Of a DNA stretch of 64,000 bases, positions 1-64,000 are shown in pieces. Source of the DNA: Roseibium sp. Sym1 (GTDB lineage: Bacteria > Pseudomonadota > Alphaproteobacteria > Rhizobiales > Stappiaceae); assembly GCF_027359675.1 (NCBI RefSeq), contig NZ_CP114789.1, positions 1-64,000 on the forward strand, in the 5' to 3' direction. Numbering within the stretch: the stretch's first letter is position 1; each line of letters starts with the position of its first letter. The position numbers were made by a program, and so were the translations under genes. Below the pieces are notes generated by a model that was not told the origin of the DNA, did no database searches, and saw only the letters and a list, made by a program, of their open reading frames with translations.

Positions 1-222
1 TGCGATGACTTGGGGCATCGGCTGCTGAGACACTTCCGCGATCAACTGTTCGAGGCGCGTCAGTGCGGTGAAGGCGTTGTCGGAGTGAACCGTGGCGATG
101 CCGCCCGGGTGGCCCGTATTCCATGCCTTGAGCAGCGTCAGCGCCGCACCATCGCGAACTTCGCCGACAATGATCCTGTCGGGACGCAAGCGCATGGTCG
201 ATTTCAAAAGCCGCTGCATGTC
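1..222 (-). pseudogene. trbB: trbB (VirB11-type T4SS ATPase) fragment
   Basis: Read on the minus strand, bases 222 to 1 encode a peptide typical of the TrbB/VirB11 ATPase core: RLLKSTMRLRPDRIIVGEVR followed by LLKAWNTGHPGG and TVHSDN. These are the Asp/Glu box and following Walker B-region residues of the hexameric ATPase that powers conjugative pilus assembly. The frame is open to base 1, so the C-terminal part lies outside the window. To the right the reading loses TrbB character at about base 220, where a different plus-strand gene fragment begins, so the N-terminal half is missing. It is therefore a broken copy, or a gene cut by rearrangement. The TrbB identity is clear; whether an intact copy exists elsewhere cannot be seen. 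Confidence 0.75.
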
Positions 223-224
223 CA

Positions 225-359
225 GCCTTCGCCCAGAAAGCCCTCAAAGATAAGGATTGGCTGCCCGAACCGATCCGCTGCGGCATGCCCACACATGAGC
301 AGCAAACCGACGACGACATGGGCAACGTCGAAACTCTTCCCGTGGCGGCTGAATAATCA
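225..359 (+). pseudogene. C-terminal remnant of a ParB-like plasmid protein
   Basis: An in-frame stretch ending in TAA at 357-359 reads AFAQKALKDKDWLPEPIR and ends in PVAAE. This resembles the extreme C-terminus of the long ParB/Spo0J-like proteins carried by Rhizobiales plasmids and integrative elements, which commonly end in a W-L-P-E-P-[LI]-R motif and a short acidic tail. No start codon or upstream domain is present: the reading meets the trbB fragment on the opposite strand at about 220-230. I take it as a truncated gene end left by a rearrangement. The family assignment rests on recalled similarity of a short tail and is moderate. Confidence 0.5.
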
Positions 360-431
360 GCCGTCGCCGGTCGCGGGCCTCTCCTCCCGCGACCGGCTTC
401 CCTTTCCAACGAAAGCTCACGGGACAGGATC

Positions 432-713
432 ATGCTTCAGCTTGAACTCTTCCAGCGCACAGACAAAGGACAGCCCGGAGCCACATGGTGGGCCGGGCGT
501 TGGCAGTGCCGGAACATGAACGGATGGTTTCAGGATCGCGAAGACGGGAAAGGCCCGTGGTGCTTTGTGGTCTATGCACTCGGGGATTCCGATTGCGTCG
601 TTTACCGCCTTGATGAAGCCGGAGTCCTCTGCCACGCCCGAACGCCCATCGATCAGCAGGACCGCATCATCATCGACGGGCGCAAATATGGCCGTCGTAA
701 TTGGCGCCACTAA
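432..713 (+). CDS. hypothetical plasmid protein, 93 aa
   Basis: A 93-residue protein starting ATG after a GGACAGG ribosome-binding site. It is rich in Trp, Asp and Arg, with no membrane segment or signal peptide, and ends in a basic tail (GRKYGRRNWRH). It follows directly on the ParB-like remnant in the same direction, an arrangement common for small orphan genes of alphaproteobacterial plasmids. I do not recognise a family. The clear ribosome-binding site, start placement and balanced composition argue for a real gene; function unknown. Confidence 0.55.
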   Translation: MLQLELFQRTDKGQPGATWWAGRWQCRNMNGWFQDREDGKGPWCFVVYALGDSDCVVYRLDEAGVLCHARTPIDQQDRIIIDGRKYGRRNWRH

Positions 714-1102
714 CCAGGTCGGCGCGGCGGGGGCCGATTGCCAGCCGCATCGAGCGGCCGGCAATCGGTTCTGTTTAGCGGCAAGCCCGTGCGGGCTTTC
801 TTCCCTGCTCTGACGAATGGCCTTAAAGCCATTCTTAAGTTGTTTGGACGACAATCAACACAACAATAAAGCCTGATTTTCCTCGAAAAATCATCAGTCC
901 CCGCTAAGCCTCCGGAACGCCCGGAGGCTTTTTGTTTCCGCCCTGTGCTTCAGTGTTGTACCGGTATGGCGTTGTCTGGCGGGAAATCAACGCCATGCCC
1001 TCAAACATAGAGCTGATTCATATCTGCACGACTGTGCCTCACATCTTGAAATTCCAGAATATCCATATTATCAATAAAATTTGGATTTTAAGGGAGTTTC
1101 CG
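714..1102 (+). other. intergenic region with terminator and toxin-antitoxin promoter
   Basis: No convincing gene. The left part contains an imperfect hairpin around 870-895 and a strong intrinsic terminator at 908-934. The right part (about 1010-1100) turns AT-rich just before the Phd-like antitoxin, as expected for an autoregulated toxin-antitoxin promoter, and carries the ribosome-binding site AAGGGAG at 1090-1096. Confidence 0.5.
908..934 (+). terminator. intrinsic terminator
   Basis: The stem GCCTCCGG / CCCGGAGGC with an AACG loop is followed directly by TTTTTG. It would end transcription coming from the small gene at 432-713 before the toxin-antitoxin operon. Confidence 0.8.
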
Positions 1103-1357
1103 ATGCGAACTTTCACGACCGCCGATCTCAACAAACACGTCGGCGACGTAACTGATGCAGCCAGGCGGGAACCCGTCTGCATCACCCATCACCGCAAACC
1201 GAGATTCGTTCTCATGGCATTCGAAGATTATGAGCGTTTGCAGGGCACCAAGGATCCCCGCAAAGCCGTGACGCTGGAGACGATGCCTGCCGACGTCGAG
1301 GACGGGCTTCTGGCCTTGGCAGACCAATATGAGCAAGGAACAGGCGCAGATGATTGA
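1103..1357 (+). CDS. Phd/YefM-family antitoxin
   Basis: An 84-aa protein starting MRTFTTADLNKHVGDVTDAA, the typical N-terminal Phd/YefM dimerisation and DNA-binding fold in which an S/T-x-x-[DE]-L/F segment leads to an antitoxin that represses its own promoter. The middle has the usual basic block (THHRKPRFVLMAFEDYERL), and the acidic C-terminus (PADVEDGLLALADQYEQG) would bind and neutralise the toxin. The ATG at 1103 is preceded by AAGGGAG; an in-frame upstream extension to 932 lacks family character. Its end overlaps the start of the toxin gene, so the two are translationally coupled. Confidence 0.88.
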   Translation: MRTFTTADLNKHVGDVTDAARREPVCITHHRKPRFVLMAFEDYERLQGTKDPRKAVTLETMPADVEDGLLALADQYEQGTGADD

Positions 1358-1778
1358 TCCGGAAACTGGTCTGGTCATCTCCTATAGCTTCCTTTGGTCA
1401 AGAGAAAACGCAAAAGGCGAGGAACAAGGCCGAAAGGCACGGCCGGCATGCGTTGTCGTTCCATTGACGTCCAAAAGTGGCGACGTGGTTTTGTTTCCCC
1501 TCACAACGAAAGATCCAGGCGTCGGCCGCTTGTGCTTGCGCGTTCCGGAAACCGAACGCAAACGCCTGAAGCTCAAGGGTGACGCCCCCTGCTGGATCCT
1601 CCTTGATGAAGCCAATACGGACATTCTGCCCGGATCTTTTCATGTTGAGCCGATCAGCTATGATCCGCTGACGATATCCTATGGAAAATTCAGCCACGCC
1701 TTCGTTGGGCAGATCTTGAGAAAACTCGCCGAGGCGATCCGCGCTAAGCGGCTCCAATTCGTTCAACGCGAACGATAA
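1350..1778 (+). CDS. PemK/MazF-like toxin of a type II toxin-antitoxin pair
   Basis: A protein of about 142 aa beginning MIDPETGLVISYSFLW, with the conserved RPACVVVPL strand followed by VVLFPLTTKDP. This is the layout of the alphaproteobacterial PemK/MazF-like family of plasmid-maintenance toxins, presumed ribosome-dependent or -independent mRNA endoribonucleases. I prefer the ATG at 1350, which overlaps the antitoxin stop by 8 bases and has AAGGAAC upstream; a longer start at 1329 is also open. The antitoxin gene lies immediately before it. The RNase activity is inferred from the family; catalytic residues were not verified. Confidence 0.75.
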   Translation: MIDPETGLVISYSFLWSRENAKGEEQGRKARPACVVVPLTSKSGDVVLFPLTTKDPGVGRLCLRVPETERKRLKLKGDAPCWILLDEANTDILPGSFHVEPISYDPLTISYGKFSHAFVGQILRKLAEAIRAKRLQFVQRER

Positions 1779-1792
1779 TTGGAGGGTCTGTC

Positions 1793-2026
1793 GTGCCGGA
1801 ACGGTCCATTTACGCCCAGATCGATGAAATCCGCGATGTTCTTGAAAAGCGCGAACAACGGTTTTCGAGCCTGCGCGGCCATATGGCCAGCGAGGAGGAG
1901 GAACACATTCTCCGGCTCAAATGCGCCCTCCGGACTCTCGAATGGGTCCGGGACCATAAGGATGAACTTCGAACGCTTGCCGGGGAGCTCAGATCTCTGA
2001 CTGGCCTGACGAGCAGCGACAGCTAG
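1793..2026 (+). CDS. small alpha-helical hypothetical protein, 77 aa
   Basis: Starts with GTG at 1793 after a good ribosome-binding site (GGAGGG at 1782-1787), 14 bases behind the toxin gene. The protein is charged and helical (QIDEIRDVLEKREQRFSSLR, then LRTLEWVRDHKDELRTLAGE) with heptad-like spacing, so a short coiled coil is likely. It has no signal or membrane segment. It may belong to the same transcript as the toxin-antitoxin genes. I do not recognise the family. Confidence 0.55.
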   Translation: MPERSIYAQIDEIRDVLEKREQRFSSLRGHMASEEEEHILRLKCALRTLEWVRDHKDELRTLAGELRSLTGLTSSDS

Positions 2027-2473
2027 ATGGGCGGCCTACAATTTGAATTGTCACAGAAACAAAAAGAGAACATTCTATGTGATCGATCCATCACGCGACC
2101 GAGCAACCGATTAATGGCTGAATACCGCAGAAAGTGGGCAAGCGTCGATCAGCTTGCTCGCATGATCCTGGAACAAGCTATCGGCAAACAGAAACCAGTA
2201 CTGCTTTCCCCGGAAACCGCCGTTTTGGTTGCCGATCGCATGCTCATTACCGATTCCGACCCATTCGTTCGAGGCTTGCATTTCCGGGTCGAAACCTGGG
2301 ACCGCGAAGGAAAACAGCCACTTGAGCTTCTGGTCGCGACGCAAAAGATATCAATTGGACACGACGCTTTCCGAACGGTGATGAGCGACAGTCCCAAGGA
2401 TCGGACACTATTGCGGCATGGAATTCGAGTCTTGCGGGACAGCGCCAGCGAACCCAAAACCGACAGCGATTGA
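2027..2473 (+). CDS. hypothetical protein, 148 aa
   Basis: The ATG directly follows the stop codon of the preceding gene, which suggests translational coupling; an internal ATG at 2114 (MAEYRRKWASVDQL) is an alternative start. The sequence is mixed alpha/beta with no membrane segment or recognisable motif and ends in an acidic tail. It converges on mucR, whose stop codon lies only 14 bases away. No family recognised; it is listed because of its coupling to the upstream gene and its normal composition. Confidence 0.45.
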   Translation: MGGLQFELSQKQKENILCDRSITRPSNRLMAEYRRKWASVDQLARMILEQAIGKQKPVLLSPETAVLVADRMLITDSDPFVRGLHFRVETWDREGKQPLELLVATQKISIGHDAFRTVMSDSPKDRTLLRHGIRVLRDSASEPKTDSD

Positions 2474-2487
2474 AGCCGACTGGATCC

Positions 2488-2940
2488 TCAAGACTTGGAA
2501 CGGGGCTTTCTTGTCTTCCGCGCACCCTTCTGACCTAGGCCCATCTTTCTCGCAAGCTCGGATCGGGCAGCCGCATAACTCGGCGCGACCATCGGATAGT
2601 CCGTCGGCAAGTCCCACTTTGCTCGATACTCTTCCGGCGTCAGGTCGTAGTGGGTCCGCAGATGCCGCTTCAGGGATTTGAACTTCTTGCCGTCTTCCAG
2701 GCAGATAATGTGATCGTTGGTCACGGACTTTTTGATCGGAACCGCAGGTTTCAGCTCTTCAACAACAGGCTCCGAAGCTTCTTGAACGGTGGATGACAGC
2801 GCCGCGTGAACGGTTGCGATCAGCGCCGGCAGATCGCCCGAGGCGACCGTATTGTTGCTCACATAGGCCGAAACTATGTCCGCCGTCAGATCAACGAAAT
2901 CAGGCTCAAGAGAGATGTCGTTTTGAGCAGCTTCGGACAT
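2488..2940 (-). CDS. mucR: MucR/Ros-family zinc-finger transcriptional regulator
   Basis: A 150-aa protein with the classic Ros/MucR layout: an acidic helical N-terminus ([17 protein letters not shown]), a linker, and the C-terminal prokaryotic zinc-finger block [20 protein letters not shown], followed by [12 protein letters not shown] and [15 protein letters not shown]. Such proteins bind AT-rich promoters and control exopolysaccharide, virulence or plasmid functions in Rhizobiales. The second zinc-ligand Cys of the C-x-x-C pair is Asp here (CLED), a known variant in some Ros homologues. The ATG at 2940 is preceded by AAGGAA; the longer open frame upstream runs into GC-rich non-coding DNA. 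Confidence 0.93.
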
Positions 2941-3579
2941 AAGAATTCCTTTTCGCCAATTACCTAAATGTAAGTGAAGAACCGTTCTTAGGCTCGTTAT
3001 ACTACTAAGTAAATAGGTTCGGGCGGCACCCTTTGGGCACGGCTCTAGTCGCTGCGCTCCCCGAGCCAGGCGCAAGCGCCCGTCTCGGCCATCCGGTGAC
3101 GATCCTCCCACCTCCGGGCGTCGCCCTGCGCACTCCGCTTGCCATCCTCAAATAGGCCGCCCTGCAGGCGGTCATCACACCCCTGCCGGGAGAGGGGAAA
3201 CGCCGCTCCCCCTCCCCCACCAAGGGCAAAAATCGGTCTCCCCATCCTTCCTCACTCACGCAGCCGGCACGCCGGCGTCGCTCCCTCGTGCAGGACCAGG
3301 CGCAGATCCGCGTGCCGGCCGGGCCCGCGGATCCACACCTGGCCGTCCCGGTGGGCGATCCCTGTTCCAATCAAAACGCTCCTCGCGGGGTGGTATAGAT
3401 CGACCTGCGGGCCAGTCCTTCGGGAGTAACCTGGTGATACTGCGCCGCGAGCGCCTAGAGGGGACAAGTGCCCCGTTGGATTGGCCGCGATCGACGCCCC
3501 GTGGGGAGTTGCGCCTTCGAGCGCCAGAACAGGTCCGGCGAGGTTCGCGGCCGCCCGTTCGAGCTACGAAGGAGAATTC
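2941..3579. other. GC-rich intergenic region up to the IS110-family transposase
   Basis: Bases 2941-3010 are the AT-rich mucR promoter. From about 3020 the DNA becomes very GC-rich and shares short phrases with the intergenic region near 17.1 kb (for example CTCCGCTTGCC after a TCGCCCTGCGC-type segment). On the minus strand a short open end at 3252-3370 (reading WIRGPGRHADLRLVLHEG then a stop) may be the remnant of an unidentified gene cut by the IS element. About 3400-3579 is the 5' non-coding end of the IS110-type element. Confidence 0.4.
3420..3579 (+). ncRNA. candidate bridge RNA of the IS110-family element
   Basis: IS110-group elements carry a structured non-coding end upstream of the transposase that specifies target and donor sequences. 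The roughly 160 bases before this transposase hold several short hairpins: GGGG-ACAAGTG-CCCC near 3460, CCCC-GT-GGGG near 3500, and GCGC-CTTCGA-GCGC near 3515. That is compatible with such an RNA. The exact ends and guide loops were not derived, so this is a positional candidate only. Confidence 0.3.
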
Positions 3580-4830
3580 ATGGAAAATACGATTGCAGCG
3601 TATGTGGGCGTGGATTGGGCTTCGGCGACCCACTATGCCTATGCCCTCGATGTAGACGGGGAGAAGTTAGGTCATCGTGCATTCTCGCACGGTGGTGACG
3701 GGCTTGCGGAACTTGCCTCCTGGATAAGATCGGTCACAGGTCAGGAACCGGAGAATGTCGCCGTCGGTATAGAAGTGCCCCATGGGCCGGTCGTTGAACA
3801 TCTTATGGACGCTGGCTTCCTGGTGCATGCCATCAATCCGAAACAGCTCGACCGGCTCCGTGACCGCTTCACCGTGGCAGGAGCCAAGGATGATCGTTTG
3901 GATGCCTACGTTTTGGCTGACTCTTTGCGAACTGACGCGCGGTTTTACCGCTTCCTGAGGCCTGTTCATCCAACGGTCATTGAACTTCGGGAATGGTCTC
4001 GGATGGTTGAGGATCTTTCGGCTGAGCGGAACCGGCTGGCCAACCGGTTTCGTCATCAACTCTGGCGCTACTACCCGCAAGTAATTGAGTTGTCGGAAGA
4101 TTGGGCGCGAGGTTGGGTCTTGGACTTGTGGGAACTTGTGCCGACGCCAGCGAAAGCGCGGAACGTTCGGCAGGCCACGATCGCACGACTGTTAAAAAGG
4201 TGCCGGGTCAGAAAATGGACGGCGGATACCCTGCTTGCTCACCTTCGTTCGACACCAATCTCCGTCGCACCTGGGGTTACGGAGGCCTGCGTCGCCCATT
4301 GCGAAGTCATCCTTGCCCGTCTTCGGCTGGTAATGCAGCAAATGAAGATCGGCATGAAGCACCTTGAACGTCTGTGTGCCGCGGTTGCCGAGTTACCCTC
4401 GACCGAGCCAACAGACCCGGATACGCGTTGTGATCCGGAGATATTGAGATCTCTGCCTGGCATCGGGCCAATCGTCCTGGCGGCATTGCTTTCAGAAGCG
4501 CCTGAAGCTGTTCGCCGACGGGATGCCAACGTTCTTCGAGCCCTGTCGGGTGTAGCGCCGGTGACCCGGCGTAGCGGGAAACAATATATTGTCGCGATGC
4601 GCCAGTCCTGCCCGCATAGGCTTCGAACGGCTGTATTCCATTGGGCACGAATAGCTGTGCTGCACGATTTCCATTCCCGGAACCGGTACAGTGACATGCG
4701 CAAACGAGGGCATTCTCATGCTCGCGCTCTACGTTCGGTCGGTAGTCGTCTGATAGGCGTCGCCTGCGCCATGCTGGAAAGCGGAGAGCTGTTCGACAAG
4801 GATAGAAAGCCACAGGTCCTGGCTGCATAG
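3580..4830 (+). CDS. IS110-family transposase (DEDD recombinase)
   Basis: A 416-aa protein beginning MENTIAAYVGVDWASATHYA. The N-terminal DEDD/RuvC-like domain shows VGVDWA (first Asp), a GIEVPHGPV strand (Glu) and KDDRLDAYVLADSL (paired Asp). The C-terminal Transposase_20 part has LRSLPGIGPIVLAALLSE and ALSGVAPVTRRSGK, with the catalytic-Ser region beyond. The ATG at 3580 has AAGGAG in front; upstream in-frame codons lie in the structured IS end. IS110 enzymes move DNA without terminal inverted repeats, guided by an RNA from the element. Length and motifs are complete, so it may be active. Confidence 0.93.
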   Translation: MENTIAAYVGVDWASATHYAYALDVDGEKLGHRAFSHGGDGLAELASWIRSVTGQEPENVAVGIEVPHGPVVEHLMDAGFLVHAINPKQLDRLRDRFTVAGAKDDRLDAYVLADSLRTDARFYRFLRPVHPTVIELREWSRMVEDLSAERNRLANRFRHQLWRYYPQVIELSEDWARGWVLDLWELVPTPAKARNVRQATIARLLKRCRVRKWTADTLLAHLRSTPISVAPGVTEACVAHCEVILARLRLVMQQMKIGMKHLERLCAAVAELPSTEPTDPDTRCDPEILRSLPGIGPIVLAALLSEAPEAVRRRDANVLRALSGVAPVTRRSGKQYIVAMRQSCPHRLRTAVFHWARIAVLHDFHSRNRYSDMRKRGHSHARALRSVGSRLIGVACAMLESGELFDKDRKPQVLAA

Positions 4831-5311
4831 GTGATTGCCGGACGAGCGCGAAGCCCCAAATAGCGAAGAGCCCGGCCGGCGATGCGGCGCAACGCGCCGC
4901 CAACAATGGAATCGCGTGCAAAGCACGCTCCACATCTTCCTTCGAAAACGCTTAGGGCTCCGCCCTCGGCGCGCTTCAAGGTGCCTTCCGCCCAGCTTCC
5001 TACGCGCGTTCCACGCTTCGTGCAGCAGGGTCCCCGCGAAGGACCTCTCCGCTTGCACACCCGCTGCTCGCCGCGAGGCAAGGGTTGCAGCGCAGCGCTG
5101 CGAACCCTCGCAGAAAGGCAGCGGGAGAAGCCGGGAAATCAAGGATCGAAACAAGTGAAATTAGCACTTGAAATAGGTGGGGAGTCCCCTCCGTTTTTTC
5201 CCCTTGTCCCCCTCCCCCACACTCTCGCCGCCGAGGTCTCAGGAGCAGGAGCCGGGCTCCTGCCCTTTCGGGGACAGAACCCGCGTTCCACGGGAAGAAG
5301 GAGAGAAATAG
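4831..5311. other. GC-rich intergenic region, 3' side of IS110
   Basis: No supported gene. The first part probably holds the IS110 right end. The remainder is a GC-rich leader with several self-complementary stretches and a pyrimidine-rich tract (5180-5225) before the small membrane peptide gene at 5312. Confidence 0.4.
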
Positions 5312-5398
5312 ATGTTTATCAAAGAATTCTGCGCGCTTGTCAGCGTGAGCCTGTTCAGCTTCGGGCTGGTCGCTTGCTGTGTCGGCCTCGCAGGTTGA
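5312..5398 (+). CDS. 28-aa membrane micropeptide
   Basis: The short frame from ATG 5312 to TGA 5396-5398 encodes a peptide that starts MFIKEFCALVSVSLF and is almost wholly hydrophobic after the first five residues, with Cys-Cys near the end. It has an excellent ribosome-binding site (AAGGAGAG) and sits 11 bases before the next gene. This looks like a single-pass membrane micropeptide or a leader peptide coupled to the downstream gene. Function unknown. Confidence 0.5.
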   Translation: MFIKEFCALVSVSLFSFGLVACCVGLAG

Positions 5399-5409
5399 GG
5401 GATCGCTCT

Positions 5410-5865
5410 ATGACCAACAAATCCGAGTTCGTCACGGCCTATTTTTACGATGCCTTTTTCGGGGCAATGGCCAATATCTCCCTAAGCCGGGCAAACTACA
5501 TTGCGGAAGTCAAACAGCGCATCAAGTGCAGCTTTTTCGATGTCGCCCGCCTCGATGACAATCACGATGTCTTCGTGGACGACAACGGCCTGACAGACGG
5601 TCTTCATACAATCGTTCGCCTCAAGGACTTTCCAAATCCGTTTGCCGGAAACCTTGTCATCGTGGGCAGGGATGAGCACGGAGACATTGCCGAGCCTCGC
5701 ATGACCGTCGAGGAGATCGCGGAGCTGATCACGGTTTACCGGCCTGTGATGGATCCTGAATTGACCAACTTCGAAGGCCCGGACCTGATCGGAATCGGCC
5801 TGACAGGTTTGAATATTCGCATGGACAAGAGCGAACCCATCATCGTTGTAGATGGGGAGTTTTAA
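5410..5865 (+). CDS. hypothetical protein, 151 aa
   Basis: Starts MTNKSEFVTAYFYDAFFGAM and ends just 3 bases before the methyltransferase gene, so the two are likely co-transcribed. The sequence is acidic and soluble, with a beta-rich middle (DNHDVFVDDNGLTDGLHTIV) and a C-terminal block (LIGIGLTGLNIRMD). No known domain recognised. A much longer in-frame extension upstream is GC-rich non-coding DNA without protein character. Probably one of the conserved orphan genes of this plasmid type. Confidence 0.6.
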   Translation: MTNKSEFVTAYFYDAFFGAMANISLSRANYIAEVKQRIKCSFFDVARLDDNHDVFVDDNGLTDGLHTIVRLKDFPNPFAGNLVIVGRDEHGDIAEPRMTVEEIAELITVYRPVMDPELTNFEGPDLIGIGLTGLNIRMDKSEPIIVVDGEF

Positions 5866-5868
5866 GCC

Positions 5869-6714
5869 ATGGCGAAACTCACCAAATCGCAGCGCAAGGC
5901 CCACGCGGAGGCCGAGGCGGTCCTGACCAAGGATCGCTTGAGCGAAGACGAAAAAGACTTCGTGTTTCAGAACTGGCACGAAGGCGCGAACCACATCAAC
6001 GGAGCATCCGGGGCGTTCTTTACGCCCTGGGGGCTGGCTGCAGACTTCTCCATCGATGCCGGGGGCGCTGGCAGCCGCGTCATCGATCTTTGCGCCGGGA
6101 TCGGAATCCTGTCCTACTTCCTGCACCACCGCGCGAAATGGGCCGACAATTGCCCGGACCTGACATGCGTTGAGCTGAATCCCCGATATGTCGAGGTGGG
6201 CAGAAAGCTGCTGCCGGAGGCTCGTTGGATCTGCGCCGATGTCTTTGACTGGAGGGACTGGCAAAGGGAGCTTGGTGGAGAGCGTTTTGACGTGGCCGTG
6301 TCCAATCCGCCGTTCGGTGCCGTGAAGCGCGCCGGCAATGGACCGCGCTATCGTGGCCGCCAGTTTGAGTTTCACGTGATCGACATCGCGGCCGAACTGG
6401 CCAATCGGGGCGCATTCATCGTCCCGCAAGCGTCCGCCGCCTTCCGATATTCCGGCGCGCAATGCTTTCAGAGGGTTGAAACCGGTCCTGCGGCTGAATA
6501 TCAGAAGTTGTCAGGGTTCCACATGTATGAAGGCGCGGGCGTCGATACCTCGATGTACAGGGACGATTGGAAGGATACCTCGATCATTTGCGAAATTGCC
6601 TGCTACGAGTTTGCCCAGGATCGCGCCCGGCAAGGTCAGGTGCAGGAGCGCCTAAGCGCCCTGCCGGTCCCGGTCGTCCCACTTCGCCCAGCCGAACAAC
6701 TTGCGTTGCTGTGA
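5869..6714 (+). CDS. class I SAM-dependent methyltransferase, N6-adenine type signature
   Basis: A 281-aa protein with motif I SRVIDLCAGIGILSYF (SAM binding) at about residue 65, CVELNPRYVEVGRKLLPEA (motif II acidic residue), and motif IV AVSNPPFGAVKR. The N-P-P-F tetrapeptide is typical of N6-adenine DNA or of rRNA/protein amino-methyltransferases. The N-terminus is a basic helix (AKLTKSQRKAHAEAEAV). It sits between two small plasmid genes with tight spacing, suggesting one operon. No partner nuclease is nearby, so an orphan plasmid methylase or anti-restriction role is plausible but inferred. Confidence 0.8.
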   Translation: MAKLTKSQRKAHAEAEAVLTKDRLSEDEKDFVFQNWHEGANHINGASGAFFTPWGLAADFSIDAGGAGSRVIDLCAGIGILSYFLHHRAKWADNCPDLTCVELNPRYVEVGRKLLPEARWICADVFDWRDWQRELGGERFDVAVSNPPFGAVKRAGNGPRYRGRQFEFHVIDIAAELANRGAFIVPQASAAFRYSGAQCFQRVETGPAAEYQKLSGFHMYEGAGVDTSMYRDDWKDTSIICEIACYEFAQDRARQGQVQERLSALPVPVVPLRPAEQLALL

Positions 6715-6722
6715 GGGGAACC

Positions 6723-6959
6723 ATGGGACCGATACGAAAAGTCAAAGTCTATGACATTGATTCCGGCCTCGGCGGCACGCACACAGTTTCCATAGTCGAA
6801 GAATTGCCGAACAATCGGATTAGCGTTCGAGTATGGTACGGCAGAGCGACGCCGACCGGTTGGGAAGCGTGGATTGAATGGGACGGTGCCACATTTGAGA
6901 CAACGCACGACCAGTTAACGAACCCGAGAGTTTTAGCGCTCTACAAAGAGGAAACCTGA
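6723..6959 (+). CDS. hypothetical protein, 78 aa
   Basis: Begins MGPIRKVKVYDIDSGLGGTH, 8 bases after the methyltransferase stop, behind a GAGGGGAACC ribosome-binding site. The protein is small, beta-strand rich and Trp-containing (VRVWYGRATPTGWEAWIEWD). It is the last gene of the apparent operon 5312-6959. Family not recognised. Confidence 0.55.
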   Translation: MGPIRKVKVYDIDSGLGGTHTVSIVEELPNNRISVRVWYGRATPTGWEAWIEWDGATFETTHDQLTNPRVLALYKEET

Positions 6960-7068
6960 TTCAGTTTTGAGCAGCAAAAGCAGCAGCGCAGAGCAAGCGG
7001 CGCGACCGGGCCGGATTGGCTAGCCCGGCTGAGGCAACAGCCTTGCTCTCAAACCGGAGGTAACGACG

Positions 7069-7158
7069 ATGTGGCATTGGCCTATCAGCGTTACCCTTAA
7101 AGTGAAAAAGACCCGGACGACCTTGCAAATCGAAATCCGGGTCCAATTCATACTTTAG
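7069..7158 (+). CDS. 29-aa micropeptide
   Basis: A short frame starting MWHWPISVTLKVKK after a strong GGAGG at 7056-7060 (8-base spacing) and ending TAG at 7156-7158. The alternating hydrophobic and charged pattern (TLQIEIRVQFIL) predicts a beta hairpin. The good ribosome-binding site is the only strong evidence that it is made; function unknown. Confidence 0.4.
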   Translation: MWHWPISVTLKVKKTRTTLQIEIRVQFIL

Positions 7159-7489
7159 GGAAGGGGGCGGCGGGGAAACCTGCCATCCCACTCCGGACAA
7201 GAATATAAGTCAATTCTCTGAATTTTCCAAATGATGGATGTCAAACAGGCAATCGGATGTCCTCGCGACATCGGCCGGTAGTGTGCAAACGTGAAAAACG
7301 GCGGCCAAGCGTGACAAAACCGTGAAACGGTGCCGCAGGACCGCTCCCGGAATAGCTGAGCAAAGGCCTTTTATCAAAATACCGATTTTGGAGCCCATTC
7401 CGCTCGCCTACCGCATCGAGCGGTAGGCCATCGGGCGAAGGGAGCCCTAAACCCCTCCCCTCGAATCTCCCCTCCCCTCTGCGAATGAA
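7159..7489. other. intergenic region downstream of thiC
   Basis: No gene seen. It contains a perfect 9-bp hairpin at 7406-7428 (GCCTACCGC, loop ATCGA, GCGGTAGGC), about 60 bases past the thiC stop. It lacks a clear U-tract on the minus strand, so it may stabilise the thiC mRNA end or mark a weak terminator. Confidence 0.45.
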
Positions 7490-9513
<2,024 letters not shown>

Positions 9514-9629
9514 TGCCATCGGCCATCATCCACGTGCGTTTGTCAATACAGAGATGCTTGGCTCGACGAGGAAGTGCTGTCACTTTGGCGGCAAAAGGTT
9601 GAAGGAAATGTGCCGGGTGACTCCAAAAA

Positions 9630-9645
9630 GTTGTCCGCGGACAAC
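9630..9645. promoter_or_regulatory. parS-like centromere palindrome upstream of repA
   Basis: GTTGTCCGCGGACAAC is a perfect 16-bp palindrome that fits the repABC parS consensus GTTNNNNGCNNNNAAC. It lies 140 bases upstream of repA and recurs identically inside repB at 11725-11740. RepB is expected to bind it for partition. Confidence 0.85.
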
Positions 9646-9784
9646 AATGCGAAGTTCTTGTCGAAACTAGGCTGAAAAATGCACTTGGTTAAGCGTTTGT
9701 AAATTGGTAACGAATCGGAGCATATTGTAACAGCGCAGTTTGAGGCGTAGTTTTCAAAAATGCGCAGTTCGAGGATTTTTCGAG

Positions 9785-10978
9785 ATGGACACCAATCTTC
9801 TGGTTGAAGGTGCTGCTGAACACCTGCCAACGACACTTTCGGCGGACGCGAATGAGCTCGCTCATCAATTGCAGATACATCAACGAAAAATCTTTCCACC
9901 TGCTTCTCAAAAGACTATCCGAAGATTTTCGCCTGCAGAAGCAGCTAAATTGATTGGCATTAAGGAAGGCTATTTACGTCAGGTCGCCGCTGATGGGCAT
10001 GGCCCCGAACCAAACGAGAACGGTAGGCGCACATATTCTGTCGAGGACATGGATCATATACGTCAGGTCTTGGACGAGAAAAATGGCACGCCAAAATATG
10101 TGCCGATCCGTCGGGGAGATGAAAAGCTTCAGGTTATCACTGTAATGAACTTCAAAGGTGGTTCCGGAAAAACCACCACATCTGCTCATTTGGCTCAGTT
10201 CTTGGCGTTGCGTGGATACCGCGTTTTAACAATTGACCTTGATCCACAAGCATCATTGTCAGCGATGTTCGGACATCAACCCGAACTAGATGTCGACGAG
10301 GGAGAAACGCTTTACGGTGCTATCCGTTATGAAGACCCTCGAGCCTTAAGCGAAATCATTCGATCCACATATACGCCAAACCTCCATATTGTTCCAGGCA
10401 ATCTTGAATTGATGGAATTCGAGCATGAAACGCCCAAAGCAATGTCTGAAGGACGTTCAGCGTCCATGTTTTTCGCCCGAATAGGGGAGGTGCTGACAAG
10501 CGTTGAAAGCTATTACGACGTTGTAGTCATTGATTGCCCACCTCAGCTTGGCTTTCTAACGATGTCGGCCTTAAGTGCGGCCACAGGAGTATTGATCACC
10601 GTACATCCACAGATGTTGGACGTTATGTCTATGTCCCAATTTCTTTCTATGACAGCTGAATTGATGAGTGTTGTCGAAAAGGCCGGAGGGCGTACCAGCT
10701 ATGATTGGATGCGTTACTTGGTTACTCGCTTCGAACCAAACGATGGACCACAAAGCCAGATGACCGGGTTTATGCGTTCAATATTTGGAAATCGCATGCT
10801 TCAACATGCGATGCTTAAATCTACTGCTATTTCTGATGCCGGTGTTACCAAGCAAACTTTGTATGAAGTCGAAAGAAGCCAATTTGTGCGCGGTACTTAT
10901 GATCGCGCAATGGAATCTATGTCTCTCGTGAACCAGGAAATCGAAGACCTCTTAAACGTGACTTGGGGACGGAGGTAA
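9785..10978 (+). CDS. repA: RepA, ParA-family partition ATPase of repABC
   Basis: A 397-aa ParA-type ATPase. The N-terminal DNA-binding part includes a MerR-like helix-turn-helix (FSPAEAAKLIGIKEGYLRQV). The deviant Walker A box FKGGSGKTTTSAHLAQ is at about residue 122, LTIDLDPQASLSAMFG follows, and VVVIDCPPQLGF forms the Walker A'/B region. RepA drives plasmid segregation with RepB and represses the operon. The ATG at 9785 is preferred over an upstream one for alignment with family N-termini. repB follows after 3 bases. Base composition is clearly more AT-rich than the flanking genes. Confidence 0.96.
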   Translation: MDTNLLVEGAAEHLPTTLSADANELAHQLQIHQRKIFPPASQKTIRRFSPAEAAKLIGIKEGYLRQVAADGHGPEPNENGRRTYSVEDMDHIRQVLDEKNGTPKYVPIRRGDEKLQVITVMNFKGGSGKTTTSAHLAQFLALRGYRVLTIDLDPQASLSAMFGHQPELDVDEGETLYGAIRYEDPRALSEIIRSTYTPNLHIVPGNLELMEFEHETPKAMSEGRSASMFFARIGEVLTSVESYYDVVVIDCPPQLGFLTMSALSAATGVLITVHPQMLDVMSMSQFLSMTAELMSVVEKAGGRTSYDWMRYLVTRFEPNDGPQSQMTGFMRSIFGNRMLQHAMLKSTAISDAGVTKQTLYEVERSQFVRGTYDRAMESMSLVNQEIEDLLNVTWGRR

Positions 10979-10981
10979 GGG

Positions 10982-11983
10982 ATGGCACGCAAAGACCTGA
11001 TCAGTTTTTCGTCGGACGAGGATGGTGAAATCCAAGGGGATCCAAATAAATCGGATCGCCCACTGGCGGGCATCACGCCAAATAGACGGTCAAGTTCACC
11101 GGTTGGAGGCATCGCAAAAACTCTTGGCTCACTCTCAAGTCAGATGGACCGTGCTAGTGAATTAGAACGGCAACTGTTGGAAGGACAAAAGGTCGTTGAA
11201 CTGGATCCCTCTCAAATAGACGATTCATTTGTTCGCGACCGTTTGGAAGCGGACCCGGAAGTCGAGAGGGACTTTGTTCAACAAATCGATGAGCACGGGC
11301 AATTAGTACCAATCCTTGTTCGTCCAAACCCGGCTCAAAAGGGTCGCATGCAGGTGGCATTCGGCCATCGTAGACTTCGGGCGGCCAGAAGCCTCAATCG
11401 AAAGGTCAAGGCTGTCGTTCGGGAGTTGAACGATGAGCAACTGGTCGTTCTTCAAGGGCAGGAAAACAGTGCCAGAACCAATCTTTCCTATATAGAACGT
11501 GCGTTGTTTGCAGCGCGATTGGAAGACCAAAAGTTCAAGCGGAATGTCATTATATCTGCGCTCAAAGTGGACAGAGCGGCTGTATCAAAAATGATCAAGC
11601 TGATCAGAGAATTGCCCGTCGAATTGATTGTTGCGATTGGCGCCGCTCCTGGTACAGGGCGACGAAAATGGATGGAACTTGCTGAGTTAGCAAAATTGGT
11701 TGATTGGAAGCCACTTCGAGAAATGTTGTCCGCGGACAACATCGCAGAGCTGACTTCGGACGAGCGTTTCGAATTCGTGCTTCGCAGCGCGAAGAAAGCA
11801 ATAAAGCCGAAAAAACCAAAGATGGTGGTCCAACATGTTGAGCACGTACCGGTGACGATCAGATCGACCAAAAGCGGCACTACGTTCACCGTAAATGGAG
11901 CTAAAGCTCCAGGATTCGATGAGTTTTTGAAGGCTCAACTGAACAGTCTCTATGCGGATTACATGAAAGAGAGGGGGGAGTAA
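10982..11983 (+). CDS. repB: RepB, ParB-family centromere-binding protein
   Basis: A 333-aa ParB homologue: basic N-terminus, then the ParB nucleotide/CTP-binding core (HGQLVPILVRPN, GHRRLRAARSLNRKVKAVV, GQENSARTNLSYIERALFA) and a helix-turn-helix (VIISALKVDRAAVSKMIKLI). The C-terminal part resembles the RepB dimerisation domain. It should load at the parS palindromes, one of which lies inside this gene at 11725-11740. It is coupled to repA with a 3-base gap and followed by the inc/ctRNA region. Confidence 0.96.
   Translation: MARKDLISFSSDEDGEIQGDPNKSDRPLAGITPNRRSSSPVGGIAKTLGSLSSQMDRASELERQLLEGQKVVELDPSQIDDSFVRDRLEADPEVERDFVQQIDEHGQLVPILVRPNPAQKGRMQVAFGHRRLRAARSLNRKVKAVVRELNDEQLVVLQGQENSARTNLSYIERALFAARLEDQKFKRNVIISALKVDRAAVSKMIKLIRELPVELIVAIGAAPGTGRRKWMELAELAKLVDWKPLREMLSADNIAELTSDERFEFVLRSAKKAIKPKKPKMVVQHVEHVPVTIRSTKSGTTFTVNGAKAPGFDEFLKAQLNSLYADYMKERGE
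11725..11740. promoter_or_regulatory. second parS-like palindrome inside repB
   Basis: An identical copy of GTTGTCCGCGGACAAC, lying within the repB coding sequence at codons for MLSADNIAE. Exact identity to the copy upstream of repA, about 2.1 kb away, argues for function rather than chance. Confidence 0.75.
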
Positions 11984-11989
11984 ATGAGG

Positions 11990-12066
11990 CTCTAAACGAA
12001 AGAACCCGCCACAAGGGCGGGTCCAAACTTGAGATAAGCACGAGTGCCTATGCTCTATGTGTAGCA
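11990..12066 (-). ncRNA. antisense ctRNA (incompatibility RNA) between repB and repC
   Basis: On the minus strand there is a -35 box TTGCGT (12096-12101), a 17-base spacer and a -10 box TATGAT (12073-12078), placing the start near 12066. The transcript would contain a hairpin ATAGGCAC-TC-GTGCTTAT and end in a terminator stem ACCCGCC-CTTGT-GGCGGGT (12004-12022) followed by TTCTTTCGTTT. This is the known repABC arrangement, in which a small antisense RNA controls repC expression and incompatibility. Confidence 0.85.
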
Positions 12067-12206
12067 GCTAAAATCATAGAATCACTTGTAGCGCAACGCA
12101 AGTTCTGTCTTTGAGCAGAGCACGATTTCTTGCGTCTTTTTGCTTGTCTCGCATCTGAACACTCAGTGTCCGGTCGCGTTTATGCGCTTCCGGCAAAGGA
12201 GGACTT

Positions 12207-13463
12207 ATGTCTTCGTCTCAGCAGATTGCGAGTTTTCGCAAGGTGTCTGCCGGGATCCTTGCGAGCGCGCATCTGGCGTCCCAGGAGGATCGGCCGAAGG
12301 TCACCAAAAAGGAAATCTCCCTGGTTCTGAAACGCGTCGCGCCGGCGCTTGGTATTGATGGCACGGCCTACCATGTCCTGGATATTCTCCTGGGCCTCGT
12401 CCAGGCGGACGACTTCCAGACAGGGAAACGGCCGGTGGTGGCGATCTCAAATCAACGGCTCGCCGAATACACACGGCGCACCACACGCACCGTCACCCGC
12501 TGCCTGAAGAAGCTCGTCGAAGCCGGAGTGCTTGCCTATCGGGACAGCCCGACTGGGCGCCGTTATATGTACCGCGGTTCAGACGGAGATTTCGCGCAGG
12601 CCTACGGGCTCGACTTCACGCCTGCATGCTTCAACTTGGAAGCCTTCAAGGCTCAGGCGGATGCGTTCCAGCGCCGGATTAAGGCAGAGCAGGAAGCCAA
12701 GCGGGCCGTCACGCGCTTTTCACGGGCGATCGCCGACGTGGTCGAATTGGAGCCTGCGGAGTTTCACGGCTTTGCAGCACGGGCCCATTCAGTTGTGAAC
12801 CGGGATGAACTGACTGTCGTGGAAAAGGCGGGGATCCTGGAAACGATCTACACGGAAATTCTGGCTCTCCATGACGCCCACTCGTTGGAAATAAAGGATA
12901 AATTGTCATCCGCGGGTGACATTGATGTCAGCCCTTTATCTATTACAACCCAAACCGACTCTCTTAGAAGTAATTCTCAGCGGACTTGCTCTAACGAGCA
13001 AGACACTAAGTTTCCTTCTGACAACGGCTTCGCCGTTGAAATGGCTCTTGAAAAAGAGCCTTGCGGCGGTCGCTCGGAAACACAACGGCCGAAATCGCAA
13101 GCGGGCAGGGCAGGACCAAGCAAATTACCCGAAACCAACCTGGATGGCGTTTCCATAGGACTCATCCAGTCGGCATGTTCATCGGTACAGGCAGAAACCG
13201 GGATCAACTTGAACAGTTGGCCAGCCCTTTGTGGAGCTGCTGAACAGTTGCGCCTGCTGATCGGCCTAAGTCCAGCCGGATATCAGCTCGCTGTCGAGCG
13301 GCAAGGCAGATATCTGGCCGCGGCCTGCCTTGTGGTTGTCGCAGAGAAGGCGCTGCGGGATCCGGAGCACATTGCTTCGCCCGGCGGGTATTTCCGCGCC
13401 ATGATTGACAGGGCAGGGGAGGGCAAACTCCACCTTCACAAGTCTCTGCATGGGCTGGTGTGA
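12207..13463 (+). CDS. repC: RepC replication initiator
   Basis: A 418-aa initiator of the repABC family. The N-terminal winged-helix portion contains ALGIDGTAYHVLDILLGLVQ and RPVVAISNQRLAEYTRRTTR, followed by VTRCLKKLVEAGVLAYRDSP and GRRYMYRG, the conserved initiator core. The C-terminal domain begins near residue 300 (VSIGLIQSACSSVQAETGIN). In this family the replication origin lies within repC; an AT-rich stretch at about 12895-12980 is the likely position. The ATG is preceded by GGAGGA. Expression is expected to be limited by the ctRNA upstream. Confidence 0.96.
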   Translation: MSSSQQIASFRKVSAGILASAHLASQEDRPKVTKKEISLVLKRVAPALGIDGTAYHVLDILLGLVQADDFQTGKRPVVAISNQRLAEYTRRTTRTVTRCLKKLVEAGVLAYRDSPTGRRYMYRGSDGDFAQAYGLDFTPACFNLEAFKAQADAFQRRIKAEQEAKRAVTRFSRAIADVVELEPAEFHGFAARAHSVVNRDELTVVEKAGILETIYTEILALHDAHSLEIKDKLSSAGDIDVSPLSITTQTDSLRSNSQRTCSNEQDTKFPSDNGFAVEMALEKEPCGGRSETQRPKSQAGRAGPSKLPETNLDGVSIGLIQSACSSVQAETGINLNSWPALCGAAEQLRLLIGLSPAGYQLAVERQGRYLAAACLVVVAEKALRDPEHIASPGGYFRAMIDRAGEGKLHLHKSLHGLV

Positions 13464-13539
13464 GGCGGTGGACGCGCGGACCGGGCGGCGAAAACTTGCG
13501 CTGACCACACGATAGACTTGGAAATCGATGAAGAAAATG

Positions 13540-13555
13540 CTATCTAGCTAGATAG
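13540..13555. promoter_or_regulatory. palindromic operator of the Phd/VapC operon
   Basis: CTATCTAGCTAGATAG is a perfect 16-bp palindrome, extended by a further GCTAGC, 23 bases before the antitoxin ATG. It is placed where Phd-type antitoxins bind to repress their own promoter. Confidence 0.7.
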
Positions 13556-13577
13556 CTAGCCAGTTAGTGAGGGCGAG

Positions 13578-13820
13578 ATGATTTCTCTTCAAGATGCAAA
13601 GAACAGATTCAGCGCTGTGGTTGAAGCCGCAATGGCTGGCCGGCCTCAGGAAGTGTCCCGCAGAGGCAAACCAGCTGTCGTCGTTATTTCCTCGGAAGAG
13701 TATCGCCGGCTTCTCAGAGAAGCGAAGGGGCGGCGCGAGAGCTTTGCAGACCATGTCCTCAGCTTCCCGGGAGAGGGCATTGAGCGATCAAAGGTAACGC
13801 CCCGGGATGTCGAATTTTGA
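13578..13820 (+). CDS. Phd/YefM-family antitoxin
   Basis: An 80-aa protein beginning MISLQDAKNRFSAVVEAAMA, with the Phd/YefM motif (KNRFSAVVEAA, then RRGKPAVVVISSEEYRRLLRE). The N-terminal half dimerises on DNA and the C-terminal tail would block the PIN toxin. The ATG is preceded by a GAGGGCGAG segment. It overlaps the toxin start by 4 bases, so antitoxin and toxin translation are coupled. The AT-rich palindrome upstream is its likely operator. Confidence 0.92.
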   Translation: MISLQDAKNRFSAVVEAAMAGRPQEVSRRGKPAVVVISSEEYRRLLREAKGRRESFADHVLSFPGEGIERSKVTPRDVEF

Positions 13821-14224
13821 TCTATGTTCTGGATACAAACGTGATTACTGCCGCAAGGCGTGCGGAAAGAGCGCCCAAGGTCGCTGCCTGGTTGTCGGAT
13901 AAGCCGGAGGAAACGCTCTATGTGAGCGTTGTCACGCTTGGCGAAATTGAAAGAGGAATCCGGCTTCAGGAACGGCGGAATATGGATTTTGCCAAGCATC
14001 TTCGTCAGTGGTTGGACCGGACGGTTTCAATGTTTGGAGACCGGTTGTTGGAGTTTACCGCATCAGATGCCTTATGTTGGGGTGAGCTCTCCGCGAGAAT
14101 TGGTCACAACGGCGCTGATCTGATGATTGCTGCTCAGGCTTTGACCCGTAACGGATGGGTCGTTACCGGGAACGCGTCTGATTTTGAACCGACAGGCGTG
14201 CAACTTGTCGATCCATTCGTTTGA
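13817..14224 (+). CDS. VapC-like PIN-domain toxin
   Basis: A 135-aa PIN-domain ribonuclease: MIYVLDTNVITAARR supplies the first catalytic Asp, VVTLGEIERGI the Glu, and GHNGADLMIAAQAL the later acidic residues (Asp of ADLMIA), with VTGNASDF near the end carrying the last Asp. VapC toxins cut tRNA or rRNA when released from the antitoxin. The start is TTG, overlapping the antitoxin stop (TTGA), which likely keeps toxin translation lower than antitoxin translation. Likely a plasmid-stability module next to repABC. Confidence 0.92.
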   Translation: MIYVLDTNVITAARRAERAPKVAAWLSDKPEETLYVSVVTLGEIERGIRLQERRNMDFAKHLRQWLDRTVSMFGDRLLEFTASDALCWGELSARIGHNGADLMIAAQALTRNGWVVTGNASDFEPTGVQLVDPFV

Positions 14225-14448
14225 TTGGAAGTCTTGATTGCCAGATCCGCGTTCGGTGACGAAATCCGGGATAAGCTTTGCCGATCGCTCGCTTGCAAGG
14301 CCGGACCTTCGGTAGATGAACGGCAAACACGCTCGGCATTCGCCTTCGACAGCCAAAAATGCTATTATAGGTTAGAGAGTTAGGAACTTTTCCCGGTTCA
14401 GGCTCTCTATGGCGTCAGTTGCTAGGTCCGTAGTTTGGAGACTACCCC

Positions 14449-14655
14449 ATGAACGTTCATTCCTCCCGTCCAGATCGTTCCCCGGAAGCCGTGGAACAGC
14501 GCCGCAGAGCCATTGAGCAAGCCACCGCAGCGAACAAACGGCAGGGCTATGTTCATGATCCGGTTCTGGAAAACGCCAACGCTCGCTATGTCGCCGGCGA
14601 CATAACGATTGAAGAGCACCGCGCCGAGATGATGGCCCGCTTTCAAAAGTCCTGA
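14449..14655 (+). CDS. VbhA-family antitoxin of a Fic toxin
   Basis: A 68-aa protein that aligns end to end with VbhA-type antitoxins: an N-terminal helix (AVEQRRRAIEQATAANKRQG) followed by HDPVLENANARYVAGDITIE. In VbhA the inhibitory helix carries S-x-x-x-E-G, whose Glu occupies the ATP gamma-phosphate site of the Fic toxin. Here the aligned residues are A28-N-K-R-Q32-G33, so both the Ser and the inhibitory Glu are changed. It lies directly upstream of the Fic-BID toxin. Family call is from context plus alignment recalled from memory. Confidence 0.8.
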   Translation: MNVHSSRPDRSPEAVEQRRRAIEQATAANKRQGYVHDPVLENANARYVAGDITIEEHRAEMMARFQKS

Positions 14656-14677
14656 ATTCCCTTCAGAGAAGGTCCAG

Positions 14678-14706
14678 GCCGCCCCGGAATGGGCGGCTTA
14701 TTTTTG
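14678..14706 (+). terminator. hairpin terminator between the VbhA-like antitoxin and the Fic toxin
   Basis: GCCGCCC-CGGAAT-GGGCGGC is a 7-bp perfect stem followed by TTATTTTTG. It lies after the antitoxin and before the toxin, so most transcripts probably end here and the toxin is made at a lower level by read-through. Confidence 0.75.
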
Positions 14707-14719
14707 TGAGGAATTCTGT

Positions 14720-16438
14720 TTGAGCAACGAACAAAAAGGCTCTTACACCTATCCGGACGTTCCAGGGGATCCGGAGCGCTCAGGCGTCCTGCGGAACAAG
14801 TTGAACCTCAGAACCCGAAGTGATCTGACGACCGCCGAATACGCGCTAACGACCTCGCGGATGGCAGAAGTCGTTCAAGGCCGTGGCCCCTCGGGCAACT
14901 TCGACGCTGCTCACTTAAAAGCCATACACCGCTTCATTTTTCAGGATGTCTACGAGTGGGCAGGGCATACCCGGAACGAATGCCCTGTCATTGATGGCGA
15001 GCGCGTTGAGCCGATCGGCGTCATATCGAAAGGCGGAACGTCCTTTTTGCACGGTTCCCGTCTGGAATTGGGCTTGAACGAAGCCTTGAAGCCGATTCAA
15101 GACCAGAGTGTCATGAAATCGGCCACCCCGGAAGAATTCGCCAGACGGGCGGCCCTGGCGCTGTCGGAGCTCAACTACGTTCACCCCTTTCGGGAAGGCA
15201 ATGGCCGCGCCCAGGAAGCCTTCATTACGATGCTCGGTCAGCACTATGGCCGCGAGGTGGATTTATCCGTCATCACCAAGGCACGCATGATCGAGGCCTC
15301 CATCGAGACGACCCACGATCCGAAAAGCCCGTTGATGCAACATCTCCTCGAGGACTCCCTAAATCCCAATCGGCGGGAGGCCATCCGGGGCGCACTCTCG
15401 GATCTGGAACGGCTTGGAGAGAACCCGTTCGACTACAATGTACGCGCATCCCGTCCAGGCGAAACCCTGACCGGTCAAATCCTGGGACACAGCGACCGCG
15501 TTGCCAGCCTGTTGACCGAAAAGGGCATCGTCGCGCTGGACCGGGCGGACCTTCCTGTCAGGTTGCCGGCAGGCGATGCAGAAATCACGATCACGGTCCA
15601 ATCGGATTTTTCCATTCTGGGCCAGCCGCCGGCACAGAATGCCGAACGTGTTCTTAGCTCCACCAAGGAGCGCCTTGAATCTCTCGTTTATGAAGCCGCC
15701 GGCGTCATGGTGCCGGAAAAGGTGCTCAGCCCCGAGGTGACGAGAGAGGAGCTGCAGGACCGGCTTGCGGTTTCAAAAGCTGCCATCAAATCGACCGAGA
15801 GCCTGGAGCGCCATCTCAAGGTCGTCTTCGCGGATCCTCAAAAGGTTATCAATCGGGTGAAAGACGCCGCAGAACTGGGCAAACTTGGCGATGCCTCGCT
15901 GGCTTATGAATTGAAGGACGGTCCCGAGAAATTCGGCAAACTCGCAGGGCGAGGCGGCATAACTTCCAGCCGCGAAGAGCGGCTTGCGCGCCGGAATGCC
16001 CTTGCCGGTACCGTGAACCTGCGTGCCATCGTGGAAACCCACATCAACGTGGTGCACGGGATCCGCAAGACGATGGCCCAGGAGCGCCGCGCCGTTGTCG
16101 ACCAGGCGCGGGTTGAGGTCAGCGCGCCAAGCCAATCGCTGATGAAAGCCATTCAGGAAACCATGCCGTTGACCGAGGCGCACAAGGCCGAGCTCCGGCA
16201 GGTGATGGCCACGCTGGAAAAACGCTTCGGCACGGACTTGAGGGAGATCCGTGCGCACATGAAGCCTGAAAGGCATGCGGAGCTCTCCCAGAAACACGGC
16301 CTCGATCCCAAACAGATAGAGCGGGTGAAGAGCACCTTGAAAGTGCTGGACAAGGGGCAGGTTCGTGTTCGACAGGAAGCCCGCAAGCTGGAACAAGCGA
16401 AGTCGGCGGAGCGAGGCAAGGGCGGGCCAGTCCGCTAG
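14720..16438 (+). CDS. Fic-domain toxin with C-terminal BID secretion domain (VbhT-like)
   Basis: A 572-aa protein with an N-terminal Fic domain (residues about 60-200) and a C-terminal BID-like domain (about 345-480, containing GPEKFGKLAGRGG). BID domains are translocation signals for VirB/D4-type T4SS. The Fic motif at residues 155-166 reads HPFREGNGRAQE; the usual last residue is Arg (H-x-F-x-[DE]-G-N-G-R-x-x-R) but is Glu here. Fic enzymes normally AMPylate targets such as DNA gyrase or small GTPases. The start is TTG at 14720 with GAGGA upstream. The protein is likely delivered by the plasmid's own conjugation machinery; its activity with the altered motif is uncertain. Confidence 0.88.
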   Translation: MSNEQKGSYTYPDVPGDPERSGVLRNKLNLRTRSDLTTAEYALTTSRMAEVVQGRGPSGNFDAAHLKAIHRFIFQDVYEWAGHTRNECPVIDGERVEPIGVISKGGTSFLHGSRLELGLNEALKPIQDQSVMKSATPEEFARRAALALSELNYVHPFREGNGRAQEAFITMLGQHYGREVDLSVITKARMIEASIETTHDPKSPLMQHLLEDSLNPNRREAIRGALSDLERLGENPFDYNVRASRPGETLTGQILGHSDRVASLLTEKGIVALDRADLPVRLPAGDAEITITVQSDFSILGQPPAQNAERVLSSTKERLESLVYEAAGVMVPEKVLSPEVTREELQDRLAVSKAAIKSTESLERHLKVVFADPQKVINRVKDAAELGKLGDASLAYELKDGPEKFGKLAGRGGITSSREERLARRNALAGTVNLRAIVETHINVVHGIRKTMAQERRAVVDQARVEVSAPSQSLMKAIQETMPLTEAHKAELRQVMATLEKRFGTDLREIRAHMKPERHAELSQKHGLDPKQIERVKSTLKVLDKGQVRVRQEARKLEQAKSAERGKGGPVR

Positions 16439-16670
16439 CCAGGCGAAACAGATTGCGGAGAGGGCAGGGGGCCGGTCATCTTCCGGTTCCCATTGGAGCT
16501 ATCCGAATATGCCGACGATTGGACAATACGGCCTTGAGCTCGTCCTCAACCTTGGGCGCAAAGAATTTCCCCGCCGGTTCCCGGCTCCTCGCTACCCAAA
16601 TTCTTCCCGCCCTGCGGTCCTGCACTGGCGTTGCGGTCCCTTCGGGGTGCGGCCCGCGCTCTTGGCGGCC

Positions 16671-16707
16671 GTTCTTTTTGTCCATCGGCAATTCGAACAA
16701 AAGGAAC
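16671..16707 (+). promoter_or_regulatory. hairpin masking the ribosome-binding site of the DUF736-like gene
   Basis: GTTCTTTTTGT (16671-16681) can pair over 11 bases, with one U-G wobble, to ACAAAAGGAAC (16697-16707). The right arm contains the AAGGAA ribosome-binding site of the gene starting at 16714. Confidence 0.45.
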
Positions 16708-16713
16708 CGGAAG

Positions 16714-17058
16714 ATGACCGACAACCTCACCAACTACATCCAGTTCGCCGGTGACAAGCTCACAGGCAACATTGCAACTCTGGCCTTCGACGTCGATGTG
16801 ACCGGCGAAGCCTTGCACAGCGACAACGAGAAAGCCCCCAAGTTCCGGCTCTATGCCAAGAGCCCAGCCGGCAAGCGCATCGATATCGGTGGCATCTGGG
16901 AGCGAAACAACGCCAACGGCGATCCGTACTTTTCGCTCACCATCAACACGGGCCACTCGAAGTTCTACGCGAACCTCGGCCGGTATCCGGATCAGGATGA
17001 CGATGCACTTCAGGCCGTCATTCCGAATGACTATCTGAACAGCGATCGCCGGGGTTAA
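16714..17058 (+). CDS. DUF736-family plasmid protein
   Basis: A 114-aa protein with the DUF736 layout: a short N-terminus, a first strand pair (DKLTGNIATLAFDVDVTGEA), a basic middle (KFRLYAKSPAGKRIDIGGIW) and a C-terminal strand pair (DPYFSLTINTGHSKFYANLG). DUF736 genes are common on alphaproteobacterial plasmids and integrative elements; function unknown. The ATG at 16714 has AAGGAAC in front, within a hairpin that may hide it. Similarity to the family is moderate and mainly from architecture and context. Confidence 0.6.
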   Translation: MTDNLTNYIQFAGDKLTGNIATLAFDVDVTGEALHSDNEKAPKFRLYAKSPAGKRIDIGGIWERNNANGDPYFSLTINTGHSKFYANLGRYPDQDDDALQAVIPNDYLNSDRRG

Positions 17059-17362
17059 TCCCCCGGCCTTCGGGCCGATGAAAGGCCCAATTGATCTCCG
17101 GGCTTCGCCCTGCGCGCTCCGCTTGCCGATGAGGCATCACCCAGCCGGGAGGTTTATGCTTCTTCTGTGAAAGCCCATCGTACTCCAACTCCTCACGAGT
17201 AAAGGATGAGCGGTTCCCCCAATTTTCACGCGGCCACGCTGCGCGCGTCCACGAGAAAATCGGCTCCCCCACTCACCGGCTCCGCCGGCCGCTGCGCGGT
17301 CCTTGACTCCCTCGTCGTGCAGAAGTGGGGACCTTTCGTCAGAAAAACGAAAGGACAAATCA
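17059..17362. other. GC-rich leader region
   Basis: No gene supported. It contains GGCC-TTC-GGGCC-type small hairpins, a segment (about 17100-17120) resembling the one near 3120-3140, and a perfect 8-bp hairpin at 17332-17354 just before the next gene. Confidence 0.4.
17332..17354 (+). promoter_or_regulatory. hairpin masking the ribosome-binding site of the 95-aa gene
   Basis: CCTTTCGT (17332-17339) pairs perfectly with ACGAAAGG (17347-17354). The right arm contains the AAAGGA ribosome-binding site for the ATG at 17363. Confidence 0.5.
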
Positions 17363-17650
17363 ATGATCAATCAAGTCAACACCATCGACGGCGGCAGTGC
17401 AGCTTACTGGGCCGAGCTCCGCGAGGCTTATCAAGTGATCGCCAGCGTGCAGTTTCGACTAGACGCTCTTAAAACGGAACCGCAGTACTGCGGATTTGTC
17501 GATGCTTACGGCGAACAGGAAGTCTTTGAAAACGTTGAACCGTGGGATCGTCTAGCCGCCGCTCAAGAGGCACTGAAGGCCAACCCGCGCGCCCTTGCCA
17601 TTCTGGAGGCGTCAGGCCGGACAGCCGCATTTCTCGATATTGGCTTTTGA
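17363..17650 (+). CDS. hypothetical protein, 95 aa
   Basis: Begins MINQVNTIDGGSAAYWAELR and is mostly helical, with an acidic middle (AYGEQEVFENVEPWDRLAAA) and a C-terminal helix (ALAILEASGRTAAFLDIGF). There is no signal or membrane segment. The ribosome-binding site AAAGGA lies within a hairpin. It converges on traG. Family not recognised; likely another orphan plasmid gene. Confidence 0.55.
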   Translation: MINQVNTIDGGSAAYWAELREAYQVIASVQFRLDALKTEPQYCGFVDAYGEQEVFENVEPWDRLAAAQEALKANPRALAILEASGRTAAFLDIGF

Positions 17651-17807
17651 AACGTTCAATCGCGAGAGGGCGAAAGCCCTCTCGCAGTCTTCATCATGGT
17701 GACAGCCTGGCGCGCATCGAGCGCGCCAGACCGTCTTGGTAGGGTATCGCCGAACTTCTATCCCCAGGGACCTACCCCGATAGGACGTTTGATAATCCTG
17801 CTTTTCA

Positions 17808-19736
17808 TCAGTTCTTCGCCTGGCTTGAGTTGCCAAACCGGGACGCGCCGACTTTCTCGGTCATGTCGTTCCGTCGGAAGAACATGGCCCGGCCGCAACG
17901 CAGTGGTTCGTTGCCGCTGGTGAAGATGATCTGTTCGTCGGATCGCATTTGCAGAACTTCATGCGGCTGGATGAGAGGACGCTGAGAGAGCTGGCGGGAC
18001 CGGTTACGGGTGACATGACCACCGCGCGAGGAGCGGCTGACCTGTTCCACCTCGATTGTCGTCATGCCGCAGCGGTCGGAAATGTACCGGGCCGTGTCCG
18101 GATCGTTGATCGCGGAGAAGGAGACCCAGGACGCGGATTCGAACCACTTGGACGTGGCATCTTTCCCGCCGAAGGCTTCCCGCATCTGTCCGAGAGACTG
18201 AAATAGCATCAAGAGCGAGATGCAGTATTTGCGACCGGCATCACGGGCCGTCTCGATGATGCGCATGTAGCCGAGGCGCGCAGCCTCATCCAGCATGAAG
18301 AGCACCCGGCCGTTGACGTTGCCGTCCCGGTTATAGACAGCCTTCAAGAACGCACCGATGATCACACGGGCCATGCCGGGATGATTTTCCAGAGTGGACA
18401 GATCGATGTTGAGAAAGATCGTCGTCCGACCGTTGGTAATCGTATCCGTTCCAAACGTGTTGCCGGATACCAGCGCCGCATAGTTGTCATAGGAAAGCCA
18501 GTGCGTTTCCTTGGCCGCGGTCGCATAGACGCCCGAGAAGGTCTGAGGCGTCATGTTGATGAACGGACCGACAAGCTCTTTCACGAACTCGGTCGGAGCC
18601 GTGTCGTGGATGTCGGCCAGGAACTCTTTCAGGTTCTCCTCCGGTTTCGTCAGAATGCTCCGCACGGCGCGCAGCGACCGACTTCCCGTGGCGTTCTCTT
18701 GATCGGAAAAGACCACATGCGCGATTACGCTGGTAATGAGCTGTTCCGCATTGGTGCGGAAGAAGTCATCGGCGCCGGATGCAAGCCGCGGCTTTTCCGA
18801 CATGAGCCAGGCCGCGACCGTCGCAATGTCCTCTTCGATTGACGAGCCGAACTGTCCGACCCAATCGAGGACATTGAAACCGACGTCAGATTCCTTTGGA
18901 TCGAGACAGATAACCTTCTGTCCCATCGCGCTGCGGCTCTCAGATACCATCGGCGCTATCTCTGTCGATGGATCGAGGACGACCATCGAACCAGGATATT
19001 TAAGGCAGGTCGGAATGACTACCGATGTCGTCTTGTAGCCGCCCGATCCGGCAAAGACGATGCCGTGGGTTGATCCAAACCCCTGATCGAATGCAACGAG
19101 GGGAGCCTTGCCGCCTTTGCCCCAGGTCTCCTTATGGCGCGGATCGAAATTGACCTCCGTCACGCTATCCTTATCGACCCGGTAGCGCTCACCCAGGACA
19201 ATTCCGCCTTGCTCCGGAAAGATCCTTGCAGCCATCGCGTTGTCCATCCAGTCGCTTTCGCCATGGATGGCCCGTCGGCCGGAAACGCGTTTCGGCCGAT
19301 TGACGCCGAACGCCGTGTTTCCTTTCAGGCCGACCTTCAATCCGAACAGGCCGACGAAGAGCGCGCCGGTTGCACCACTGAGCGAATAGAGATCGGCATA
19401 TTGCAGGATTGTCCCAGGCTGCACCTGAGACGAAAATGAATTCAGCCGCAGCACCTCATGGAGCGCCGCGATGGTGAACACCATCAGGCCGCCGATGAGT
19501 ACGCCCACGCCAGCCCAGCTAACGTCGAGGCTGCCGCGCGCTGAAAAGAGAACAATGAGACCGAGGCCGGCAGCGACGAGGGAGGGGAGGGTGAGCCCGA
19601 TCCTGCCGAGCATCATGTAGGCTTTTTGATTTGTGGCGAGCGCGGCCATCTTCGTCTCAATCCCGCTCAAGCCCCACACCGCCGCCAGCATGAGGGCTAT
19701 CGGGATCAGCATCAACATTGCCCTTTTGACTGTCAT
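17808..19736 (-). CDS. traG: TraG, VirD4-type conjugative coupling protein
   Basis: A 642-aa coupling ATPase that brings the relaxase-DNA complex to the secretion channel. The N-terminus has several membrane helices (AMLMLIPIALMLAAVWGL; LTLPSLVAAGLGLIVLFSA; VGVLIGGLMVFTIAAL). The nucleotide-binding domain has Walker A GIVFAGSGGYKTTSVVIPT, the strand MVVLDPSTEI, and Walker B GRVLFMLDEAARLGYM. The ATG at 19736 gives a normal TraG start; a longer frame reaches 19808. Its start overlaps traD. It would also carry BID-domain proteins, namely TraA and the Fic toxin. Confidence 0.97.
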   Translation of the reverse strand: MTVKRAMLMLIPIALMLAAVWGLSGIETKMAALATNQKAYMMLGRIGLTLPSLVAAGLGLIVLFSARGSLDVSWAGVGVLIGGLMVFTIAALHEVLRLNSFSSQVQPGTILQYADLYSLSGATGALFVGLFGLKVGLKGNTAFGVNRPKRVSGRRAIHGESDWMDNAMAARIFPEQGGIVLGERYRVDKDSVTEVNFDPRHKETWGKGGKAPLVAFDQGFGSTHGIVFAGSGGYKTTSVVIPTCLKYPGSMVVLDPSTEIAPMVSESRSAMGQKVICLDPKESDVGFNVLDWVGQFGSSIEEDIATVAAWLMSEKPRLASGADDFFRTNAEQLITSVIAHVVFSDQENATGSRSLRAVRSILTKPEENLKEFLADIHDTAPTEFVKELVGPFINMTPQTFSGVYATAAKETHWLSYDNYAALVSGNTFGTDTITNGRTTIFLNIDLSTLENHPGMARVIIGAFLKAVYNRDGNVNGRVLFMLDEAARLGYMRIIETARDAGRKYCISLLMLFQSLGQMREAFGGKDATSKWFESASWVSFSAINDPDTARYISDRCGMTTIEVEQVSRSSRGGHVTRNRSRQLSQRPLIQPHEVLQMRSDEQIIFTSGNEPLRCGRAMFFRRNDMTEKVGASRFGNSSQAKN

Positions 19737-20025
19737 CCTTGAACGCCGCCTTTCCGATCGCGCGCCATCTGTCGCGCTGATTTGTATCGCCAAGCTGTTT
19801 CGCGGCATCGGTGAGGATGCCGAGAAGGATGGCCTTGTCGGTTTCGCGAAGTCCGGCTTTGACGATGAGGCCGCCGAGCTGGATCTTCTCTCTTGCGTCT
19901 TTCTTGCGGTCCATGAACCGAGCCCGCTTTATCCGATTTTCGAGAGTTCGGAATTGCCCCTCAATTTTGCGGAGCCGGAGTGTGAGCTTGTGGAGTGGCC
20001 GGGTTTTGAAATCGGGCAGCAACAT
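19657..20025 (-). CDS. traD: TraD, conjugal transfer protein
   Basis: A small Ti-type TraD with the diagnostic KKDAREKIQLGGLIVKAGLRE followed by AILLGILTDAAKQL. The first ATG (20025) gives 122 aa and overlaps traC; an internal Met at 19914 (MDRKKDAREKI) gives a length closer to the usual short TraD and may be the true start. The C-terminus overlaps the traG start. TraD acts with TraC and TraG at the transfer origin, but its exact role is not established. Confidence 0.85.
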   Translation of the reverse strand: MLLPDFKTRPLHKLTLRLRKIEGQFRTLENRIKRARFMDRKKDAREKIQLGGLIVKAGLRETDKAILLGILTDAAKQLGDTNQRDRWRAIGKAAFKDDSQKGNVDADPDSPHAGGGVGLERD

Positions 20026-20212
20026 CTTTCAGAGCTTTGGAGAGCTCTGCCTCGTCAATGTCGAGATCGGCCAGGCCGCTCTCCATGACGAGCTTGGCAA
20101 CGCGCTCGGACTGCTTCTTGAGCACTTCCTTTTTGCGCTGCTGCAGTTTCGCAATCTGTGCTTCGATGTCGTCGATCTGTTCGGAGGCGGTTTTGGCAGT
20201 GCGTGGAGCCAT
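19961..20212 (-). CDS. traC: TraC, conjugal transfer protein
   Basis: An 83-aa coiled-coil protein (SEQIDDIEAQIAKLQQRKKE, then KLVMESGLADLDIDEAELSK), as in Ti-plasmid TraC, an accessory oriT/relaxosome protein. The ATG at 20212 starts MAPRTAKTASEQI; upstream in-frame codons are not protein-like. First gene of the traCDG operon, transcribed away from the oriT/traA side. Confidence 0.88.
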   Translation of the reverse strand: MAPRTAKTASEQIDDIEAQIAKLQQRKKEVLKKQSERVAKLVMESGLADLDIDEAELSKALKDVAARFQNPATPQAHTPAPQN

Positions 20213-20523
20213 GAAATAATCCTCTTCAAGTGAATGGTTGCCGGTGCGGCATGGTTCGCTCTTAACGGGTCGGGGACTCCGTGTCGAGACGGGTTGCAGC
20301 GGGAGCCGTTCGTTCAACCCATGCGGAGTCCGCTCAGGTAAAAAGAGATGGGCCTATCGGTTTCGAAATGCGGGTTTTGAGGATCTGGTTTTCCAGCCCG
20401 AAGGGCCGCAGTCCGGTTTTGAGGAAAACCGGACGGAGCGGGCGGAGGCTTGAACGCGCTCCCCATCAAGCGCCGAAGAGAAAGCCGTAGCCTGTGGTAA
20501 ACCAGATCCGGGCGGGAGGTCGG
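20213..20523. other. traC upstream region with a strong hairpin
   Basis: No gene supported. A perfect 10-bp stem GTCCGGTTTT-GAGG-AAAACCGGAC lies at 20411-20434. It could be the end of the HNH gene transcript, a traC leader structure, or a protein-binding site. The traCDG promoter should be within this stretch. Confidence 0.4.
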
Positions 20524-21576
20524 TTAGACAGTCAACCAATCCGGAAGAGGCAACGATTTTTGAAATTCGCTCTCTTTGGAAAAGCGCCAGTTGACGCCGA
20601 GCAGACCGGTGATGCGATCCGATATGAGATCCTGGAGACGGCCGTCATCAAGCATATTGACTTTCGCCTTTCTGACTACAAGTTCCCAATTGCGAACCAG
20701 CCTTAGATCAAGATCCCAAGTGATCGCAGATCGCCGTTGCCAGATCTTTTGAACGATACGGGAATAGGCGGCAGTCTGTTCGCCCGTCCAGCGGTTTGCC
20801 CAGGCAATGCGCTCCCACACTTCGTCAGACTGGCCGTGCGCATCAGCGCGACACGGATGAAACATCCGGTGACAAGCCTTGCATAAGGAAAGCAACGCTA
20901 CGAGAGTTTGAACGCCGCGCGTATCCGATACAGCGTCGCGGCGTTTCGGAGTGTGATACTCCCACAGCTCATGACACTCGATTGATTGGGGCTTGTCACC
21001 GCAGACCTGACAACAGCCGCCGCTTCGCGCGGTAGCCTCAAGCCGCAACGCGTTCCAGCTCCCTTGCGTAAGGATGTTTGCGAGGGATGCGCCGAAGGAG
21101 GTTTCGGGGATCATGTCAATCATGAGTGGCTGGATTTCGCTTTTGGCGAAGAGCGGCAAGAAGAGATCCAGCTCGGCAGGGATCTTATCGACCTTCCTCA
21201 GATCGATGAGAGCGCTTTCATTCTCTACCTGCGCTCCCGCCTCCTGGGCGTCGGCTTGTTCCGTCGTCCGGATGGGCAGATTGATTTCCAGTGTTTCCGC
21301 TCCCCACGTGCCGGGAAAGAGCGCAATCGATCCATTCGGCAAAGGACGTTTGGTGAAATAGTGAAGCGGGAAGCTGTCAGGCAAATCGTCGTGGCTGACC
21401 TTAAAGCCCATCGCATTCTGAAGCCTGACCCTCTCCAGTGAAAAAGAGCGTGTTTCGGTCTTCAGTGTCGAGGCCGCCTTTGGGTTGGCTTCGACTTTTG
21501 GAGCTTGTCGTTCAGAGGTGGGGGCGGGTGGAGTGACCTGTGTTTGCGCTTTTCTGCGAATGAGCCAGCCAAACAT
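20524..21576 (-). CDS. HNH-like zinc-binding protein next to oriT
   Basis: A 350-aa protein. The C-terminal half has an HNH-nuclease-like zinc pattern: CCQVCGDKPQSIECHELWEY followed by LLSLCKACHRMFHP, giving two C-x-x-C knuckles and the HE/H residues of an HNH active site. The N-terminal half is unassigned. The ATG at 21576 (MFGWLIRRKAQTQV) is preferred; the longer frame to 21705 would run into the candidate oriT. It lies between traC and traA, where Ti plasmids usually have only oriT, so a role in transfer or in the entry of incoming DNA is possible. Whether it cuts DNA is unknown. Confidence 0.6.
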   Translation of the reverse strand: MFGWLIRRKAQTQVTPPAPTSERQAPKVEANPKAASTLKTETRSFSLERVRLQNAMGFKVSHDDLPDSFPLHYFTKRPLPNGSIALFPGTWGAETLEINLPIRTTEQADAQEAGAQVENESALIDLRKVDKIPAELDLFLPLFAKSEIQPLMIDMIPETSFGASLANILTQGSWNALRLEATARSGGCCQVCGDKPQSIECHELWEYHTPKRRDAVSDTRGVQTLVALLSLCKACHRMFHPCRADAHGQSDEVWERIAWANRWTGEQTAAYSRIVQKIWQRRSAITWDLDLRLVRNWELVVRKAKVNMLDDGRLQDLISDRITGLLGVNWRFSKESEFQKSLPLPDWLTV

Positions 21577-21694
21577 GTTTGGAAATGCCTTTTTCAGAAA
21601 ATGAGCTTCGCGACTTGAAACCGAAGAGATGGGCTTGCGCCCAGCCGCCGCATGGCGGCTGCTCATTAAGAGGACTGCTTTCAAGCAGAACTTA

Positions 21695-21779
21695 CCAATG
21701 CGCACTTATAGGATTGTGGATACAATCCCGGTATGCTAAGCGTCAAGTGTCTTCGCAACTCTGTCGCGAAGTTTGACGC
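21695..21779. other. candidate origin of transfer (oriT)
   Basis: On the minus strand a perfect 7-bp inverted repeat GGATTGT-ATCC-ACAATCC (21711-21728) is followed directly by TATAAGTGCGCATTGG (21710-21695). RSF1010-type MOBQ origins have the same order: an inverted repeat, then TAAGTGCG with the nick after that G. A second nested palindrome (GCGTCAA..CTTCGC / GCGAAG..TTGACGC) lies at 21740-21779. The site is about 100-190 bases upstream of the MOBQ relaxase traA. Confidence 0.7.
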
Positions 21780-21882
21780 CAGGCCCTTGAAATGAATTTC
21801 AGAGGCTTGGCTGTTCGCTTCGCTCGCTTCAACCCGCCACCGTTCGCCCCCATCATCGCCGCCCGCAGGTTCAGCGCCCTCC

Positions 21883-24800
21883 ATGGCCATCTATCATTTC
21901 CATGTTCAGGTGATCTCCCGGAGCGAAGGCCGGTCGAGTGTCGCGGCGGCGGCATACCGGCATCGTACCCAGATGACGGTATCGAACGATCTGGACCACA
22001 AGAAATTCAACTACGCCCATAAGGACGGCGATCTGGTTCATGAGGAACTGGCGCTGCCGGATCAGACGCCACAGTGGTTCCGGACACTGATCGACGGGCG
22101 GAGTGTCGCCGGCGCGAGCGAGGCTCTTTGGAATGCGGTCGAGGCGCATGAGACCCGCGCCAATGCGCAGCTTGCCCGCGAGATCGTGTTCGCGCTGCCG
22201 TCGGAATTGAGCCGCGAAGAGAACGTTGCCCTCGTCCAAGGCTATGTCCGCGAAGCCTTCACATCGAGAGGCATGATTGCGGATTGGGTCTATCACGACA
22301 AAGAAAACAATCCGCATGTCCATGTCATGCTGACGATGGCTCCTTTGACGGAGGCGGGGTTCGGGTCGAAGTGGGAAACGCTTCTCGATGCGAAAGGAGA
22401 ACCGGTTCGGGCGGGAGGTCAGAAGAACGGCAAGATCCAGTACAAGGCATGGGCTGGCGACAAGGAAACGCTGAAACAGTGGCGGGAGCTTTGGGCCACG
22501 CATGCAAACAAGAGTTTGGAGCAAGCCGGCCAGGAAACGCGGATCGATCACCGCAGCTATGAGGCTCAGGGGATCGAGCTTCGCCCGACATCCAAGATCG
22601 GAGTTCAGGCTCGCAACATTGCCAAAGAAGCCAAAGCCCAAGGACGTGAAGCCGATCTGGAACGAGCGGTCTGGCATGCGGAAAGTTGCCTGGAGAACGT
22701 TCGGCGTATCAAACGCCGCCCGGAAATTGTCATTGATGCGATCACACGCGAGAAGAGCGTTTTCGATGAGCGGGACATTGCAAAATACCTTCATCGCTAT
22801 GTGGACGATCCGGGTAAGTTCCAGGACCTGCTGGCGCGCGTTCTGAATTCCCCGGATGTCGTGAAGCTCGCCGTCGAAGCGGTTGATCCGGAAACCTGCG
22901 AAATGGAACCGGCGAAGCTCACCAGCCGGGAGATGATGCGGCTCGAATCGGAGATGGCGCGGCGGGCCGATCACCTTGTTTCCGCTTCCTCCCATGGCGT
23001 CGATGAGCGGTCTCGCGCCGCGGTCCTTTCCAAGATCCAGCAGCTTTCCGATGAACAGCGTGTTGCGATTGAGCGCATCACGGCCGATGAGCGAATGGCG
23101 TCCGTTGTCGGCCGGGCAGGGGCGGGCAAGACCACGATGATGAAAGCCGCCCGTCAGGTCTGGGAGTCGAACGGCTATCATGTCGCCGGCGCCGCCCTGG
23201 CGGGCAAGGCGGCCGAGGGGCTGGAGAAGGAAGCTGGAATCGCATCGCGCACCCTGGCGTCCTGGCAATTGTCGTGGGCGCGGGGTGAGGGGCTTCCGGA
23301 TAGAAAGACCGTGTTTGTGATTGATGAGGCGGGCATGGTCGATAGTCGGCAGATGTGCGTCTTTGTCGAGACGATCGCGAAGGCCGGAGCCAAGCTCATT
23401 CTGATCGGGGACGCGGAGCAGCTGCAGCCGATCGAAGCCGGTGCCGCGTTTCGGTCCCTGACGGGCCGAACGGGCTACGCGGAACTTGGCACGATCTACC
23501 GTCAGCGCGAACAGTGGATGCGCGATGCGTCCATGGATCTTGCACGGGGCGATGTCGCCAAAGCGATCAACGCGTATCGCGCCAACGGTCACGTTGTCAG
23601 CATGCCGCTCAAGGATCAGGTCATCAAAGGCATGATCGATGACTGGTCGGCCGACTACGATCCCTCGAAGTCGATGCTGATGCTTGCCCATCTTCGAGCT
23701 GATGTTTTTGAGCTCAACAAGTTGGCACGCGCCACGCTCATTGAACGCGGTCTGATTGAGGAAGGGCACAAGTTCCGTACCGAGGACGGCGAACGGTTCT
23801 TTGCTGCTGGCGATCAGATCGTGTTCCTGAAGAACGACCGAGACCTAAACGTCAAGAACGGCATGATCGGCCGCGTGGTCGAAGCGGGTGAGGGGCGCAT
23901 TGTTGCAGAGATCGGGGCTGTTGGTGGTAGTGGGGGATCGGATCAAACCCGGCGCGTCGAGGTCAACCAGAAGACCTATCGCAATGTCGATCACGGCTAT
24001 GCGACGACGATCCACAAATCTCAAGGCGCGACCGTCGACAAGGTCAAGGTTCTGGCAACGCTTTCGCTGGACCGGCATCTGACCTATGTCGCGATGACCA
24101 GGCACCGGGAAGACGTGAAGCTCTATCACGGAGCGTTGTCGTTTGCGAAGAATGGCGGCCTGGTCGAGGTTCTTTCCAAGAAAGGTGCCAAGGATACGAC
24201 GCTCGATTATGCGGGCTCGGAACTCTATGCCCAGGCGCTCAGCTACGCGGGCAGTCGGGGTCTCTACGGACTTCGGGTTGCGAAGGCCATGGTGCAGAAC
24301 CAGCGCCGTTGGTTTGGCGAGCAAAGGGCGAAGCTCTTGGCGCTCGGCGAGCGGCTTGCCGTGCTCGGCGCAAAGCTTGGCATTGGTTCACGCGGTCTTG
24401 CCACAAACGCACTTACCGTCCAAACAGAGCCACGCGAACAGGCGGCCCCGCTGCAGCCCTGGATCAAAGGCGTTGAGGAATGGGCACTATCCGTCACTGA
24501 GACTGTGGAGGCCAAATTGCAGTCCGATGCAACGTTGACAGCCCATTGGGTTGAAATCCAGAACCGCGCCCGTCTCGTCTATGAGCAGCCGGACGAGGCC
24601 GTAAAGTCGATGCGGATCGATGACATCGTGAAATCGAGTGGCGCTGAGCAGGTGTCCGCCCGCGATAAGCTCGCTGAAGAATTGGCGAATGCGCCCGAAC
24701 AGTTCGGATCGCTACGCGGCAAGACGGGAATGCTTGCGGGCAAGTCCGCTCGCGAAGCTCGCGAGCAGGCGTTGAACAACGTTCCGCAGCTCAGCGACGA

Positions 24801-25260
24801 TGTGAAAAACTACATCCGTCTCAGGGCCGAGATCGGAGACTTGCGCACGGTGGAGTTGGAACGGGAGCGGGATCTGTCGCGCGTCGATGTGCCGGCGCTG
24901 TCGCCGGCGGCCGATGGCGTCTTGTCGCGGATCCGCGATGCCATCGACCGCAACGACCTGAATGCGGGCCTGTCCTTCCTTCTGGCGGACAAGATGGTCG
25001 AGGCCGAGCTCGGTGAAGTCGCCGCGAAGCTGGACCAGAGGTTCGGCGAGAGAACGTTCATGGCCGGTCTCAAACCGGAGGGGCCTGCCTTTGAAAAGGC
25101 CGCCGCCCGGGTTGCCGATGAAGATCGGAGCAAGCTTGCGGATGCATGGCCGAAGTTCAACGCGCTGCAGAAAGTCGATGCAAAGAAGCGTTCCCAGGAG
25201 AAAGCTCAAGCGCAGGTGTTGAAAAAGGAACAGGTCAAAGATCAGGGCATGACCCGGTGA
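21883..25260 (+). CDS. traA: TraA, Ti-type MOBQ relaxase-helicase with C-terminal BID-like domain
   Basis: A 1125-aa bifunctional transfer protein. Residues 1-240 are the MobA/MobL relaxase: RSEGRSSVAAAAYRHRTQM with the candidate nicking Tyr25, and the metal triad NPHVHVMLTM at about 143-152. From about residue 380 there is a RecD/TraI-like helicase with Walker A VVGRAGAGKTTMMKA, Walker B FVIDEAGMVDSRQ and motif VI YATTIHKSQGATV. Near residue 938 the C-terminus has PEQFGSLRGKTG, the BID-type block also found in the Fic toxin, presumably the T4SS translocation signal. It starts 100 bases after the oriT candidate and leads the traAFBH operon. Confidence 0.97.
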   Translation: MAIYHFHVQVISRSEGRSSVAAAAYRHRTQMTVSNDLDHKKFNYAHKDGDLVHEELALPDQTPQWFRTLIDGRSVAGASEALWNAVEAHETRANAQLAREIVFALPSELSREENVALVQGYVREAFTSRGMIADWVYHDKENNPHVHVMLTMAPLTEAGFGSKWETLLDAKGEPVRAGGQKNGKIQYKAWAGDKETLKQWRELWATHANKSLEQAGQETRIDHRSYEAQGIELRPTSKIGVQARNIAKEAKAQGREADLERAVWHAESCLENVRRIKRRPEIVIDAITREKSVFDERDIAKYLHRYVDDPGKFQDLLARVLNSPDVVKLAVEAVDPETCEMEPAKLTSREMMRLESEMARRADHLVSASSHGVDERSRAAVLSKIQQLSDEQRVAIERITADERMASVVGRAGAGKTTMMKAARQVWESNGYHVAGAALAGKAAEGLEKEAGIASRTLASWQLSWARGEGLPDRKTVFVIDEAGMVDSRQMCVFVETIAKAGAKLILIGDAEQLQPIEAGAAFRSLTGRTGYAELGTIYRQREQWMRDASMDLARGDVAKAINAYRANGHVVSMPLKDQVIKGMIDDWSADYDPSKSMLMLAHLRADVFELNKLARATLIERGLIEEGHKFRTEDGERFFAAGDQIVFLKNDRDLNVKNGMIGRVVEAGEGRIVAEIGAVGGSGGSDQTRRVEVNQKTYRNVDHGYATTIHKSQGATVDKVKVLATLSLDRHLTYVAMTRHREDVKLYHGALSFAKNGGLVEVLSKKGAKDTTLDYAGSELYAQALSYAGSRGLYGLRVAKAMVQNQRRWFGEQRAKLLALGERLAVLGAKLGIGSRGLATNALTVQTEPREQAAPLQPWIKGVEEWALSVTETVEAKLQSDATLTAHWVEIQNRARLVYEQPDEAVKSMRIDDIVKSSGAEQVSARDKLAEELANAPEQFGSLRGKTGMLAGKSAREAREQALNNVPQLSDDVKNYIRLRAEIGDLRTVELERERDLSRVDVPALSPAADGVLSRIRDAIDRNDLNAGLSFLLADKMVEAELGEVAAKLDQRFGERTFMAGLKPEGPAFEKAAARVADEDRSKLADAWPKFNALQKVDAKKRSQEKAQAQVLKKEQVKDQGMTR

Positions 25261-25814
25261 TAGAGAAGGCGCGGCGACGGGGCAAGCGGAAAGCCTTGGC
25301 AATCCTGTCGCTGGCCGGATTAGCGATTGGCGGCATTGCCGCCGCCGGTTTTCTCGGCGGCTACCGGATCAACACCACACCGAGTTTCCCACTCGGACTT
25401 TGGCGGATCGAGGAACTGTCCAGGGAAGCTCGCCGGGGGGACACCTTGTTCATCTGTCCGCCGGCGAATTCGCCGGCGATCGAACTGGCGCGCGATCGGC
25501 TCTATCTTCCTGCAGGTTTGTGCAACGGCGGCATGGCACCGCTCATCAAAACCGTTGTGGCCTTGCCGGGACAGACCGTCACCATCGAGGGCAATCAGGT
25601 TGCCGTCGATGGCGAGCTCCTGGCGCATTCTTCCATCCAGGCGAAGGACGAGCAGGGGCGTCCATTGACCGCCTATGCCGGGGGTATCGTTCCGGCGGGC
25701 GATATCTTTGTTCATTCCGATTACGTGGCTTCTTATGATTCAAGATATTTTGGCCCCATCCCGGCGAGCGGCATTCTCGGCCTGGCGCGAGAAGTGCTCA
25801 CCTTCCAGCCCTAA
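25257..25814 (+). CDS. traF: TraF, S26-type signal peptidase for pilin maturation
   Basis: A 185-aa protein with an N-terminal membrane helix (ALAILSLAGLAIGGIAAAGF) and the S26 peptidase boxes: INTTPSFPLGLW (catalytic Ser in the S-x-P-x-G-type box), LIKTVVALPGQTV (catalytic Lys), and YDSRYFGPIP. In Ti/RP4-like systems TraF processes and cyclises the TrbC pilin. The start is GTG at 25257, overlapping the traA stop (GTGA), so the genes are translationally coupled. Confidence 0.95.
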   Translation: MIEKARRRGKRKALAILSLAGLAIGGIAAAGFLGGYRINTTPSFPLGLWRIEELSREARRGDTLFICPPANSPAIELARDRLYLPAGLCNGGMAPLIKTVVALPGQTVTIEGNQVAVDGELLAHSSIQAKDEQGRPLTAYAGGIVPAGDIFVHSDYVASYDSRYFGPIPASGILGLAREVLTFQP

Positions 25815-26973
25815 ATTCGCGCGGGGTCTGCTTTGCGTCCTGGGAGGCATTGCGACCGGCACAATCGGCTGGTCCGGCAACGTGCTTCTGCTGCCGGCCG
25901 GAATGCTGTTTCCGGCTTTCTGGGCCTATTCTCCGTCCCGATCCGTGGCGGCGCTGGTGGCAGCGGCGCACTTCCTCGGAGCCTCACGAGGCTTGCCGCA
26001 GGGCGCGTCCATATTCTTCGGATCCCAATATGCTATCGGAATCGGCCTTTGGTTCGCAGCGTCTCTCGTCTTTGTCGCCGTCTATTCCGCGCTGTGGTCG
26101 GGCCGATCCGGTTGGCCGCGAATGCTGCGGTATCTAATCGCAAGCGTTCTGATGAGCTTGCCACCCTTCGGAATCATGGGTTGGGCCAGCCCGATCACTG
26201 CGGCCGGCGTGCTCTTTCCGGGATGGAGCTGGTTCGGACTGGCAGCGACCGCGATCCTGTTGCTCATGATGACCACAAGCCTTTGGAGGATCGCGGTCCC
26301 GATTGTCGCCGGATGTGCTGCTTGGTCCGCCGCATTCTGGACGGACCCGAACGTAATTGAGGGTTGGACCGGCATCAACACCACTTTCCGCTATGAAGGG
26401 GCTGGACAGCACGCCGGTTATGAGCAGCAGCAGGAAACAATCGCCATGGTTCGCAAGGCGGCCGGGCAGGGGGCTAAGGTAGCGGTCCTGCCCGAGAGCG
26501 CTTTAGGACTATGGACTCCGACGACGGAACGGCTCTGGACAGATGCTTTGTCGGATCTGTCAGTGACCGTGATCGGGGGCGCCGCGGCCATTCAAAAGAG
26601 CGGCTATGACACGGTGATGGTGGAGATCGCGAAGTCGGACACGCGGATCCTCTATCGCGAACGCATGCCGGTCCCGGTTTCCATGTGGCAGCCTTGGCGC
26701 CGGCTCACAGGAGACGGCGGCGGAGCCAACGCCTACATATTCTACAATCCAGTTATGCCTGTCGCGGGCTATCGCGCAGCGCCGTTGATCTGCTACGAGC
26801 AGTTGATTATCTGGCCTGTCCTGCAATCCATGGCTTTGAACGCCGATATCATCGTGGCGATCGCCAACGGCTGGTGGACCGGCGGAAGCAACATTACCGC
26901 TATTCAGCGTGCCAGCGTCACAGCCTGGGCAAAGCTGTTCGATGTTCCGCTGGTGATCGCATTCAACGAGTGA
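25735..26973 (+). CDS. traB: TraB, conjugal transfer protein with nitrilase-like domain
   Basis: A 412-aa protein with about five N-terminal membrane helices (for example LLCVLGGIATGTIGWSGNV, IGLWFAASLVFVAVYSALW) and a C-terminal carbon-nitrogen hydrolase fold related to apolipoprotein N-acyltransferase (VAVLPESALGLW with the candidate Glu; APLICYEQLIIW with the candidate Cys). Ti-plasmid TraB has this layout and increases transfer frequency; its substrate is unknown. The ATG at 25735 overlaps the end of traF by 80 bases. Confidence 0.93.
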   Translation: MIQDILAPSRRAAFSAWREKCSPSSPKFARGLLCVLGGIATGTIGWSGNVLLLPAGMLFPAFWAYSPSRSVAALVAAAHFLGASRGLPQGASIFFGSQYAIGIGLWFAASLVFVAVYSALWSGRSGWPRMLRYLIASVLMSLPPFGIMGWASPITAAGVLFPGWSWFGLAATAILLLMMTTSLWRIAVPIVAGCAAWSAAFWTDPNVIEGWTGINTTFRYEGAGQHAGYEQQQETIAMVRKAAGQGAKVAVLPESALGLWTPTTERLWTDALSDLSVTVIGGAAAIQKSGYDTVMVEIAKSDTRILYRERMPVPVSMWQPWRRLTGDGGGANAYIFYNPVMPVAGYRAAPLICYEQLIIWPVLQSMALNADIIVAIANGWWTGGSNITAIQRASVTAWAKLFDVPLVIAFNE

Positions 26974-26977
26974 AGCC

Positions 26978-27604
26978 ATGATAGATGCCGCCCTGATAGA
27001 ACAGTGTGCCGACCCTTCCTTGACCCCTGCCATCGTTGAAGAGTTCATTGCGGCGGCAGGATCAGAAGATCCGTTGAACGTGACCGTTCGTGCCGGATCG
27101 AAGACGTTTCTGGTGCCGAAGGTCAAATCACCCGAAGAAGCGATGAAGCTGGTTCAGGATCACCTCGGCAAAGCCGTCGTGCGCGTCGGGCTCACGCAAT
27201 ACCCCGTTGGAATTGGCGTCACCGACAAGTCCCAGGTCACCGCGGATGTGTTCGACACCTGCAACAACATCAAAATCGGGACCGCGCTGTTCGCCCGCGT
27301 CTATCGGGTCGTGACGAAGTGGTACGGCACGCCGGTTCAAGAGGCGTTCGAAGATGCCATCGAGGCATACCAGACCGGGTATTTCGACGGTGAGTATGTG
27401 TTCACGGCAAAAGACCCAGGAGAGAGCGTTGATCTGGCTGCTCCGGACCCGGCCGCCTCAGTGGAGGGAGCGCCGGCGCCAGAGGCTGACAATGCGAGTC
27501 CGGACCCCAGGAATGAACTCCGGCAACAGCTATGGGCGCAGGATCCAAACAAGGCGGACATTGGCGTTGATCTGTCCGGAATAGGGGACTTCAACAGAGA
27601 ATGA
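26978..27604 (+). CDS. traH: TraH, conjugal transfer protein
   Basis: A 208-aa protein of the Ti-type TraH family: MIDAALIEQCADPSLTPAIV at the start, VRVGLTQYPVGIGV in the middle and an acidic Pro/Ala-rich tail. Four bases separate it from traB, making it the last classical gene of the traAFBH operon. The family is required or helpful in Ti transfer but its biochemical role is unknown. It ends by overlapping the nuclease gene start (ATGA). Confidence 0.93.
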   Translation: MIDAALIEQCADPSLTPAIVEEFIAAAGSEDPLNVTVRAGSKTFLVPKVKSPEEAMKLVQDHLGKAVVRVGLTQYPVGIGVTDKSQVTADVFDTCNNIKIGTALFARVYRVVTKWYGTPVQEAFEDAIEAYQTGYFDGEYVFTAKDPGESVDLAAPDPAASVEGAPAPEADNASPDPRNELRQQLWAQDPNKADIGVDLSGIGDFNRE

Positions 27605-27969
27605 CCAGCCACATCGTTGTTGCCGTGTATCTCTGTGCTGCGACATGCCAGCCACAGCAATTGCGCGTTTGGGACGGTGACAGTTTCCTGATCGGCATGA
27701 AGCACGGCTCGGAGCGTGTGCGGGTTCTCGGCCTGGATACCGCCGAGATCGACGGAAAATGTTCCTATGAAATCCAGATGGCAAAGAAGGCCAAGCGCCG
27801 GCTCGCCGAGTTGGCGAACGGACAACGCATTCAGATCCTCCGAAATGGCAAGGACAAGTATGGCCGCACCCTCGCAAGGGTCTTGGTCAACGGCAACGAC
27901 GTAAGCCAAATTCTCATCAACGAGGGGCTTGCCCGGCCGTGGCACGGACATCGCGAGCCGTGGTGCTAA
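27601..27969 (+). CDS. staphylococcal-nuclease-like (thermonuclease) protein
   Basis: A 122-aa SNase-fold protein: VWDGDSFLIG, RVRVLGLDTAEIDGKCSYEI (active-site Arg/Asp region) and GKDKYGRTLARVLVNG, the second active-site Arg box, followed by INEGLARPW. No cleavable signal peptide is evident although the first 14 residues are hydrophobic. It is translationally coupled to traH through an ATGA overlap and is a common appendage of Ti-like tra operons. Likely role: DNA or RNA cleavage during transfer, inferred. Confidence 0.9.
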   Translation: MTSHIVVAVYLCAATCQPQQLRVWDGDSFLIGMKHGSERVRVLGLDTAEIDGKCSYEIQMAKKAKRRLAELANGQRIQILRNGKDKYGRTLARVLVNGNDVSQILINEGLARPWHGHREPWC

Positions 27970-28190
27970 TCTTTCGGCTTCTTGATCCGTCGAAGAAACT
28001 CCATCGGATCCACGTTGAGCGCCAATGAAATCTGATAGATTGTAATAACGGTTGGGTTCCGTTTTCCGCGTTCCAGGCTGCTCAGATATTGCTGGCTGAT
28101 GCCACTGATCGCCGCAATTTCCTTTTGCGTCATATTCCGCTCATCTCTTAGGCGGGTGAGATTTTTTCCGACGAGGCGGCGCATGTCCAT
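27966..28190 (-). CDS. small XRE-family helix-turn-helix regulator
   Basis: A 74-aa protein that is almost entirely a Cro/C1-type helix-turn-helix: NLTRLRDERNMTQKEIAAIS followed by GISQQYLSSLERGKRNPTVI. Its 3' end overlaps the convergent nuclease gene by 4 bases. It may repress the tra operon, itself, or act as a controller protein for the restriction-modification-like genes upstream on the same strand, though a 314-base gap separates them. Size matches R-M C-proteins and plasmid regulators alike. Confidence 0.88.
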   Translation of the reverse strand: MDMRRLVGKNLTRLRDERNMTQKEIAAISGISQQYLSSLERGKRNPTVITIYQISLALNVDPMEFLRRIKKPKD

Positions 28191-28504
28191 GCGCTTTTGA
28201 TTGGCAGCTTACAAAATTAGAGTTTATCAACTTCTCTATTCGTCAAACATGGGGATTGACGGGCGACCGTATTAAGAGACTTTTGCGCCTGCGTCGCCAT
28301 TATTCACGTCATCATGTCGGCTTTCCGCAAATCTGTTTATTAAATGGCCTAGTTTTCAAGTTTCGTGCGAAATGTATTTGAACAACTTCGTCACGAATAT
28401 ACATAGATGGCAAACGAAATGTTTTTGATATTTTCAGCCACCGCTCCTATACTTATCCGCTAGTTGATTCACGTCTATTCGATGGTGAAATTGACCCGAG
28501 ACGT
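28191..28504. other. AT-rich intergenic region before the XRE regulator
   Basis: No gene seen. The stretch is much more AT-rich than its surroundings and should hold the promoter of the XRE gene and the end of the nuclease transcript. It may also mark the left edge of the 28.5-36.5 kb island. Confidence 0.4.
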
Positions 28505-29221
28505 TCACATCTCGACCCACAAATGACGAAGCTCAATTCTGTTTAGGTTGAGTTCTCGTTCGTGTTCGGATGATAGGACGGCGATACGCAGATTGGTGTC
28601 GTGGCTGACTAGATTCAGACGATCATCAAGACTCCAACCGGAAATACCAACACGAGATAGGGCGCGAATCCAGAAATCGAGTCGGTTGATCCAAGACACT
28701 ATGCCGCCCGTCTGCACATAAGCGATCATGACTGCCTGTTCGTGCGCCGCGCCGTGCAATCCCGCCTTGAAGCGCTGTACGCCACCAGTGCTGCCGTTCG
28801 CAACGCGCAAATACTCACGCTTGTCTCGGTTCTTGCCCTTTGGTGTGGGAAGTCGTTTGCATTCAATTGGAAGAAGCGTATCAAAATCGTCATGCCGGCG
28901 TCCTTCAATCCAGATGACCTCTCCCGCTGGCGCTGCAACGAGATCAATTCGGCGCGAAAGCTTCGTTTCGTCGGGCTCTTCGATGCGGAACTGGAGAACG
29001 TCCCAGCCGGGAGATTTTCGGGTGGTGCCGTTAAGGTGAGCGCAGAGTTGCGAGGTTAGTTGTGTTTCAGAATCCGCAGTTGGTCGACCACCACGATCCC
29101 GCCAGCTCGGCAATTCTTCCAGAATGAAAGTTATCAGTTGATGAAGCCAAGTCTTCGGACGATGTAGGTCGGGTGATAACCCCCCACTCTGAACATTAAC
29201 TCCGTCAGAATCCGCCAGCAT
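28505..29221 (-). CDS. PD-(D/E)XK-like nuclease partner of the methylase
   Basis: A 238-aa soluble protein. The pattern KLSRRIDLVAAP followed by DTLLPIECKRLP fits the PD-(D/E)XK nuclease core (Asp ... Glu-x-Lys). Its ATG comes straight after the stop of the 950-aa methylase gene (TGAATG), so the two are translationally coupled. I infer the DNA-cutting subunit of a split restriction-modification-like system. The fold is inferred from a short motif; no specificity can be given. Confidence 0.7.
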   Translation of the reverse strand: MLADSDGVNVQSGGLSPDLHRPKTWLHQLITFILEELPSWRDRGGRPTADSETQLTSQLCAHLNGTTRKSPGWDVLQFRIEEPDETKLSRRIDLVAAPAGEVIWIEGRRHDDFDTLLPIECKRLPTPKGKNRDKREYLRVANGSTGGVQRFKAGLHGAAHEQAVMIAYVQTGGIVSWINRLDFWIRALSRVGISGWSLDDRLNLVSHDTNLRIAVLSSEHERELNLNRIELRHLWVEM

Positions 29222-32074
29222 TCAAAATCCTTGCGCCCGAAGATCGGCCAATACGTCGTCGCTATCGCGCAATGCCACCGAACGTAGCCAGTAACGAAGA
29301 CGATCCGGCTTCAGAAGGAAAATAAAATGCCCGTCATATATTCTTGCGATGCGTGTAATGGAAACCGACGTGCCCTTTTGTTCCCTTAGTAGAACATCAA
29401 TCTTGTCGTGCAGCGTATCTTCGCCGTCCCAATCGATCACCCCAGTCCCAAACACGAAGGGCTGGCAGACGATTCCTGACCAGCGCCGCGGTGTCAGCGA
29501 TATCAGCGGCTTTTCTTGATAAACTGTGTTGATCTGCTTGCAGAACAAACGTGCGAAGTCGTCAAGTACCTGGCAGGCATCCTCGCGTAAAAGACAAGAC
29601 TCGTTGCCCTTGCGAACGAATTCTCGATACTGGTGGACGATATCCTCGGCAACAATTCGCTCATTGTCGCTGAGGTCGAGATCGCCATCCTCAGGAAATG
29701 GCAAAGCAAGCACATCAGCTCCGGCAATATTAGTCGCCTTCTGGGTGAAGAGCTTCGTGCTGATCCCAGCTGCATAGGCGCGCAACGCGATCGACTCAGT
29801 TTTGAGCCAGCGTGCAACTACCTCTAGATCGTCGCGGCCAGCCTTGGCGAATCCGACGATCTGGTTCTTAAAGGTGAGATACTCTTCAGACCAAATCGCA
29901 TTTGGCAAATCTTCATGTTCGCGGACCAAGAGCATAGGCGGAGTGAAGAGTTCGGCCGAGCGAGGGCCCTCAATCGGCTTGTCTGGCACTACAGTGATTT
30001 GGCTTTTGTCGATGCCGGTCACGGAAAGAGCGGTCGAGGGCAGAAGTGGCTTGCCGATCAGGTGATCAGAGGGCCGGGATACACCCTTCTGGCCCTCAAC
30101 GAACCCCTCGCGAACATGCCACCCTCGTTCAGCGGCATGCTGCTTAAGCGTACGATATTGCTTGAGCCTTTTGACGAGGCTGTAAGCGCGCGCCCCGCCC
30201 AAGAGACCCGAACGCCAAATTTCAGGTCCGGGTTCCGCGAGAACGTCACTGCGCGGTAGCCAATGCAAATCATAATAATCGATATCGAAACCTTGTTCGG
30301 CATCGGCACGACCAGCGCGACGAAAAACAGCGTGCAAGATTCTGCGGTTATTGGGTGGTTCAGCCGCATCCGCAACGACGGCGACAATTTTAGTGTCTGC
30401 GCCACCTTTGCTAAACAATCCACGAATCGACACAAAATCGAGGATTTCGCGCACATCCCAACGTGAAAAAAAGGCAGTGCGAACAGGTGCGGAGCTGGCG
30501 TTGTAGATCAGGTTATACTGTTGAAGCATGGAGAGCGTACCCCCAGGAACGAGAAGTTCCATGGCTTCATGCAAGAACAGGTACGCAATCTGCTTGTCTG
30601 CCCCAGTACCGATAGCTTCTGTGAAGCGCTGATAGCTTCGGATTGCACCTTGCGTCTTGAGGGCGGATACGAAGGGTGGATTACCAACAACGACGCCGAT
30701 AGGGCCAACAATGCGTTTTTTCTCCTTTGCTTCAAAAAAGCAGGATTCTATTAGTGTACGGTCGTTTAGCTTTGGGAAAAGCTGAACACTTGCGCGGATA
30801 TCTTCAGGCTCCAGCGCGTCGCATAGCGCCAGGCACAAGCTGAATGCTGCTAGCTCGATCGCGCCACCTTCGACATCAACCCCGCGAAGGCGTTCGACTA
30901 ATGCGCGTAACACATGGACACCAGGTTTAGCCCAGCCGTTTCGGCTTCTCCAGTGCAGCACGAGGCGCTTGTAAGCCTCGACCAAGAAAATACCAGAGCC
31001 ACATGCAGGATCGAGGATGAGTTCGTCTCGGTCGATCACCCGGTCAAGTCGTTGCCAGCTCAATGCCTCATCAAGCATGAGGCGGACAAGCGAAGGAGGT
31101 GTATAGACGGAGCTATCGGTGTCGGAAACGAATAGCTGATAGATATGGCTGATAACCTCGACGGGTAAATCGCGGAAAGAGTAGAGCGCCCAGAGGTTGA
31201 GCTGCCCTCCTGCTTCAACCCGCGCCTCTATCAGCGTGCTGAAACCTTGAAGTTCCGTGCTGTTCTCAAGTGCGGCGCGGTCCTCGTCGTGAATTCTGAA
31301 AATGTGGCCGTTGAAGCGCATTTCAAGAGATCGAAGAAGTTGTACAAGCGCAGGACCGTCCTCAAGAACATGAAAAAATCTCGTGGCACCTTCAGTAAAT
31401 TGCCCGAAAAAGTCGGCTGGGAGAACGCCGCGTTCTTCCAGATAAGCAATGAGGAGTGAAAGGATAAGAAGGCGGCGTCGAAGCCCTGCGTTCAGTAGAC
31501 CACTACTCTTCAGTCTAGAATGGAGGCCACTAACGGCATCGACAAGCAGGCGATGTGCCGATTTCGACGCGGATAGAAGTAGCTTGCAAGCTGCTGGATC
31601 ATCCCAAAGCGTGCTGTTTCGCAGTCTTTCTGCGTCCCACCAAGCTTCTTTTGCAACTATACGTGAAGCGAGTCCCAGTGTTTTAACTGGTTTGCAGACT
31701 AGATCTCCCGAAGCCGAAATGAAATCGGCCTTGTGGGCGCATCGGAAGAGCTGCACCAGGCCTGGTATCCGCCGATAAAGGAGTGGAACGCCGCCCCAAC
31801 TCCAGATTCGTTTGTGCAACTCCGCAAACGCCGGATTATTAGCAGGCCCATCATCGACGAATAAGAACGCTTGCGGTGCCCCCGGCCTGCCTTGTTTCCC
31901 CGCTTCGAAAAACACCGCGTAGGCGCCATATGAGGCGGCCTTCTCCATGGTCACAACTTCTTCGGGCGGACGGCCATCAGGCAAATATCCTGCGACCCGA
32001 ACTAGACCATCAATCTGGACACTGCTGACATCCAGATGCTCAATCCAAGCCGTTTTCGCGCCGCTGACGGACAT
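29222..32074 (-). CDS. large N6-adenine DNA methylase (Eco57I/type IIG-like)
   Basis: A 950-aa protein. The N-terminal 300 residues are helical and unassigned. The methylase core has motif I LILDPACGSGIFLVEAYKRL and motif IV GVVVGNPPFVSALKTQ (N-P-P-F for adenine), in the order seen in Eco57I-type enzymes. The last roughly 350 residues resemble a target-recognition and helical C-terminus (YLTFKNQIVGFAKAG, ATNIAGADVLALPFPEDGDL). Unlike classical type IIG enzymes it lacks an obvious nuclease motif of its own; the nuclease appears to be encoded by the next gene. Lower GC than the tra genes, suggesting acquisition. Confidence 0.88.
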   Translation of the reverse strand: MSVSGAKTAWIEHLDVSSVQIDGLVRVAGYLPDGRPPEEVVTMEKAASYGAYAVFFEAGKQGRPGAPQAFLFVDDGPANNPAFAELHKRIWSWGGVPLLYRRIPGLVQLFRCAHKADFISASGDLVCKPVKTLGLASRIVAKEAWWDAERLRNSTLWDDPAACKLLLSASKSAHRLLVDAVSGLHSRLKSSGLLNAGLRRRLLILSLLIAYLEERGVLPADFFGQFTEGATRFFHVLEDGPALVQLLRSLEMRFNGHIFRIHDEDRAALENSTELQGFSTLIEARVEAGGQLNLWALYSFRDLPVEVISHIYQLFVSDTDSSVYTPPSLVRLMLDEALSWQRLDRVIDRDELILDPACGSGIFLVEAYKRLVLHWRSRNGWAKPGVHVLRALVERLRGVDVEGGAIELAAFSLCLALCDALEPEDIRASVQLFPKLNDRTLIESCFFEAKEKKRIVGPIGVVVGNPPFVSALKTQGAIRSYQRFTEAIGTGADKQIAYLFLHEAMELLVPGGTLSMLQQYNLIYNASSAPVRTAFFSRWDVREILDFVSIRGLFSKGGADTKIVAVVADAAEPPNNRRILHAVFRRAGRADAEQGFDIDYYDLHWLPRSDVLAEPGPEIWRSGLLGGARAYSLVKRLKQYRTLKQHAAERGWHVREGFVEGQKGVSRPSDHLIGKPLLPSTALSVTGIDKSQITVVPDKPIEGPRSAELFTPPMLLVREHEDLPNAIWSEEYLTFKNQIVGFAKAGRDDLEVVARWLKTESIALRAYAAGISTKLFTQKATNIAGADVLALPFPEDGDLDLSDNERIVAEDIVHQYREFVRKGNESCLLREDACQVLDDFARLFCKQINTVYQEKPLISLTPRRWSGIVCQPFVFGTGVIDWDGEDTLHDKIDVLLREQKGTSVSITRIARIYDGHFIFLLKPDRLRYWLRSVALRDSDDVLADLRAQGF

Positions 32075-32101
32075 ACTATATTCCGCTTTTGATCGGCTGC
32101 A

Positions 32102-32296
32102 TCAGGACTTACGATTGTCTTTGCTGAGTTCAAATCCTTCACGAAGCAAGTCAACCATCGTCATACCCTGGGCAACGGCATAACCTTTAAATGCCTTCTT
32201 GAAGTCGGCCGGAACCTTGAAATTCAGAGTTTCGAGCTTCTCTATGGAGTGACGGCTTGTAGAATTCAGCGCGTCCTTCGTTGTGTTGATCGCCAT
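32102..32296 (-). CDS. small ribbon-helix-helix-like protein
   Basis: A 64-aa protein whose C-terminal half (TLNFKVPADFKKAFKGYAVA then GMTMVDLLREGFEL) has the strand-helix-helix pattern of ParG/CopG-type DNA-binding or partition proteins. It lies 27 bases upstream of the methylase gene, same strand, so it may regulate the restriction-modification operon or belong to a plasmid stability module. The ATG at 32296 (MAINTTKDAL) is chosen; a longer frame to 32359 lacks a better ribosome-binding site. Confidence 0.65.
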   Translation of the reverse strand: MAINTTKDALNSTSRHSIEKLETLNFKVPADFKKAFKGYAVAQGMTMVDLLREGFELSKDNRKS

Positions 32297-32718
32297 GACC
32301 ACTTTCCTCTGCTCACCGCAAGCAGAGGAACGAATAACAGAATTCTGTATGGCCAGCAATCGGGCAATACAGAATGGCTGAAACAGCAGCGGAACTCTTT
32401 GTCGCGTCTGGATGGATGTGATTAAGGCGCGTAGCGGCCCTCTTCCTCAAAGCAGTCGCACCACATGTCGCGCTAAAACGTGTCACATGACAATCTCCGT
32501 GACGATACTGTTCATGATCTACTAGTTTGCTCGCTAGCTGGTCCGTGTCTGGCGGTGAGAATATCCCGTTTGGATACATGCTTCTCTGCGTGGTCGATGC
32601 GAGGTCGCTTCGAAGGAACATCGCAGCATAGAGTGATGGTGGTTGATGTTTCCTCGCGGCTAACTTGTGTTTTCCTGTGTTGCAGTTCACTGTCCGACTG
32701 TGGGTTTGGGAGGTACAC
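32297..32718. other. divergent promoter region between the R-M-like and radical SAM operons
   Basis: No convincing gene. It separates two divergent transcription units and should contain both promoters. A good ribosome-binding site (GGGAGGT at 32708-32714) precedes the radical SAM gene. Confidence 0.45.
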
Positions 32719-33855
32719 GTGACAAAAGCAGAATTCTTAAATTTGAAGTCCGTGCGCCCTGCGCCGGATGATCTACCTCGAAGCCTTCGGAATTTCATTG
32801 ACTATCGAAAGTCGGGCTTAAGTCTCAATCACATCGTCGGGTGTCCTCTGGATTGTGGCTACTGCGTACGCCACTTGTTCGAGAATTTTTCGATGAAGCG
32901 ACCCCACCTCATCGTCGATGACGAAATCGCCGTGCAGGAACTCATCGGCCATTGGGCGTTTCGTGCTCACACGACTCCGATTCAGATTTTCAACCGAGCT
33001 ACGGACCCCTTCCTGCCTGGTGTGAAGACGCATCTTTTCAAGACCCTCGAAGCTCTGGATAGGCGAGGGCTCAGCAATCCAGTCCTGGTTATCACCCGAT
33101 GGCGAATTGATCGATCAGACGTTGAGCGTCTTGAAGCTCTCAAGAACCTGCAACTGACGATCTTGGTCACCTGGTCAGGGATCCATGACGAACGTGTGGA
33201 GCCAGTACCGTCGGCGATAGCCGCAGGAAGCTTGGAAGTGCTGGCTAAATCGGCGTCTCGTGTGAAGAAGATCCTCTACTGGCGCCCGATTATCTCGGGT
33301 CTAAATGATACGATCGACCACTTCGCGTCTGCACGCCGGCTTTCTGAGTTAGCGGATGCGACGGTTTTCACGGGCCTCTTTTACCGGAAAGAAATCCAGG
33401 CCTATTTTCGAGAAGCCGGGGTGCCTGACCTTTACACGGATTTGGCCCGACGAAAGATTTTACCACGTGATACCGAAAGTCGAATTTTGGCCCATTTCGA
33501 AGGGCGCCCGATCTTCCGCAAAACGTCATGCGGGGTCGCCTTCGCCCACGGGACACCAGATTTTAATGGTCATTTCGGCATCAGCGAAATTTGTAGCATC
33601 TGTCCCGAGGGCCAACGTGAGATCTGCAGTAAGCATCACCATAAACCTGACACTGAGGCTGTTCGAAGCCTCGCTCGTAGCGTCTCGCTGGCGGACCTAA
33701 ATGGAATCGAGATTTCTGATCGTCGGATCGTAGTCAGTGGCAGCACCGAAGCGCAACGCTACTTCATGCAGCATACATTAAATTTCCAAGTCCACGACCG
33801 GGCGCAGCCGCATAGGCAGCATCGGCATGGGCGTGCGGAGATCGGATGGGAATGA
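32719..33855 (+). CDS. radical SAM protein (SPL-like) of a putative defence operon
   Basis: A 378-aa protein with the radical SAM cluster motif CPLDCGYC at residues 42-49 (C-x3-C-x2-C), then a TIM-barrel-like body (PIQIFNRATDPFLPG, PVLVITRWRIDR, KKILYWRPIISGLND). The C-terminus has a further Cys set (SCGVAF, EICSICPEGQREICSK) that could hold an auxiliary Fe-S cluster. The overall style recalls spore-photoproduct-lyase-like radical SAM proteins. The start is GTG at 32719 with GGGAGGT in front. The next gene overlaps it by 10 bases. Substrate unknown; by context it may act on a nucleotide or nucleic acid. Confidence 0.85.
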   Translation: MTKAEFLNLKSVRPAPDDLPRSLRNFIDYRKSGLSLNHIVGCPLDCGYCVRHLFENFSMKRPHLIVDDEIAVQELIGHWAFRAHTTPIQIFNRATDPFLPGVKTHLFKTLEALDRRGLSNPVLVITRWRIDRSDVERLEALKNLQLTILVTWSGIHDERVEPVPSAIAAGSLEVLAKSASRVKKILYWRPIISGLNDTIDHFASARRLSELADATVFTGLFYRKEIQAYFREAGVPDLYTDLARRKILPRDTESRILAHFEGRPIFRKTSCGVAFAHGTPDFNGHFGISEICSICPEGQREICSKHHHKPDTEAVRSLARSVSLADLNGIEISDRRIVVSGSTEAQRYFMQHTLNFQVHDRAQPHRQHRHGRAEIGWE

Positions 33856-34436
33856 TTTGGGAAAAGACCTGGGTCGTCGACGTGGAAGGCAACGGAGCTA
33901 CCCCTCCAGAGATTGTCGAGATCGCGTTGCTGGAACTCGTTGAACTCCGTCCCACCGGCCGAGAATTTCACTGGCTGATCAAGCCTGAGCAGCCAATCGC
34001 CGCGGTCGTGACTAGGATTCACGGCCTCTCCGACGATGTCGTAGCCGGTGCGCCGAGTATCGACGACATTGCTGACGACGTCGTCACATGGACTGACGGA
34101 TGTGTGATCGTCGGTCACAACGTCCGGGTAGAGCTTGATGCTATAAGCCGATCGATTCCAGGATGGCAGCCATCCGCTGCAATCGATACTTTGAAGCTCG
34201 CGCGTTCCCTCCGCCCGGGCCTTTCCTCATACAGTTTGGAAAACCTCGGCGCCGCTCTCAAGTTGACGACCGAGGCAAAGCGGCAAACAGGCTTGAAACA
34301 CCATTCCGCTCAATTTGACGTTGCGCTGACGGCCTTGTTGTTCGTTGAACTTCTAGGGCCGCTCGATCGCGCCGATCGTGATCTCCGTGTACGGGAAGCC
34401 GATATACTTTTCAAATCGCAGGAGAGCTTTTTGTGA
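33846..34436 (+). CDS. DnaQ-like 3'-5' exonuclease
   Basis: A 196-aa DEDD-family exonuclease: WVVDVEGNG supplies the Asp12-x-Glu14 pair of ExoI, TRIHGLSDDVVAGAP and VIVGHNVRVELDAISR give ExoII, and GLKHHSAQFDVALTALL gives the ExoIII His/Asp. This is the fold of DNA polymerase epsilon-type proofreaders and oligoribonucleases. It overlaps the radical SAM gene by 10 bases and the following gene by 4, so it is made as part of the four-gene operon. Likely role: trimming or degrading a nucleic acid in the same pathway, inferred. Confidence 0.9.
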   Translation: MGMIWEKTWVVDVEGNGATPPEIVEIALLELVELRPTGREFHWLIKPEQPIAAVVTRIHGLSDDVVAGAPSIDDIADDVVTWTDGCVIVGHNVRVELDAISRSIPGWQPSAAIDTLKLARSLRPGLSSYSLENLGAALKLTTEAKRQTGLKHHSAQFDVALTALLFVELLGPLDRADRDLRVREADILFKSQESFL

Positions 34437-35017
34437 GCGCGAGGAAAGTTAAAATCGGAATAGCCGGCACACATTCGACCGGAAAGTCAACTTTCCTGGA
34501 GCAACTGGACGCTCGCCTATCGACCGAAGGGGTGACCATCGGTCGGGTAGATGACCTCGCTACGGCGGCACGGGACCGCGGCTTTCCGATCCTAACCCAG
34601 CACAATTTCGAAAGCACACTATGGATCATGGCGGAGGGCATGAGGCAGGAAGCTGAAGCTGCCTTGCACTGCGAGGTCGTTCTTGTCGATCGTCCTGTTT
34701 TTGACGCGTTAGGCTATCTTTATGCCGCCCTCGAAATTTCGGACCGGTCTCTACCTGATCGTCAGCTCAACGAACTTCGCTCGATCGCTCTTGCTCATGC
34801 GGGTGACTATGATCTGCTTGTCATGACAGAACTCGATCCTGCAATTGGACTTGGTGAAGGACGGGATGGAAATCAGGAGTTTCGGGTCGCAGCCGCTAAC
34901 AAGATCCGCGCGATCGCCGACGAGGCGGCTTTCGAATCTCTCATCCTGACCTCCACGAATAGCAATGAAGTCTTGGATCAAGTTCTCAAAAGCATCCGCA
35001 CGCGCTTGGCAGAATAG
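34433..35017 (+). CDS. P-loop AAA_28/NadR-like kinase or ATPase
   Basis: A 194-aa P-loop protein: Walker A GIAGTHSTGKSTFLEQL, an acidic strand VVLVDRPVFDALGYLYAALE (Asp-Arg pair as in nucleotide or nicotinamide-riboside kinases), and DLLVMTELDPAIGLGEGR. The size and motifs fit small nucleoside/NadR-like kinases rather than large AAA machines. GTG start at 34433 overlapping the exonuclease stop (GTGA), with GGAGAG upstream. Possibly phosphorylates a nucleoside-like substrate or alarm molecule; this is inference. Confidence 0.82.
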   Translation: MSARKVKIGIAGTHSTGKSTFLEQLDARLSTEGVTIGRVDDLATAARDRGFPILTQHNFESTLWIMAEGMRQEAEAALHCEVVLVDRPVFDALGYLYAALEISDRSLPDRQLNELRSIALAHAGDYDLLVMTELDPAIGLGEGRDGNQEFRVAAANKIRAIADEAAFESLILTSTNSNEVLDQVLKSIRTRLAE

Positions 35018-35081
35018 GCGTGGCATGTTCGCCTAATGCAGTTGGTTACTACAATTCCGGAAATATCATGTTGGGGGGAAA

Positions 35082-36512
35082 ATGCCGGAAATTTTGAACA
35101 AGGTTATCAAGGATCCGATCCACGGGTTTATCGATTTTTATGGAGAACGCGAAAATGAGCTCAAAAACTTGCTCTCTGATCCGTTCTTCCAGCGCCTGCG
35201 TCGTGTCAAGCAACTCGGCTTTTCCGATTACGTCTTTCCCTCGGCCGCTCACTCTCGCTTCTCACATTCACTTGGCGTTTACAAAATTGCAAAACGAATG
35301 CTGATGGTTATAGAGCCCGAAGGGGCTGACGGGAAATGGTCGCCCAAGGCCGAAGCTTGCCTGGCAGCCGCGTTGCTGCATGACGTCGGCCACGGCATGT
35401 TTAGCCACGCTTTCGAGAAGGCCATGGAATTCTTTCTGGCGCGCAACTCGCTCGAAGGCGAACGCGCGGAGAGCTTCGAAGCTGCCGTCGATCATGAGTC
35501 TGTTAGCCGAAAGATTATCACCGACTCTTCGATCGGCACGGCGCTAACTAAGTTTGGTGGTTCTGAATTTCCCGGCATGGTCCGTGACATCATTAAGAAG
35601 AAGGATGAAAACTGCGTCTATACGTCCATCGTTTCAAGTCAGCTTGACGCCGACAGGCTCGATTACGCGAAAAGGGACGCCTACTTCGCCGGTGTGTCCT
35701 CTGGAGGAATCGACCTTGATTGGCTCTTACGGAATTTTAAGCCAGGTCAGAACGGTGATGCTCAATTTCTCTATGTCGATAGCAAGGCCTATATCTCGCT
35801 CGAACAGTTCACAGTCACGTTGTTCCAGCTCTATCCAACCATCTATCTGCACAAGAAGACAAGGGGTCTGGAGTTCATGTTCGCCCAGCTCTTGAGCAAG
35901 GTTTTTCAGCTGATCGACTCAAATGAGGTGACAGCCACAGGTCTTTCGGAGAACCACCCATTTATTCGATTTTTTCGTGAGCCGGACAATCTCGACCACG
36001 CGCACCTTCTCGACGATACGCTCTTTTGGGGATCCCTCCATCTATTGCGCGAAGCGACTGATCCTTCTGTTAGCGACGTCGCGACGCGACTCTCGGACCG
36101 CCGGATTTTGCCAATGGTCGATATCTGGAAGGTAGCCGACGAAGCACTTGCCGCACGCGTCGGAACCAGCAAACTGACTGCACTATCACGCGTTCAGCTG
36201 ATCGAAGGAATCTGTAAGGCTGTTGCCGAGAAGCTGCAGGCAGATTCCTCAATCTGGAGCGATAGCTGCTATTACGACACGTATAATCGGCCAATCTATA
36301 AGACGAGAGGTGTCGTCGGCGGCCATCCCCAGCAGATCAATGTGAGCGTCGGAGGCAAGATCTTAGATATTGCCTCCATCTCTCCTGTCGTCGCAAGCGC
36401 CGCATCTTTCAACATCCATCGCATTTACTATGACGATAAAAAGTCCCCGAAAGTGGATAACTTGAAGAGAGCAATTAGGGAGTTGATCGAGGCAGAGCTG
36501 AAAAACTTGTAA
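35082..36512 (+). CDS. HD-domain phosphohydrolase (dNTPase-like)
   Basis: A 476-aa protein that opens like SAMHD1/dGTPase-family enzymes: LNKVIKDPIHGFIDFY, RLRRVKQLGFSDYVFP, AAHSRFSHSLGVYKIAKRML and ALLHDVGHGMFSHAFE, giving the H...HD...D metal site, then SSQLDADRLDYAKRDAYFAG. HD proteins of this type hydrolyse dNTPs or nucleotide signals, an activity used in phage defence. It follows the kinase-like gene after 64 bases, with GGGGGG as ribosome-binding site, and is probably the last gene of the operon. Confidence 0.92.
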   Translation: MPEILNKVIKDPIHGFIDFYGERENELKNLLSDPFFQRLRRVKQLGFSDYVFPSAAHSRFSHSLGVYKIAKRMLMVIEPEGADGKWSPKAEACLAAALLHDVGHGMFSHAFEKAMEFFLARNSLEGERAESFEAAVDHESVSRKIITDSSIGTALTKFGGSEFPGMVRDIIKKKDENCVYTSIVSSQLDADRLDYAKRDAYFAGVSSGGIDLDWLLRNFKPGQNGDAQFLYVDSKAYISLEQFTVTLFQLYPTIYLHKKTRGLEFMFAQLLSKVFQLIDSNEVTATGLSENHPFIRFFREPDNLDHAHLLDDTLFWGSLHLLREATDPSVSDVATRLSDRRILPMVDIWKVADEALAARVGTSKLTALSRVQLIEGICKAVAEKLQADSSIWSDSCYYDTYNRPIYKTRGVVGGHPQQINVSVGGKILDIASISPVVASAASFNIHRIYYDDKKSPKVDNLKRAIRELIEAELKNL

Positions 36513-36879
36513 AGCCAGGCTCGGCTGTTGAACCGCTGACAAGTTCCTCCCGAGAAATACTTTGATCGGTCAGCAGGCGTGTTTCAGGCTCTGTAGGCGA
36601 TGTCTTCATTTAAAAGAATGCGCGACGTTGAATGTAACGTTATAACTGTCAAAGCTGTTTAGAAACGCGACGTCGCTAGCCCGATAGAAATGCGACAGTC
36701 AGACTTTGCCGCTCGCTGAAGCGGCCAGCCCCCGATCCGACCGGCTGGGCCGGGTTGCAAGGGAGGTGAGGGGGCGGGTGATTGAGGACCTATTCGGACT
36801 TTGTCAGCCCGAACTCGTAATGCGGGCCATCTTGAAAGATTTTGAAGGTGCATAGCATCTTGGAATGAACGATTTGAGT
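36513..36879. other. intergenic region with IS end-like tandem repeats
   Basis: No gene supported. At 36654-36672 and 36679-36697 lie two tandem 19-mers (the second is GCCCGATAGAAATGCGACA) that match, in inverse orientation, the two 19-mers at the right end of the rve transposase element (16/19 and 14/19). This is the likely left end of that element or of a relative. Confidence 0.6.
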
Positions 36880-37725
36880 TCATTCGTAGAATTCTCTTTG
36901 CCCAACTCTGCAATCGGCTGAAGTCCAATCTGATGCCGAAACGGTCACTAAATGTGGTCCGGCCGAAGCGACTTCCAAAATGAGCTTGCGCTTAATCCCT
37001 GCAACGAGACCGTCCGTGTTGCGAACTGGAAAGGCGAATGCGCCAGGACCGCCAATAACACAGCTCTCAAAATAGCGCATGAGTTCCACCTCACCGGATA
37101 TCTCCGACGGAGCGGGATTGAGAAGCAAAGGCAGCGCGTTGATCGTAATCCCCTCAGCGATCACGGCGTCACGAGTTGGCACGATGTATGGCCCAGTAGT
37201 ATTCGGCCCGTCGCCGGAAACATCGATGACTTTGCGCATGGCCTGATAGGACGATTTCGAGAGGAGCGATGCCGAAAAAAGCAATGCTTTGGAAATGGAA
37301 GTGTCGGTTCCTCCTGTCAGCGGCTTGGCCGCAAGGTCATCTGCGAAGCGCTGCGCTGTTTCCGAATTGTCGATTATCTGCCATGGCATAGTGAGAACTT
37401 GAAAGTCGGGTCCGGCCCATTCCACATAGGCAACGGCAATCCTGCCGGTCGCTCCAAGTTGGATCGCTGTTACAAAAAGCGGGTCTTTAATCGCAGCGAC
37501 ATATCCCGAGCGCTGGATTTCGAGCTCTTCACGGCTCATCGAACTCGATACGTCCACCGCCAAAACCAATTGCACATCCACCGGAATTGGTTCTGATTGA
37601 GCCCTCTGTGACTGGACAGACAGGACTGCACCTAGGGCAACGGTTAATGCGGCTGTTCGCGCCTGATAGAGGCGGTGTTTTTGCTTTTCTTTTCTGGCGG
37701 CTGTTCCTCTGGCGCGGTCGGTCAT
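36880..37725 (-). CDS. DUF1194 von Willebrand factor A-like secreted protein
   Basis: A 281-aa protein. After a basic start there is a hydrophobic stretch (AALTVALGAVLSVQSQRAQS) suggesting a signal peptide, then a VWA fold with the metal-binding MIDAS motif VLAVDVSSSMSREEL (D-x-S-x-S), PLTGGTDTSISKAL and VIDVSGDGPNT. DUF1194 proteins are common in alphaproteobacteria and are presumed periplasmic adhesion or interaction proteins of unknown role. It is transcribed towards the candidate IS end. Confidence 0.9.
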   Translation of the reverse strand: MTDRARGTAARKEKQKHRLYQARTAALTVALGAVLSVQSQRAQSEPIPVDVQLVLAVDVSSSMSREELEIQRSGYVAAIKDPLFVTAIQLGATGRIAVAYVEWAGPDFQVLTMPWQIIDNSETAQRFADDLAAKPLTGGTDTSISKALLFSASLLSKSSYQAMRKVIDVSGDGPNTTGPYIVPTRDAVIAEGITINALPLLLNPAPSEISGEVELMRYFESCVIGGPGAFAFPVRNTDGLVAGIKRKLILEVASAGPHLVTVSASDWTSADCRVGQREFYE

Positions 37726-37752
37726 AGCGATGCTCCAAGCTGTGTCTGAATG

Positions 37753-38133
37753 CTATGTGGAAAAGTAACCGTGCAAGAACCAAATCGTAAGAGCAAATGC
37801 CACAACCCAGCATGCGATGATAATCGCGGCAGCGATACGGCTAACCGGTCGTTCGGCGGCAGCGGCTGCTAGTTCCCGGTGCTCCGCCATGATCTCGGGT
37901 GGAATGAGCTTAATGACGAAATAAATACCGAGCGGCAGAAGCACGACATCATCCAGGTAACCAAGTACGGGTATGAAGTCGGGGATTAGGTCAATGGGGG
38001 AAAGGGCATAGCCAGCAACGACAATGGCGAGGGCCTTCGCGTACCACGGAACACGCGGATCTCGGCTCGCGCTGCAAAGAGCAGCGACGTCGCGCTTTAT
38101 GATCCGTGCCCAATCGCGAAGGTTCCAGCTCAT
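37753..38133 (-). CDS. YkvA/DUF1232 family membrane protein
   Basis: A 126-aa protein with the DUF1232 signature VPWYAKALAIVVAGYALSPI followed by DLIPDFIPVLGYLDDVVLLP, and a C-terminal membrane helix (IAAAIIIACWVVAFALTIW). Function unknown; members are small inner-membrane proteins. Its ATG overlaps the stop of a short upstream frame (ATGA), indicating coupling. Confidence 0.9.
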   Translation of the reverse strand: MSWNLRDWARIIKRDVAALCSASRDPRVPWYAKALAIVVAGYALSPIDLIPDFIPVLGYLDDVVLLPLGIYFVIKLIPPEIMAEHRELAAAAAERPVSRIAAAIIIACWVVAFALTIWFLHGYFST

Positions 38134-38213
38134 TCGGTATTCTTGCTCGCCTGTGCTTTCTGAACGAGCGCATCCATATTATTCAGATAGCTGATTATGC
38201 GTTCATCATCCAT
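38130..38213 (-). pseudogene. short upstream frame, possibly the end of a frameshifted membrane protein
   Basis: From the ATG at 38213 a 27-aa peptide (MDDERIISYLNNMDALVQKA...) ends at the DUF1232 start through an ATGA overlap. The same frame is open upstream to about 38285 and reads LALVLIVLVSPVGAQLRYW, a membrane-helix-like stretch. An ATG just upstream (MNKLRKS) is in another frame; removal of one base would join them into a protein of about 57 aa. It is either a real small protein with a cryptic start or a frameshifted gene. Confidence 0.35.
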
Positions 38214-38474
38214 ATTGCGAGTTGACCAATATCTCAACTGCGCGCCGACTGGACTAACGAGGACGATCAGGACCAGTGCAAGACTTTCGAAGCTTATTCA
38301 TAGCAAAGACGATCCAGCTGAAACTGAATGAAAATCTCAACGAAGATACCAGGCCGTCCCGTTTTCTGCGCCCGGCTGGGGCGGTTGTCCACCTGTGCTC
38401 AATACAGAAAATAGTGCATTGCAATATCCAGCTGCGCGTAGCATCACTTAGAGGATGGGACCGATATTGGCCGA

Positions 38475-39899
38475 TCACTCCGCCGCTTCTATCCTCGCCA
38501 GCGCCTTCTTCCTTCTAGCATTCACTTCCGGATCATTCATGAAATCCGATCGGCGTCCGGGCTTGCGGCCACGCTTCTGATAGCCGTTGCTCACGCTGCC
38601 GTCCGGGATGCCGAACATGTGGTCCTTCTGACCGGCACGAGAGGGGCCATGCCGACGCCGGTGCTGCTCCCGGCCTTCCTGCATCTCGGCCACAACCGAC
38701 AGAATGTCGTCCAACCGCTTGTTCTCAACAACCCTGGTTCTGTGAATTGACCGCAAGGTATCGAATGTTCTGTACGGGAGAAGGGTGCCCTCGTGCATGA
38801 TCTCCAGGCGGCCGTCGGGATAGTCGCAGACGATCACCTTCTGGCGGGGCAGTATCTTGGCGTAATCCGTCGGATCCAGAATGAAAATCACCTTCTCATA
38901 GCGTAGCGTCAGAGCCTGTGACACCGTGCGGATCTCCTTCCGGCACATGGCGCCATCCAGGTTCTCATGATCGGCCAAGGGGCGATGCATGTCCTTCGGA
39001 TTGCGCGGCTCCTTGCCAAAACGGTGGTTAAAATCCGCGATGAATTCCGGAGCGAAAGCGTTGGCCTCTTCAAGCGTGTTGATACCGCGCAAACGCAATT
39101 CCTTCACCAGCCGGTCCTGAAGAGTTCTGTTGGCGCGCTCGACCCGGCCTTTGGCTTGCGGGGTGTTGGCGCAGACGATGTCGATGTTAAGCTCGTAAAG
39201 AGCGCGGCCAAATTGCGTTAGCCCGCTGGTCCGGTCCATCTCGGACGCATGTGTGGTCCGGAAAACCCCGTGTTTGTCGCTGTAGAATGCAAGCGGCTTT
39301 CCCCATTGTTCCAGATAGGCCTTAGTTGCCAGGAGGTAGTCGAAGGTGTTCTCGGATAACGCAAAACGCAGATGTAGCAGCTTGCCGGTCGCGTCGTCGA
39401 TGTAGACGAGCAAGGCACATTTGGGGCCGCGGTTCTCGAGCCACCAGTGATGCGAACCATCGATCTGGACGAGTTCACCGAGGCAATCGCGCCGGCCGCG
39501 CGGCTGAAAGATCCGCTGCTTGCGTTCGCGCCGCGACTTCCAAATACCAGCTTCCGTCATCCATTGGCGCAAGGTCTCTTTGCCGACGGCAATCTGATGA
39601 AGCTCAAGCAGCTTCTCACGGGCCAGGGTTGGACCGAAGTCGTGATAATGCTCGCGCACCAGGTCGAGGACGGCATTGCGAAACTCGTCGCTGTGACGGC
39701 GGTTGCTGGGACGGCCACGCTTGCCGGAAACAAGACCAGCGGCACCGTCACGCTCGTAAGCCTGCAAGAGCCGATGGACCTGGCTCCGGCTGAGGCTCAG
39801 AAGCCTGGCAGCGTCAACGATACTCAATCTTCGATCGCGGATCTTCTGGATGGCTTCCAGCCGGTTTAGTTCATGTTGCGACATGGTGATCAAAGACAT
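38475..39899 (-). CDS. ISNCY-type rve (DDE) transposase
   Basis: A 474-aa transposase: N-terminal helix-turn-helix (RLSIVDAARLLSLSRSQVHR, EAYERDGAAGL-type linker, SGKRGRPSNRR) and an rve integrase core with VQIDGSHHWW (first Asp), PLAFYSDKHGVFRTTH (second Asp) and NTPQAKGRVERANRTLQDRL (Glu). The C-terminus is basic and ends GRKPGRRSDFMNDPEVNARR. The layout matches the transposases usually filed as ISNCY. I use the ATG at 39899 (MSLITMSQ). The gene appears complete. Confidence 0.9.
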   Translation of the reverse strand: MSLITMSQHELNRLEAIQKIRDRRLSIVDAARLLSLSRSQVHRLLQAYERDGAAGLVSGKRGRPSNRRHSDEFRNAVLDLVREHYHDFGPTLAREKLLELHQIAVGKETLRQWMTEAGIWKSRRERKQRIFQPRGRRDCLGELVQIDGSHHWWLENRGPKCALLVYIDDATGKLLHLRFALSENTFDYLLATKAYLEQWGKPLAFYSDKHGVFRTTHASEMDRTSGLTQFGRALYELNIDIVCANTPQAKGRVERANRTLQDRLVKELRLRGINTLEEANAFAPEFIADFNHRFGKEPRNPKDMHRPLADHENLDGAMCRKEIRTVSQALTLRYEKVIFILDPTDYAKILPRQKVIVCDYPDGRLEIMHEGTLLPYRTFDTLRSIHRTRVVENKRLDDILSVVAEMQEGREQHRRRHGPSRAGQKDHMFGIPDGSVSNGYQKRGRKPGRRSDFMNDPEVNARRKKALARIEAAE

Positions 39900-40040
39900 T
39901 GCAGCTCCGTCAGCGCTTAGGCGTGCCGAAGCCAGTCTTCCTTCCAACGTTGATATTGACCAGCGTCAGACGGACGGGAGGTGTCGCATCTCTAACTGGC
40001 CCAAGTGTCGCATTACTAAATGGCTTGTGAGCGATACTTG

Positions 40041-41129
40041 AAGTGCGACTTCTGCGGATTGCAAGGGTAGGGGGCGTTCACTCATTGCGCCAGCATCTTC
40101 TCCCTGAAGACTTCGGCCGGCGTCTTCCAACCAAGGCATTTCCGGGGCGTCGCATTGAGCCGGTCACAGATCCCTTTCAACTCAAGATCGGTGACCCGGC
40201 TCATATTGAGTTTGCGGGGAAGCCATCGTCGGGCACGTCGGTTGGTGTTTTCCACGGTGCCTTTCTGCCAGGGGGCAGATGGATCACAGAACCAGGTTTG
40301 TGTACCGATTTCCGCTTGAAGATGCGGCCAGGCCACAAACTCGGTTCCTCGATCGAACGTGATGGATTTTCGGGAACGGATTGGCAGGTGGCGGATCGCA
40401 TCGATGACCTTGCCAAGCACCAAATGTGTTCTTCTGTTGTCATTCTTTAAAAGCAAGGTGAACCGGGTGACGCGTTCCACCAGGGACGTAACGTTGCCAG
40501 AACCAAAGTGCTGTTTGAACAGCATTAAATCACCTTCCCAGTGCCCGAACTCCTGCCGATGTGCCACGGCATCTGGCCGGAACAAGATGCTGACGTCACG
40601 ATGGAATTTGGGTGGCAGGCGCTTTCTCGCTCGTCTGGGCTTTCGAGACTTTCGATGTGTCGGCAAGTACCACCACAGCTCCTGGGCAAGGCCTTCCTTC
40701 GAATAGATATAACGGTAGATCGTTTCCTGGCAGACCCGGTGGGAGGCGCCTTCGTATCTCATGCGTCCGGCAATCTGTTCCGGCGTCCAGCCATCCTTGA
40801 TGCGATCGGTCACAAGATGACGCAGATCCGAATGCTTGATCAGTTTTCGTTTTCGTGACCGACGCGTGGCGCATTCCTGGTGGGCCGCCACAGCAAAATA
40901 GCCGACGATGTCCGGCAACTGTTCATCTTGAAAATGGTTGCGTTTCAATTCTCGAAAAATCGTTGATCGGTGCCGCCCAAGGATCTTCGCCATTCGGCAA
41001 GGTGACACTTTCGCCTGGCGCCAGCGTTCAATCTTGCGGCGCTCCTCCAGCGTCAGGTGGCTGTATTTTGATCCCATGACACAATCCTCCTGTTTGATAA
41101 CCTATTGGTTTCAAACAGAAGTCGCACTT
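40041..41129 (-). mobile_element. complete IS30-family element
   Basis: Bounded by a perfect 14-bp inverted repeat: AAGTGCGACTTCTG at 40041-40054 and CAGAAGTCGCACTT at 41116-41129, enclosing one intact transposase. Total length about 1089 bp, normal for IS30. It lies 16 bases from the right end repeats of the preceding element. Confidence 0.9.
40082..41077 (-). CDS. IS30-family transposase
   Basis: A 331-aa protein: helix-turn-helix (HLTLEERRKIERWRQ, SPCRMAKILGRHRSTIFREL), the IS30 signature DGWTPEQIAGRM...QETIYRYIYS, and the DDE core GHWEGDLMLF (Asp), SITFDRGTEFVAWPHL (Asp) and DPSAPWQKGTVENTNRRAR (Glu). It occupies nearly the whole element and appears intact, so the IS may still move. Confidence 0.97.
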   Translation of the reverse strand: MGSKYSHLTLEERRKIERWRQAKVSPCRMAKILGRHRSTIFRELKRNHFQDEQLPDIVGYFAVAAHQECATRRSRKRKLIKHSDLRHLVTDRIKDGWTPEQIAGRMRYEGASHRVCQETIYRYIYSKEGLAQELWWYLPTHRKSRKPRRARKRLPPKFHRDVSILFRPDAVAHRQEFGHWEGDLMLFKQHFGSGNVTSLVERVTRFTLLLKNDNRRTHLVLGKVIDAIRHLPIRSRKSITFDRGTEFVAWPHLQAEIGTQTWFCDPSAPWQKGTVENTNRRARRWLPRKLNMSRVTDLELKGICDRLNATPRKCLGWKTPAEVFREKMLAQ

Positions 41130-41239
41130 GGGAATAGCGCGCACCCTGCTATAGGGGCTGCACCGATAATAGTAATTATGGAACTTCAGCCGTAGAAAGC
41201 GCCGTATGACACCAATTCTTCAACTTAGTACTCGTTGCA

Positions 41240-42118
41240 CTAGCCGACTCTCAGACTCACTCCGCTGACAAGGGAAGCAGCGGCTTGATTGGCGGCATCA
41301 ATGGCGACTGTGATCTCCATGCCCCTTGCAAGTTCGGCGGCTAGCACACCCGTAAATTCGTCACCGGCACCATGCGTGCTGACAAGCTCCACTTTAAGCG
41401 CGGGCACCGCCAACTCCAGCCCCTCAGCCGTAGCGCAGGCCACACCTTCGCCGCCGGCTGTCACCACGGCAACAGGATAGATTTGGGCCAGAAGGCGGGC
41501 CGCACCCAGTGCGCCCTCAAGAGTTTCTACAACCGGACCCCGGGTAAGTTGCTCAGCTTCGACCTGGTTAACGACGATAACGTCCACGAGCCCTATGAGG
41601 TCCGTCGAAAGCTCCCGCGCGGGTGCCGCATTGAGTATGACACGGCCTCCTGCCAATCGCGTCGCCCGCGCCGCTGCCACATTTGCCGCATCTGGGATCT
41701 CGTTCTGCAGGACGAGGACGCCGCCTTGGGCAAAGAGTTCAGCAGCAGCATCGACATCGACCTGTCCCAAATCAAGATTGCTACCCGACACGATCACCGC
41801 GCCGTAGTCACCGTCCTGGTCGAAAATCGCCACACTCATGCCGCTTCCGGCACCTTCGACGACGCGAATGAACCTGCTGTCGACCTGTCCACTTACCTGG
41901 TTAGCCACGAGAACGCGTCCGAATTCGTCATCGGCTACGGCGCCGATCATTGCCGTGATAACACCGGTTTTGGCCGCAGCTATTGCCTGATTGCCACCCT
42001 TGCCACCGCATTTTGGCAACCAGCGCTCGCCGGCCACGGTCTCGCCCTTGCGTGGACGTCCTGGGCCGTGGACGATAATGTCGTAATGAAGGCTTCCAAA
42101 AACGATGACCTGAGACAT
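41240..42118 (-). CDS. ribokinase-like (PfkB family) sugar kinase
   Basis: A 292-aa PfkB-family kinase: VIVFGSLHYDIIVHG at the start, the first family box CGGKGGNQAIAAAKTG, and the C-terminal ATP/anion-hole box VSTHGAGDEFTGVLAAELAR with the catalytic Asp (G-A-G-D). It should phosphorylate the sugar brought in by the ABC importer. Last gene of the minus-strand operon, 6 bases after the RpiR regulator. Substrate not determinable from sequence. Confidence 0.92.
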   Translation of the reverse strand: MSQVIVFGSLHYDIIVHGPGRPRKGETVAGERWLPKCGGKGGNQAIAAAKTGVITAMIGAVADDEFGRVLVANQVSGQVDSRFIRVVEGAGSGMSVAIFDQDGDYGAVIVSGSNLDLGQVDVDAAAELFAQGGVLVLQNEIPDAANVAAARATRLAGGRVILNAAPARELSTDLIGLVDVIVVNQVEAEQLTRGPVVETLEGALGAARLLAQIYPVAVVTAGGEGVACATAEGLELAVPALKVELVSTHGAGDEFTGVLAAELARGMEITVAIDAANQAAASLVSGVSLRVG

Positions 42119-42124
42119 GCTTCC

Positions 42125-42997
42125 TTACACAATCTTGTCTTTGCGTTTCGACATGACCGCAGCCATTGTCTTTTGCAGGTTCTTCTCCGCGACACCGTAA
42201 TTCCTTTGCGCGACGGCAACGAAGAGGGCGTCCAGAATGTTGAGCTGAGCAATGCGAGCGGCGGCATTCTCCCCCATCAGCGGTGAGCCCTGAGCCGTGG
42301 AGCAGAGAACGATATCGGCCACCTGCGCCAGCGCGGATGAATTGTAGTTGGTAATCGCAATCGTTCGCGCGCCGTTCTTCCGAGCCAACTGGATTGCCTC
42401 GATGACGGCCGTCGTATTGCCGGAATGGGAAAATCCAATAGCGATGTCCTGCGGACCGAGCAGCGCGGCTGACATCAGCATCATATGCGAATCGTCCTGT
42501 ACGTTGGCACGAATGCCAATGCGCAAGAACTTGTGGGCGACATCGCGGGCAATCTGGGCTGATCCGCCAACACCGTAGAAATCACGCTGCCCAGACTGAT
42601 TGACCAGATCCGCCGCACGATCGAAGGCGTCCATGTCTATGATCGCGAGCGTCTCTTCGAGTGCGTTGATCGAGGTCCGGAACACCTTTTGGATGATCTC
42701 GCGAGAGGTATCCTCGATCGACAGTTCCTGATGCATTTCAGCAGTCGGCAGCTGATTGTACTGTGTGACGGCAGACCTGAAGTCTCGGTAGCCGGAAAAA
42801 CCGAGCTTCTTGGTGATCTTGACCACCATCGCTTCGGATACCCCCGCTTCTGCCGCGATGTCCTTCAGCGCCGTTTCGTCTGTGAAATTGCGCAGCGCAA
42901 ACACAGTTTCAACGACCCGCGCCTCCAGGGGCGTGAGATGAGGCATCATCATTCGGATGCGCGGGCCTACCGCCTTCAAGTCATTCAGGGAATTCAT
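42125..42997 (-). CDS. RpiR-family sugar-responsive regulator
   Basis: A 290-aa protein with an N-terminal helix-turn-helix (TDETALKDIAAEAGVSEAMV then VKITKKLGFSGYRDFR) and a C-terminal SIS sugar-phosphate isomerase domain (DFYGVGGSAQIARDVAHKF; DIAIGFSHSGNTTAVIEAIQ), the standard RpiR layout. It would sense a phosphosugar made by the neighbouring kinase. Overlaps the permease gene by 4 bases. Confidence 0.95.
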   Translation of the reverse strand: MNSLNDLKAVGPRIRMMMPHLTPLEARVVETVFALRNFTDETALKDIAAEAGVSEAMVVKITKKLGFSGYRDFRSAVTQYNQLPTAEMHQELSIEDTSREIIQKVFRTSINALEETLAIIDMDAFDRAADLVNQSGQRDFYGVGGSAQIARDVAHKFLRIGIRANVQDDSHMMLMSAALLGPQDIAIGFSHSGNTTAVIEAIQLARKNGARTIAITNYNSSALAQVADIVLCSTAQGSPLMGENAAARIAQLNILDALFVAVAQRNYGVAEKNLQKTMAAVMSKRKDKIV

Positions 42998-43977
42998 CCA
43001 CGGCCTCTCGTTACGCGATCGATCATCATCGCCACGAGAATTATAAGGCCGGTCGCCAGCAGTTGATAGAAGGCCTGAACGTTCATCAACGTGAGACCAT
43101 TGCGCATGCTACCGAGAATGATCGCACCAAGAAGCGTACCGACGACACTGCCCTTGCCACCCATCAAGGAGGCGCCGCCGATGGCTGCAGCCGCGATCGC
43201 GTCCAGTTCCCAAAGGTTGCCAAGGATAGGTTCGGCAGCACCCAGGCGTCCGATCAGGATCATCGAGGCAAGGGCTGCCAACGCACCGGAGATCACATAG
43301 GCCGTGATCTTGGTGATCGCGATCGGCACGCCAGCCACATAAGCGGCCTCTTCATTGCCGCCGACAGCCAGCAGATACTCGCCAAGTGGTGTCTTCTTGA
43401 GAAGAACCCAGGCAAGGATTGCCACAACTGCAACCATAAGGACCGAGTTGGGAATGCCGGCGACCGATCCATTAAACAGGGAGCGGAACTCCGGTGGCAG
43501 TCCAAAGACCGGATTGCCTCCGGTATAGATCAGGGCAATAGCGCGATAGGTGCTGAGCGTTCCAAGCGTCACGATGAAGGGCTGAAGTCCGATATAGGCA
43601 ACGAGAACACCGTTGACCAAGCCACAGATGACGCCAATGCCAAGGCCGGCTAGAATAGCGAGCGGGATCGGCGTACCAGAGACCAAAAGGGCTGCCGTAA
43701 TGACGGCGGCGATGGCAGCCGTAGGGCCGACCGAAAGATCAATGCCTCCGGAGATGATGACCAGCGTCATACCGAGCGCCAGGCAGGCATTGATGCTCGA
43801 TTGCTGCAGGATGTTGACGAGGTTCCTTTGCGACAGGAAATCGGGAACGAGCAGGCCGAAGATAGCGATGATGATAATCAGTCCGATCAAAGTGCCGGCA
43901 TCGCGAAGAGACAATGATCCAAGCAGTTTCGACTGTGTTGCGGCCGCATGAAGCGTTGTATCGGACATGACATTCAT
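42994..43977 (-). CDS. RbsC-type sugar ABC transporter permease
   Basis: A 327-aa membrane protein with about nine hydrophobic segments and the BPD_transp_2 signatures CLALGMTLVIISGGIDLSVG, VNGVLVAYIGLQPFIVTLGT and WELDAIAAAAIGGASLMGGK. Single permease working with the duplicated ATPase and the periplasmic binding protein. Overlaps the ATPase gene by 4 bases (ATGA). Confidence 0.96.
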   Translation of the reverse strand: MNVMSDTTLHAAATQSKLLGSLSLRDAGTLIGLIIIIAIFGLLVPDFLSQRNLVNILQQSSINACLALGMTLVIISGGIDLSVGPTAAIAAVITAALLVSGTPIPLAILAGLGIGVICGLVNGVLVAYIGLQPFIVTLGTLSTYRAIALIYTGGNPVFGLPPEFRSLFNGSVAGIPNSVLMVAVVAILAWVLLKKTPLGEYLLAVGGNEEAAYVAGVPIAITKITAYVISGALAALASMILIGRLGAAEPILGNLWELDAIAAAAIGGASLMGGKGSVVGTLLGAIILGSMRNGLTLMNVQAFYQLLATGLIILVAMMIDRVTRGRG

Positions 43978-45494
43978 TCCTGTTGGCTTTGCCGGGCGGG
44001 GGCACGAAGTCCCTTGCCGACGGCATGAGAAACAATGGCTTGCTCTGTGAGTTCTTCGCGCTGCAGTTCGGCCACCACCGTCCCCTCGCGCATGACGAGG
44101 ACCCTGTCGGACACACGCATGACTTCGGGGAGTTCAGATGAAACGACCACCACGGAATGACCTTCGCAGGCGAGTTCCTCGATGAGATTGTAGATTTCGG
44201 ACTTGGCACCGACATCGATGCCACGTGTCGGCTCGTCGAACAGCAAAATCTTGGATCCCGCGGCCAGCCACCGGGCAATGATTGCCTTCTGCTGATTGCC
44301 ACCACTGAACAGGCGAATTGGTCGATCGAGCAGAAACGGGCGAAGGTTGACGCGGGTCAACAATTCGGCCGCTGTACGCCTCAAGGCCCCATGCCGGATG
44401 ATGCCAGCGGGCGCGAAACGTTTCATCGATGGCAGCGCGACATTGTTGGTAACCGAACGGCCGGGAATTATGCCTTCACGCTTGCGTTCCTCAGGCAGAA
44501 GGCCAATACCCGCCGCAATGGCAGCACGCGGATTGGAAAGTGTCAGGGTCGACCCGTCGATCTGGATGGTTCCGCCAGTCGCCCTATCGGCACCCGCGAT
44601 GAGACGAAGCAGTTCCGTGCGGCCAGAACCAACCAAACCGGCAATGCCGAGCACTTCCCCCTTGTGTAGGTCAAAGGAAACATCCCGGACCTTGGCAGAG
44701 GAGAGATTGCGCGCTTCGATACGGACATCCCGGGTCGCGTGGGACACATGCTCTTCTGCCTGCAGTTCCCTGCCGACCATCATCGAGATGACGTCGGCCG
44801 GCTCAGTCTGCTTGAGGTCAACGACACCAACCAGCCGGCCGTCCCGCATCACGCTTGCGCGCTCGCAGATTCCGAATACCTCGTCCATCTTGTGGGAAAC
44901 ATAGATGATTGTTACGCCGCTCGCGGCTAACCGCTTGATGACCTCCGCAAGGCTCTCAAATTCGCTCGGCGTGAGGCTTGAAGTTGGCTCGTCCATGGCA
45001 ATAATCTTGGCCTTGTCGAGCAAAGCGCGGGCGATTTCGACCACCTGCCGCTGCGCCACTTTCAGTGACGATATCGGCGCTGCGGGATCAATCGAAGCAT
45101 CGATCATCGCTAGCGCTTCGGCAGCCCGCCTTTCCTGCTCGCGCCGGTTTACCAAGAGCCCACCTGCCCAGGTAATCGGGTGCCCTAGGAACATGTTCTG
45201 GGCGACGGTCAGGTGCGGCACTTGCTGCAGTTCCTGGTGAATCATCGCAACACCGGCAAGGCGAGCGCTCTCAGGTGTCCTGAAGGCCTGAGCCACGCCA
45301 TCGATCAAAAGCTGCCCGCTTGTCGGCTTGAAGACCCCGGACAAGATACGCAGCAGGGTCGACTTACCTGCCCCGTTTTCACCAAGCAGTGCATGGATTT
45401 CGCCGGGTGCAATCTGAAAGGAGACATCGGACAGGGCACGTACGCTCGGAAACACCTTCGTCATGCCTTCGAAAGCTAGTCTGGCAGTGGTCAT
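43974..45494 (-). CDS. RbsA-type sugar ABC transporter ATPase (duplicated)
   Basis: A 506-aa protein with two ABC modules. First: Walker A LLGENGAGKSTLLRIL, signature region KVAQRQVVEIARAL, Walker B AKIIAMDEPTSSL. Second: GLVGSGRTELLRLI as a degenerate Walker A, FSGGNQQKAIIARWL, and ILLFDEPTRGIDVG. This is the RbsA/MglA architecture for carbohydrate import. Confidence 0.97.
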   Translation of the reverse strand: MTTARLAFEGMTKVFPSVRALSDVSFQIAPGEIHALLGENGAGKSTLLRILSGVFKPTSGQLLIDGVAQAFRTPESARLAGVAMIHQELQQVPHLTVAQNMFLGHPITWAGGLLVNRREQERRAAEALAMIDASIDPAAPISSLKVAQRQVVEIARALLDKAKIIAMDEPTSSLTPSEFESLAEVIKRLAASGVTIIYVSHKMDEVFGICERASVMRDGRLVGVVDLKQTEPADVISMMVGRELQAEEHVSHATRDVRIEARNLSSAKVRDVSFDLHKGEVLGIAGLVGSGRTELLRLIAGADRATGGTIQIDGSTLTLSNPRAAIAAGIGLLPEERKREGIIPGRSVTNNVALPSMKRFAPAGIIRHGALRRTAAELLTRVNLRPFLLDRPIRLFSGGNQQKAIIARWLAAGSKILLFDEPTRGIDVGAKSEIYNLIEELACEGHSVVVVSSELPEVMRVSDRVLVMREGTVVAELQREELTEQAIVSHAVGKGLRAPARQSQQE

Positions 45495-45562
45495 GATCTC
45501 TGTGCCCTTCGTGAGGATCGGCGGCCGGTCCAGAGCGGACCGACCACCTGCCTTGGGAGGCC

Positions 45563-46609
45563 TTACTTGCCGGCAGCCTTCATCAGCACGGCACGAAGAT
45601 CGACGCCTTCGCCCTGGAACTCGGCGACATTGTCCTTGGTGATCAGCGCCTGGGGTGTTGCGACGACACGCGGCAGATCCTGGCCGGCGACGAGACGCAG
45701 AGCGACTTCCATACCAACTTCACCGGTCAGAACCGGGAAGCTGTCGACGGTGCCAGTCAGCTCACCTGCTTTGATCGAGGCATAGGCATCGGAAATACCG
45801 TCTGTGCCGAAAACGGCAACCTTTTCAAGCAGGCCGGCGGCCTTTACCGCTTCGACGATGCCAAGCGCCATGCCATCATTGTTAGCATAGAAGCCAACGA
45901 GATCCGGATGCTGCTGCAGGATGTTGGTTGCCGCATCATAGGACATCTGGCGATCCCAGTTGCCGGGCACGCTGGCCACGACCTGGAACTTGCCGGATTC
46001 TTCAATTGTCTTTCTGAAGCCATCGGTCCGCTGCACGGCCGCATAGACACCGGCCTGTCCTTCAACAATGGCAACCTTGCCACCTTCCGGGCGATTATCG
46101 ATGAACCACTTGGCGACGCGCACGCCATTGTCGCGCTGAACGTTTCCGACATAGTGCTCGGCTTGCGGGATAACGGCGTCGTTTACATTGACGACCGGCA
46201 CGCCGGCAGCCTTGGCCTGCTCCATGATCGGCTGCAGGTTGGCGTCGGTCTGCGGCGACAGGAGAAGAACGTTATAGCCCTGCGTGACCATGCCTTCGGC
46301 AATCGTCAGCTGGCCCAGCTGGTCTCCCTCGCTTTGCGCGGCCTGATAGACACTCTCGACGCCGACCCTATCGGCAAAGGCCTTGTAGCCCTCGCCGAGC
46401 GAACGCCAGTATTCGTTCGTCAGGGTCTTGGAAACGCCACCGGCTTTGGTACCGGCGGGGATTGCCGGAAATGCGCCGAACTTTGCTTCCAGTTCAGACC
46501 AGTCCATCCGATCTGGCTCAGAGTCAGAATTGAGCGGGGCAAGATCTTGAGCAAAGGCTGCGCCGGCCCAGAGGCTCGCCGCCACGGCAAGCGTCAAAAG
46601 TCTATTCAT
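45563..46609 (-). CDS. periplasmic sugar-binding protein of the ABC importer
   Basis: A 348-aa protein with a cleavable signal peptide (MNRLLTLAVAASLWAGAAFA) and a Peripla_BP_4 (ribose-binding-like) fold: YNVLLLSPQTDANLQPIMEQ, GVPVVNVNDAVIP, QHPDLVGFYANNDGMALGIV, KVAVFGTDGISDAY. The ATG has GGAGGAAC in front. The substrate is probably a pentose, hexose or polyol but cannot be named. Confidence 0.95.
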   Translation of the reverse strand: MNRLLTLAVAASLWAGAAFAQDLAPLNSDSEPDRMDWSELEAKFGAFPAIPAGTKAGGVSKTLTNEYWRSLGEGYKAFADRVGVESVYQAAQSEGDQLGQLTIAEGMVTQGYNVLLLSPQTDANLQPIMEQAKAAGVPVVNVNDAVIPQAEHYVGNVQRDNGVRVAKWFIDNRPEGGKVAIVEGQAGVYAAVQRTDGFRKTIEESGKFQVVASVPGNWDRQMSYDAATNILQQHPDLVGFYANNDGMALGIVEAVKAAGLLEKVAVFGTDGISDAYASIKAGELTGTVDSFPVLTGEVGMEVALRLVAGQDLPRVVATPQALITKDNVAEFQGEGVDLRAVLMKAAGK

Positions 46610-46639
46610 CGGTTCCTCCCGAGTTTCATGATAATGGCG

Positions 46640-47644
46640 TTACGTGTTGGCCCCGAGCATCAGCTCCTGCAAAATGGCCTGGGCCGCCACGGCATCCTGG
46701 CGGTCAATCGCACCAGTGAGGCGATTGTCCTGCTCGAGGCGATCAACGACATTCAGCATCCGCTTGACGGTCGCGATGTTCACCTCGCATTCGTGAACCG
46801 GATCAAGTCCGGTCATGTCTGGGAATGTGTCGAAATAGATGGCACCGTCGTAGCCATCACGACGGATCTGCCGCAGCAGTTCAATTGTCTGGACCGTGTG
46901 TACGGCGCCAACCATGAGACCATCGTCCCGCTTGGCATAACCATCGTTCAGATGGACGCCGAGAAGCTTGCTGTGTCTGGCAATCAGGGCTGCAGCAAAG
47001 GCCGGTTGCTCGTCGGCATAAAGAACATGGGCAAAGTCGAGCGTGACACCAAGATTGTCTGCACCAACATCGCGGATCGCCAGCAGCGTCGTTGCCGCAT
47101 CAGGCATCAGGCTGTAGGATCGCGGCTCGTTCGGCTTATACTCGATGCTGATCATGCAATCGGGATCATGCTCACAAACTTCACGAATTCCATCAATTTC
47201 GTGTTGCCACAAGCGGGCGTAGTCCGCCTGGAACGCGTAGTCGAAACCGTCTTGGCCGAGCCACAGCGTCATGAGGCTTGAACCCACCTCGCGGGCAGCG
47301 TCGATCCCCTTCTTGGTAAGATCGATTGCCTCCCGCCGGACAGCAGCGTCAGGATGGGTGAACGCCCCGAGCTTGAATGCCGGGTTGGTGTAATAGCGCA
47401 TGGCAAAGCCGTTAATCGCAAGCCCGAGATCGCCTAGCTTCTTTGCCAACTCGCGCGGATCTTCGCCAAGATGATCGGGAAAATTGAGATCAAGGTCAGT
47501 CAGGCCCTGAACGCGCGCGGCGCGCTCGGCCATCTGCAAGACGCTGGGTTTGCCTTTGATACCCGGCCACGCAATGTGCGCTGCGGAAGCGAAGGAGTTC
47601 AGGCGAGTGGCGAAACGGGGCTCGGTCAAGATCAATATTCCCAA
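46640..47644 (-). CDS. TIM-barrel sugar isomerase/epimerase (xylose-isomerase-like)
   Basis: A 334-aa AP-endonuclease-2-type TIM barrel: DLDLNFPDHLGEDPRELAKK, MTLWLGQDGFDYAFQADYAR, CMISIEYKPNEPRSYSLMPD (metal Glu), GVTLDFAHVLYADEQPAF (Asp/His), LLGVHLNDGYAKRDDG and GAIYFDTFPDMTGLDP. This set of metal ligands is typical of sugar or polyol isomerases. First gene of the operon; the start taken here is TTG with GAGG upstream, because no earlier ATG exists in frame. It likely acts on the imported sugar before or after the kinase. Confidence 0.88.
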   Translation of the reverse strand: MGILILTEPRFATRLNSFASAAHIAWPGIKGKPSVLQMAERAARVQGLTDLDLNFPDHLGEDPRELAKKLGDLGLAINGFAMRYYTNPAFKLGAFTHPDAAVRREAIDLTKKGIDAAREVGSSLMTLWLGQDGFDYAFQADYARLWQHEIDGIREVCEHDPDCMISIEYKPNEPRSYSLMPDAATTLLAIRDVGADNLGVTLDFAHVLYADEQPAFAAALIARHSKLLGVHLNDGYAKRDDGLMVGAVHTVQTIELLRQIRRDGYDGAIYFDTFPDMTGLDPVHECEVNIATVKRMLNVVDRLEQDNRLTGAIDRQDAVAAQAILQELMLGANT

Positions 47645-47730
47645 AAGTTATCTGCCTCAACTTCACGATTTATCTTCAATTTGTAAAGTTAGAAAGTGTT
47701 GTGCGTCGCAGCGTTCCCGCCCCCGAAATG

Positions 47731-48147
47731 CTACGTGGTGCGAGGACAGTCAGTCGGAACCCGCTCGACGAAGTTGCTGAAGTCGCTCAAATAATTGCGC
47801 AGGAACGTCTCGGTCGATCCAACGCTGACATTGCCATCGTCGGAAATCAGGTCCGGCGTGAACTGGATATAGGCTTCGATCGCATTCATCATCGGGGAGT
47901 TGCAGAAGCTAAGGATGCTCTTCAGGTACTGCTGTCCAACGGCAGTGCCGATAGCCCCAGGCGAGGTTCCGATGATGCCCAATGGCTTACGGTTTAACGA
48001 GTTCTGTCCTCGGGGGCGGCTCGTCCAGTCGATGGCGTTCCGCAGCCCACCCGGGATCGAGAGGTTCTATTCCGGTGTAACGAAAGGAACCGCGTCCACG
48101 TCCGCAACGGCCGCCTTGAAATCCTGGGCGACTGCCGGGTGGTTGCC
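47731..48147 (-). pseudogene. decayed NADPH-dependent FMN reductase
   Basis: One minus-strand frame reads NHPAVAQDFKAAVADVDAV then FVTPE, followed by an in-frame TAG at 48067-48069 exactly where the family has Tyr (VTPEYN), and then continues NLSIPGGLRNAIDW, NRKPLGIIGTSPGAIGTAVG and FLRNYLSDFSNFVERV to the true stop at 47731. These are the FMN-site and C-terminal motifs of NAD(P)H-dependent FMN reductases. The N-terminal third is absent: the catabolic island begins 50 bases further. A gene inactivated by truncation plus a nonsense codon. Confidence 0.82.
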
Positions 48148-48200
48148 CTTGGCTGCAGAAGCCGAACGCGAAGCAAGACGCCCGGCCGCGCCTTCGCCCG

Positions 48201-48839
48201 CTACTCCGCCACGAAGCCAGCCGCCTTGTGGCTGCCATCGCAATACGGCTTGTTCTGCGACGCGCCGCAACGGCAGAAAAAGGCCTGACGCACTTTGTTG
48301 ACCGTCCGGCCCGTGCCGCTGACGACCTCCAGGTTGCCGGTGGTCTTCAACGGCCCGTTCGGTTGCGGCAGCAGATCGACGGGCCCGTCGCGCGCCTCCA
48401 GCGTTGGGGTGTCCTTTGCCGCCGGTTCGCCCGTCGCTGCGAATCCGGCAGCGGTATGCGAGCCGTCGCAGAAGGGCTTGGTCTGCGATTGGCCGCAGCG
48501 GCAGAGGGTGGCCCGCACCCGGCCCAGCGGTTCTCCGCGCAACCGCAGGTCCGCCTCGATCGCCAGGGGGCCGTTTTCCCGCACCCGAACCGTGTTCACC
48601 ACTGGCGACTGTTCCGTGGTCTGCGCGCCGTCATTGCGGCTGACGCTGATCGCTCCCGACGGACAGGTGAGGCCGATCAGCATGACCGTCTCGACGGACG
48701 CGGCATCGGGGTAGATCCACTCACCCTTCACATTCGGCACAAAGACCTCGGGATGGCTCAGAACGCAGTTGCGCGAGTGGACGCACAACGACGCGTCGAA
48801 CCGGATAGTGACCTCCTTGCCCCTGACAATCTCGACCAT
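48201..48839 (-). CDS. iron-sulfur protein: divergent ferredoxin plus two CDGSH domains
   Basis: A 212-aa protein. Residues 1-70 are a Fer4_19-type divergent ferredoxin domain (IRFDASLCVHSRNCVLSHPE, IGLTCPSGAISV). Two mitoNEET-like CDGSH motifs follow: CRCGQSQTKPFCDGSH and CRCGASQNKPYCDGSH, each able to hold a [2Fe-2S] cluster with three Cys and one His. The start at 48839 has GGAGAC in front. It is the last gene of the minus-strand catabolic arm, 109 bases after the thiolase; probably an electron carrier or redox sensor, role in the pathway unknown. Confidence 0.92.
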   Translation of the reverse strand: MVEIVRGKEVTIRFDASLCVHSRNCVLSHPEVFVPNVKGEWIYPDAASVETVMLIGLTCPSGAISVSRNDGAQTTEQSPVVNTVRVRENGPLAIEADLRLRGEPLGRVRATLCRCGQSQTKPFCDGSHTAAGFAATGEPAAKDTPTLEARDGPVDLLPQPNGPLKTTGNLEVVSGTGRTVNKVRQAFFCRCGASQNKPYCDGSHKAAGFVAE

Positions 48840-48948
48840 GTGCAGTCTCCCCAATCAGCGAAAATCGCATGACCAGCACCCGGCAAGGCTGCGCCTCTGC
48901 ACTCCGGCTCGTCAAGGATTCGAAAGGACAGAGCAGATATAGGGACAC

Positions 48949-50148
48949 TCACACCCGTTCCAGCGCGATGGCGATGCCCTGCCCCACGCCGATGCACATG
49001 GTAGAGAGTGAGCGCCTGCCGTGGGTGTGGCGCAATTCCAGCGCCGCCGTGCCGGTGATCCTCGCACCCGACATGCCCAAAGGATGACCCAACGCAATCG
49101 CCCCGCCGTTGCGGTTCACCCGAGTATCGTCGTCGGCGATCCCGAGCTGGCGCAGCGTGGCCACGCCTTGCGCGGCGAAGGCCTCGTTCAGTTCGATCAC
49201 GTCGAAATCGGCCTGCGTCAGACCGAGCCTCGCCATCAGCTTCTGGCTCGCGGGCGCCGGGCCGATGCCCATGATGCGCGGCGGCACGCCCGCGGTCGCC
49301 CCGCCGAGGATGCGGGCGATCGGCGTCAGCCCATGCACGCGCGCAGCTGCCGCCGAGGCGAGGATCAGCGCTGCCGCGCCATCGTTGACGCCCGAGGCAT
49401 TGCCCGCCGTGACCGAGCCGTTCGGGAACAGGGGCTTCAGCTTGCCCAGCGAGTCGAGGGTCGTGGCGCGGGGGTGTTCGTCGCGGTCCACCACCAGCGC
49501 CTCGCCCTTGCGCTGCGGGATCGTCACCGGGGTGATCTCTTGCGCGAGGCGCCCGTTGGCTTGCGCGGCCGACGCCTTGGCCTGGCTGGCCAGCGCCATC
49601 GCGTCCTGCGCCTCGCGGCTGATGCCGTAGTCATCCGCCACGTTCTGCCCGGTCTGCGGCATCGAATCCGTGCCCCAGGCCGCATGCATCGCCGGATTGA
49701 TCAGCCGCCAGCCGATGGTGGTGTCGCAGATCTCGGCGTTGCGGGAAAAGGCGCTGTCGGCCTTGGGCATCACGAAGGGGGCGCGGCTCATGCTTTCGAC
49801 ACCGCCCGCGATGACCAGCTGCGCCTCGCCGGCGGCGATCTGGCGGGCCGAGGTCAGCACCGCGTCCATCCCCGAGCCACAAAGCCGGTTGATCGTGGTC
49901 CCCGTCACTCCGACCGGCAAACCTGCCAGCAACAGCGACATGCGCGCCACGTTACGGTTGTCCTCGCCCGCCTGATTAGCGCAGCCGAAGATCACGTCAT
50001 CCACCGCTTCCCAATCCACGCCGGCGTTGCGGTCCATCAGCGCGCGGAGCGGAATGGCCCCCAGATCGTCGGGGCGCACCGACGACAGTGCCCCGCCATA
50101 CCGGCCGATCGGCGTGCGGATGTAGTCGCAGATGAAGACGTCGGTCAT
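48949..50148 (-). CDS. pcaF: thiolase, 3-oxoadipyl-CoA type
   Basis: A 399-aa thiolase: acylated Cys in TTINRLCGSGMDAVLTSA, NEAFAAQGVATLRQLG, the His in NGGAIALGHPLGMSGARI, and the second Cys in TMCIGVGQGIA (usually C-I-G-G-G-Q-G). It best resembles beta-ketoadipyl-CoA thiolases (MTDVFICDYIRTPIGRYGGA; LRALMDRNAGVDW), which release succinyl-CoA and acetyl-CoA, the expected last step of adipate breakdown. Substrate preference is inferred from overall resemblance and from the neighbouring pathway genes. Confidence 0.9.
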   Translation of the reverse strand: MTDVFICDYIRTPIGRYGGALSSVRPDDLGAIPLRALMDRNAGVDWEAVDDVIFGCANQAGEDNRNVARMSLLLAGLPVGVTGTTINRLCGSGMDAVLTSARQIAAGEAQLVIAGGVESMSRAPFVMPKADSAFSRNAEICDTTIGWRLINPAMHAAWGTDSMPQTGQNVADDYGISREAQDAMALASQAKASAAQANGRLAQEITPVTIPQRKGEALVVDRDEHPRATTLDSLGKLKPLFPNGSVTAGNASGVNDGAAALILASAAAARVHGLTPIARILGGATAGVPPRIMGIGPAPASQKLMARLGLTQADFDVIELNEAFAAQGVATLRQLGIADDDTRVNRNGGAIALGHPLGMSGARITGTAALELRHTHGRRSLSTMCIGVGQGIAIALERV

Positions 50149-50172
50149 ATTGATGCTCCAAATGTAGCAGGC

Positions 50173-51099
50173 TTACAGCTTCTCGATCAACTCCGGGATG
50201 GCCGTGAAGAGGTCGGCGACCAAGCCATAGTCGGCGACCCGGAAGATCGGAGCCTCTTCGTCCTTGTTGATGGCGACGATGACCTTGCTGTCCTTCATCC
50301 CCGCAAGATGCTGGATCGCACCCGAGATGCCGACCGCGACATAAAGGTCCGGCGCCACGACCTTGCCGGTCTGGCCGACCTGCCAGTCGTTCGGCGCGTA
50401 GCCACTGTCCACCGCCGCCCGGGACGCCCCGACAGCGGCATTCAGCTTGTCCGCCAGCTTCTCGATCAGCGCGAAGTCGGCCTGGCTGCCCACGCCGCGC
50501 CCGCCCGAGACCACGATCCCGGCCGAGGTCAGCTCCAGACGGTCGCTGGACGCCACCTTGTCCTCGACCCAGGCCGAGAGACTGCCGTCCACGCTGGCCG
50601 AGACCTTCTCGACCGGGGCGTTGCCGCCCTTGCCGACCGCATCGAAGGTCGCGGTGCGGATGGTCATGACCTTCTTCGCATCCGAGGTCCTGACCGTCTG
50701 GATCGCGTTCCCGGCATAGATCGGGCGGTCGAAGGTCGAGCCGTCATGCACGGCGAGAACTTCCGAGATCACCATCACGTCGAGCAGCGCGGCCACGCGC
50801 GGCAGCACCGACTTCGACAGCGCGCCCGAGGCGGCGACGATGTGCTCGTAGTCGCCCGCCAGCGACACGATCAGCGCGGCGGTGGGTTCAGCCAAGCCAT
50901 GGGCATAGGCCGCATCCTCGGCCAGAAGCACCTTGGCCACGCCGTCCAGCGTTGCGGCCTCGGCCGCTGCGGCAGTGGCGTCCGGACCGGCGACCAGCAC
51001 CGTCACCGGACCCAGCGACATCACCGCGGTCAGCGCCTTGGCCACCTGGTCGGTCGCCATTTTGCCATCGACCACATCAGCAAGAAGAAGAACGGCCAT
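50173..51099 (-). CDS. etfA: electron transfer flavoprotein alpha subunit
   Basis: A 308-aa FixB/EtfA protein; the C-terminal FAD-binding half has [60 protein letters not shown] and [20 protein letters not shown]. It carries electrons from the acyl-CoA dehydrogenase to the respiratory chain. One base separates it from etfB, so the two are coupled. Confidence 0.98.
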
Positions 51100-51100
51100 C

Positions 51101-51862
51101 TCAGATCACCCCCGCTTCGTCTTTCAGTTTCTGGATCAGCTCGGCCACGGAAGCCACCTTGACCCCCGCCTTGCGGCCCGCCGGTTCAACGGTCTTGACC
51201 ACCGTCAGGCGGGGCGAGACGTCCACGCCATAGTCGGCGGGCGTCTTGGTGGCCAAGGGCTTGGCCTTGGCCTTCATGATGTTCGGCAAGGACGCATAGC
51301 GCGGCTCGTTCAGGCGCAGATCGACGGTGATGATGGTCGGCAGCTTGACCGAAATCGTCTGCAACCCGCCGTCCACCTCGCGCGTCACGCGGGCCGTGTC
51401 GCCCTCGATGGCGACCTCGGAGGCGAAGGTCGCCTGGCTCCAGCCCAGCAGGGCGGCCAGCATCTGGCCCGTGGCGTTCATGTCGTTGTCGATCGCCTGC
51501 TTGCCGCAGAGGACGAGGCCCGGCGCCTCTTCCTTGACGACCGCAGCCAGCAGCTTGGCCACGGCCAGCGGCTCGATATCGGTGTGGACGTCGGCGGCGG
51601 CCTCGATCAGGATCGCCCGGTCCGCGCCCATCGCAAGCGCATTGCGCAGCGTCTCTTGCGCCTGCTTGACGCCGATCGAGACGACGACGACCTCCGTCGC
51701 GACGCCCTTCTCCTTCAGCCGGATCGCCTCTTCCACCGCGATCTCGTCGAAGGGGTTCATCGACATCTTGACGTTCGCAAGGTCAACCCCCGACCCGTCC
51801 GCCTTGACCCGAACCTTCACGTTGTAGTCGATCACCCGCTTGACCGGGACCAATACCTTCAT
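51101..51862 (-). CDS. etfB: electron transfer flavoprotein beta subunit
   Basis: A 253-aa Etf[21 protein letters not shown] at the start, [40 protein letters not shown] and [20 protein letters not shown] (the family signature near the AMP site). With EtfA it forms the ETF dimer; a dedicated copy in a catabolic cluster fits a high flux through acyl-CoA oxidation. Confidence 0.98.
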
Positions 51863-51930
51863 GGGAGGGCTTCCTTTCTCAAATCCCCTGTCCGCCCGGT
51901 CGAGCCGGGCGGACAGGGCAGGCTTTGGGG

Positions 51931-52686
51931 TCAGTTTGCGGTATAGCCGCCGTCGACGACGATCTCGGCACCATGGACGAACGAGGCTTCGTCGGACGCA
52001 AGGAAGAGCACCGCGTTCGACACTTCCTCGGGCTTGCTCGGGCGCTTGAGCAGCGTCGATCCCAGGATCGCCTGCCGCGTGGCCGGATCGGCGTGCAGCA
52101 GGTCCTTGGTCATCGGCGTGTCGATGACGCCGGGGTGGATCGAGTTCACCCGGATCCCGGTATCCGCCAGATCGACGGCGCAGGATTTCGTCAGCATCCG
52201 CACAGCACCCTTGGAGCCGATATAGGCCCCCGCCATCGCCGCACCGACGATGCCGTAGATCGACGAGATGTTGACGATCGACGCCTTGCCCGCTTCCTTC
52301 ATCAGCGGCACGGCGGCCCGGATGCCCAGATAGACGCCCTTCACGTTGACGTTCATCGTCAGGTCGAATTCCTCGGGCGTGGTTTCGTGCAGGGGCTTCA
52401 GGATCAGCACGCCCGCGTTGTTGACAAGAATGTCGAGCCGCCCGGCCTTGGCGCGCACGGTGGCAATGGCGTTGGCCCAGTCGGCTGCGCTTGCCACGTC
52501 ATGCCTGATGAAGTCGGCCTTGCCGCCAGCGGCCACGATGCCTTTGGCAACCCCCTCACCCGCCGCCACGTCGCGGTCGGTGACGAAGACATGCGCGCCT
52601 TCGCGCGCCAGAAGTTCGGAGTGGGACTTGCCCATCCCCATTGCAGCACCCGTCACGAGGGCGACTTTTCCAGATACACGTCCCAC
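51931..52686 (-). CDS. short-chain dehydrogenase, candidate cyclohexanol dehydrogenase
   Basis: A 251-aa classical SDR: cofactor loop [20 protein letters not shown] (T-G-x3-G-x-G), NNAGVL, catalytic Ser in [14 protein letters not shown], and Y-x3-K in [12 protein letters not shown], closing with [15 protein letters not shown]. It would oxidise a cyclic secondary alcohol to the ketone used by the next enzyme. The start is GTG at 52686 with GGGAGAGAG in front. Substrate inferred from the neighbouring monooxygenase. Confidence 0.9.
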
Positions 52687-52778
52687 AGACTCTCTCCCTT
52701 TTTTTGCTGTGTGGTTTTCTTGGCGCACAGCGATGGGCCGGGCAGAATCCTGCCCGGCCCGCCGTGTGTTCCGCTGCG

Positions 52779-54416
52779 TCAGGCGCTTGCCATCTCGCGG
52801 TCGAAGATCATGGTCTGATAACCACTGTCCTTCACCGCATTGATCGCATTGCGGTAATTGCCGATGCCCGCCATGTAGAACATCACCGCGTTCTTCTTGC
52901 CGGGGATGTTCGCACCGAAGATCCAGCTTTCGGCTTTCGGGAACAGGGTCATGTCGGCGATCGTCCGGCAGAGCGTGACCCATTCGTCGCGGGCGGCCTC
53001 GGTCGGCTCGATGCAGCACAGACCCTTGGCTTCCATCATCTCGATGGTGTCGGCGATCCACTCGACCTGCGTTTCGATGCTCGGCGGCAGGTTGGTGAAG
53101 GGGCCGTTCGGGCCAAGGATCATGAAGAGGTTCGGGAAGTCCGTCTCCATCATGCCAAGGTAACCGAGCGGGCCGTCCTTCCACTTGTCCCGCATGGTCA
53201 CGCCCCCGCGGCCGCGCATGTCCATCTTGACGTAGTTGCCGTCCACCGCGTCGAATCCGGTGGCGAAGATCACCACATCCAGTTCGTGTTCCGCGCCGCT
53301 TTCCAGCCGGATGCCGGTCGGGGTGAACTCGGCAATCGGGTCGGCCTTTACATCGGCGAGGGTCACGTTCGGACGGTTGTAGACCTCGTAGTAGTTGTCC
53401 CCGCACAAGGGCCGCTTGGCGTAGATGTCGCGCGGCGTCAGCGCCTTTGCGGTTGCGGGATCCTTCACGATTTCCCTGATCTTCTTCTTGATGAAGTCGG
53501 CCGCCGCATCGTTTGCGATCTGACTGGTCGCGATGTCGCAGAACGTGCCGAACATGAAGTAGAAACCGCCGCCGCGCTGCCATGCGGCCTCGAACACGCG
53601 CTCGCGTTCTTCAGGCGAAGCGGTTTCCGCCGGCACGGTGCTTTCCTGGAAGCCGAAGGCCACAACCGACGATTTGACCTGCTTCCAGATGTCATCGTAG
53701 TTGGCCTTTTGCTGGGCGATGGTCGCCTCGTCCTGGGGCGTGTTGCCGATCGGCACGACATACTGGGGCGAGCGCTGGAACACCGTCAGATGCCCGGCAA
53801 TCGGCGCCGTCGCGGTGATGACCTGAACCCCCGTGGAGCCGGTGCCGATCACACCCACGCGCTTGCCCTTGAGGTCAATCCCCTCAGGCCAGGCGCCGGT
53901 GTGCAGCACCTGTCCCTTGAAGCTGTCGATGCCCTTGAACTTCGGTGTGTTCGTTGCGGACAGGAGCCCGAGACCCGTGATCAGATACTTGCAGGTCACT
54001 ATCTGGCCCTTGTCGGTCGTGACATGCCACAGACCGGTTTCGTCGTTGAAATGGGTCGCTGTAACGCGGGTGTTGAACTGGTAGCTGCGGCGCAGATCGT
54101 AGGTGTCCGCGACCTCGTTCATGTAGTCGAGGATTTCGGGCTGCGTCAGATAGCGGGTCTTCCAGCGGCCCTTTTGCAAAAGCTCGCCGCTGAAGGAATA
54201 GCGGTAGACGAAGCTTTCGGTATCGGACAGCGCGCCGGGATAGCGGTTCCAGTACCAGGTGCCGCCCACATCGCCCGCACTGTCGAAGGCCTTGACGTTC
54301 AGGCCCTGCTCGTTGCGCAGCTTGTAGACGGAATACAGGCCGCCAAAGCCCGCGCCTATCACGACGGCGTCGAAATCGGCGCCCTTGGTCTTGGTGGTTT
54401 CCAGAGATTTGGTCAT
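52779..54416 (-). CDS. chnB: Baeyer-Villiger monooxygenase, cyclohexanone-monooxygenase type
   Basis: A 545-aa flavoprotein that inserts oxygen into cyclic ketones to give lactones using NADPH and O2. FAD box VVIGAGFGGLYSVYKLR, the GTWYWNRYPGALSDTES stretch, the BVMO fingerprint FKGQVLHTGAWP (F-x-G-x3-H-x3-W-P), and the NADPH box GVIGTGSTGVQVI. Length and many segments (TVFQRSPQYVVPIGN; FATGFDAVDGNYVKMD; NGPFTNLPPSIETQVEW) closely follow Acinetobacter cyclohexanone monooxygenase as I recall it. The ATG at 54416 has GGAGGAGT upstream. Confidence 0.95.
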   Translation of the reverse strand: MTKSLETTKTKGADFDAVVIGAGFGGLYSVYKLRNEQGLNVKAFDSAGDVGGTWYWNRYPGALSDTESFVYRYSFSGELLQKGRWKTRYLTQPEILDYMNEVADTYDLRRSYQFNTRVTATHFNDETGLWHVTTDKGQIVTCKYLITGLGLLSATNTPKFKGIDSFKGQVLHTGAWPEGIDLKGKRVGVIGTGSTGVQVITATAPIAGHLTVFQRSPQYVVPIGNTPQDEATIAQQKANYDDIWKQVKSSVVAFGFQESTVPAETASPEERERVFEAAWQRGGGFYFMFGTFCDIATSQIANDAAADFIKKKIREIVKDPATAKALTPRDIYAKRPLCGDNYYEVYNRPNVTLADVKADPIAEFTPTGIRLESGAEHELDVVIFATGFDAVDGNYVKMDMRGRGGVTMRDKWKDGPLGYLGMMETDFPNLFMILGPNGPFTNLPPSIETQVEWIADTIEMMEAKGLCCIEPTEAARDEWVTLCRTIADMTLFPKAESWIFGANIPGKKNAVMFYMAGIGNYRNAINAVKDSGYQTMIFDREMASA

Positions 54417-54533
54417 GCTACTCCTCCCAGAGCATGACACCGCCGCCCCGCGAACCGCGGGTGAGGTGCCGGTTGACTGTTATGAAAGGTGGGGGGGTGC
54501 CCCGCGCCGTCGGGCGGCGCCGGGGCGGGGGGA

Positions 54534-55436
54534 TCAGAGCGCGCGATACCAAGCGGCGATGCGCGCCAGTTCCTGATCGGCCTCGGGGGCACGGCCCGCC
54601 AGGGCCGGGAAGACGTGCTGCATGCCGGGAACCACCGAAAGTGTCACCTTCACGCCCTGAGCCTTCGCCTTGGCAGCGAGGGTTTCCGAGTCACTTTGCA
54701 GCGTCTCGGCGCCACCGCAGTTGATGTAGAGCGGCGGGAAGCCAGTGAAGTCGTTTTCCAGCGGATTGGCGAGCGGGTTGAGCGGATCAGTGGCGCCGCC
54801 GAGGAACATGCCGGCCATCGCCTCAAGGATCGGCTTGCCGACCAGCGCATCGGTCGCCGCATTGGTTTCCAGCGTCTTGCCGCGCAGCGCCATGTCCAGC
54901 CACGGCGAATAGGCAATCACGGCCCCCGGCAGGGGCAGGCCAAGGTCGCGGAACTTCAGCACCGAGGCGATGGCGAGGTTACCCCCGGCGCTGTCGCCTG
55001 CCGTCAGGATGTTCTTCGCCTCAAATCCCTTGGCCAGCAGCGCCTTGTAGGCGGCAACCGCGTCCTCGATCTGGGCGGGGAAGGGATGTTCCGGCGCACG
55101 GCGGTAGTGCAGAATGCAGGCGGTCACGCCCAGCGCCTTGGCAAGATGGCCCGCCATCTTGCGGTGGCTGTCGGCCGAACCGACGGCAAAGCCGCCGCCA
55201 TGGGTGTAGACGATCACGCGCTTGGTGTCGGCACCCACGGGGAACGCCCAGATCGCCTCGACCCCGCCGACGTGGTCGCTCTTATAGGTGACGTTCTCCG
55301 GTTCCAGCGCGGGCTGGCCCCATTCATCGAACATGCTGCGCAGGTTTGCGATCGTCAGGTTGGGGTTCGCGACCATCTGGTCGGTCCAGCTCTGATAGAG
55401 CGCACGCAGTGTATCGGCTTCTTTGCTGATTGCCAT
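54534..55436 (-). CDS. chnC: HSL-family esterase, candidate lactone hydrolase
   Basis: A 300-aa alpha/beta hydrolase of the hormone-sensitive-lipase family: oxyanion-hole motif YTHGGGFAVGSADSHRKMA, nucleophile box LTAGDSAGGNLAIASV, and the catalytic His in VVPGMQHVFPALAG. In cyclohexanone pathways an HSL-type esterase (ChnC) opens caprolactone to 6-hydroxyhexanoate. Position next to the monooxygenase supports this. The ATG at 55436 lies behind GGAGGATG. Confidence 0.88.
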   Translation of the reverse strand: MAISKEADTLRALYQSWTDQMVANPNLTIANLRSMFDEWGQPALEPENVTYKSDHVGGVEAIWAFPVGADTKRVIVYTHGGGFAVGSADSHRKMAGHLAKALGVTACILHYRRAPEHPFPAQIEDAVAAYKALLAKGFEAKNILTAGDSAGGNLAIASVLKFRDLGLPLPGAVIAYSPWLDMALRGKTLETNAATDALVGKPILEAMAGMFLGGATDPLNPLANPLENDFTGFPPLYINCGGAETLQSDSETLAAKAKAQGVKVTLSVVPGMQHVFPALAGRAPEADQELARIAAWYRAL

Positions 55437-55628
55437 TTCATCCTCCAAAGGTGGCGTTCCGGTCCGTTCCCCCTGCGTCCGATCCTCCATCGGCGCGGGG
55501 TTCGCGGCATGATCCTGATCTTTTGACGCTACACGTCGTGGCGTGGTCAGTATTGAACGTGCTTGCTTGCCGTGTTGCATCTTCTTGCTGTTTTGCGCCC
55601 TTCTGCAGTCACACGCGGGGCAAAGTTC

Positions 55629-57704
55629 TCAGCCGCGGCCATCGGCGGCGTTCAGGCTGTCCAGGGTCAGACCCTGTGCCGCAAGCCGCGCCAGCAGCGG
55701 CGGCACCGACCAGCCATGCGGATCGGCTGCGGCCAGCGCCCCATAGCGCGCCACCAGGGCGCTCACCCCAAGGCTGTCGGCATGATGGATCAGCCCGCCG
55801 CGCCAGCGCGGAAAGCCGTAGCCATGAACCAGCACAAGGTCGATGTCCTGAGGTCGCTCGGCGATGCCTTCCTCGAGGATCGCGCAGGCCTCGGCGATCA
55901 TCGCAAGGGTGATCCGTTCGACGATCTCGTCGGCTGTGAAGTTGCGCCGGGCATTGCCCAGTCGGGTCGAGACCTTACGGATTTCCTCCGTTACAAGGGC
56001 TGACACGGCGGACTTGCCATCGGGTCCATAGTCATACCACCCCGCGCCGGTCTTGCGGCCAAGCCGCTGGTAATCCTCGACCAGCCGCTCGACCAGGGGC
56101 ACGTGGCGCGGGTCTGCGGCCGCGTCCTGCCGCCTGAGATTGGCGTAAGCGATGTCAAGACCGGACAGGTCCTGCGCCGCAAAGGGACCCATCGCCATGC
56201 CGAAGCCCTGCATCGCGGCATCGACCTGGGCGGGCAGCGCGCCTTCCGCCAGTAGCAGGTTCGCTTCGCGCCGGTAGCGCGTCAGGATACGGTTGCCGAT
56301 AAACCCGTCGCACACCCCCGACAGGACCGGGATCTTGCCCAAGCGCCGCGCCAGCGCGAAGGCCGCGCCCAGCGTTTCGGGCGCGGTGCGATCCCCCTTC
56401 ACGATCTCCAGCAGCTTCATCACATGCGCCGGGCTGAAGAAATGCAGGCCGAGAAAGCGCGACGGGTTCAGAAGGTCATCGGCCAGCCGGTTCACGTCAA
56501 GGTAGGAGGTGTTGGTGGCCAGGATCGTCTCTGGCGGCAGGGCGGCTTCAAGTTCGGCAAAGATCGCGCGCTTGACCGCGAAATCCTCGAAGGCCGCCTC
56601 GATGGCCAGATCGGCGGGCGGCAGGTTGGCATAACCGACAACGGCGGTCAGCCGGTCCAGGATCGCCGCGCCCTCGGAGGCGGAAAGCGTGCCTCGACCG
56701 ATACCATGGTCAACCAGCTTGCGCAGGTTTCCCTCGGCCCGCCCCGCCGCCGCCGCATCGCGTTCGACGACTGTCACGGAAATGCCCGCGGTCGCCAGCG
56801 CATAGGCGATGGAGGCCCCCATGTTGCCGCCGCCAACCACAATGGCAGTCGCGATGTCCCGCGCGGGCTTGGGATAGTCTCGCCCCCTATTGCCCGCCGC
56901 CCGTTCGGCAAAGAACACATGCCGCAGCGCCCGCGCCTGCGGCGAGGCGCGCAACTCCAGAAACGCCGCGCGTTCTCGCGCCAGCCCTTCGGCGAGGGGC
57001 AGACTGGCCGTTGCCGCAACCAGACTCACCGCGACTGGCGGGGCGATCTGGCCCGGCATCCGCCGCTGCGCCTGCGCCTGCATCGCCGCCACGGCCGCGT
57101 CATCGGCCAGCGGCGCGGGCCGCTGGTCCGGCCCCTGCGCCGTGGCAAGGATGGTGCCGTCCAGCGCCAGTGCCGCCGCCACCGGGTCGTCGGCAAGCTG
57201 ATCGACCAGCCCCACCGACAATGCCTTGCCCGCCGCGATGGGCTTGCCGTTCACGATCATGTCCAGCGCAGCCTTGACCCCGATCAGCCGTGGAAGCCGT
57301 TGCGTGCCCCCCGCGCCCGGCACGATGCCCAGAACCACCTCGGGCAATCCCAGCTGCGCGCCGGGTGCGGCGATGCGATAGCGACAGGCCAACGCAATCT
57401 CCAGCCCGCCACCAAATGCGGCGCCATTGATCGCGGCAATGGTCGGGATGGGAAGCCGTGAGAGGTGCAAGAGCACGTCGTTCAGGTGCGGTGCAGTCGG
57501 AGGCAGACCGAACTCCTTGGCATCCGCCCCGGCGACAAAGGTCGTGCCTGCCCCGGTCACGATCAGCCGGTTCGCGCCCTGCGCTACCGCCGCGTCCATC
57601 CCGTGCAGAAGGCCCGCCCGAATTTCGGCACTCAGCAGGTTCAGCGGCGGGTTGTCTATGGTCAGGATGGCGGTGCCACCGCTCAGTGCAAGATCAACAG
57701 GCAT
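55629..57704 (-). CDS. bifunctional enoyl-CoA hydratase / 3-hydroxyacyl-CoA dehydrogenase (FadB-like)
   Basis: A 691-aa two-domain enzyme. Residues 1-200 are a crotonase domain (GAGTTFVAGADAKEFG; INGAAFGGGLEIALACRYRI; PEVVLGIVPGAGGTQRLPRL). From about 290 follows the NAD-binding 3-hydroxyacyl-CoA dehydrogenase part (AIVVGGGNMGASIAYALATA; LGLHFFSPAHVMKLLEIVKG; SGVCDGFIGNRILTRY). It would turn 2,3-dehydroadipyl-CoA into 3-oxoadipyl-CoA. Eight bases after the aldehyde dehydrogenase. Confidence 0.96.
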   Translation of the reverse strand: MPVDLALSGGTAILTIDNPPLNLLSAEIRAGLLHGMDAAVAQGANRLIVTGAGTTFVAGADAKEFGLPPTAPHLNDVLLHLSRLPIPTIAAINGAAFGGGLEIALACRYRIAAPGAQLGLPEVVLGIVPGAGGTQRLPRLIGVKAALDMIVNGKPIAAGKALSVGLVDQLADDPVAAALALDGTILATAQGPDQRPAPLADDAAVAAMQAQAQRRMPGQIAPPVAVSLVAATASLPLAEGLARERAAFLELRASPQARALRHVFFAERAAGNRGRDYPKPARDIATAIVVGGGNMGASIAYALATAGISVTVVERDAAAAGRAEGNLRKLVDHGIGRGTLSASEGAAILDRLTAVVGYANLPPADLAIEAAFEDFAVKRAIFAELEAALPPETILATNTSYLDVNRLADDLLNPSRFLGLHFFSPAHVMKLLEIVKGDRTAPETLGAAFALARRLGKIPVLSGVCDGFIGNRILTRYRREANLLLAEGALPAQVDAAMQGFGMAMGPFAAQDLSGLDIAYANLRRQDAAADPRHVPLVERLVEDYQRLGRKTGAGWYDYGPDGKSAVSALVTEEIRKVSTRLGNARRNFTADEIVERITLAMIAEACAILEEGIAERPQDIDLVLVHGYGFPRWRGGLIHHADSLGVSALVARYGALAAADPHGWSVPPLLARLAAQGLTLDSLNAADGRG

Positions 57705-57712
57705 GTCACACC

Positions 57713-59167
57713 TCACCGGACCGGCGCAGAATTGCGCGAGATGAACTTGGTCGACAGGTAGCCGTCAAAAGTCTCGGTCCCGCCCTCGCTTCCATAGCCG
57801 CTGTCACGCACACCTCCGAACGGCGTTTCCGGCAGTGCAAGACCGAAGTGGTTGATGCTGACCATCCCCGCCTGAAGGCCCGCCGCCGCACGATCGGCGC
57901 GGTCCAGCGCGTTGGTGAAGATATAGGAGGCAAGGCCGAAGGGCAGGCCATTGGCGCGCGCCAGTCCGTCCTCGATTTCGCGGAAGGGCGACACGACCGC
58001 GACCGGCCCGAAGGGTTCCTCGCGCATCAGGTCGATGCTGTCGTCCGGGGTGTTGACAATTGTGGGCGCGTAGAAGCTGCCGCTGTTGCCGATCCGCGTG
58101 CCACCGGTCAGCACCTCGGCGCCGTGTTCGCGCGCATCCGCAACCAGCTTTTCCATCGCCGTGACGCGGCCCGCATGACAAAGCGGCCCCATCTGCGTGC
58201 CCTCGGCCAGGCCGTCGCCGACCTTCACGGCCTCGAACGCCGTCACGAGTTCCGACAGGAACCGTTCGTGAATGCCCGCCTGCACGAAGAACCGCGTGGG
58301 CGAGATGCAGACCTGCCCGGCATTGCGCAGCTTGTTGCCCGCCAGCGCCCGCGCCGCCGCCCCGGCATCTGCATCATCGAACACCAGCACCGGCGCATGG
58401 CCTCCCAGTTCCATGGTTGCCCGCTTCATGTGTTGGCCTGCCAGCGCGGCCAGATGCTTGCCCACCTCGACCGACCCTGTGAAGGTGATCTTGCGCACGA
58501 CAGGGTGCGCGATCAGCGTTTCCGAGATGAAGGCCGAATTGCCCCAGACAAGGTTCAGGCAGCCCTCGGGCAGACCCGCCTCTTGCAGGAAGCGCGCGAT
58601 GGCAAGGCAGCCCGCCGGGGCCTCGGCCGGACCTTTCAGGATCATCGTGCAGCCGGACGCCAGCGCCGCCGCCACCTTGCGCACCGCCTGGCTGAGCGGG
58701 AAGTTCCAGGGCGTGATCGCCAGGCAAACCCCCACCGGTTCGCGCACCACCAGATGCTGGACCGTCGGATTGCGCGATGGCACGATGCGACCATAGATGC
58801 GGCGGCATTCCTCGGCGTGCCAGTCAACGTGGTCGGCAGACGACCGCACCTCGACAAGCGCCTCGGCCAGCGGCTTGCCTTCATCCAGCGTGATCCAGCG
58901 GGCGATCATCGCATCGTTCTGCCGCAGAAGATCGGCGAACCGGCGCAGGATTGCGCCACGATCGGTGGGCGCGCGATCCTTCCACGACGCAAAGGCCGAT
59001 TCGGCGCGGCGCACTGCACGCTCCAGATCCTCGGCCGTGGCCTGTGGGATTCGGCCGATTTCTGCCCCGTTGGCGGGGTTGATGACTGCCCGGTCGCCGG
59101 CGGCTGCGGTGGCCAGCCAGTCCTTGCCGATGAGGTGGCGGATCTGCGGGTAATCCAAATCTTTCAT
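57713..59167 (-). CDS. NAD(P)-dependent aldehyde dehydrogenase, candidate 6-oxohexanoate dehydrogenase
   Basis: A 484-aa enzyme of the succinate-semialdehyde/aldehyde dehydrogenase family: ITPWNFPLSQAVRKVAAALA, FTGSVEVGKHLAALAGQHMK, catalytic Glu in TMELGGHAPVLVFDDAD, catalytic Cys in RNAGQVCISPTRFFVQ, EEPFGPVAVVSPF. In this cluster the natural substrate would be 6-oxohexanoate (adipate semialdehyde), giving adipate. First gene of the minus-strand arm, opposite the iclR gene. Confidence 0.93.
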   Translation of the reverse strand: MKDLDYPQIRHLIGKDWLATAAAGDRAVINPANGAEIGRIPQATAEDLERAVRRAESAFASWKDRAPTDRGAILRRFADLLRQNDAMIARWITLDEGKPLAEALVEVRSSADHVDWHAEECRRIYGRIVPSRNPTVQHLVVREPVGVCLAITPWNFPLSQAVRKVAAALASGCTMILKGPAEAPAGCLAIARFLQEAGLPEGCLNLVWGNSAFISETLIAHPVVRKITFTGSVEVGKHLAALAGQHMKRATMELGGHAPVLVFDDADAGAAARALAGNKLRNAGQVCISPTRFFVQAGIHERFLSELVTAFEAVKVGDGLAEGTQMGPLCHAGRVTAMEKLVADAREHGAEVLTGGTRIGNSGSFYAPTIVNTPDDSIDLMREEPFGPVAVVSPFREIEDGLARANGLPFGLASYIFTNALDRADRAAAGLQAGMVSINHFGLALPETPFGGVRDSGYGSEGGTETFDGYLSTKFISRNSAPVR

Positions 59168-59243
59168 GATGTTCACGTCCTCGATTGGCGGCGCCACCCG
59201 CTTCTTCCTTGGGGCAAGCGGGACAAGGTGGGCATTACCTGTA

Positions 59244-59269
59244 TTCCGCTATGCGGAAAACTCTTCCGC
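59244..59269. promoter_or_regulatory. IclR-type operator with three half-sites
   Basis: TTCCGC-TAT-GCGGAA (59244-59258) is a perfect palindrome, and a third half-site TTCCGC begins at 59264, exactly 20 bases after the first. It lies between the divergent aldehyde dehydrogenase and iclR genes. PcaU/PobR-type IclR regulators use such half-site sets. Confidence 0.65.
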
Positions 59270-59273
59270 ACTA

Positions 59274-59302
59274 TTGACGCGAACCATAGCTTTGGCTTAG
59301 AC
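59274..59302 (+). promoter_or_regulatory. candidate iclR promoter
   Basis: TTGACG (59274-59279), a 17-base spacer and TTAGAC (59297-59302) resemble a sigma-70 promoter directed at iclR. It starts five bases after the third half-site of the operator, so IclR binding could control its own synthesis. Confidence 0.45.
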
Positions 59303-59342
59303 AGGATTCAAGTCGCAGCATTTGTCCTGGGGAGGGACACTC

Positions 59343-60134
59343 GTGAGGCCAAGGAAGGACAAACCGGAGGACGACGAACAGGACCGCGATTTCGTGGTGG
59401 CTCTCGCTCGTGGCCTTGAACTTCTGCGCGCCTTTCGCCGTGAGGGCGAGGCGCTGGGCAACCGCGATCTGGCCGAGCGCACGGCCCTGAGCAAATCCAC
59501 CGTGTCGCGGCTGACCTACACGCTGCACAAGCTGGGCTACCTCAGCTACAATCCCGACACCGCCCGCTACCAGCTGGCCCCGCCGGTGCTGTCGCTGGGC
59601 TTTTCCTGCCTTGCCGGGATGCCCCTGCGACAACTCGCCAAGCCCTACATGCAGGAACTGGCCGATTACACCGGGATGCCGGTGGCCATGGCCAGCCGCG
59701 ACCGGCTGTCGATGGTCTATCTGGAACGCTGCAAGGGCACCAATGCGGTGACGCTCGCGATCGAGGTCGGCGCGCATATCAAGCTGGGTACGACCGCCGT
59801 CGGCCGCGCCTGCATCGCCGCCCACCCCGAGGACGAGCGCGCCCGGATCATCGACGCCGTGCGCGAGCATGAGGGCGAGAACTGGCCGAACGTCCAGCCC
59901 GGCATCGAACAGGCGATCGAGGATTACCAGACCCGCGGCTACTGCACTTCCTTCACCGAATGGAAGCGCGACGTGAACGCGGTGGCGGTGCCGTTCATCC
60001 CGCACGACGGCTCGCCCATTGTCGCCTTCAACTGTGGCGGCCCGTCGCAAACCCTGACGCGCGACTTGATCGAAAGCGATGTCGCGCCCCGCCTGATCGA
60101 CCTTGTCCGCCGCGTGGCGGCCGTAGCCCCCTGA
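59343..60134 (+). CDS. IclR-family regulator of the catabolic cluster
   Basis: A 263-aa protein: N-terminal winged helix (FVVALARGLELLRAFRREGE; LAERTALSKSTVSRLTYTLH; LGYLSYNPDTARYQLAP) and C-terminal effector domain (AIEVGAHIKLGTTAVGRACI; YQTRGYCTSFTEWKRDVNAV; AVPFIPHDGSPIVAFNCGGP). The GTG at 59343 with GGGGAGGG in front is preferred. It is divergent from the minus-strand arm and 14 bases ahead of the acyl-CoA dehydrogenase gene, so it likely controls both arms in response to a pathway acid such as adipate; effector inferred. Confidence 0.95.
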   Translation: MRPRKDKPEDDEQDRDFVVALARGLELLRAFRREGEALGNRDLAERTALSKSTVSRLTYTLHKLGYLSYNPDTARYQLAPPVLSLGFSCLAGMPLRQLAKPYMQELADYTGMPVAMASRDRLSMVYLERCKGTNAVTLAIEVGAHIKLGTTAVGRACIAAHPEDERARIIDAVREHEGENWPNVQPGIEQAIEDYQTRGYCTSFTEWKRDVNAVAVPFIPHDGSPIVAFNCGGPSQTLTRDLIESDVAPRLIDLVRRVAAVAP

Positions 60135-60148
60135 CCCCAGAGAACACC

Positions 60149-61312
60149 ATGGCCCTAGATTCCGACACCCTCGCCCAGTTCCTCGACGCGCTCGACCGCT
60201 TCGTCAAGGAACGCCTGATCCCGAACGAGGCGCTGGTCGCCGACGAAGACGCGATCCCGCCCGCGCTCGTGCAGGAGATCCGGGACATGGGCCTTTTCGG
60301 CATGTCGATCCCGGAGGAATATGGCGGCCTTGGCCTGTCCATGTCCGAAGAAGTGCAGGCCGCCTTCGTGCTGGGCCAGACCTCGCCGGTGTTCCGCTCG
60401 CTGGTCGGCACCAACAACGGCATCGGGTCTCAGGGCATCATCATCGACGGCACGCCGGAGCAGAAGGCCAAATACCTGCCTGCGCTGGCCTCGGGCGAGA
60501 TGATCGCCTCCTTCGCGCTGACCGAACCGGATGCGGGATCGGACGCAGGCAGCTTGCGCACCACCGCCCGCCGCGACGGTGACCATTTCGTGCTGAACGG
60601 GACCAAGCGCTACATCACCAACGCGCCGCGCGCCGATGTGTTTACGGTTTTCGCCCGCACCAATTCCGAAACGAAGGGCTCGTCCGGCGTCAGCGCCTTC
60701 ATCGTCGAGGCCGGAACGCCGGGCCTGTCGCTGGGCCAGCCCGACAAGAAGATGGGACAGAAAGGCTCGCACACCTGCGACGTGATCCTGGAAGATGTCC
60801 GCGTTCCCGCCGCCAACATCATCGGCGGACCGGCGCGGGAAAACCAGGGCTTCAAGACCGCGATGAAGGTGCTGGACCGGGGTCGGCTGCACATCTCGGC
60901 GGTCTGCGTCGGCGCCGCCGAACGGCTTATCCGCGATGCGCTGGCCTATGCGATGGAACGCAAGCAGTTCGGTGAACCGATTGCTGAAAAGCAGCTGATC
61001 CAGGCCATGCTGGCCGACAGCCGCACCGAAGCCTTCGCGGCCCGCTGCATGATCGAGGAAACCGCCCGCCGCAAGGATGTGGGCGCGAACGTGTCCACCG
61101 ATGCCGCCTGCTGCAAGATGTATGCCTCGGAAATGGTGGGCCGGGTGGCAGACCGGGCGGTGCAGATCCACGGCGGTGCGGGCTACATGGCCGAATACGC
61201 GGTCGAACGTTTCTACCGCGATGTGCGCCTGTTCCGCATCTACGAAGGCACCACCCAGATCCAGCAAGTCCTGATCGCGCGGAACATGATCCGCGACGCC
61301 GCGGCCGCCTGA
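60149..61312 (+). CDS. acyl-CoA dehydrogenase, candidate adipyl-CoA dehydrogenase
   Basis: A 387-aa flavoprotein: IPEEYGGLGLSMSEEVQAAF, FALTEPDAGSDAGSLRTTAR, YITNAPRADVFTVFA, AVQIHGGAGYMAEYAVERFY and the catalytic Glu in RIYEGTTQIQQVLIARNMI. It introduces the 2,3 double bond in an acyl-CoA and passes electrons to ETF, encoded in the other arm. Likely substrate here is adipyl-CoA, inferred from context. Confidence 0.95.
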   Translation: MALDSDTLAQFLDALDRFVKERLIPNEALVADEDAIPPALVQEIRDMGLFGMSIPEEYGGLGLSMSEEVQAAFVLGQTSPVFRSLVGTNNGIGSQGIIIDGTPEQKAKYLPALASGEMIASFALTEPDAGSDAGSLRTTARRDGDHFVLNGTKRYITNAPRADVFTVFARTNSETKGSSGVSAFIVEAGTPGLSLGQPDKKMGQKGSHTCDVILEDVRVPAANIIGGPARENQGFKTAMKVLDRGRLHISAVCVGAAERLIRDALAYAMERKQFGEPIAEKQLIQAMLADSRTEAFAARCMIEETARRKDVGANVSTDAACCKMYASEMVGRVADRAVQIHGGAGYMAEYAVERFYRDVRLFRIYEGTTQIQQVLIARNMIRDAAAA

Positions 61313-61326
61313 CCGAACCGGAGCCC

Positions 61327-62484
61327 ATGATGAATTTCAACTTCCTCTGCACCCCCCGGATCGTCTGCCAGAGCGGCGGCCTCGCCCAGATTGGCACCCT
61401 GACGAAGGGTCTGTCGGTTGCCCGTGCCTTCGTGATCACCGACCCGGGGATCGTCGCTTGCGGCTTTGCCGCCGAAGCGGTCGCGGCCCTCAACGCCGCA
61501 GGCATCGCCGCCGAGATCTTCGACAAGGTGCAGGCCGACCCGCCCATCGCCGTCGTCGAGGCGGCGGTCGAGGCTGCCTGCGCGTTTGGTGCCGATGGAG
61601 TGATCGGCCTCGGTGGCGGCAGTTCGCTCGACACCGCAAAGGTCGTAGCCGTCGCTGTGGCCAGCGGCCAGCCGATTGCCGACATGATCGGCGTTGACCG
61701 CGTGACTGGAAGGCGTCTGCCGCTGATCCAGGTGCCGACCACGGCTGGAACCGGGTCGGAAGTTACCTGGGTATCGGTGTTGACCTCGGAGAGCCACGAG
61801 AAGAAGGCGGTTTATGCTCCGCAGCTTCTGCCCGACATCGCCCTTCTGGATGCCAAGCTCACGCTCGGGATGCCGCGTTCCATCACGGCAGCCACCGCGC
61901 TTGATGCGATGGTCCATGCCATCGAGGCCGCGACCAGCCGCACCCGCAAGAACCCGATTTCGGATGGGCTGGCCGACAAGGCGCTGGTCCTTCTGGGCCA
62001 GAACCTGCCTCGCGTGCTGGATACCCCCACCGACCTTGCGGCGCGAGAGGCGATGCTCCTGGGCGCGACGCTTGCGGGCATGGCCTTCATCAACGCCAGC
62101 GTCGGCGCGATCCACGCGCTGTCCTATCCGCTTGGCACCGGCTTTCACGTCCCCCACGGGCATGCCAACGCGCTGGTGGCAGGCCCCGTCCTGCGCTTCA
62201 ACCTGCCCGTCGCCGAGGTGGAATACGCCCGCCTGTCGCGTCTCCTTCTGCCCACCCGCCATTTCAACTCCGACGCGGCGGCCGCCCTTGCCCTGATCGA
62301 CGAGATGGAGCGGATGCTGAAAGCCAGCGGCCTCAAGTCCCGCCTGTCCGAGGTTGGTGTAACCGAGGCCGCCATTCCCGGCATGGCAAACGAGGTCGTG
62401 ACAGGCATCAGCCGTCTGCTGGACACCAACCCGCGCGACATGTCCGCCGACGACGTGGCAGCCCTCTACCGCGAGGTGCTGTGA
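61327..62484 (+). CDS. iron-containing alcohol dehydrogenase, candidate 6-hydroxyhexanoate dehydrogenase
   Basis: A 385-aa Fe-ADH: NAD loop GVIGLGGGSSLDTAKVVAVA, VPTTAGTGSEVTWVSVLTSE, metal residues in ATALDAMVHAIEAATSR and AIHALSYPLGTGFHVPHGHA. Such enzymes oxidise omega-hydroxy acids or primary alcohols. In a cyclic-ketone pathway it would turn 6-hydroxyhexanoate into 6-oxohexanoate (the ChnD step). Fifteen bases after the acyl-CoA dehydrogenase. Confidence 0.92.
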   Translation: MMNFNFLCTPRIVCQSGGLAQIGTLTKGLSVARAFVITDPGIVACGFAAEAVAALNAAGIAAEIFDKVQADPPIAVVEAAVEAACAFGADGVIGLGGGSSLDTAKVVAVAVASGQPIADMIGVDRVTGRRLPLIQVPTTAGTGSEVTWVSVLTSESHEKKAVYAPQLLPDIALLDAKLTLGMPRSITAATALDAMVHAIEAATSRTRKNPISDGLADKALVLLGQNLPRVLDTPTDLAAREAMLLGATLAGMAFINASVGAIHALSYPLGTGFHVPHGHANALVAGPVLRFNLPVAEVEYARLSRLLLPTRHFNSDAAAALALIDEMERMLKASGLKSRLSEVGVTEAAIPGMANEVVTGISRLLDTNPRDMSADDVAALYREVL

Positions 62485-63686
62485 TGCCCGGCGCGCTTGA
62501 CGGCATCCGCGTCCTCGACCTCAGCCGGGTGCTGGGCGGCCCCTATTGCACCCAGACGCTGGCCGACCATGGCGCCGAGATCATCAAGGTCGAACCCCCG
62601 CAAGGTGACGAGACGCGCGGCTGGGGTCCGCCTTTCAAGGACGGGCTTTCAGCCTATTTCTCCGGCGCCAATCGCAACAAGCGATCCATCGCCATCGACA
62701 TCGGCAAGCCCGAAGGGCGCAACGTGATCCTGCGCCTGCTGGAAGGCGCCGACGTTCTGGTCCACAACTTCAAGTCCGGTGCCCTGGAAAAATGGGGCCT
62801 CGGCTATGATGCGGTGCTCAAGGACCGTTTTCCCCGCCTCATCCTCTGCCACGTCACCGGCTTTGGCGCCGACGGTCCCTTGGGCGGCTTTCCCGGCTAT
62901 GATGCCGTGGTGCAGGCGATGACCGGCCTGATGAGCATCAACGGCAACCCGGCGAACGGCCCGACGCGGATGGGCACGCCCATCGTGGATATCGGCACCG
63001 GGCTCATCGCCTGCAATGCGGTTCTGGCGGCCATCATCGAACGGTACCGCTCCGGGCTGGGCCAAGCCATCGAAGTGCCGCTTTACGACTGCGCCATCAG
63101 CATGATGCACCCGCAGGCCGCCAACAGCCTCATGTCGGGCAAGGTCCCGGTTGCCACCGGCAACGGACATCCCAACATCGTGCCCTACGACATGTTCGAA
63201 ACCCGTACCGGCAAACTCTATCTCGCGGTCGGCAACAATGGCCAATTCGCCAAGCTCTGCGAGGTGCTCGGCCTGTCCGACGTGCCGCGCGACCCCCGCT
63301 TTGCCGACAACGCGGCCCGGCTGGCCCACCGCGCCGAGATCACGAAAATCCTGTCCGCGCGCCTTGCGGAAAGCGACGCCCAGGCGCTTGAACCCGTGCT
63401 CTTGCGCGCCGGTGTCCCGGCAGGCGTGGTGCGCAACGTGAACGAGGCGCTCGACCACCCGCACACACGGCATCGTGGAATGGTGGTGTCAGTGGGCAGC
63501 TACAAGGGCACGGGCGTTCCAGCACGTCTGTCGCGGACCCCAGGAGCAGTTCGCGCCGCCCCGCCACGGTTCGCGCAGCATAGCCGCGCCCTGCTGAAGG
63601 AGGCGGGTTTTTCGGAACGGCAGATCGACGATCTGACTCGGTCGGGCGTCGTTCTGGAAGAACAGACGGACACCGTTCAGACATGA
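62484..63686 (+). CDS. CaiB/BaiF family (class III) CoA-transferase
   Basis: A 400-aa class III CoA-transferase: GIRVLDLSRVLGGPYCTQTL, EIIKVEPPQGDETRGWGPP, and the catalytic Asp in TPIVDIGTGLIACNAVLAA. It would attach CoA to the dicarboxylate (adipate) using succinyl-CoA or another donor, opening the beta-oxidation part. The ATG at 62484 overlaps the preceding stop (TGATG); a GTG one codon earlier is equally possible. Donor and acceptor are inferred. Confidence 0.93.
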   Translation: MPGALDGIRVLDLSRVLGGPYCTQTLADHGAEIIKVEPPQGDETRGWGPPFKDGLSAYFSGANRNKRSIAIDIGKPEGRNVILRLLEGADVLVHNFKSGALEKWGLGYDAVLKDRFPRLILCHVTGFGADGPLGGFPGYDAVVQAMTGLMSINGNPANGPTRMGTPIVDIGTGLIACNAVLAAIIERYRSGLGQAIEVPLYDCAISMMHPQAANSLMSGKVPVATGNGHPNIVPYDMFETRTGKLYLAVGNNGQFAKLCEVLGLSDVPRDPRFADNAARLAHRAEITKILSARLAESDAQALEPVLLRAGVPAGVVRNVNEALDHPHTRHRGMVVSVGSYKGTGVPARLSRTPGAVRAAPPRFAQHSRALLKEAGFSERQIDDLTRSGVVLEEQTDTVQT

Positions 63687-63739
63687 CACGAAAAGCCGGG
63701 CCGCCAACTCGGCCCGACCGCCAATAGAGGGGGAGCCAG

Positions 63740-64000
63740 ATGCAGAAAGCACTCGTGACGCCAGACCGGATCCCCGAGTGGATTCCCGGCACCATCACGA
63801 TGGACAGTTCCGGTCGGGACTGGAAGGGCATCACGATGAAAGGCTACCACTACGATCGCCAGGACGCCGCCATCCCCGCGATGCGCGATTACATGATCGT
63901 AGCCTACGACGGAAATCCGACCACCATGCGCCGAACAAGTGGCGGATCATGGCAAAGCGCGCCCGTTGGCAGGGGCAGGATCTCGCTTTTGACACGGGCA
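63740..64000 (+). CDS. AraC-family regulator, N-terminal part (cut by window end)
   Basis: The frame starts MQKALVTPDRIPEWIPGTIT after GAGGGGGAG and remains open to base 64000. It contains MKGYHYDRQDAAIPAMRDYM and MRRTSGGSWQSAPVGRGRIS, the N-terminal ligand-sensing style of AraC-type regulators (R-x-x-G-x-W followed by G-x-x-S-L-L). In Acinetobacter the cyclohexanone genes are controlled by the AraC-type ChnR, so a similar role is plausible; the helix-turn-helix end is outside the window. Confidence 0.7.
   Translation, partial: MQKALVTPDRIPEWIPGTITMDSSGRDWKGITMKGYHYDRQDAAIPAMRDYMIVAYDGNPTTMRRTSGGSWQSAPVGRGRISLLTRA

Follow-up and report, generated by a model that had tools for sequence, protein, structure and literature searches.

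Among radical SAM enzymes, to our knowledge, only viperins are known to make antiviral nucleotides. As described in excerpts of PMC10058120, the gene of the CMPK2 kinase adjoins that of viperin, which converts CTP into ddhCTP, and a part of the text of PMC9415739 reports that the nsp14 exonuclease removes ddhCMP. An operon encoding a radical SAM protein, an exonuclease and a kinase was analyzed in a window of 64,000 nucleotides of Roseibium sp. Sym1 DNA. We tentatively explain it as a mobile antiphage system, viperin-like in logic but not a viperin, which would make a modified nucleotide triphosphate and whose chemistry we infer.

The operon lies on the forward strand of a 120.9 kb contig with a 16 kb stretch identical to a Labrenzia plasmid. 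The four ORFs claimed by the first-pass annotation, made from the sequence alone, are present with the enzyme types it assigned. The first ORF (32719..33855, GTG start) encodes a radical SAM protein of 378 amino acids with the motif CPLDCGYC at residues 42-49 and additional cysteines. The second (33846..34436), overlapping the first by 10 bases, encodes a DEDDh 3’-5’ exonuclease of the ExoX/DnaQ type, as seen from its motif columns, Pfam RNase_T (3e-16) and the best profile match, ExoX 4fzx (1.5e-26). The third (34433..35017), overlapping the second by 4 bases, encodes a P-loop nucleoside or nucleotide kinase of the NadR/thymidylate-kinase fold (AAA_28, 1.5e-10; motifs GTHSTGKS and DRP). After a 64-base gap follows an optional fourth gene (35082..36512) for a SAMHD1/EF1143-like HD phosphohydrolase (Pfam HD, 8.7e-12; structure 2o6i, which we take to be EF1143, 3.7e-44; SAMHD1, about 1e-19).

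The restriction-modification-like pair that the same annotation had noted next to the operon was borne out in one half: the gene at 29222..32074 on the reverse strand encodes a Type IIG/Eco57I-like N6-adenine methyltransferase according to its family matches, while the protein encoded by the abutting gene (28505..29221, reverse strand) has no match in Pfam, NCBIfam or PADLOC at E<=0.01. The pair was rejected as a part of the conserved unit, since it is not kept at loci L002-L005; the methyltransferase was not found at L002, L003 and L005 and has a 28% relative at L004. One promoter-like and four terminator-like matches were not above the level of shuffled sequence, a search for direct repeats found none, and two inverted pairs were weak. 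The window has no tRNA. The RNA family search of the window produced a single match, to a distant TPP riboswitch.

The distribution of the operon was analyzed in 40 loci: 23 plasmid records (H1-H23; 12 weaker or partial plasmid matches were dropped), four genome contigs, nine viral-collection contigs, classed as alpha-like or actinobacterial-type by similarity and gene content, and four whole-genome loci. The plasmid records include six near-identical ones of Labrenzia/Roseibium, a truncated seventh of R. algicola and three very similar ones of Rhizobium. A fifth whole-genome match, G1121 (98%, residues 1-345, one internal stop), is truncated and does not count among the 40; the Nocardia copy, whose radical SAM gene carries an in-frame stop, was counted among them and kept outside the correlation test and alignment A1.

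The trio of radical SAM protein, exonuclease and kinase is complete in 36 of the 40 loci, and its carriers are plasmids, genomes and prophage-like contigs of Alphaproteobacteria, Actinomycetota and one cyanobacterium. The operon is a travelling unit that distantly related bacteria carry on plasmids or within prophage-like DNA. The operon proposed earlier is real, but its core consists of the first three genes, as the HD gene occurs at only 15 loci; all four genes retain the same order, with 76-87% identity, at four of four Hyphomicrobiales genome loci. The flanks of these loci do not contain the window neighbours, except for the methyltransferase relative at L004, which argues that the operon is more than chance. 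Among the 25 loci of the correlation set, limited to those with all three genes, the three proteins diverge congruently, their pairwise identities being correlated with r of 0.965-0.973, a level reached in none of 2000 permutations, and the genes overlap in 24 of 25 loci at each junction of the trio. The divergent exceptions, two copies without a detected kinase and one without an exonuclease, count against the best explanation. Three radical SAM queries matched none of 50,697 phage records, and a core phage function was rejected on this basis.

No Pfam family matched the radical SAM protein of the window at E<=0.01; its fold is a partial TIM barrel bearing the CxxxCxxC motif, as in members of the radical SAM superfamily. 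Exactly four cysteines lie beyond CPLDCGYC (Cys271, Cys292, Cys295 and Cys303); all seven are invariant across the 15 sequences of alignment A1, and the four additional ones probably form a second Fe-S site. In the structure comparison, lipoyl synthase, PFL activase, viperin and spore photoproduct lyase scored alike and viperin was not singled out, so that the structure did not decide on the subfamily, which may also be one outside the comparison lists. Membership in the viperins was rejected, as profile A1 matched no viperin chain in PDB at E<=1, though such chains are present there; since the profile missed all other radical SAM chains in PDB as well, this result shows divergence and nothing more. 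In NCBIfam and PADLOC, both of which presumably contain a viperin-named model, none was matched at E<=0.01.

DEDDh exonucleases share the active-site motif D-E ... D/E ... HxAxxD, and the corresponding residues D12, E14, H153 and D158 are invariant in 17 of 17 aligned rows, position 96 (E96 in the window) being Glu in ten and Asp in seven. The closest relatives are the DNA enzymes ExoX, PolC and DnaQ, which counts against the best explanation, as a CMP-derived analogue would threaten RNA first. The occurrence of other partners for the exonuclease and the kinase on Streptomyces plasmids also counts against it. The kinase combines Walker A with a NadR/thymidylate kinase-like fold, which is that of small-molecule kinases. 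One rival to the best explanation is a role in nucleic-acid repair or modification, in which a distantly SplB-like radical SAM enzyme would act on DNA that is damaged or modified, and the other two proteins of the trio would process ends. The SplB-like comparison gave an hhalign probability of 69 with one PA0069-type protein, a weak match of non-specific fold, and NCBIfam had no spore photoproduct lyase or SplB-like match for the window protein itself. Given also the fold of the kinase and the partners described below, an NDP kinase and a CMP-hydroxymethylase-like enzyme, which work on free nucleotides, we regard the repair role as quite improbable.

Some copies elsewhere have an added aldo/keto reductase, and actinobacterial-type copies have an added thymidylate synthase (TS) homologue and an NDP kinase. 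The TS-like partner matches best the CMP 5-hydroxymethylase MilA (E 7e-73, versus 8e-14 for the best true TS). According to a part of PMC5175136, MilA residues 133 and 176 are tied to the ribose and 186 to the cytosine. The equivalents of Lys133, Cys155 and Asp186 are kept in 13 of 13 operon copies, and position 176 is Ala in eleven and Gly in two; the actinobacterial-type partner thereby shows the Lys133, Ala176, Asp186 and Cys155 pattern of CMP 5-hydroxymethylases. As the discriminating residues are mostly kept, the substrate would be a cytidine nucleotide. The position of Tyr218, a ribose contact of MilA, is Asn in twelve copies, Gly in one and Tyr in none, with Tyr in the comparators L038 and L040, and this loss counts against the best explanation. 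Alphaproteobacterial copies have neither the CMP-hydroxymethylase nor the NDP kinase, and a cytidine substrate there is a guess.

Alternatively, the operon could be a cluster for a nucleoside antibiotic or antimetabolite secreted against competitors, with the exonuclease, HD and MazG-like proteins as producer immunity. MilA belongs to the mildiomycin pathway, and both mildiomycin and bacimethrin derive from hydroxymethyl-CMP (excerpts of PMC5175136 and PMC4081090); DUF6415 genes named “natural product biosynthesis” precede four of the six Streptomyces plasmid copies, which counts against the best explanation; and a MurA-like enolpyruvyltransferase with a related radical SAM protein, followed by the same exonuclease-kinase tail, recalls polyoxin PolA/PolH. 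However, the NDP kinase would yield a triphosphate retained inside the cell, and defence genes adjoin many alphaproteobacterial copies. Moreover, no phosphatase or efflux pump is among the neighbours listed, in an incomplete PLSDB gene table, for the Gluconobacter copy and the six Streptomyces plasmid copies (the latter neighbours include an NDP kinase and a kinase), one ABC-cassette protein about 2.5 kb downstream at L019 aside; in the TS cluster of Priestia, by comparison, a HAD hydrolase and an efflux pump are both present. An antibiotic cluster is therefore unlikely in our view.

The HD protein is closest to 2o6i and SAMHD1 dNTPases, with a PADLOC dGTPase match at 1e-6, and dNTP depletion is a known antiphage strategy. 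It could be the effector of nucleotide depletion, the other three genes making or destroying its activating nucleotide; but it was not found at 25 of the 40 loci, including all actinobacterial-type ones, while the trio mostly persists. The HD protein was rejected as the core effector, and depletion as the explanation is very improbable. The initial interpretation is partly supported: of the functions suggested, nucleotide modification is tentatively favoured and depletion is disfavoured.

The genomic context points to defence. Of 15 loci of alphaproteobacterial or alpha-like type (the window, L002-L005, L008, L009, L015, L020-L022, L025, L026, L053 and L054), ten have CBASS, Shedu, SIR2-HerA or restriction genes among the chosen flank proteins scanned, and five have no countable defence gene; L007, L024 and L041 (plasmid group of the window), L055 (like L054) and L056 (a 6.4-kb contig) were omitted. 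Two candidates were rejected: the large upstream protein of L053 resembles ZorA by coiled-coil likeness (Pfam apolipoprotein), and the GajB-like helicase of L054 is a UvrD helicase. On five plasmids, a named antiphage system was found in four of five operon stretches and in none of five roughly opposite stretches, a control of five stretches only, in which one AbiEi-type antitoxin was set aside. Prophage head, tail or lysis genes lie near the operon in four of four actinobacterial-type viral-collection loci scanned. The initial claim that no named defence system has such a set agrees with PADLOC, whose models of named systems did not match the whole set: there was no match for the radical SAM protein, a generic DEDDh match and the exonuclease part of PDC-S48 for the exonuclease, and VakA at 0.006 for the kinase. 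Judged by context, antiphage defence is the probable function of the operon.

In the mechanism we propose, the radical SAM enzyme would alter what is most likely a cytidine nucleotide, which in actinobacterial-type operons the MilA-like enzyme may first provide by turning CMP into 5-hydroxymethyl-CMP. The kinase and an NDP kinase, operon-borne in actinobacterial types and a housekeeping enzyme elsewhere, would raise the product to the triphosphate; a phage polymerase would incorporate it and stall; the exonuclease would take the analogue off host 3’ ends as self-protection; and completion of the product or clean-up of the pool may fall to the HD, MazG-like or aldo/keto reductase proteins. It is rather doubtful, but conceivable, that this is a second, independent antiviral nucleotide-analogue immunity with a new radical SAM family, a (hydroxymethyl-)cytidine nucleotide and its own proofreading exonuclease as antidote, that is, a toxin-antidote system whose small-molecule toxin is directed at phage polymerases. 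If so, the nucleotide-analogue strategy arose more than once and new chain-terminating nucleotides are on offer; in a separate family with built-in kinase and exonuclease, it becomes directly testable whether the exonuclease protects the host from its own operon, and several test systems are available owing to the spread over three phyla on plasmids and prophage-like elements. No description of such a system was found in the open-licence PMC literature, including the available parts of PMC10853773 and PMC10732462.

Compared with known systems, the operon resembles viperins and prokaryotic viperins (SAND) with CMPK2-type kinases in having a radical SAM gene beside that of a thymidylate-kinase-like kinase, a likely cytidine nucleotide and a defence setting; it differs in the C-terminal four-cysteine set, the dedicated exonuclease, the variable HD, reductase or MilA-like/NDP kinase partners and a radical SAM protein without a sequence relation detected by profile A1. 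With the MilA/BcmA pathways of mildiomycin and bacimethrin, actinobacterial-type operons share a MilA relative retaining most CMP-type residues, but it has Asn or Gly at the Tyr218 position, and the operon joins the kinase and NDP kinase to the radical SAM protein and exonuclease. The MurA-like clusters of Streptomyces plasmids have a related radical SAM protein with the same C-terminal cysteine set (hhalign probability 99) and, in L035 and L036, the exonuclease-kinase tail, whereas their head enzymes differ and the radical SAM identity is 23%; the motif of PolH lies at 225-232 (an excerpt of PMC5365060), in contrast to the short radical SAM proteins of these clusters. Finally, SAMHD1/EF1143 dNTPases and antiphage dGTPases share their HD domain with the fourth gene, which, however, is optional in the operon and reaches 21 of the 400 bits of the antiphage dGTPase cut-off, far under it.

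The four ORFs that the first-pass annotation had described as fused were confirmed in the window on the forward strand: a radical SAM protein (32719-33855), an ExoX/DnaQ-type DEDDh exonuclease (33846-34436), a kinase of the NadR/thymidylate-kinase fold (34433-35017) and a SAMHD1/EF1143-like HD protein (35082-36512), joined by a 10-base overlap, a 4-base overlap and then a 64-base gap. The contig has 120,881 bp, with the window at its start, in a genome of 7.26 Mb, and plasmid pTHAF35_b of Labrenzia sp. THAF35 matches positions 25000-41183 of the window at 100% identity. The GC content of the operon is lower than that of the window (53.1% vs 58.8%), which fits the expectation for acquired DNA.

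The public annotation places the radical SAM start at an internal Met, which in the window protein is residue 59, past CxxxCxxC, and the annotated protein lacks the defining motif (window 32719-32892; L007:12001-13137 and L024:10001-11137 from the same plasmid group; Mesorhizobium L015:7575-8696). Conservation supports the upstream start as the true one. On the reverse strand, the protein at 28505-29221, adjoining the Type IIG/Eco57I-like methyltransferase (29222-32074), has no family match and could represent a new family of restriction partners. The small ORF upstream of the methyltransferase (32102-32359, reverse strand) appears ribbon-helix-helix-like on inspection, has no Pfam match and may encode a control protein. 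The window also contains a TPP riboswitch at 9390-9515 (reverse strand, 70.8 bits).

Forty loci were compared: 23 plasmid records (at least 48% identity), four Hyphomicrobiales genome contigs, nine viral-collection contigs and four whole-genome loci. The exonuclease is found next to the radical SAM gene in 38 of 40 loci, the kinase in 37 and the full trio in 36. In a Roseibium algicola plasmid an IS30 element occupies the expected place of the remaining operon genes, the exonuclease is absent from the Nostoc plasmid copy, and the kinase was undetected in two divergent viral-collection copies, L032 and L033. In 25 loci selected for carrying all three genes, pairwise identities of the three proteins correlate at 0.965-0.973, a level reached by none of 2000 permutations; for each junction, 24 of the 25 show a gene overlap. 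The radical SAM family is rare: counting the window's own genome each time, it occurred in 1 of 397 genomes of the order and 5 of 87 of the family (single sequence query), and in 1 of 398 of the phylum and 2 of 385 of the class (profile), at E cut-offs from 1e-5 to 1e-20. Of the four-gene unit proposed previously, the three-gene core stands; the HD gene, undetected at 25 of the 40 loci, is not a fixed member. The operon family is genuine, mobile and as yet unnamed, and it bears strong marks of nucleotide chemistry within a conflict setting.

The HD gene was detected in 11/23 plasmids and 4/4 genome contigs, but in 0/9 viral contigs and 0/4 whole-genome loci; its relatives with at least 60% identity occur only in plasmid records also carrying the radical SAM gene (11/11). 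An aldo/keto reductase follows the operon in Gluconobacter, Nocardia, seven of nine viral contigs, one of four whole-genome loci and five of six Streptomyces plasmids (at L010 there are only fragments). Both genes are missing from some copies, Mesorhizobium L015 and Agrobacterium L020 among them, and at L019 and L029 a MazG-like protein follows, by weak Pfam matches only. The actinobacterial-type operon is headed by a thymidylate-synthase homolog and an NDP kinase, doubled in some copies (6/6 Streptomyces plasmids; 7/9 viral contigs); the pair is not in the gene table of the Nocardia plasmid.

Defense genes, identified by PADLOC models and record annotation, lie near 10 of 15 alphaproteobacterial or alpha-like copies, a rough count from a scan of selected flank proteins only: Type IIG methyltransferase (window), CBASS (L002, L004, L008; L004 also Type IIG), type II methyltransferase (L005), antiphage dGTPase and TIR (L020), Shedu and ABC-three-component (L021, L022), SIR2-HerA ending 21 bases upstream of the radical SAM gene (L025), and a DpdJ/Mokosh-like helicase with a methyltransferase (L026). 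The scanned flank proteins of the other five (L003, L009, L015, L053, L054) included no countable defense gene, L009 and L015 having toxin-antitoxin genes. On five plasmids, a named antiphage system was present in the operon stretch of four vs none of the roughly opposite control stretches, one of which has an AbiEi-type antitoxin. A defense role of the operon is likely.

A CBASS of the E1-E2 type, with a phospholipase and a DncV-like cyclase, precedes the operon at three rhizobial loci (L008:7111-11176; L002:4552-8620; L004:3444-7497), which suggests that the two move together. Downstream at L002, L003 and L022 there is a common opposite-strand set, possibly a further defense unit, of an HTH/ImmA regulator (capP/RmrA-like at L002), a QueC-like protein (matching QatC at L002) and small proteins (one annotated PIN at L022).

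Of the seven actinobacterial-type viral-collection contigs (L027-L033), four were scanned, and all four have prophage genes nearby: major head and major tail proteins (L028), portal (L030), tape measure and endolysin (L032), endolysin and tail protein (L033). Yet three radical SAM queries found the protein in none of 50,697 phage genomes; the best fit is an operon carried as cargo by temperate elements, not one with a core function in phages.

The thymidylate-synthase homolog matches MilA, a CMP 5-hydroxymethylase, at 7e-73, and the best true thymidylate synthase at 8e-14. In MilA, ribose preference is set by Lys133 and Ala176, and Asp186 is associated with cytosine (PMC5175136). Lys133, Asp186 and His216 are conserved in 13/13 operon copies, as is Cys155, the nucleophile; residue 176 is Ala in 11 of them and Gly in two. 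From the match and the kept residues, a cytidine ribonucleotide is very probably the starting compound of the actinobacterial-type pathway, and is perhaps recognized in a slightly different way; Tyr218 is replaced in all 13 copies (Asn in 12, Gly in one) and is Tyr in two comparators from other clusters. The radical SAM substrate would be the same cytidine compound. Plasmid clusters of Priestia megaterium and Streptomyces microflavus (L040:5527-9075; L038:6977-9228) combine a nucleoside 2-deoxyribosyltransferase, a CMP-hydroxymethylase-like protein and a SAM methyltransferase, an arrangement reminiscent of bacimethrin biosynthesis.

At Streptomyces loci L035 and L036 the exonuclease-kinase tail also stands behind a MurA-like enzyme and a related radical SAM gene, and at L037 behind other genes. 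At L035 a 69-aa remnant of the C-terminus of the operon's radical SAM protein precedes the exonuclease. This looks like a head-gene swap, suggesting that a different nucleotide-making head can also draw on the exonuclease and kinase. Such use fits an antidote and a phosphorylation step, but it fits an antibiotic cluster as well. Streptomyces plasmid clusters with a class II aldolase, a MurA-like enzyme and a short radical SAM protein (L035:3868-10765; L036:2868-9846; L023:5685-9182), and a glycosyltransferase at the first two, probably represent an undescribed nucleoside pathway.

Viperin converts CTP to the chain terminator ddhCTP, and its human gene adjoins that of the kinase CMPK2 (PMC10058120), and ddhCMP can be removed from RNA ends by the coronavirus exonuclease nsp14 (PMC9415739). 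Based on these precedents and three such activities in the operon, we hypothesize that it would make a modified nucleotide triphosphate directed at phage polymerases, the exonuclease shielding the host. The exonuclease's leaning to DNA, the alphaproteobacteria without a hydroxymethylase and the natural-product flavor of the Streptomyces surroundings count against this proposal. The likeness is to the viperin, CMPK2 and nsp14 set, a radical SAM enzyme, a nucleotide kinase and a 3'-5' exonuclease, here united in one operon.
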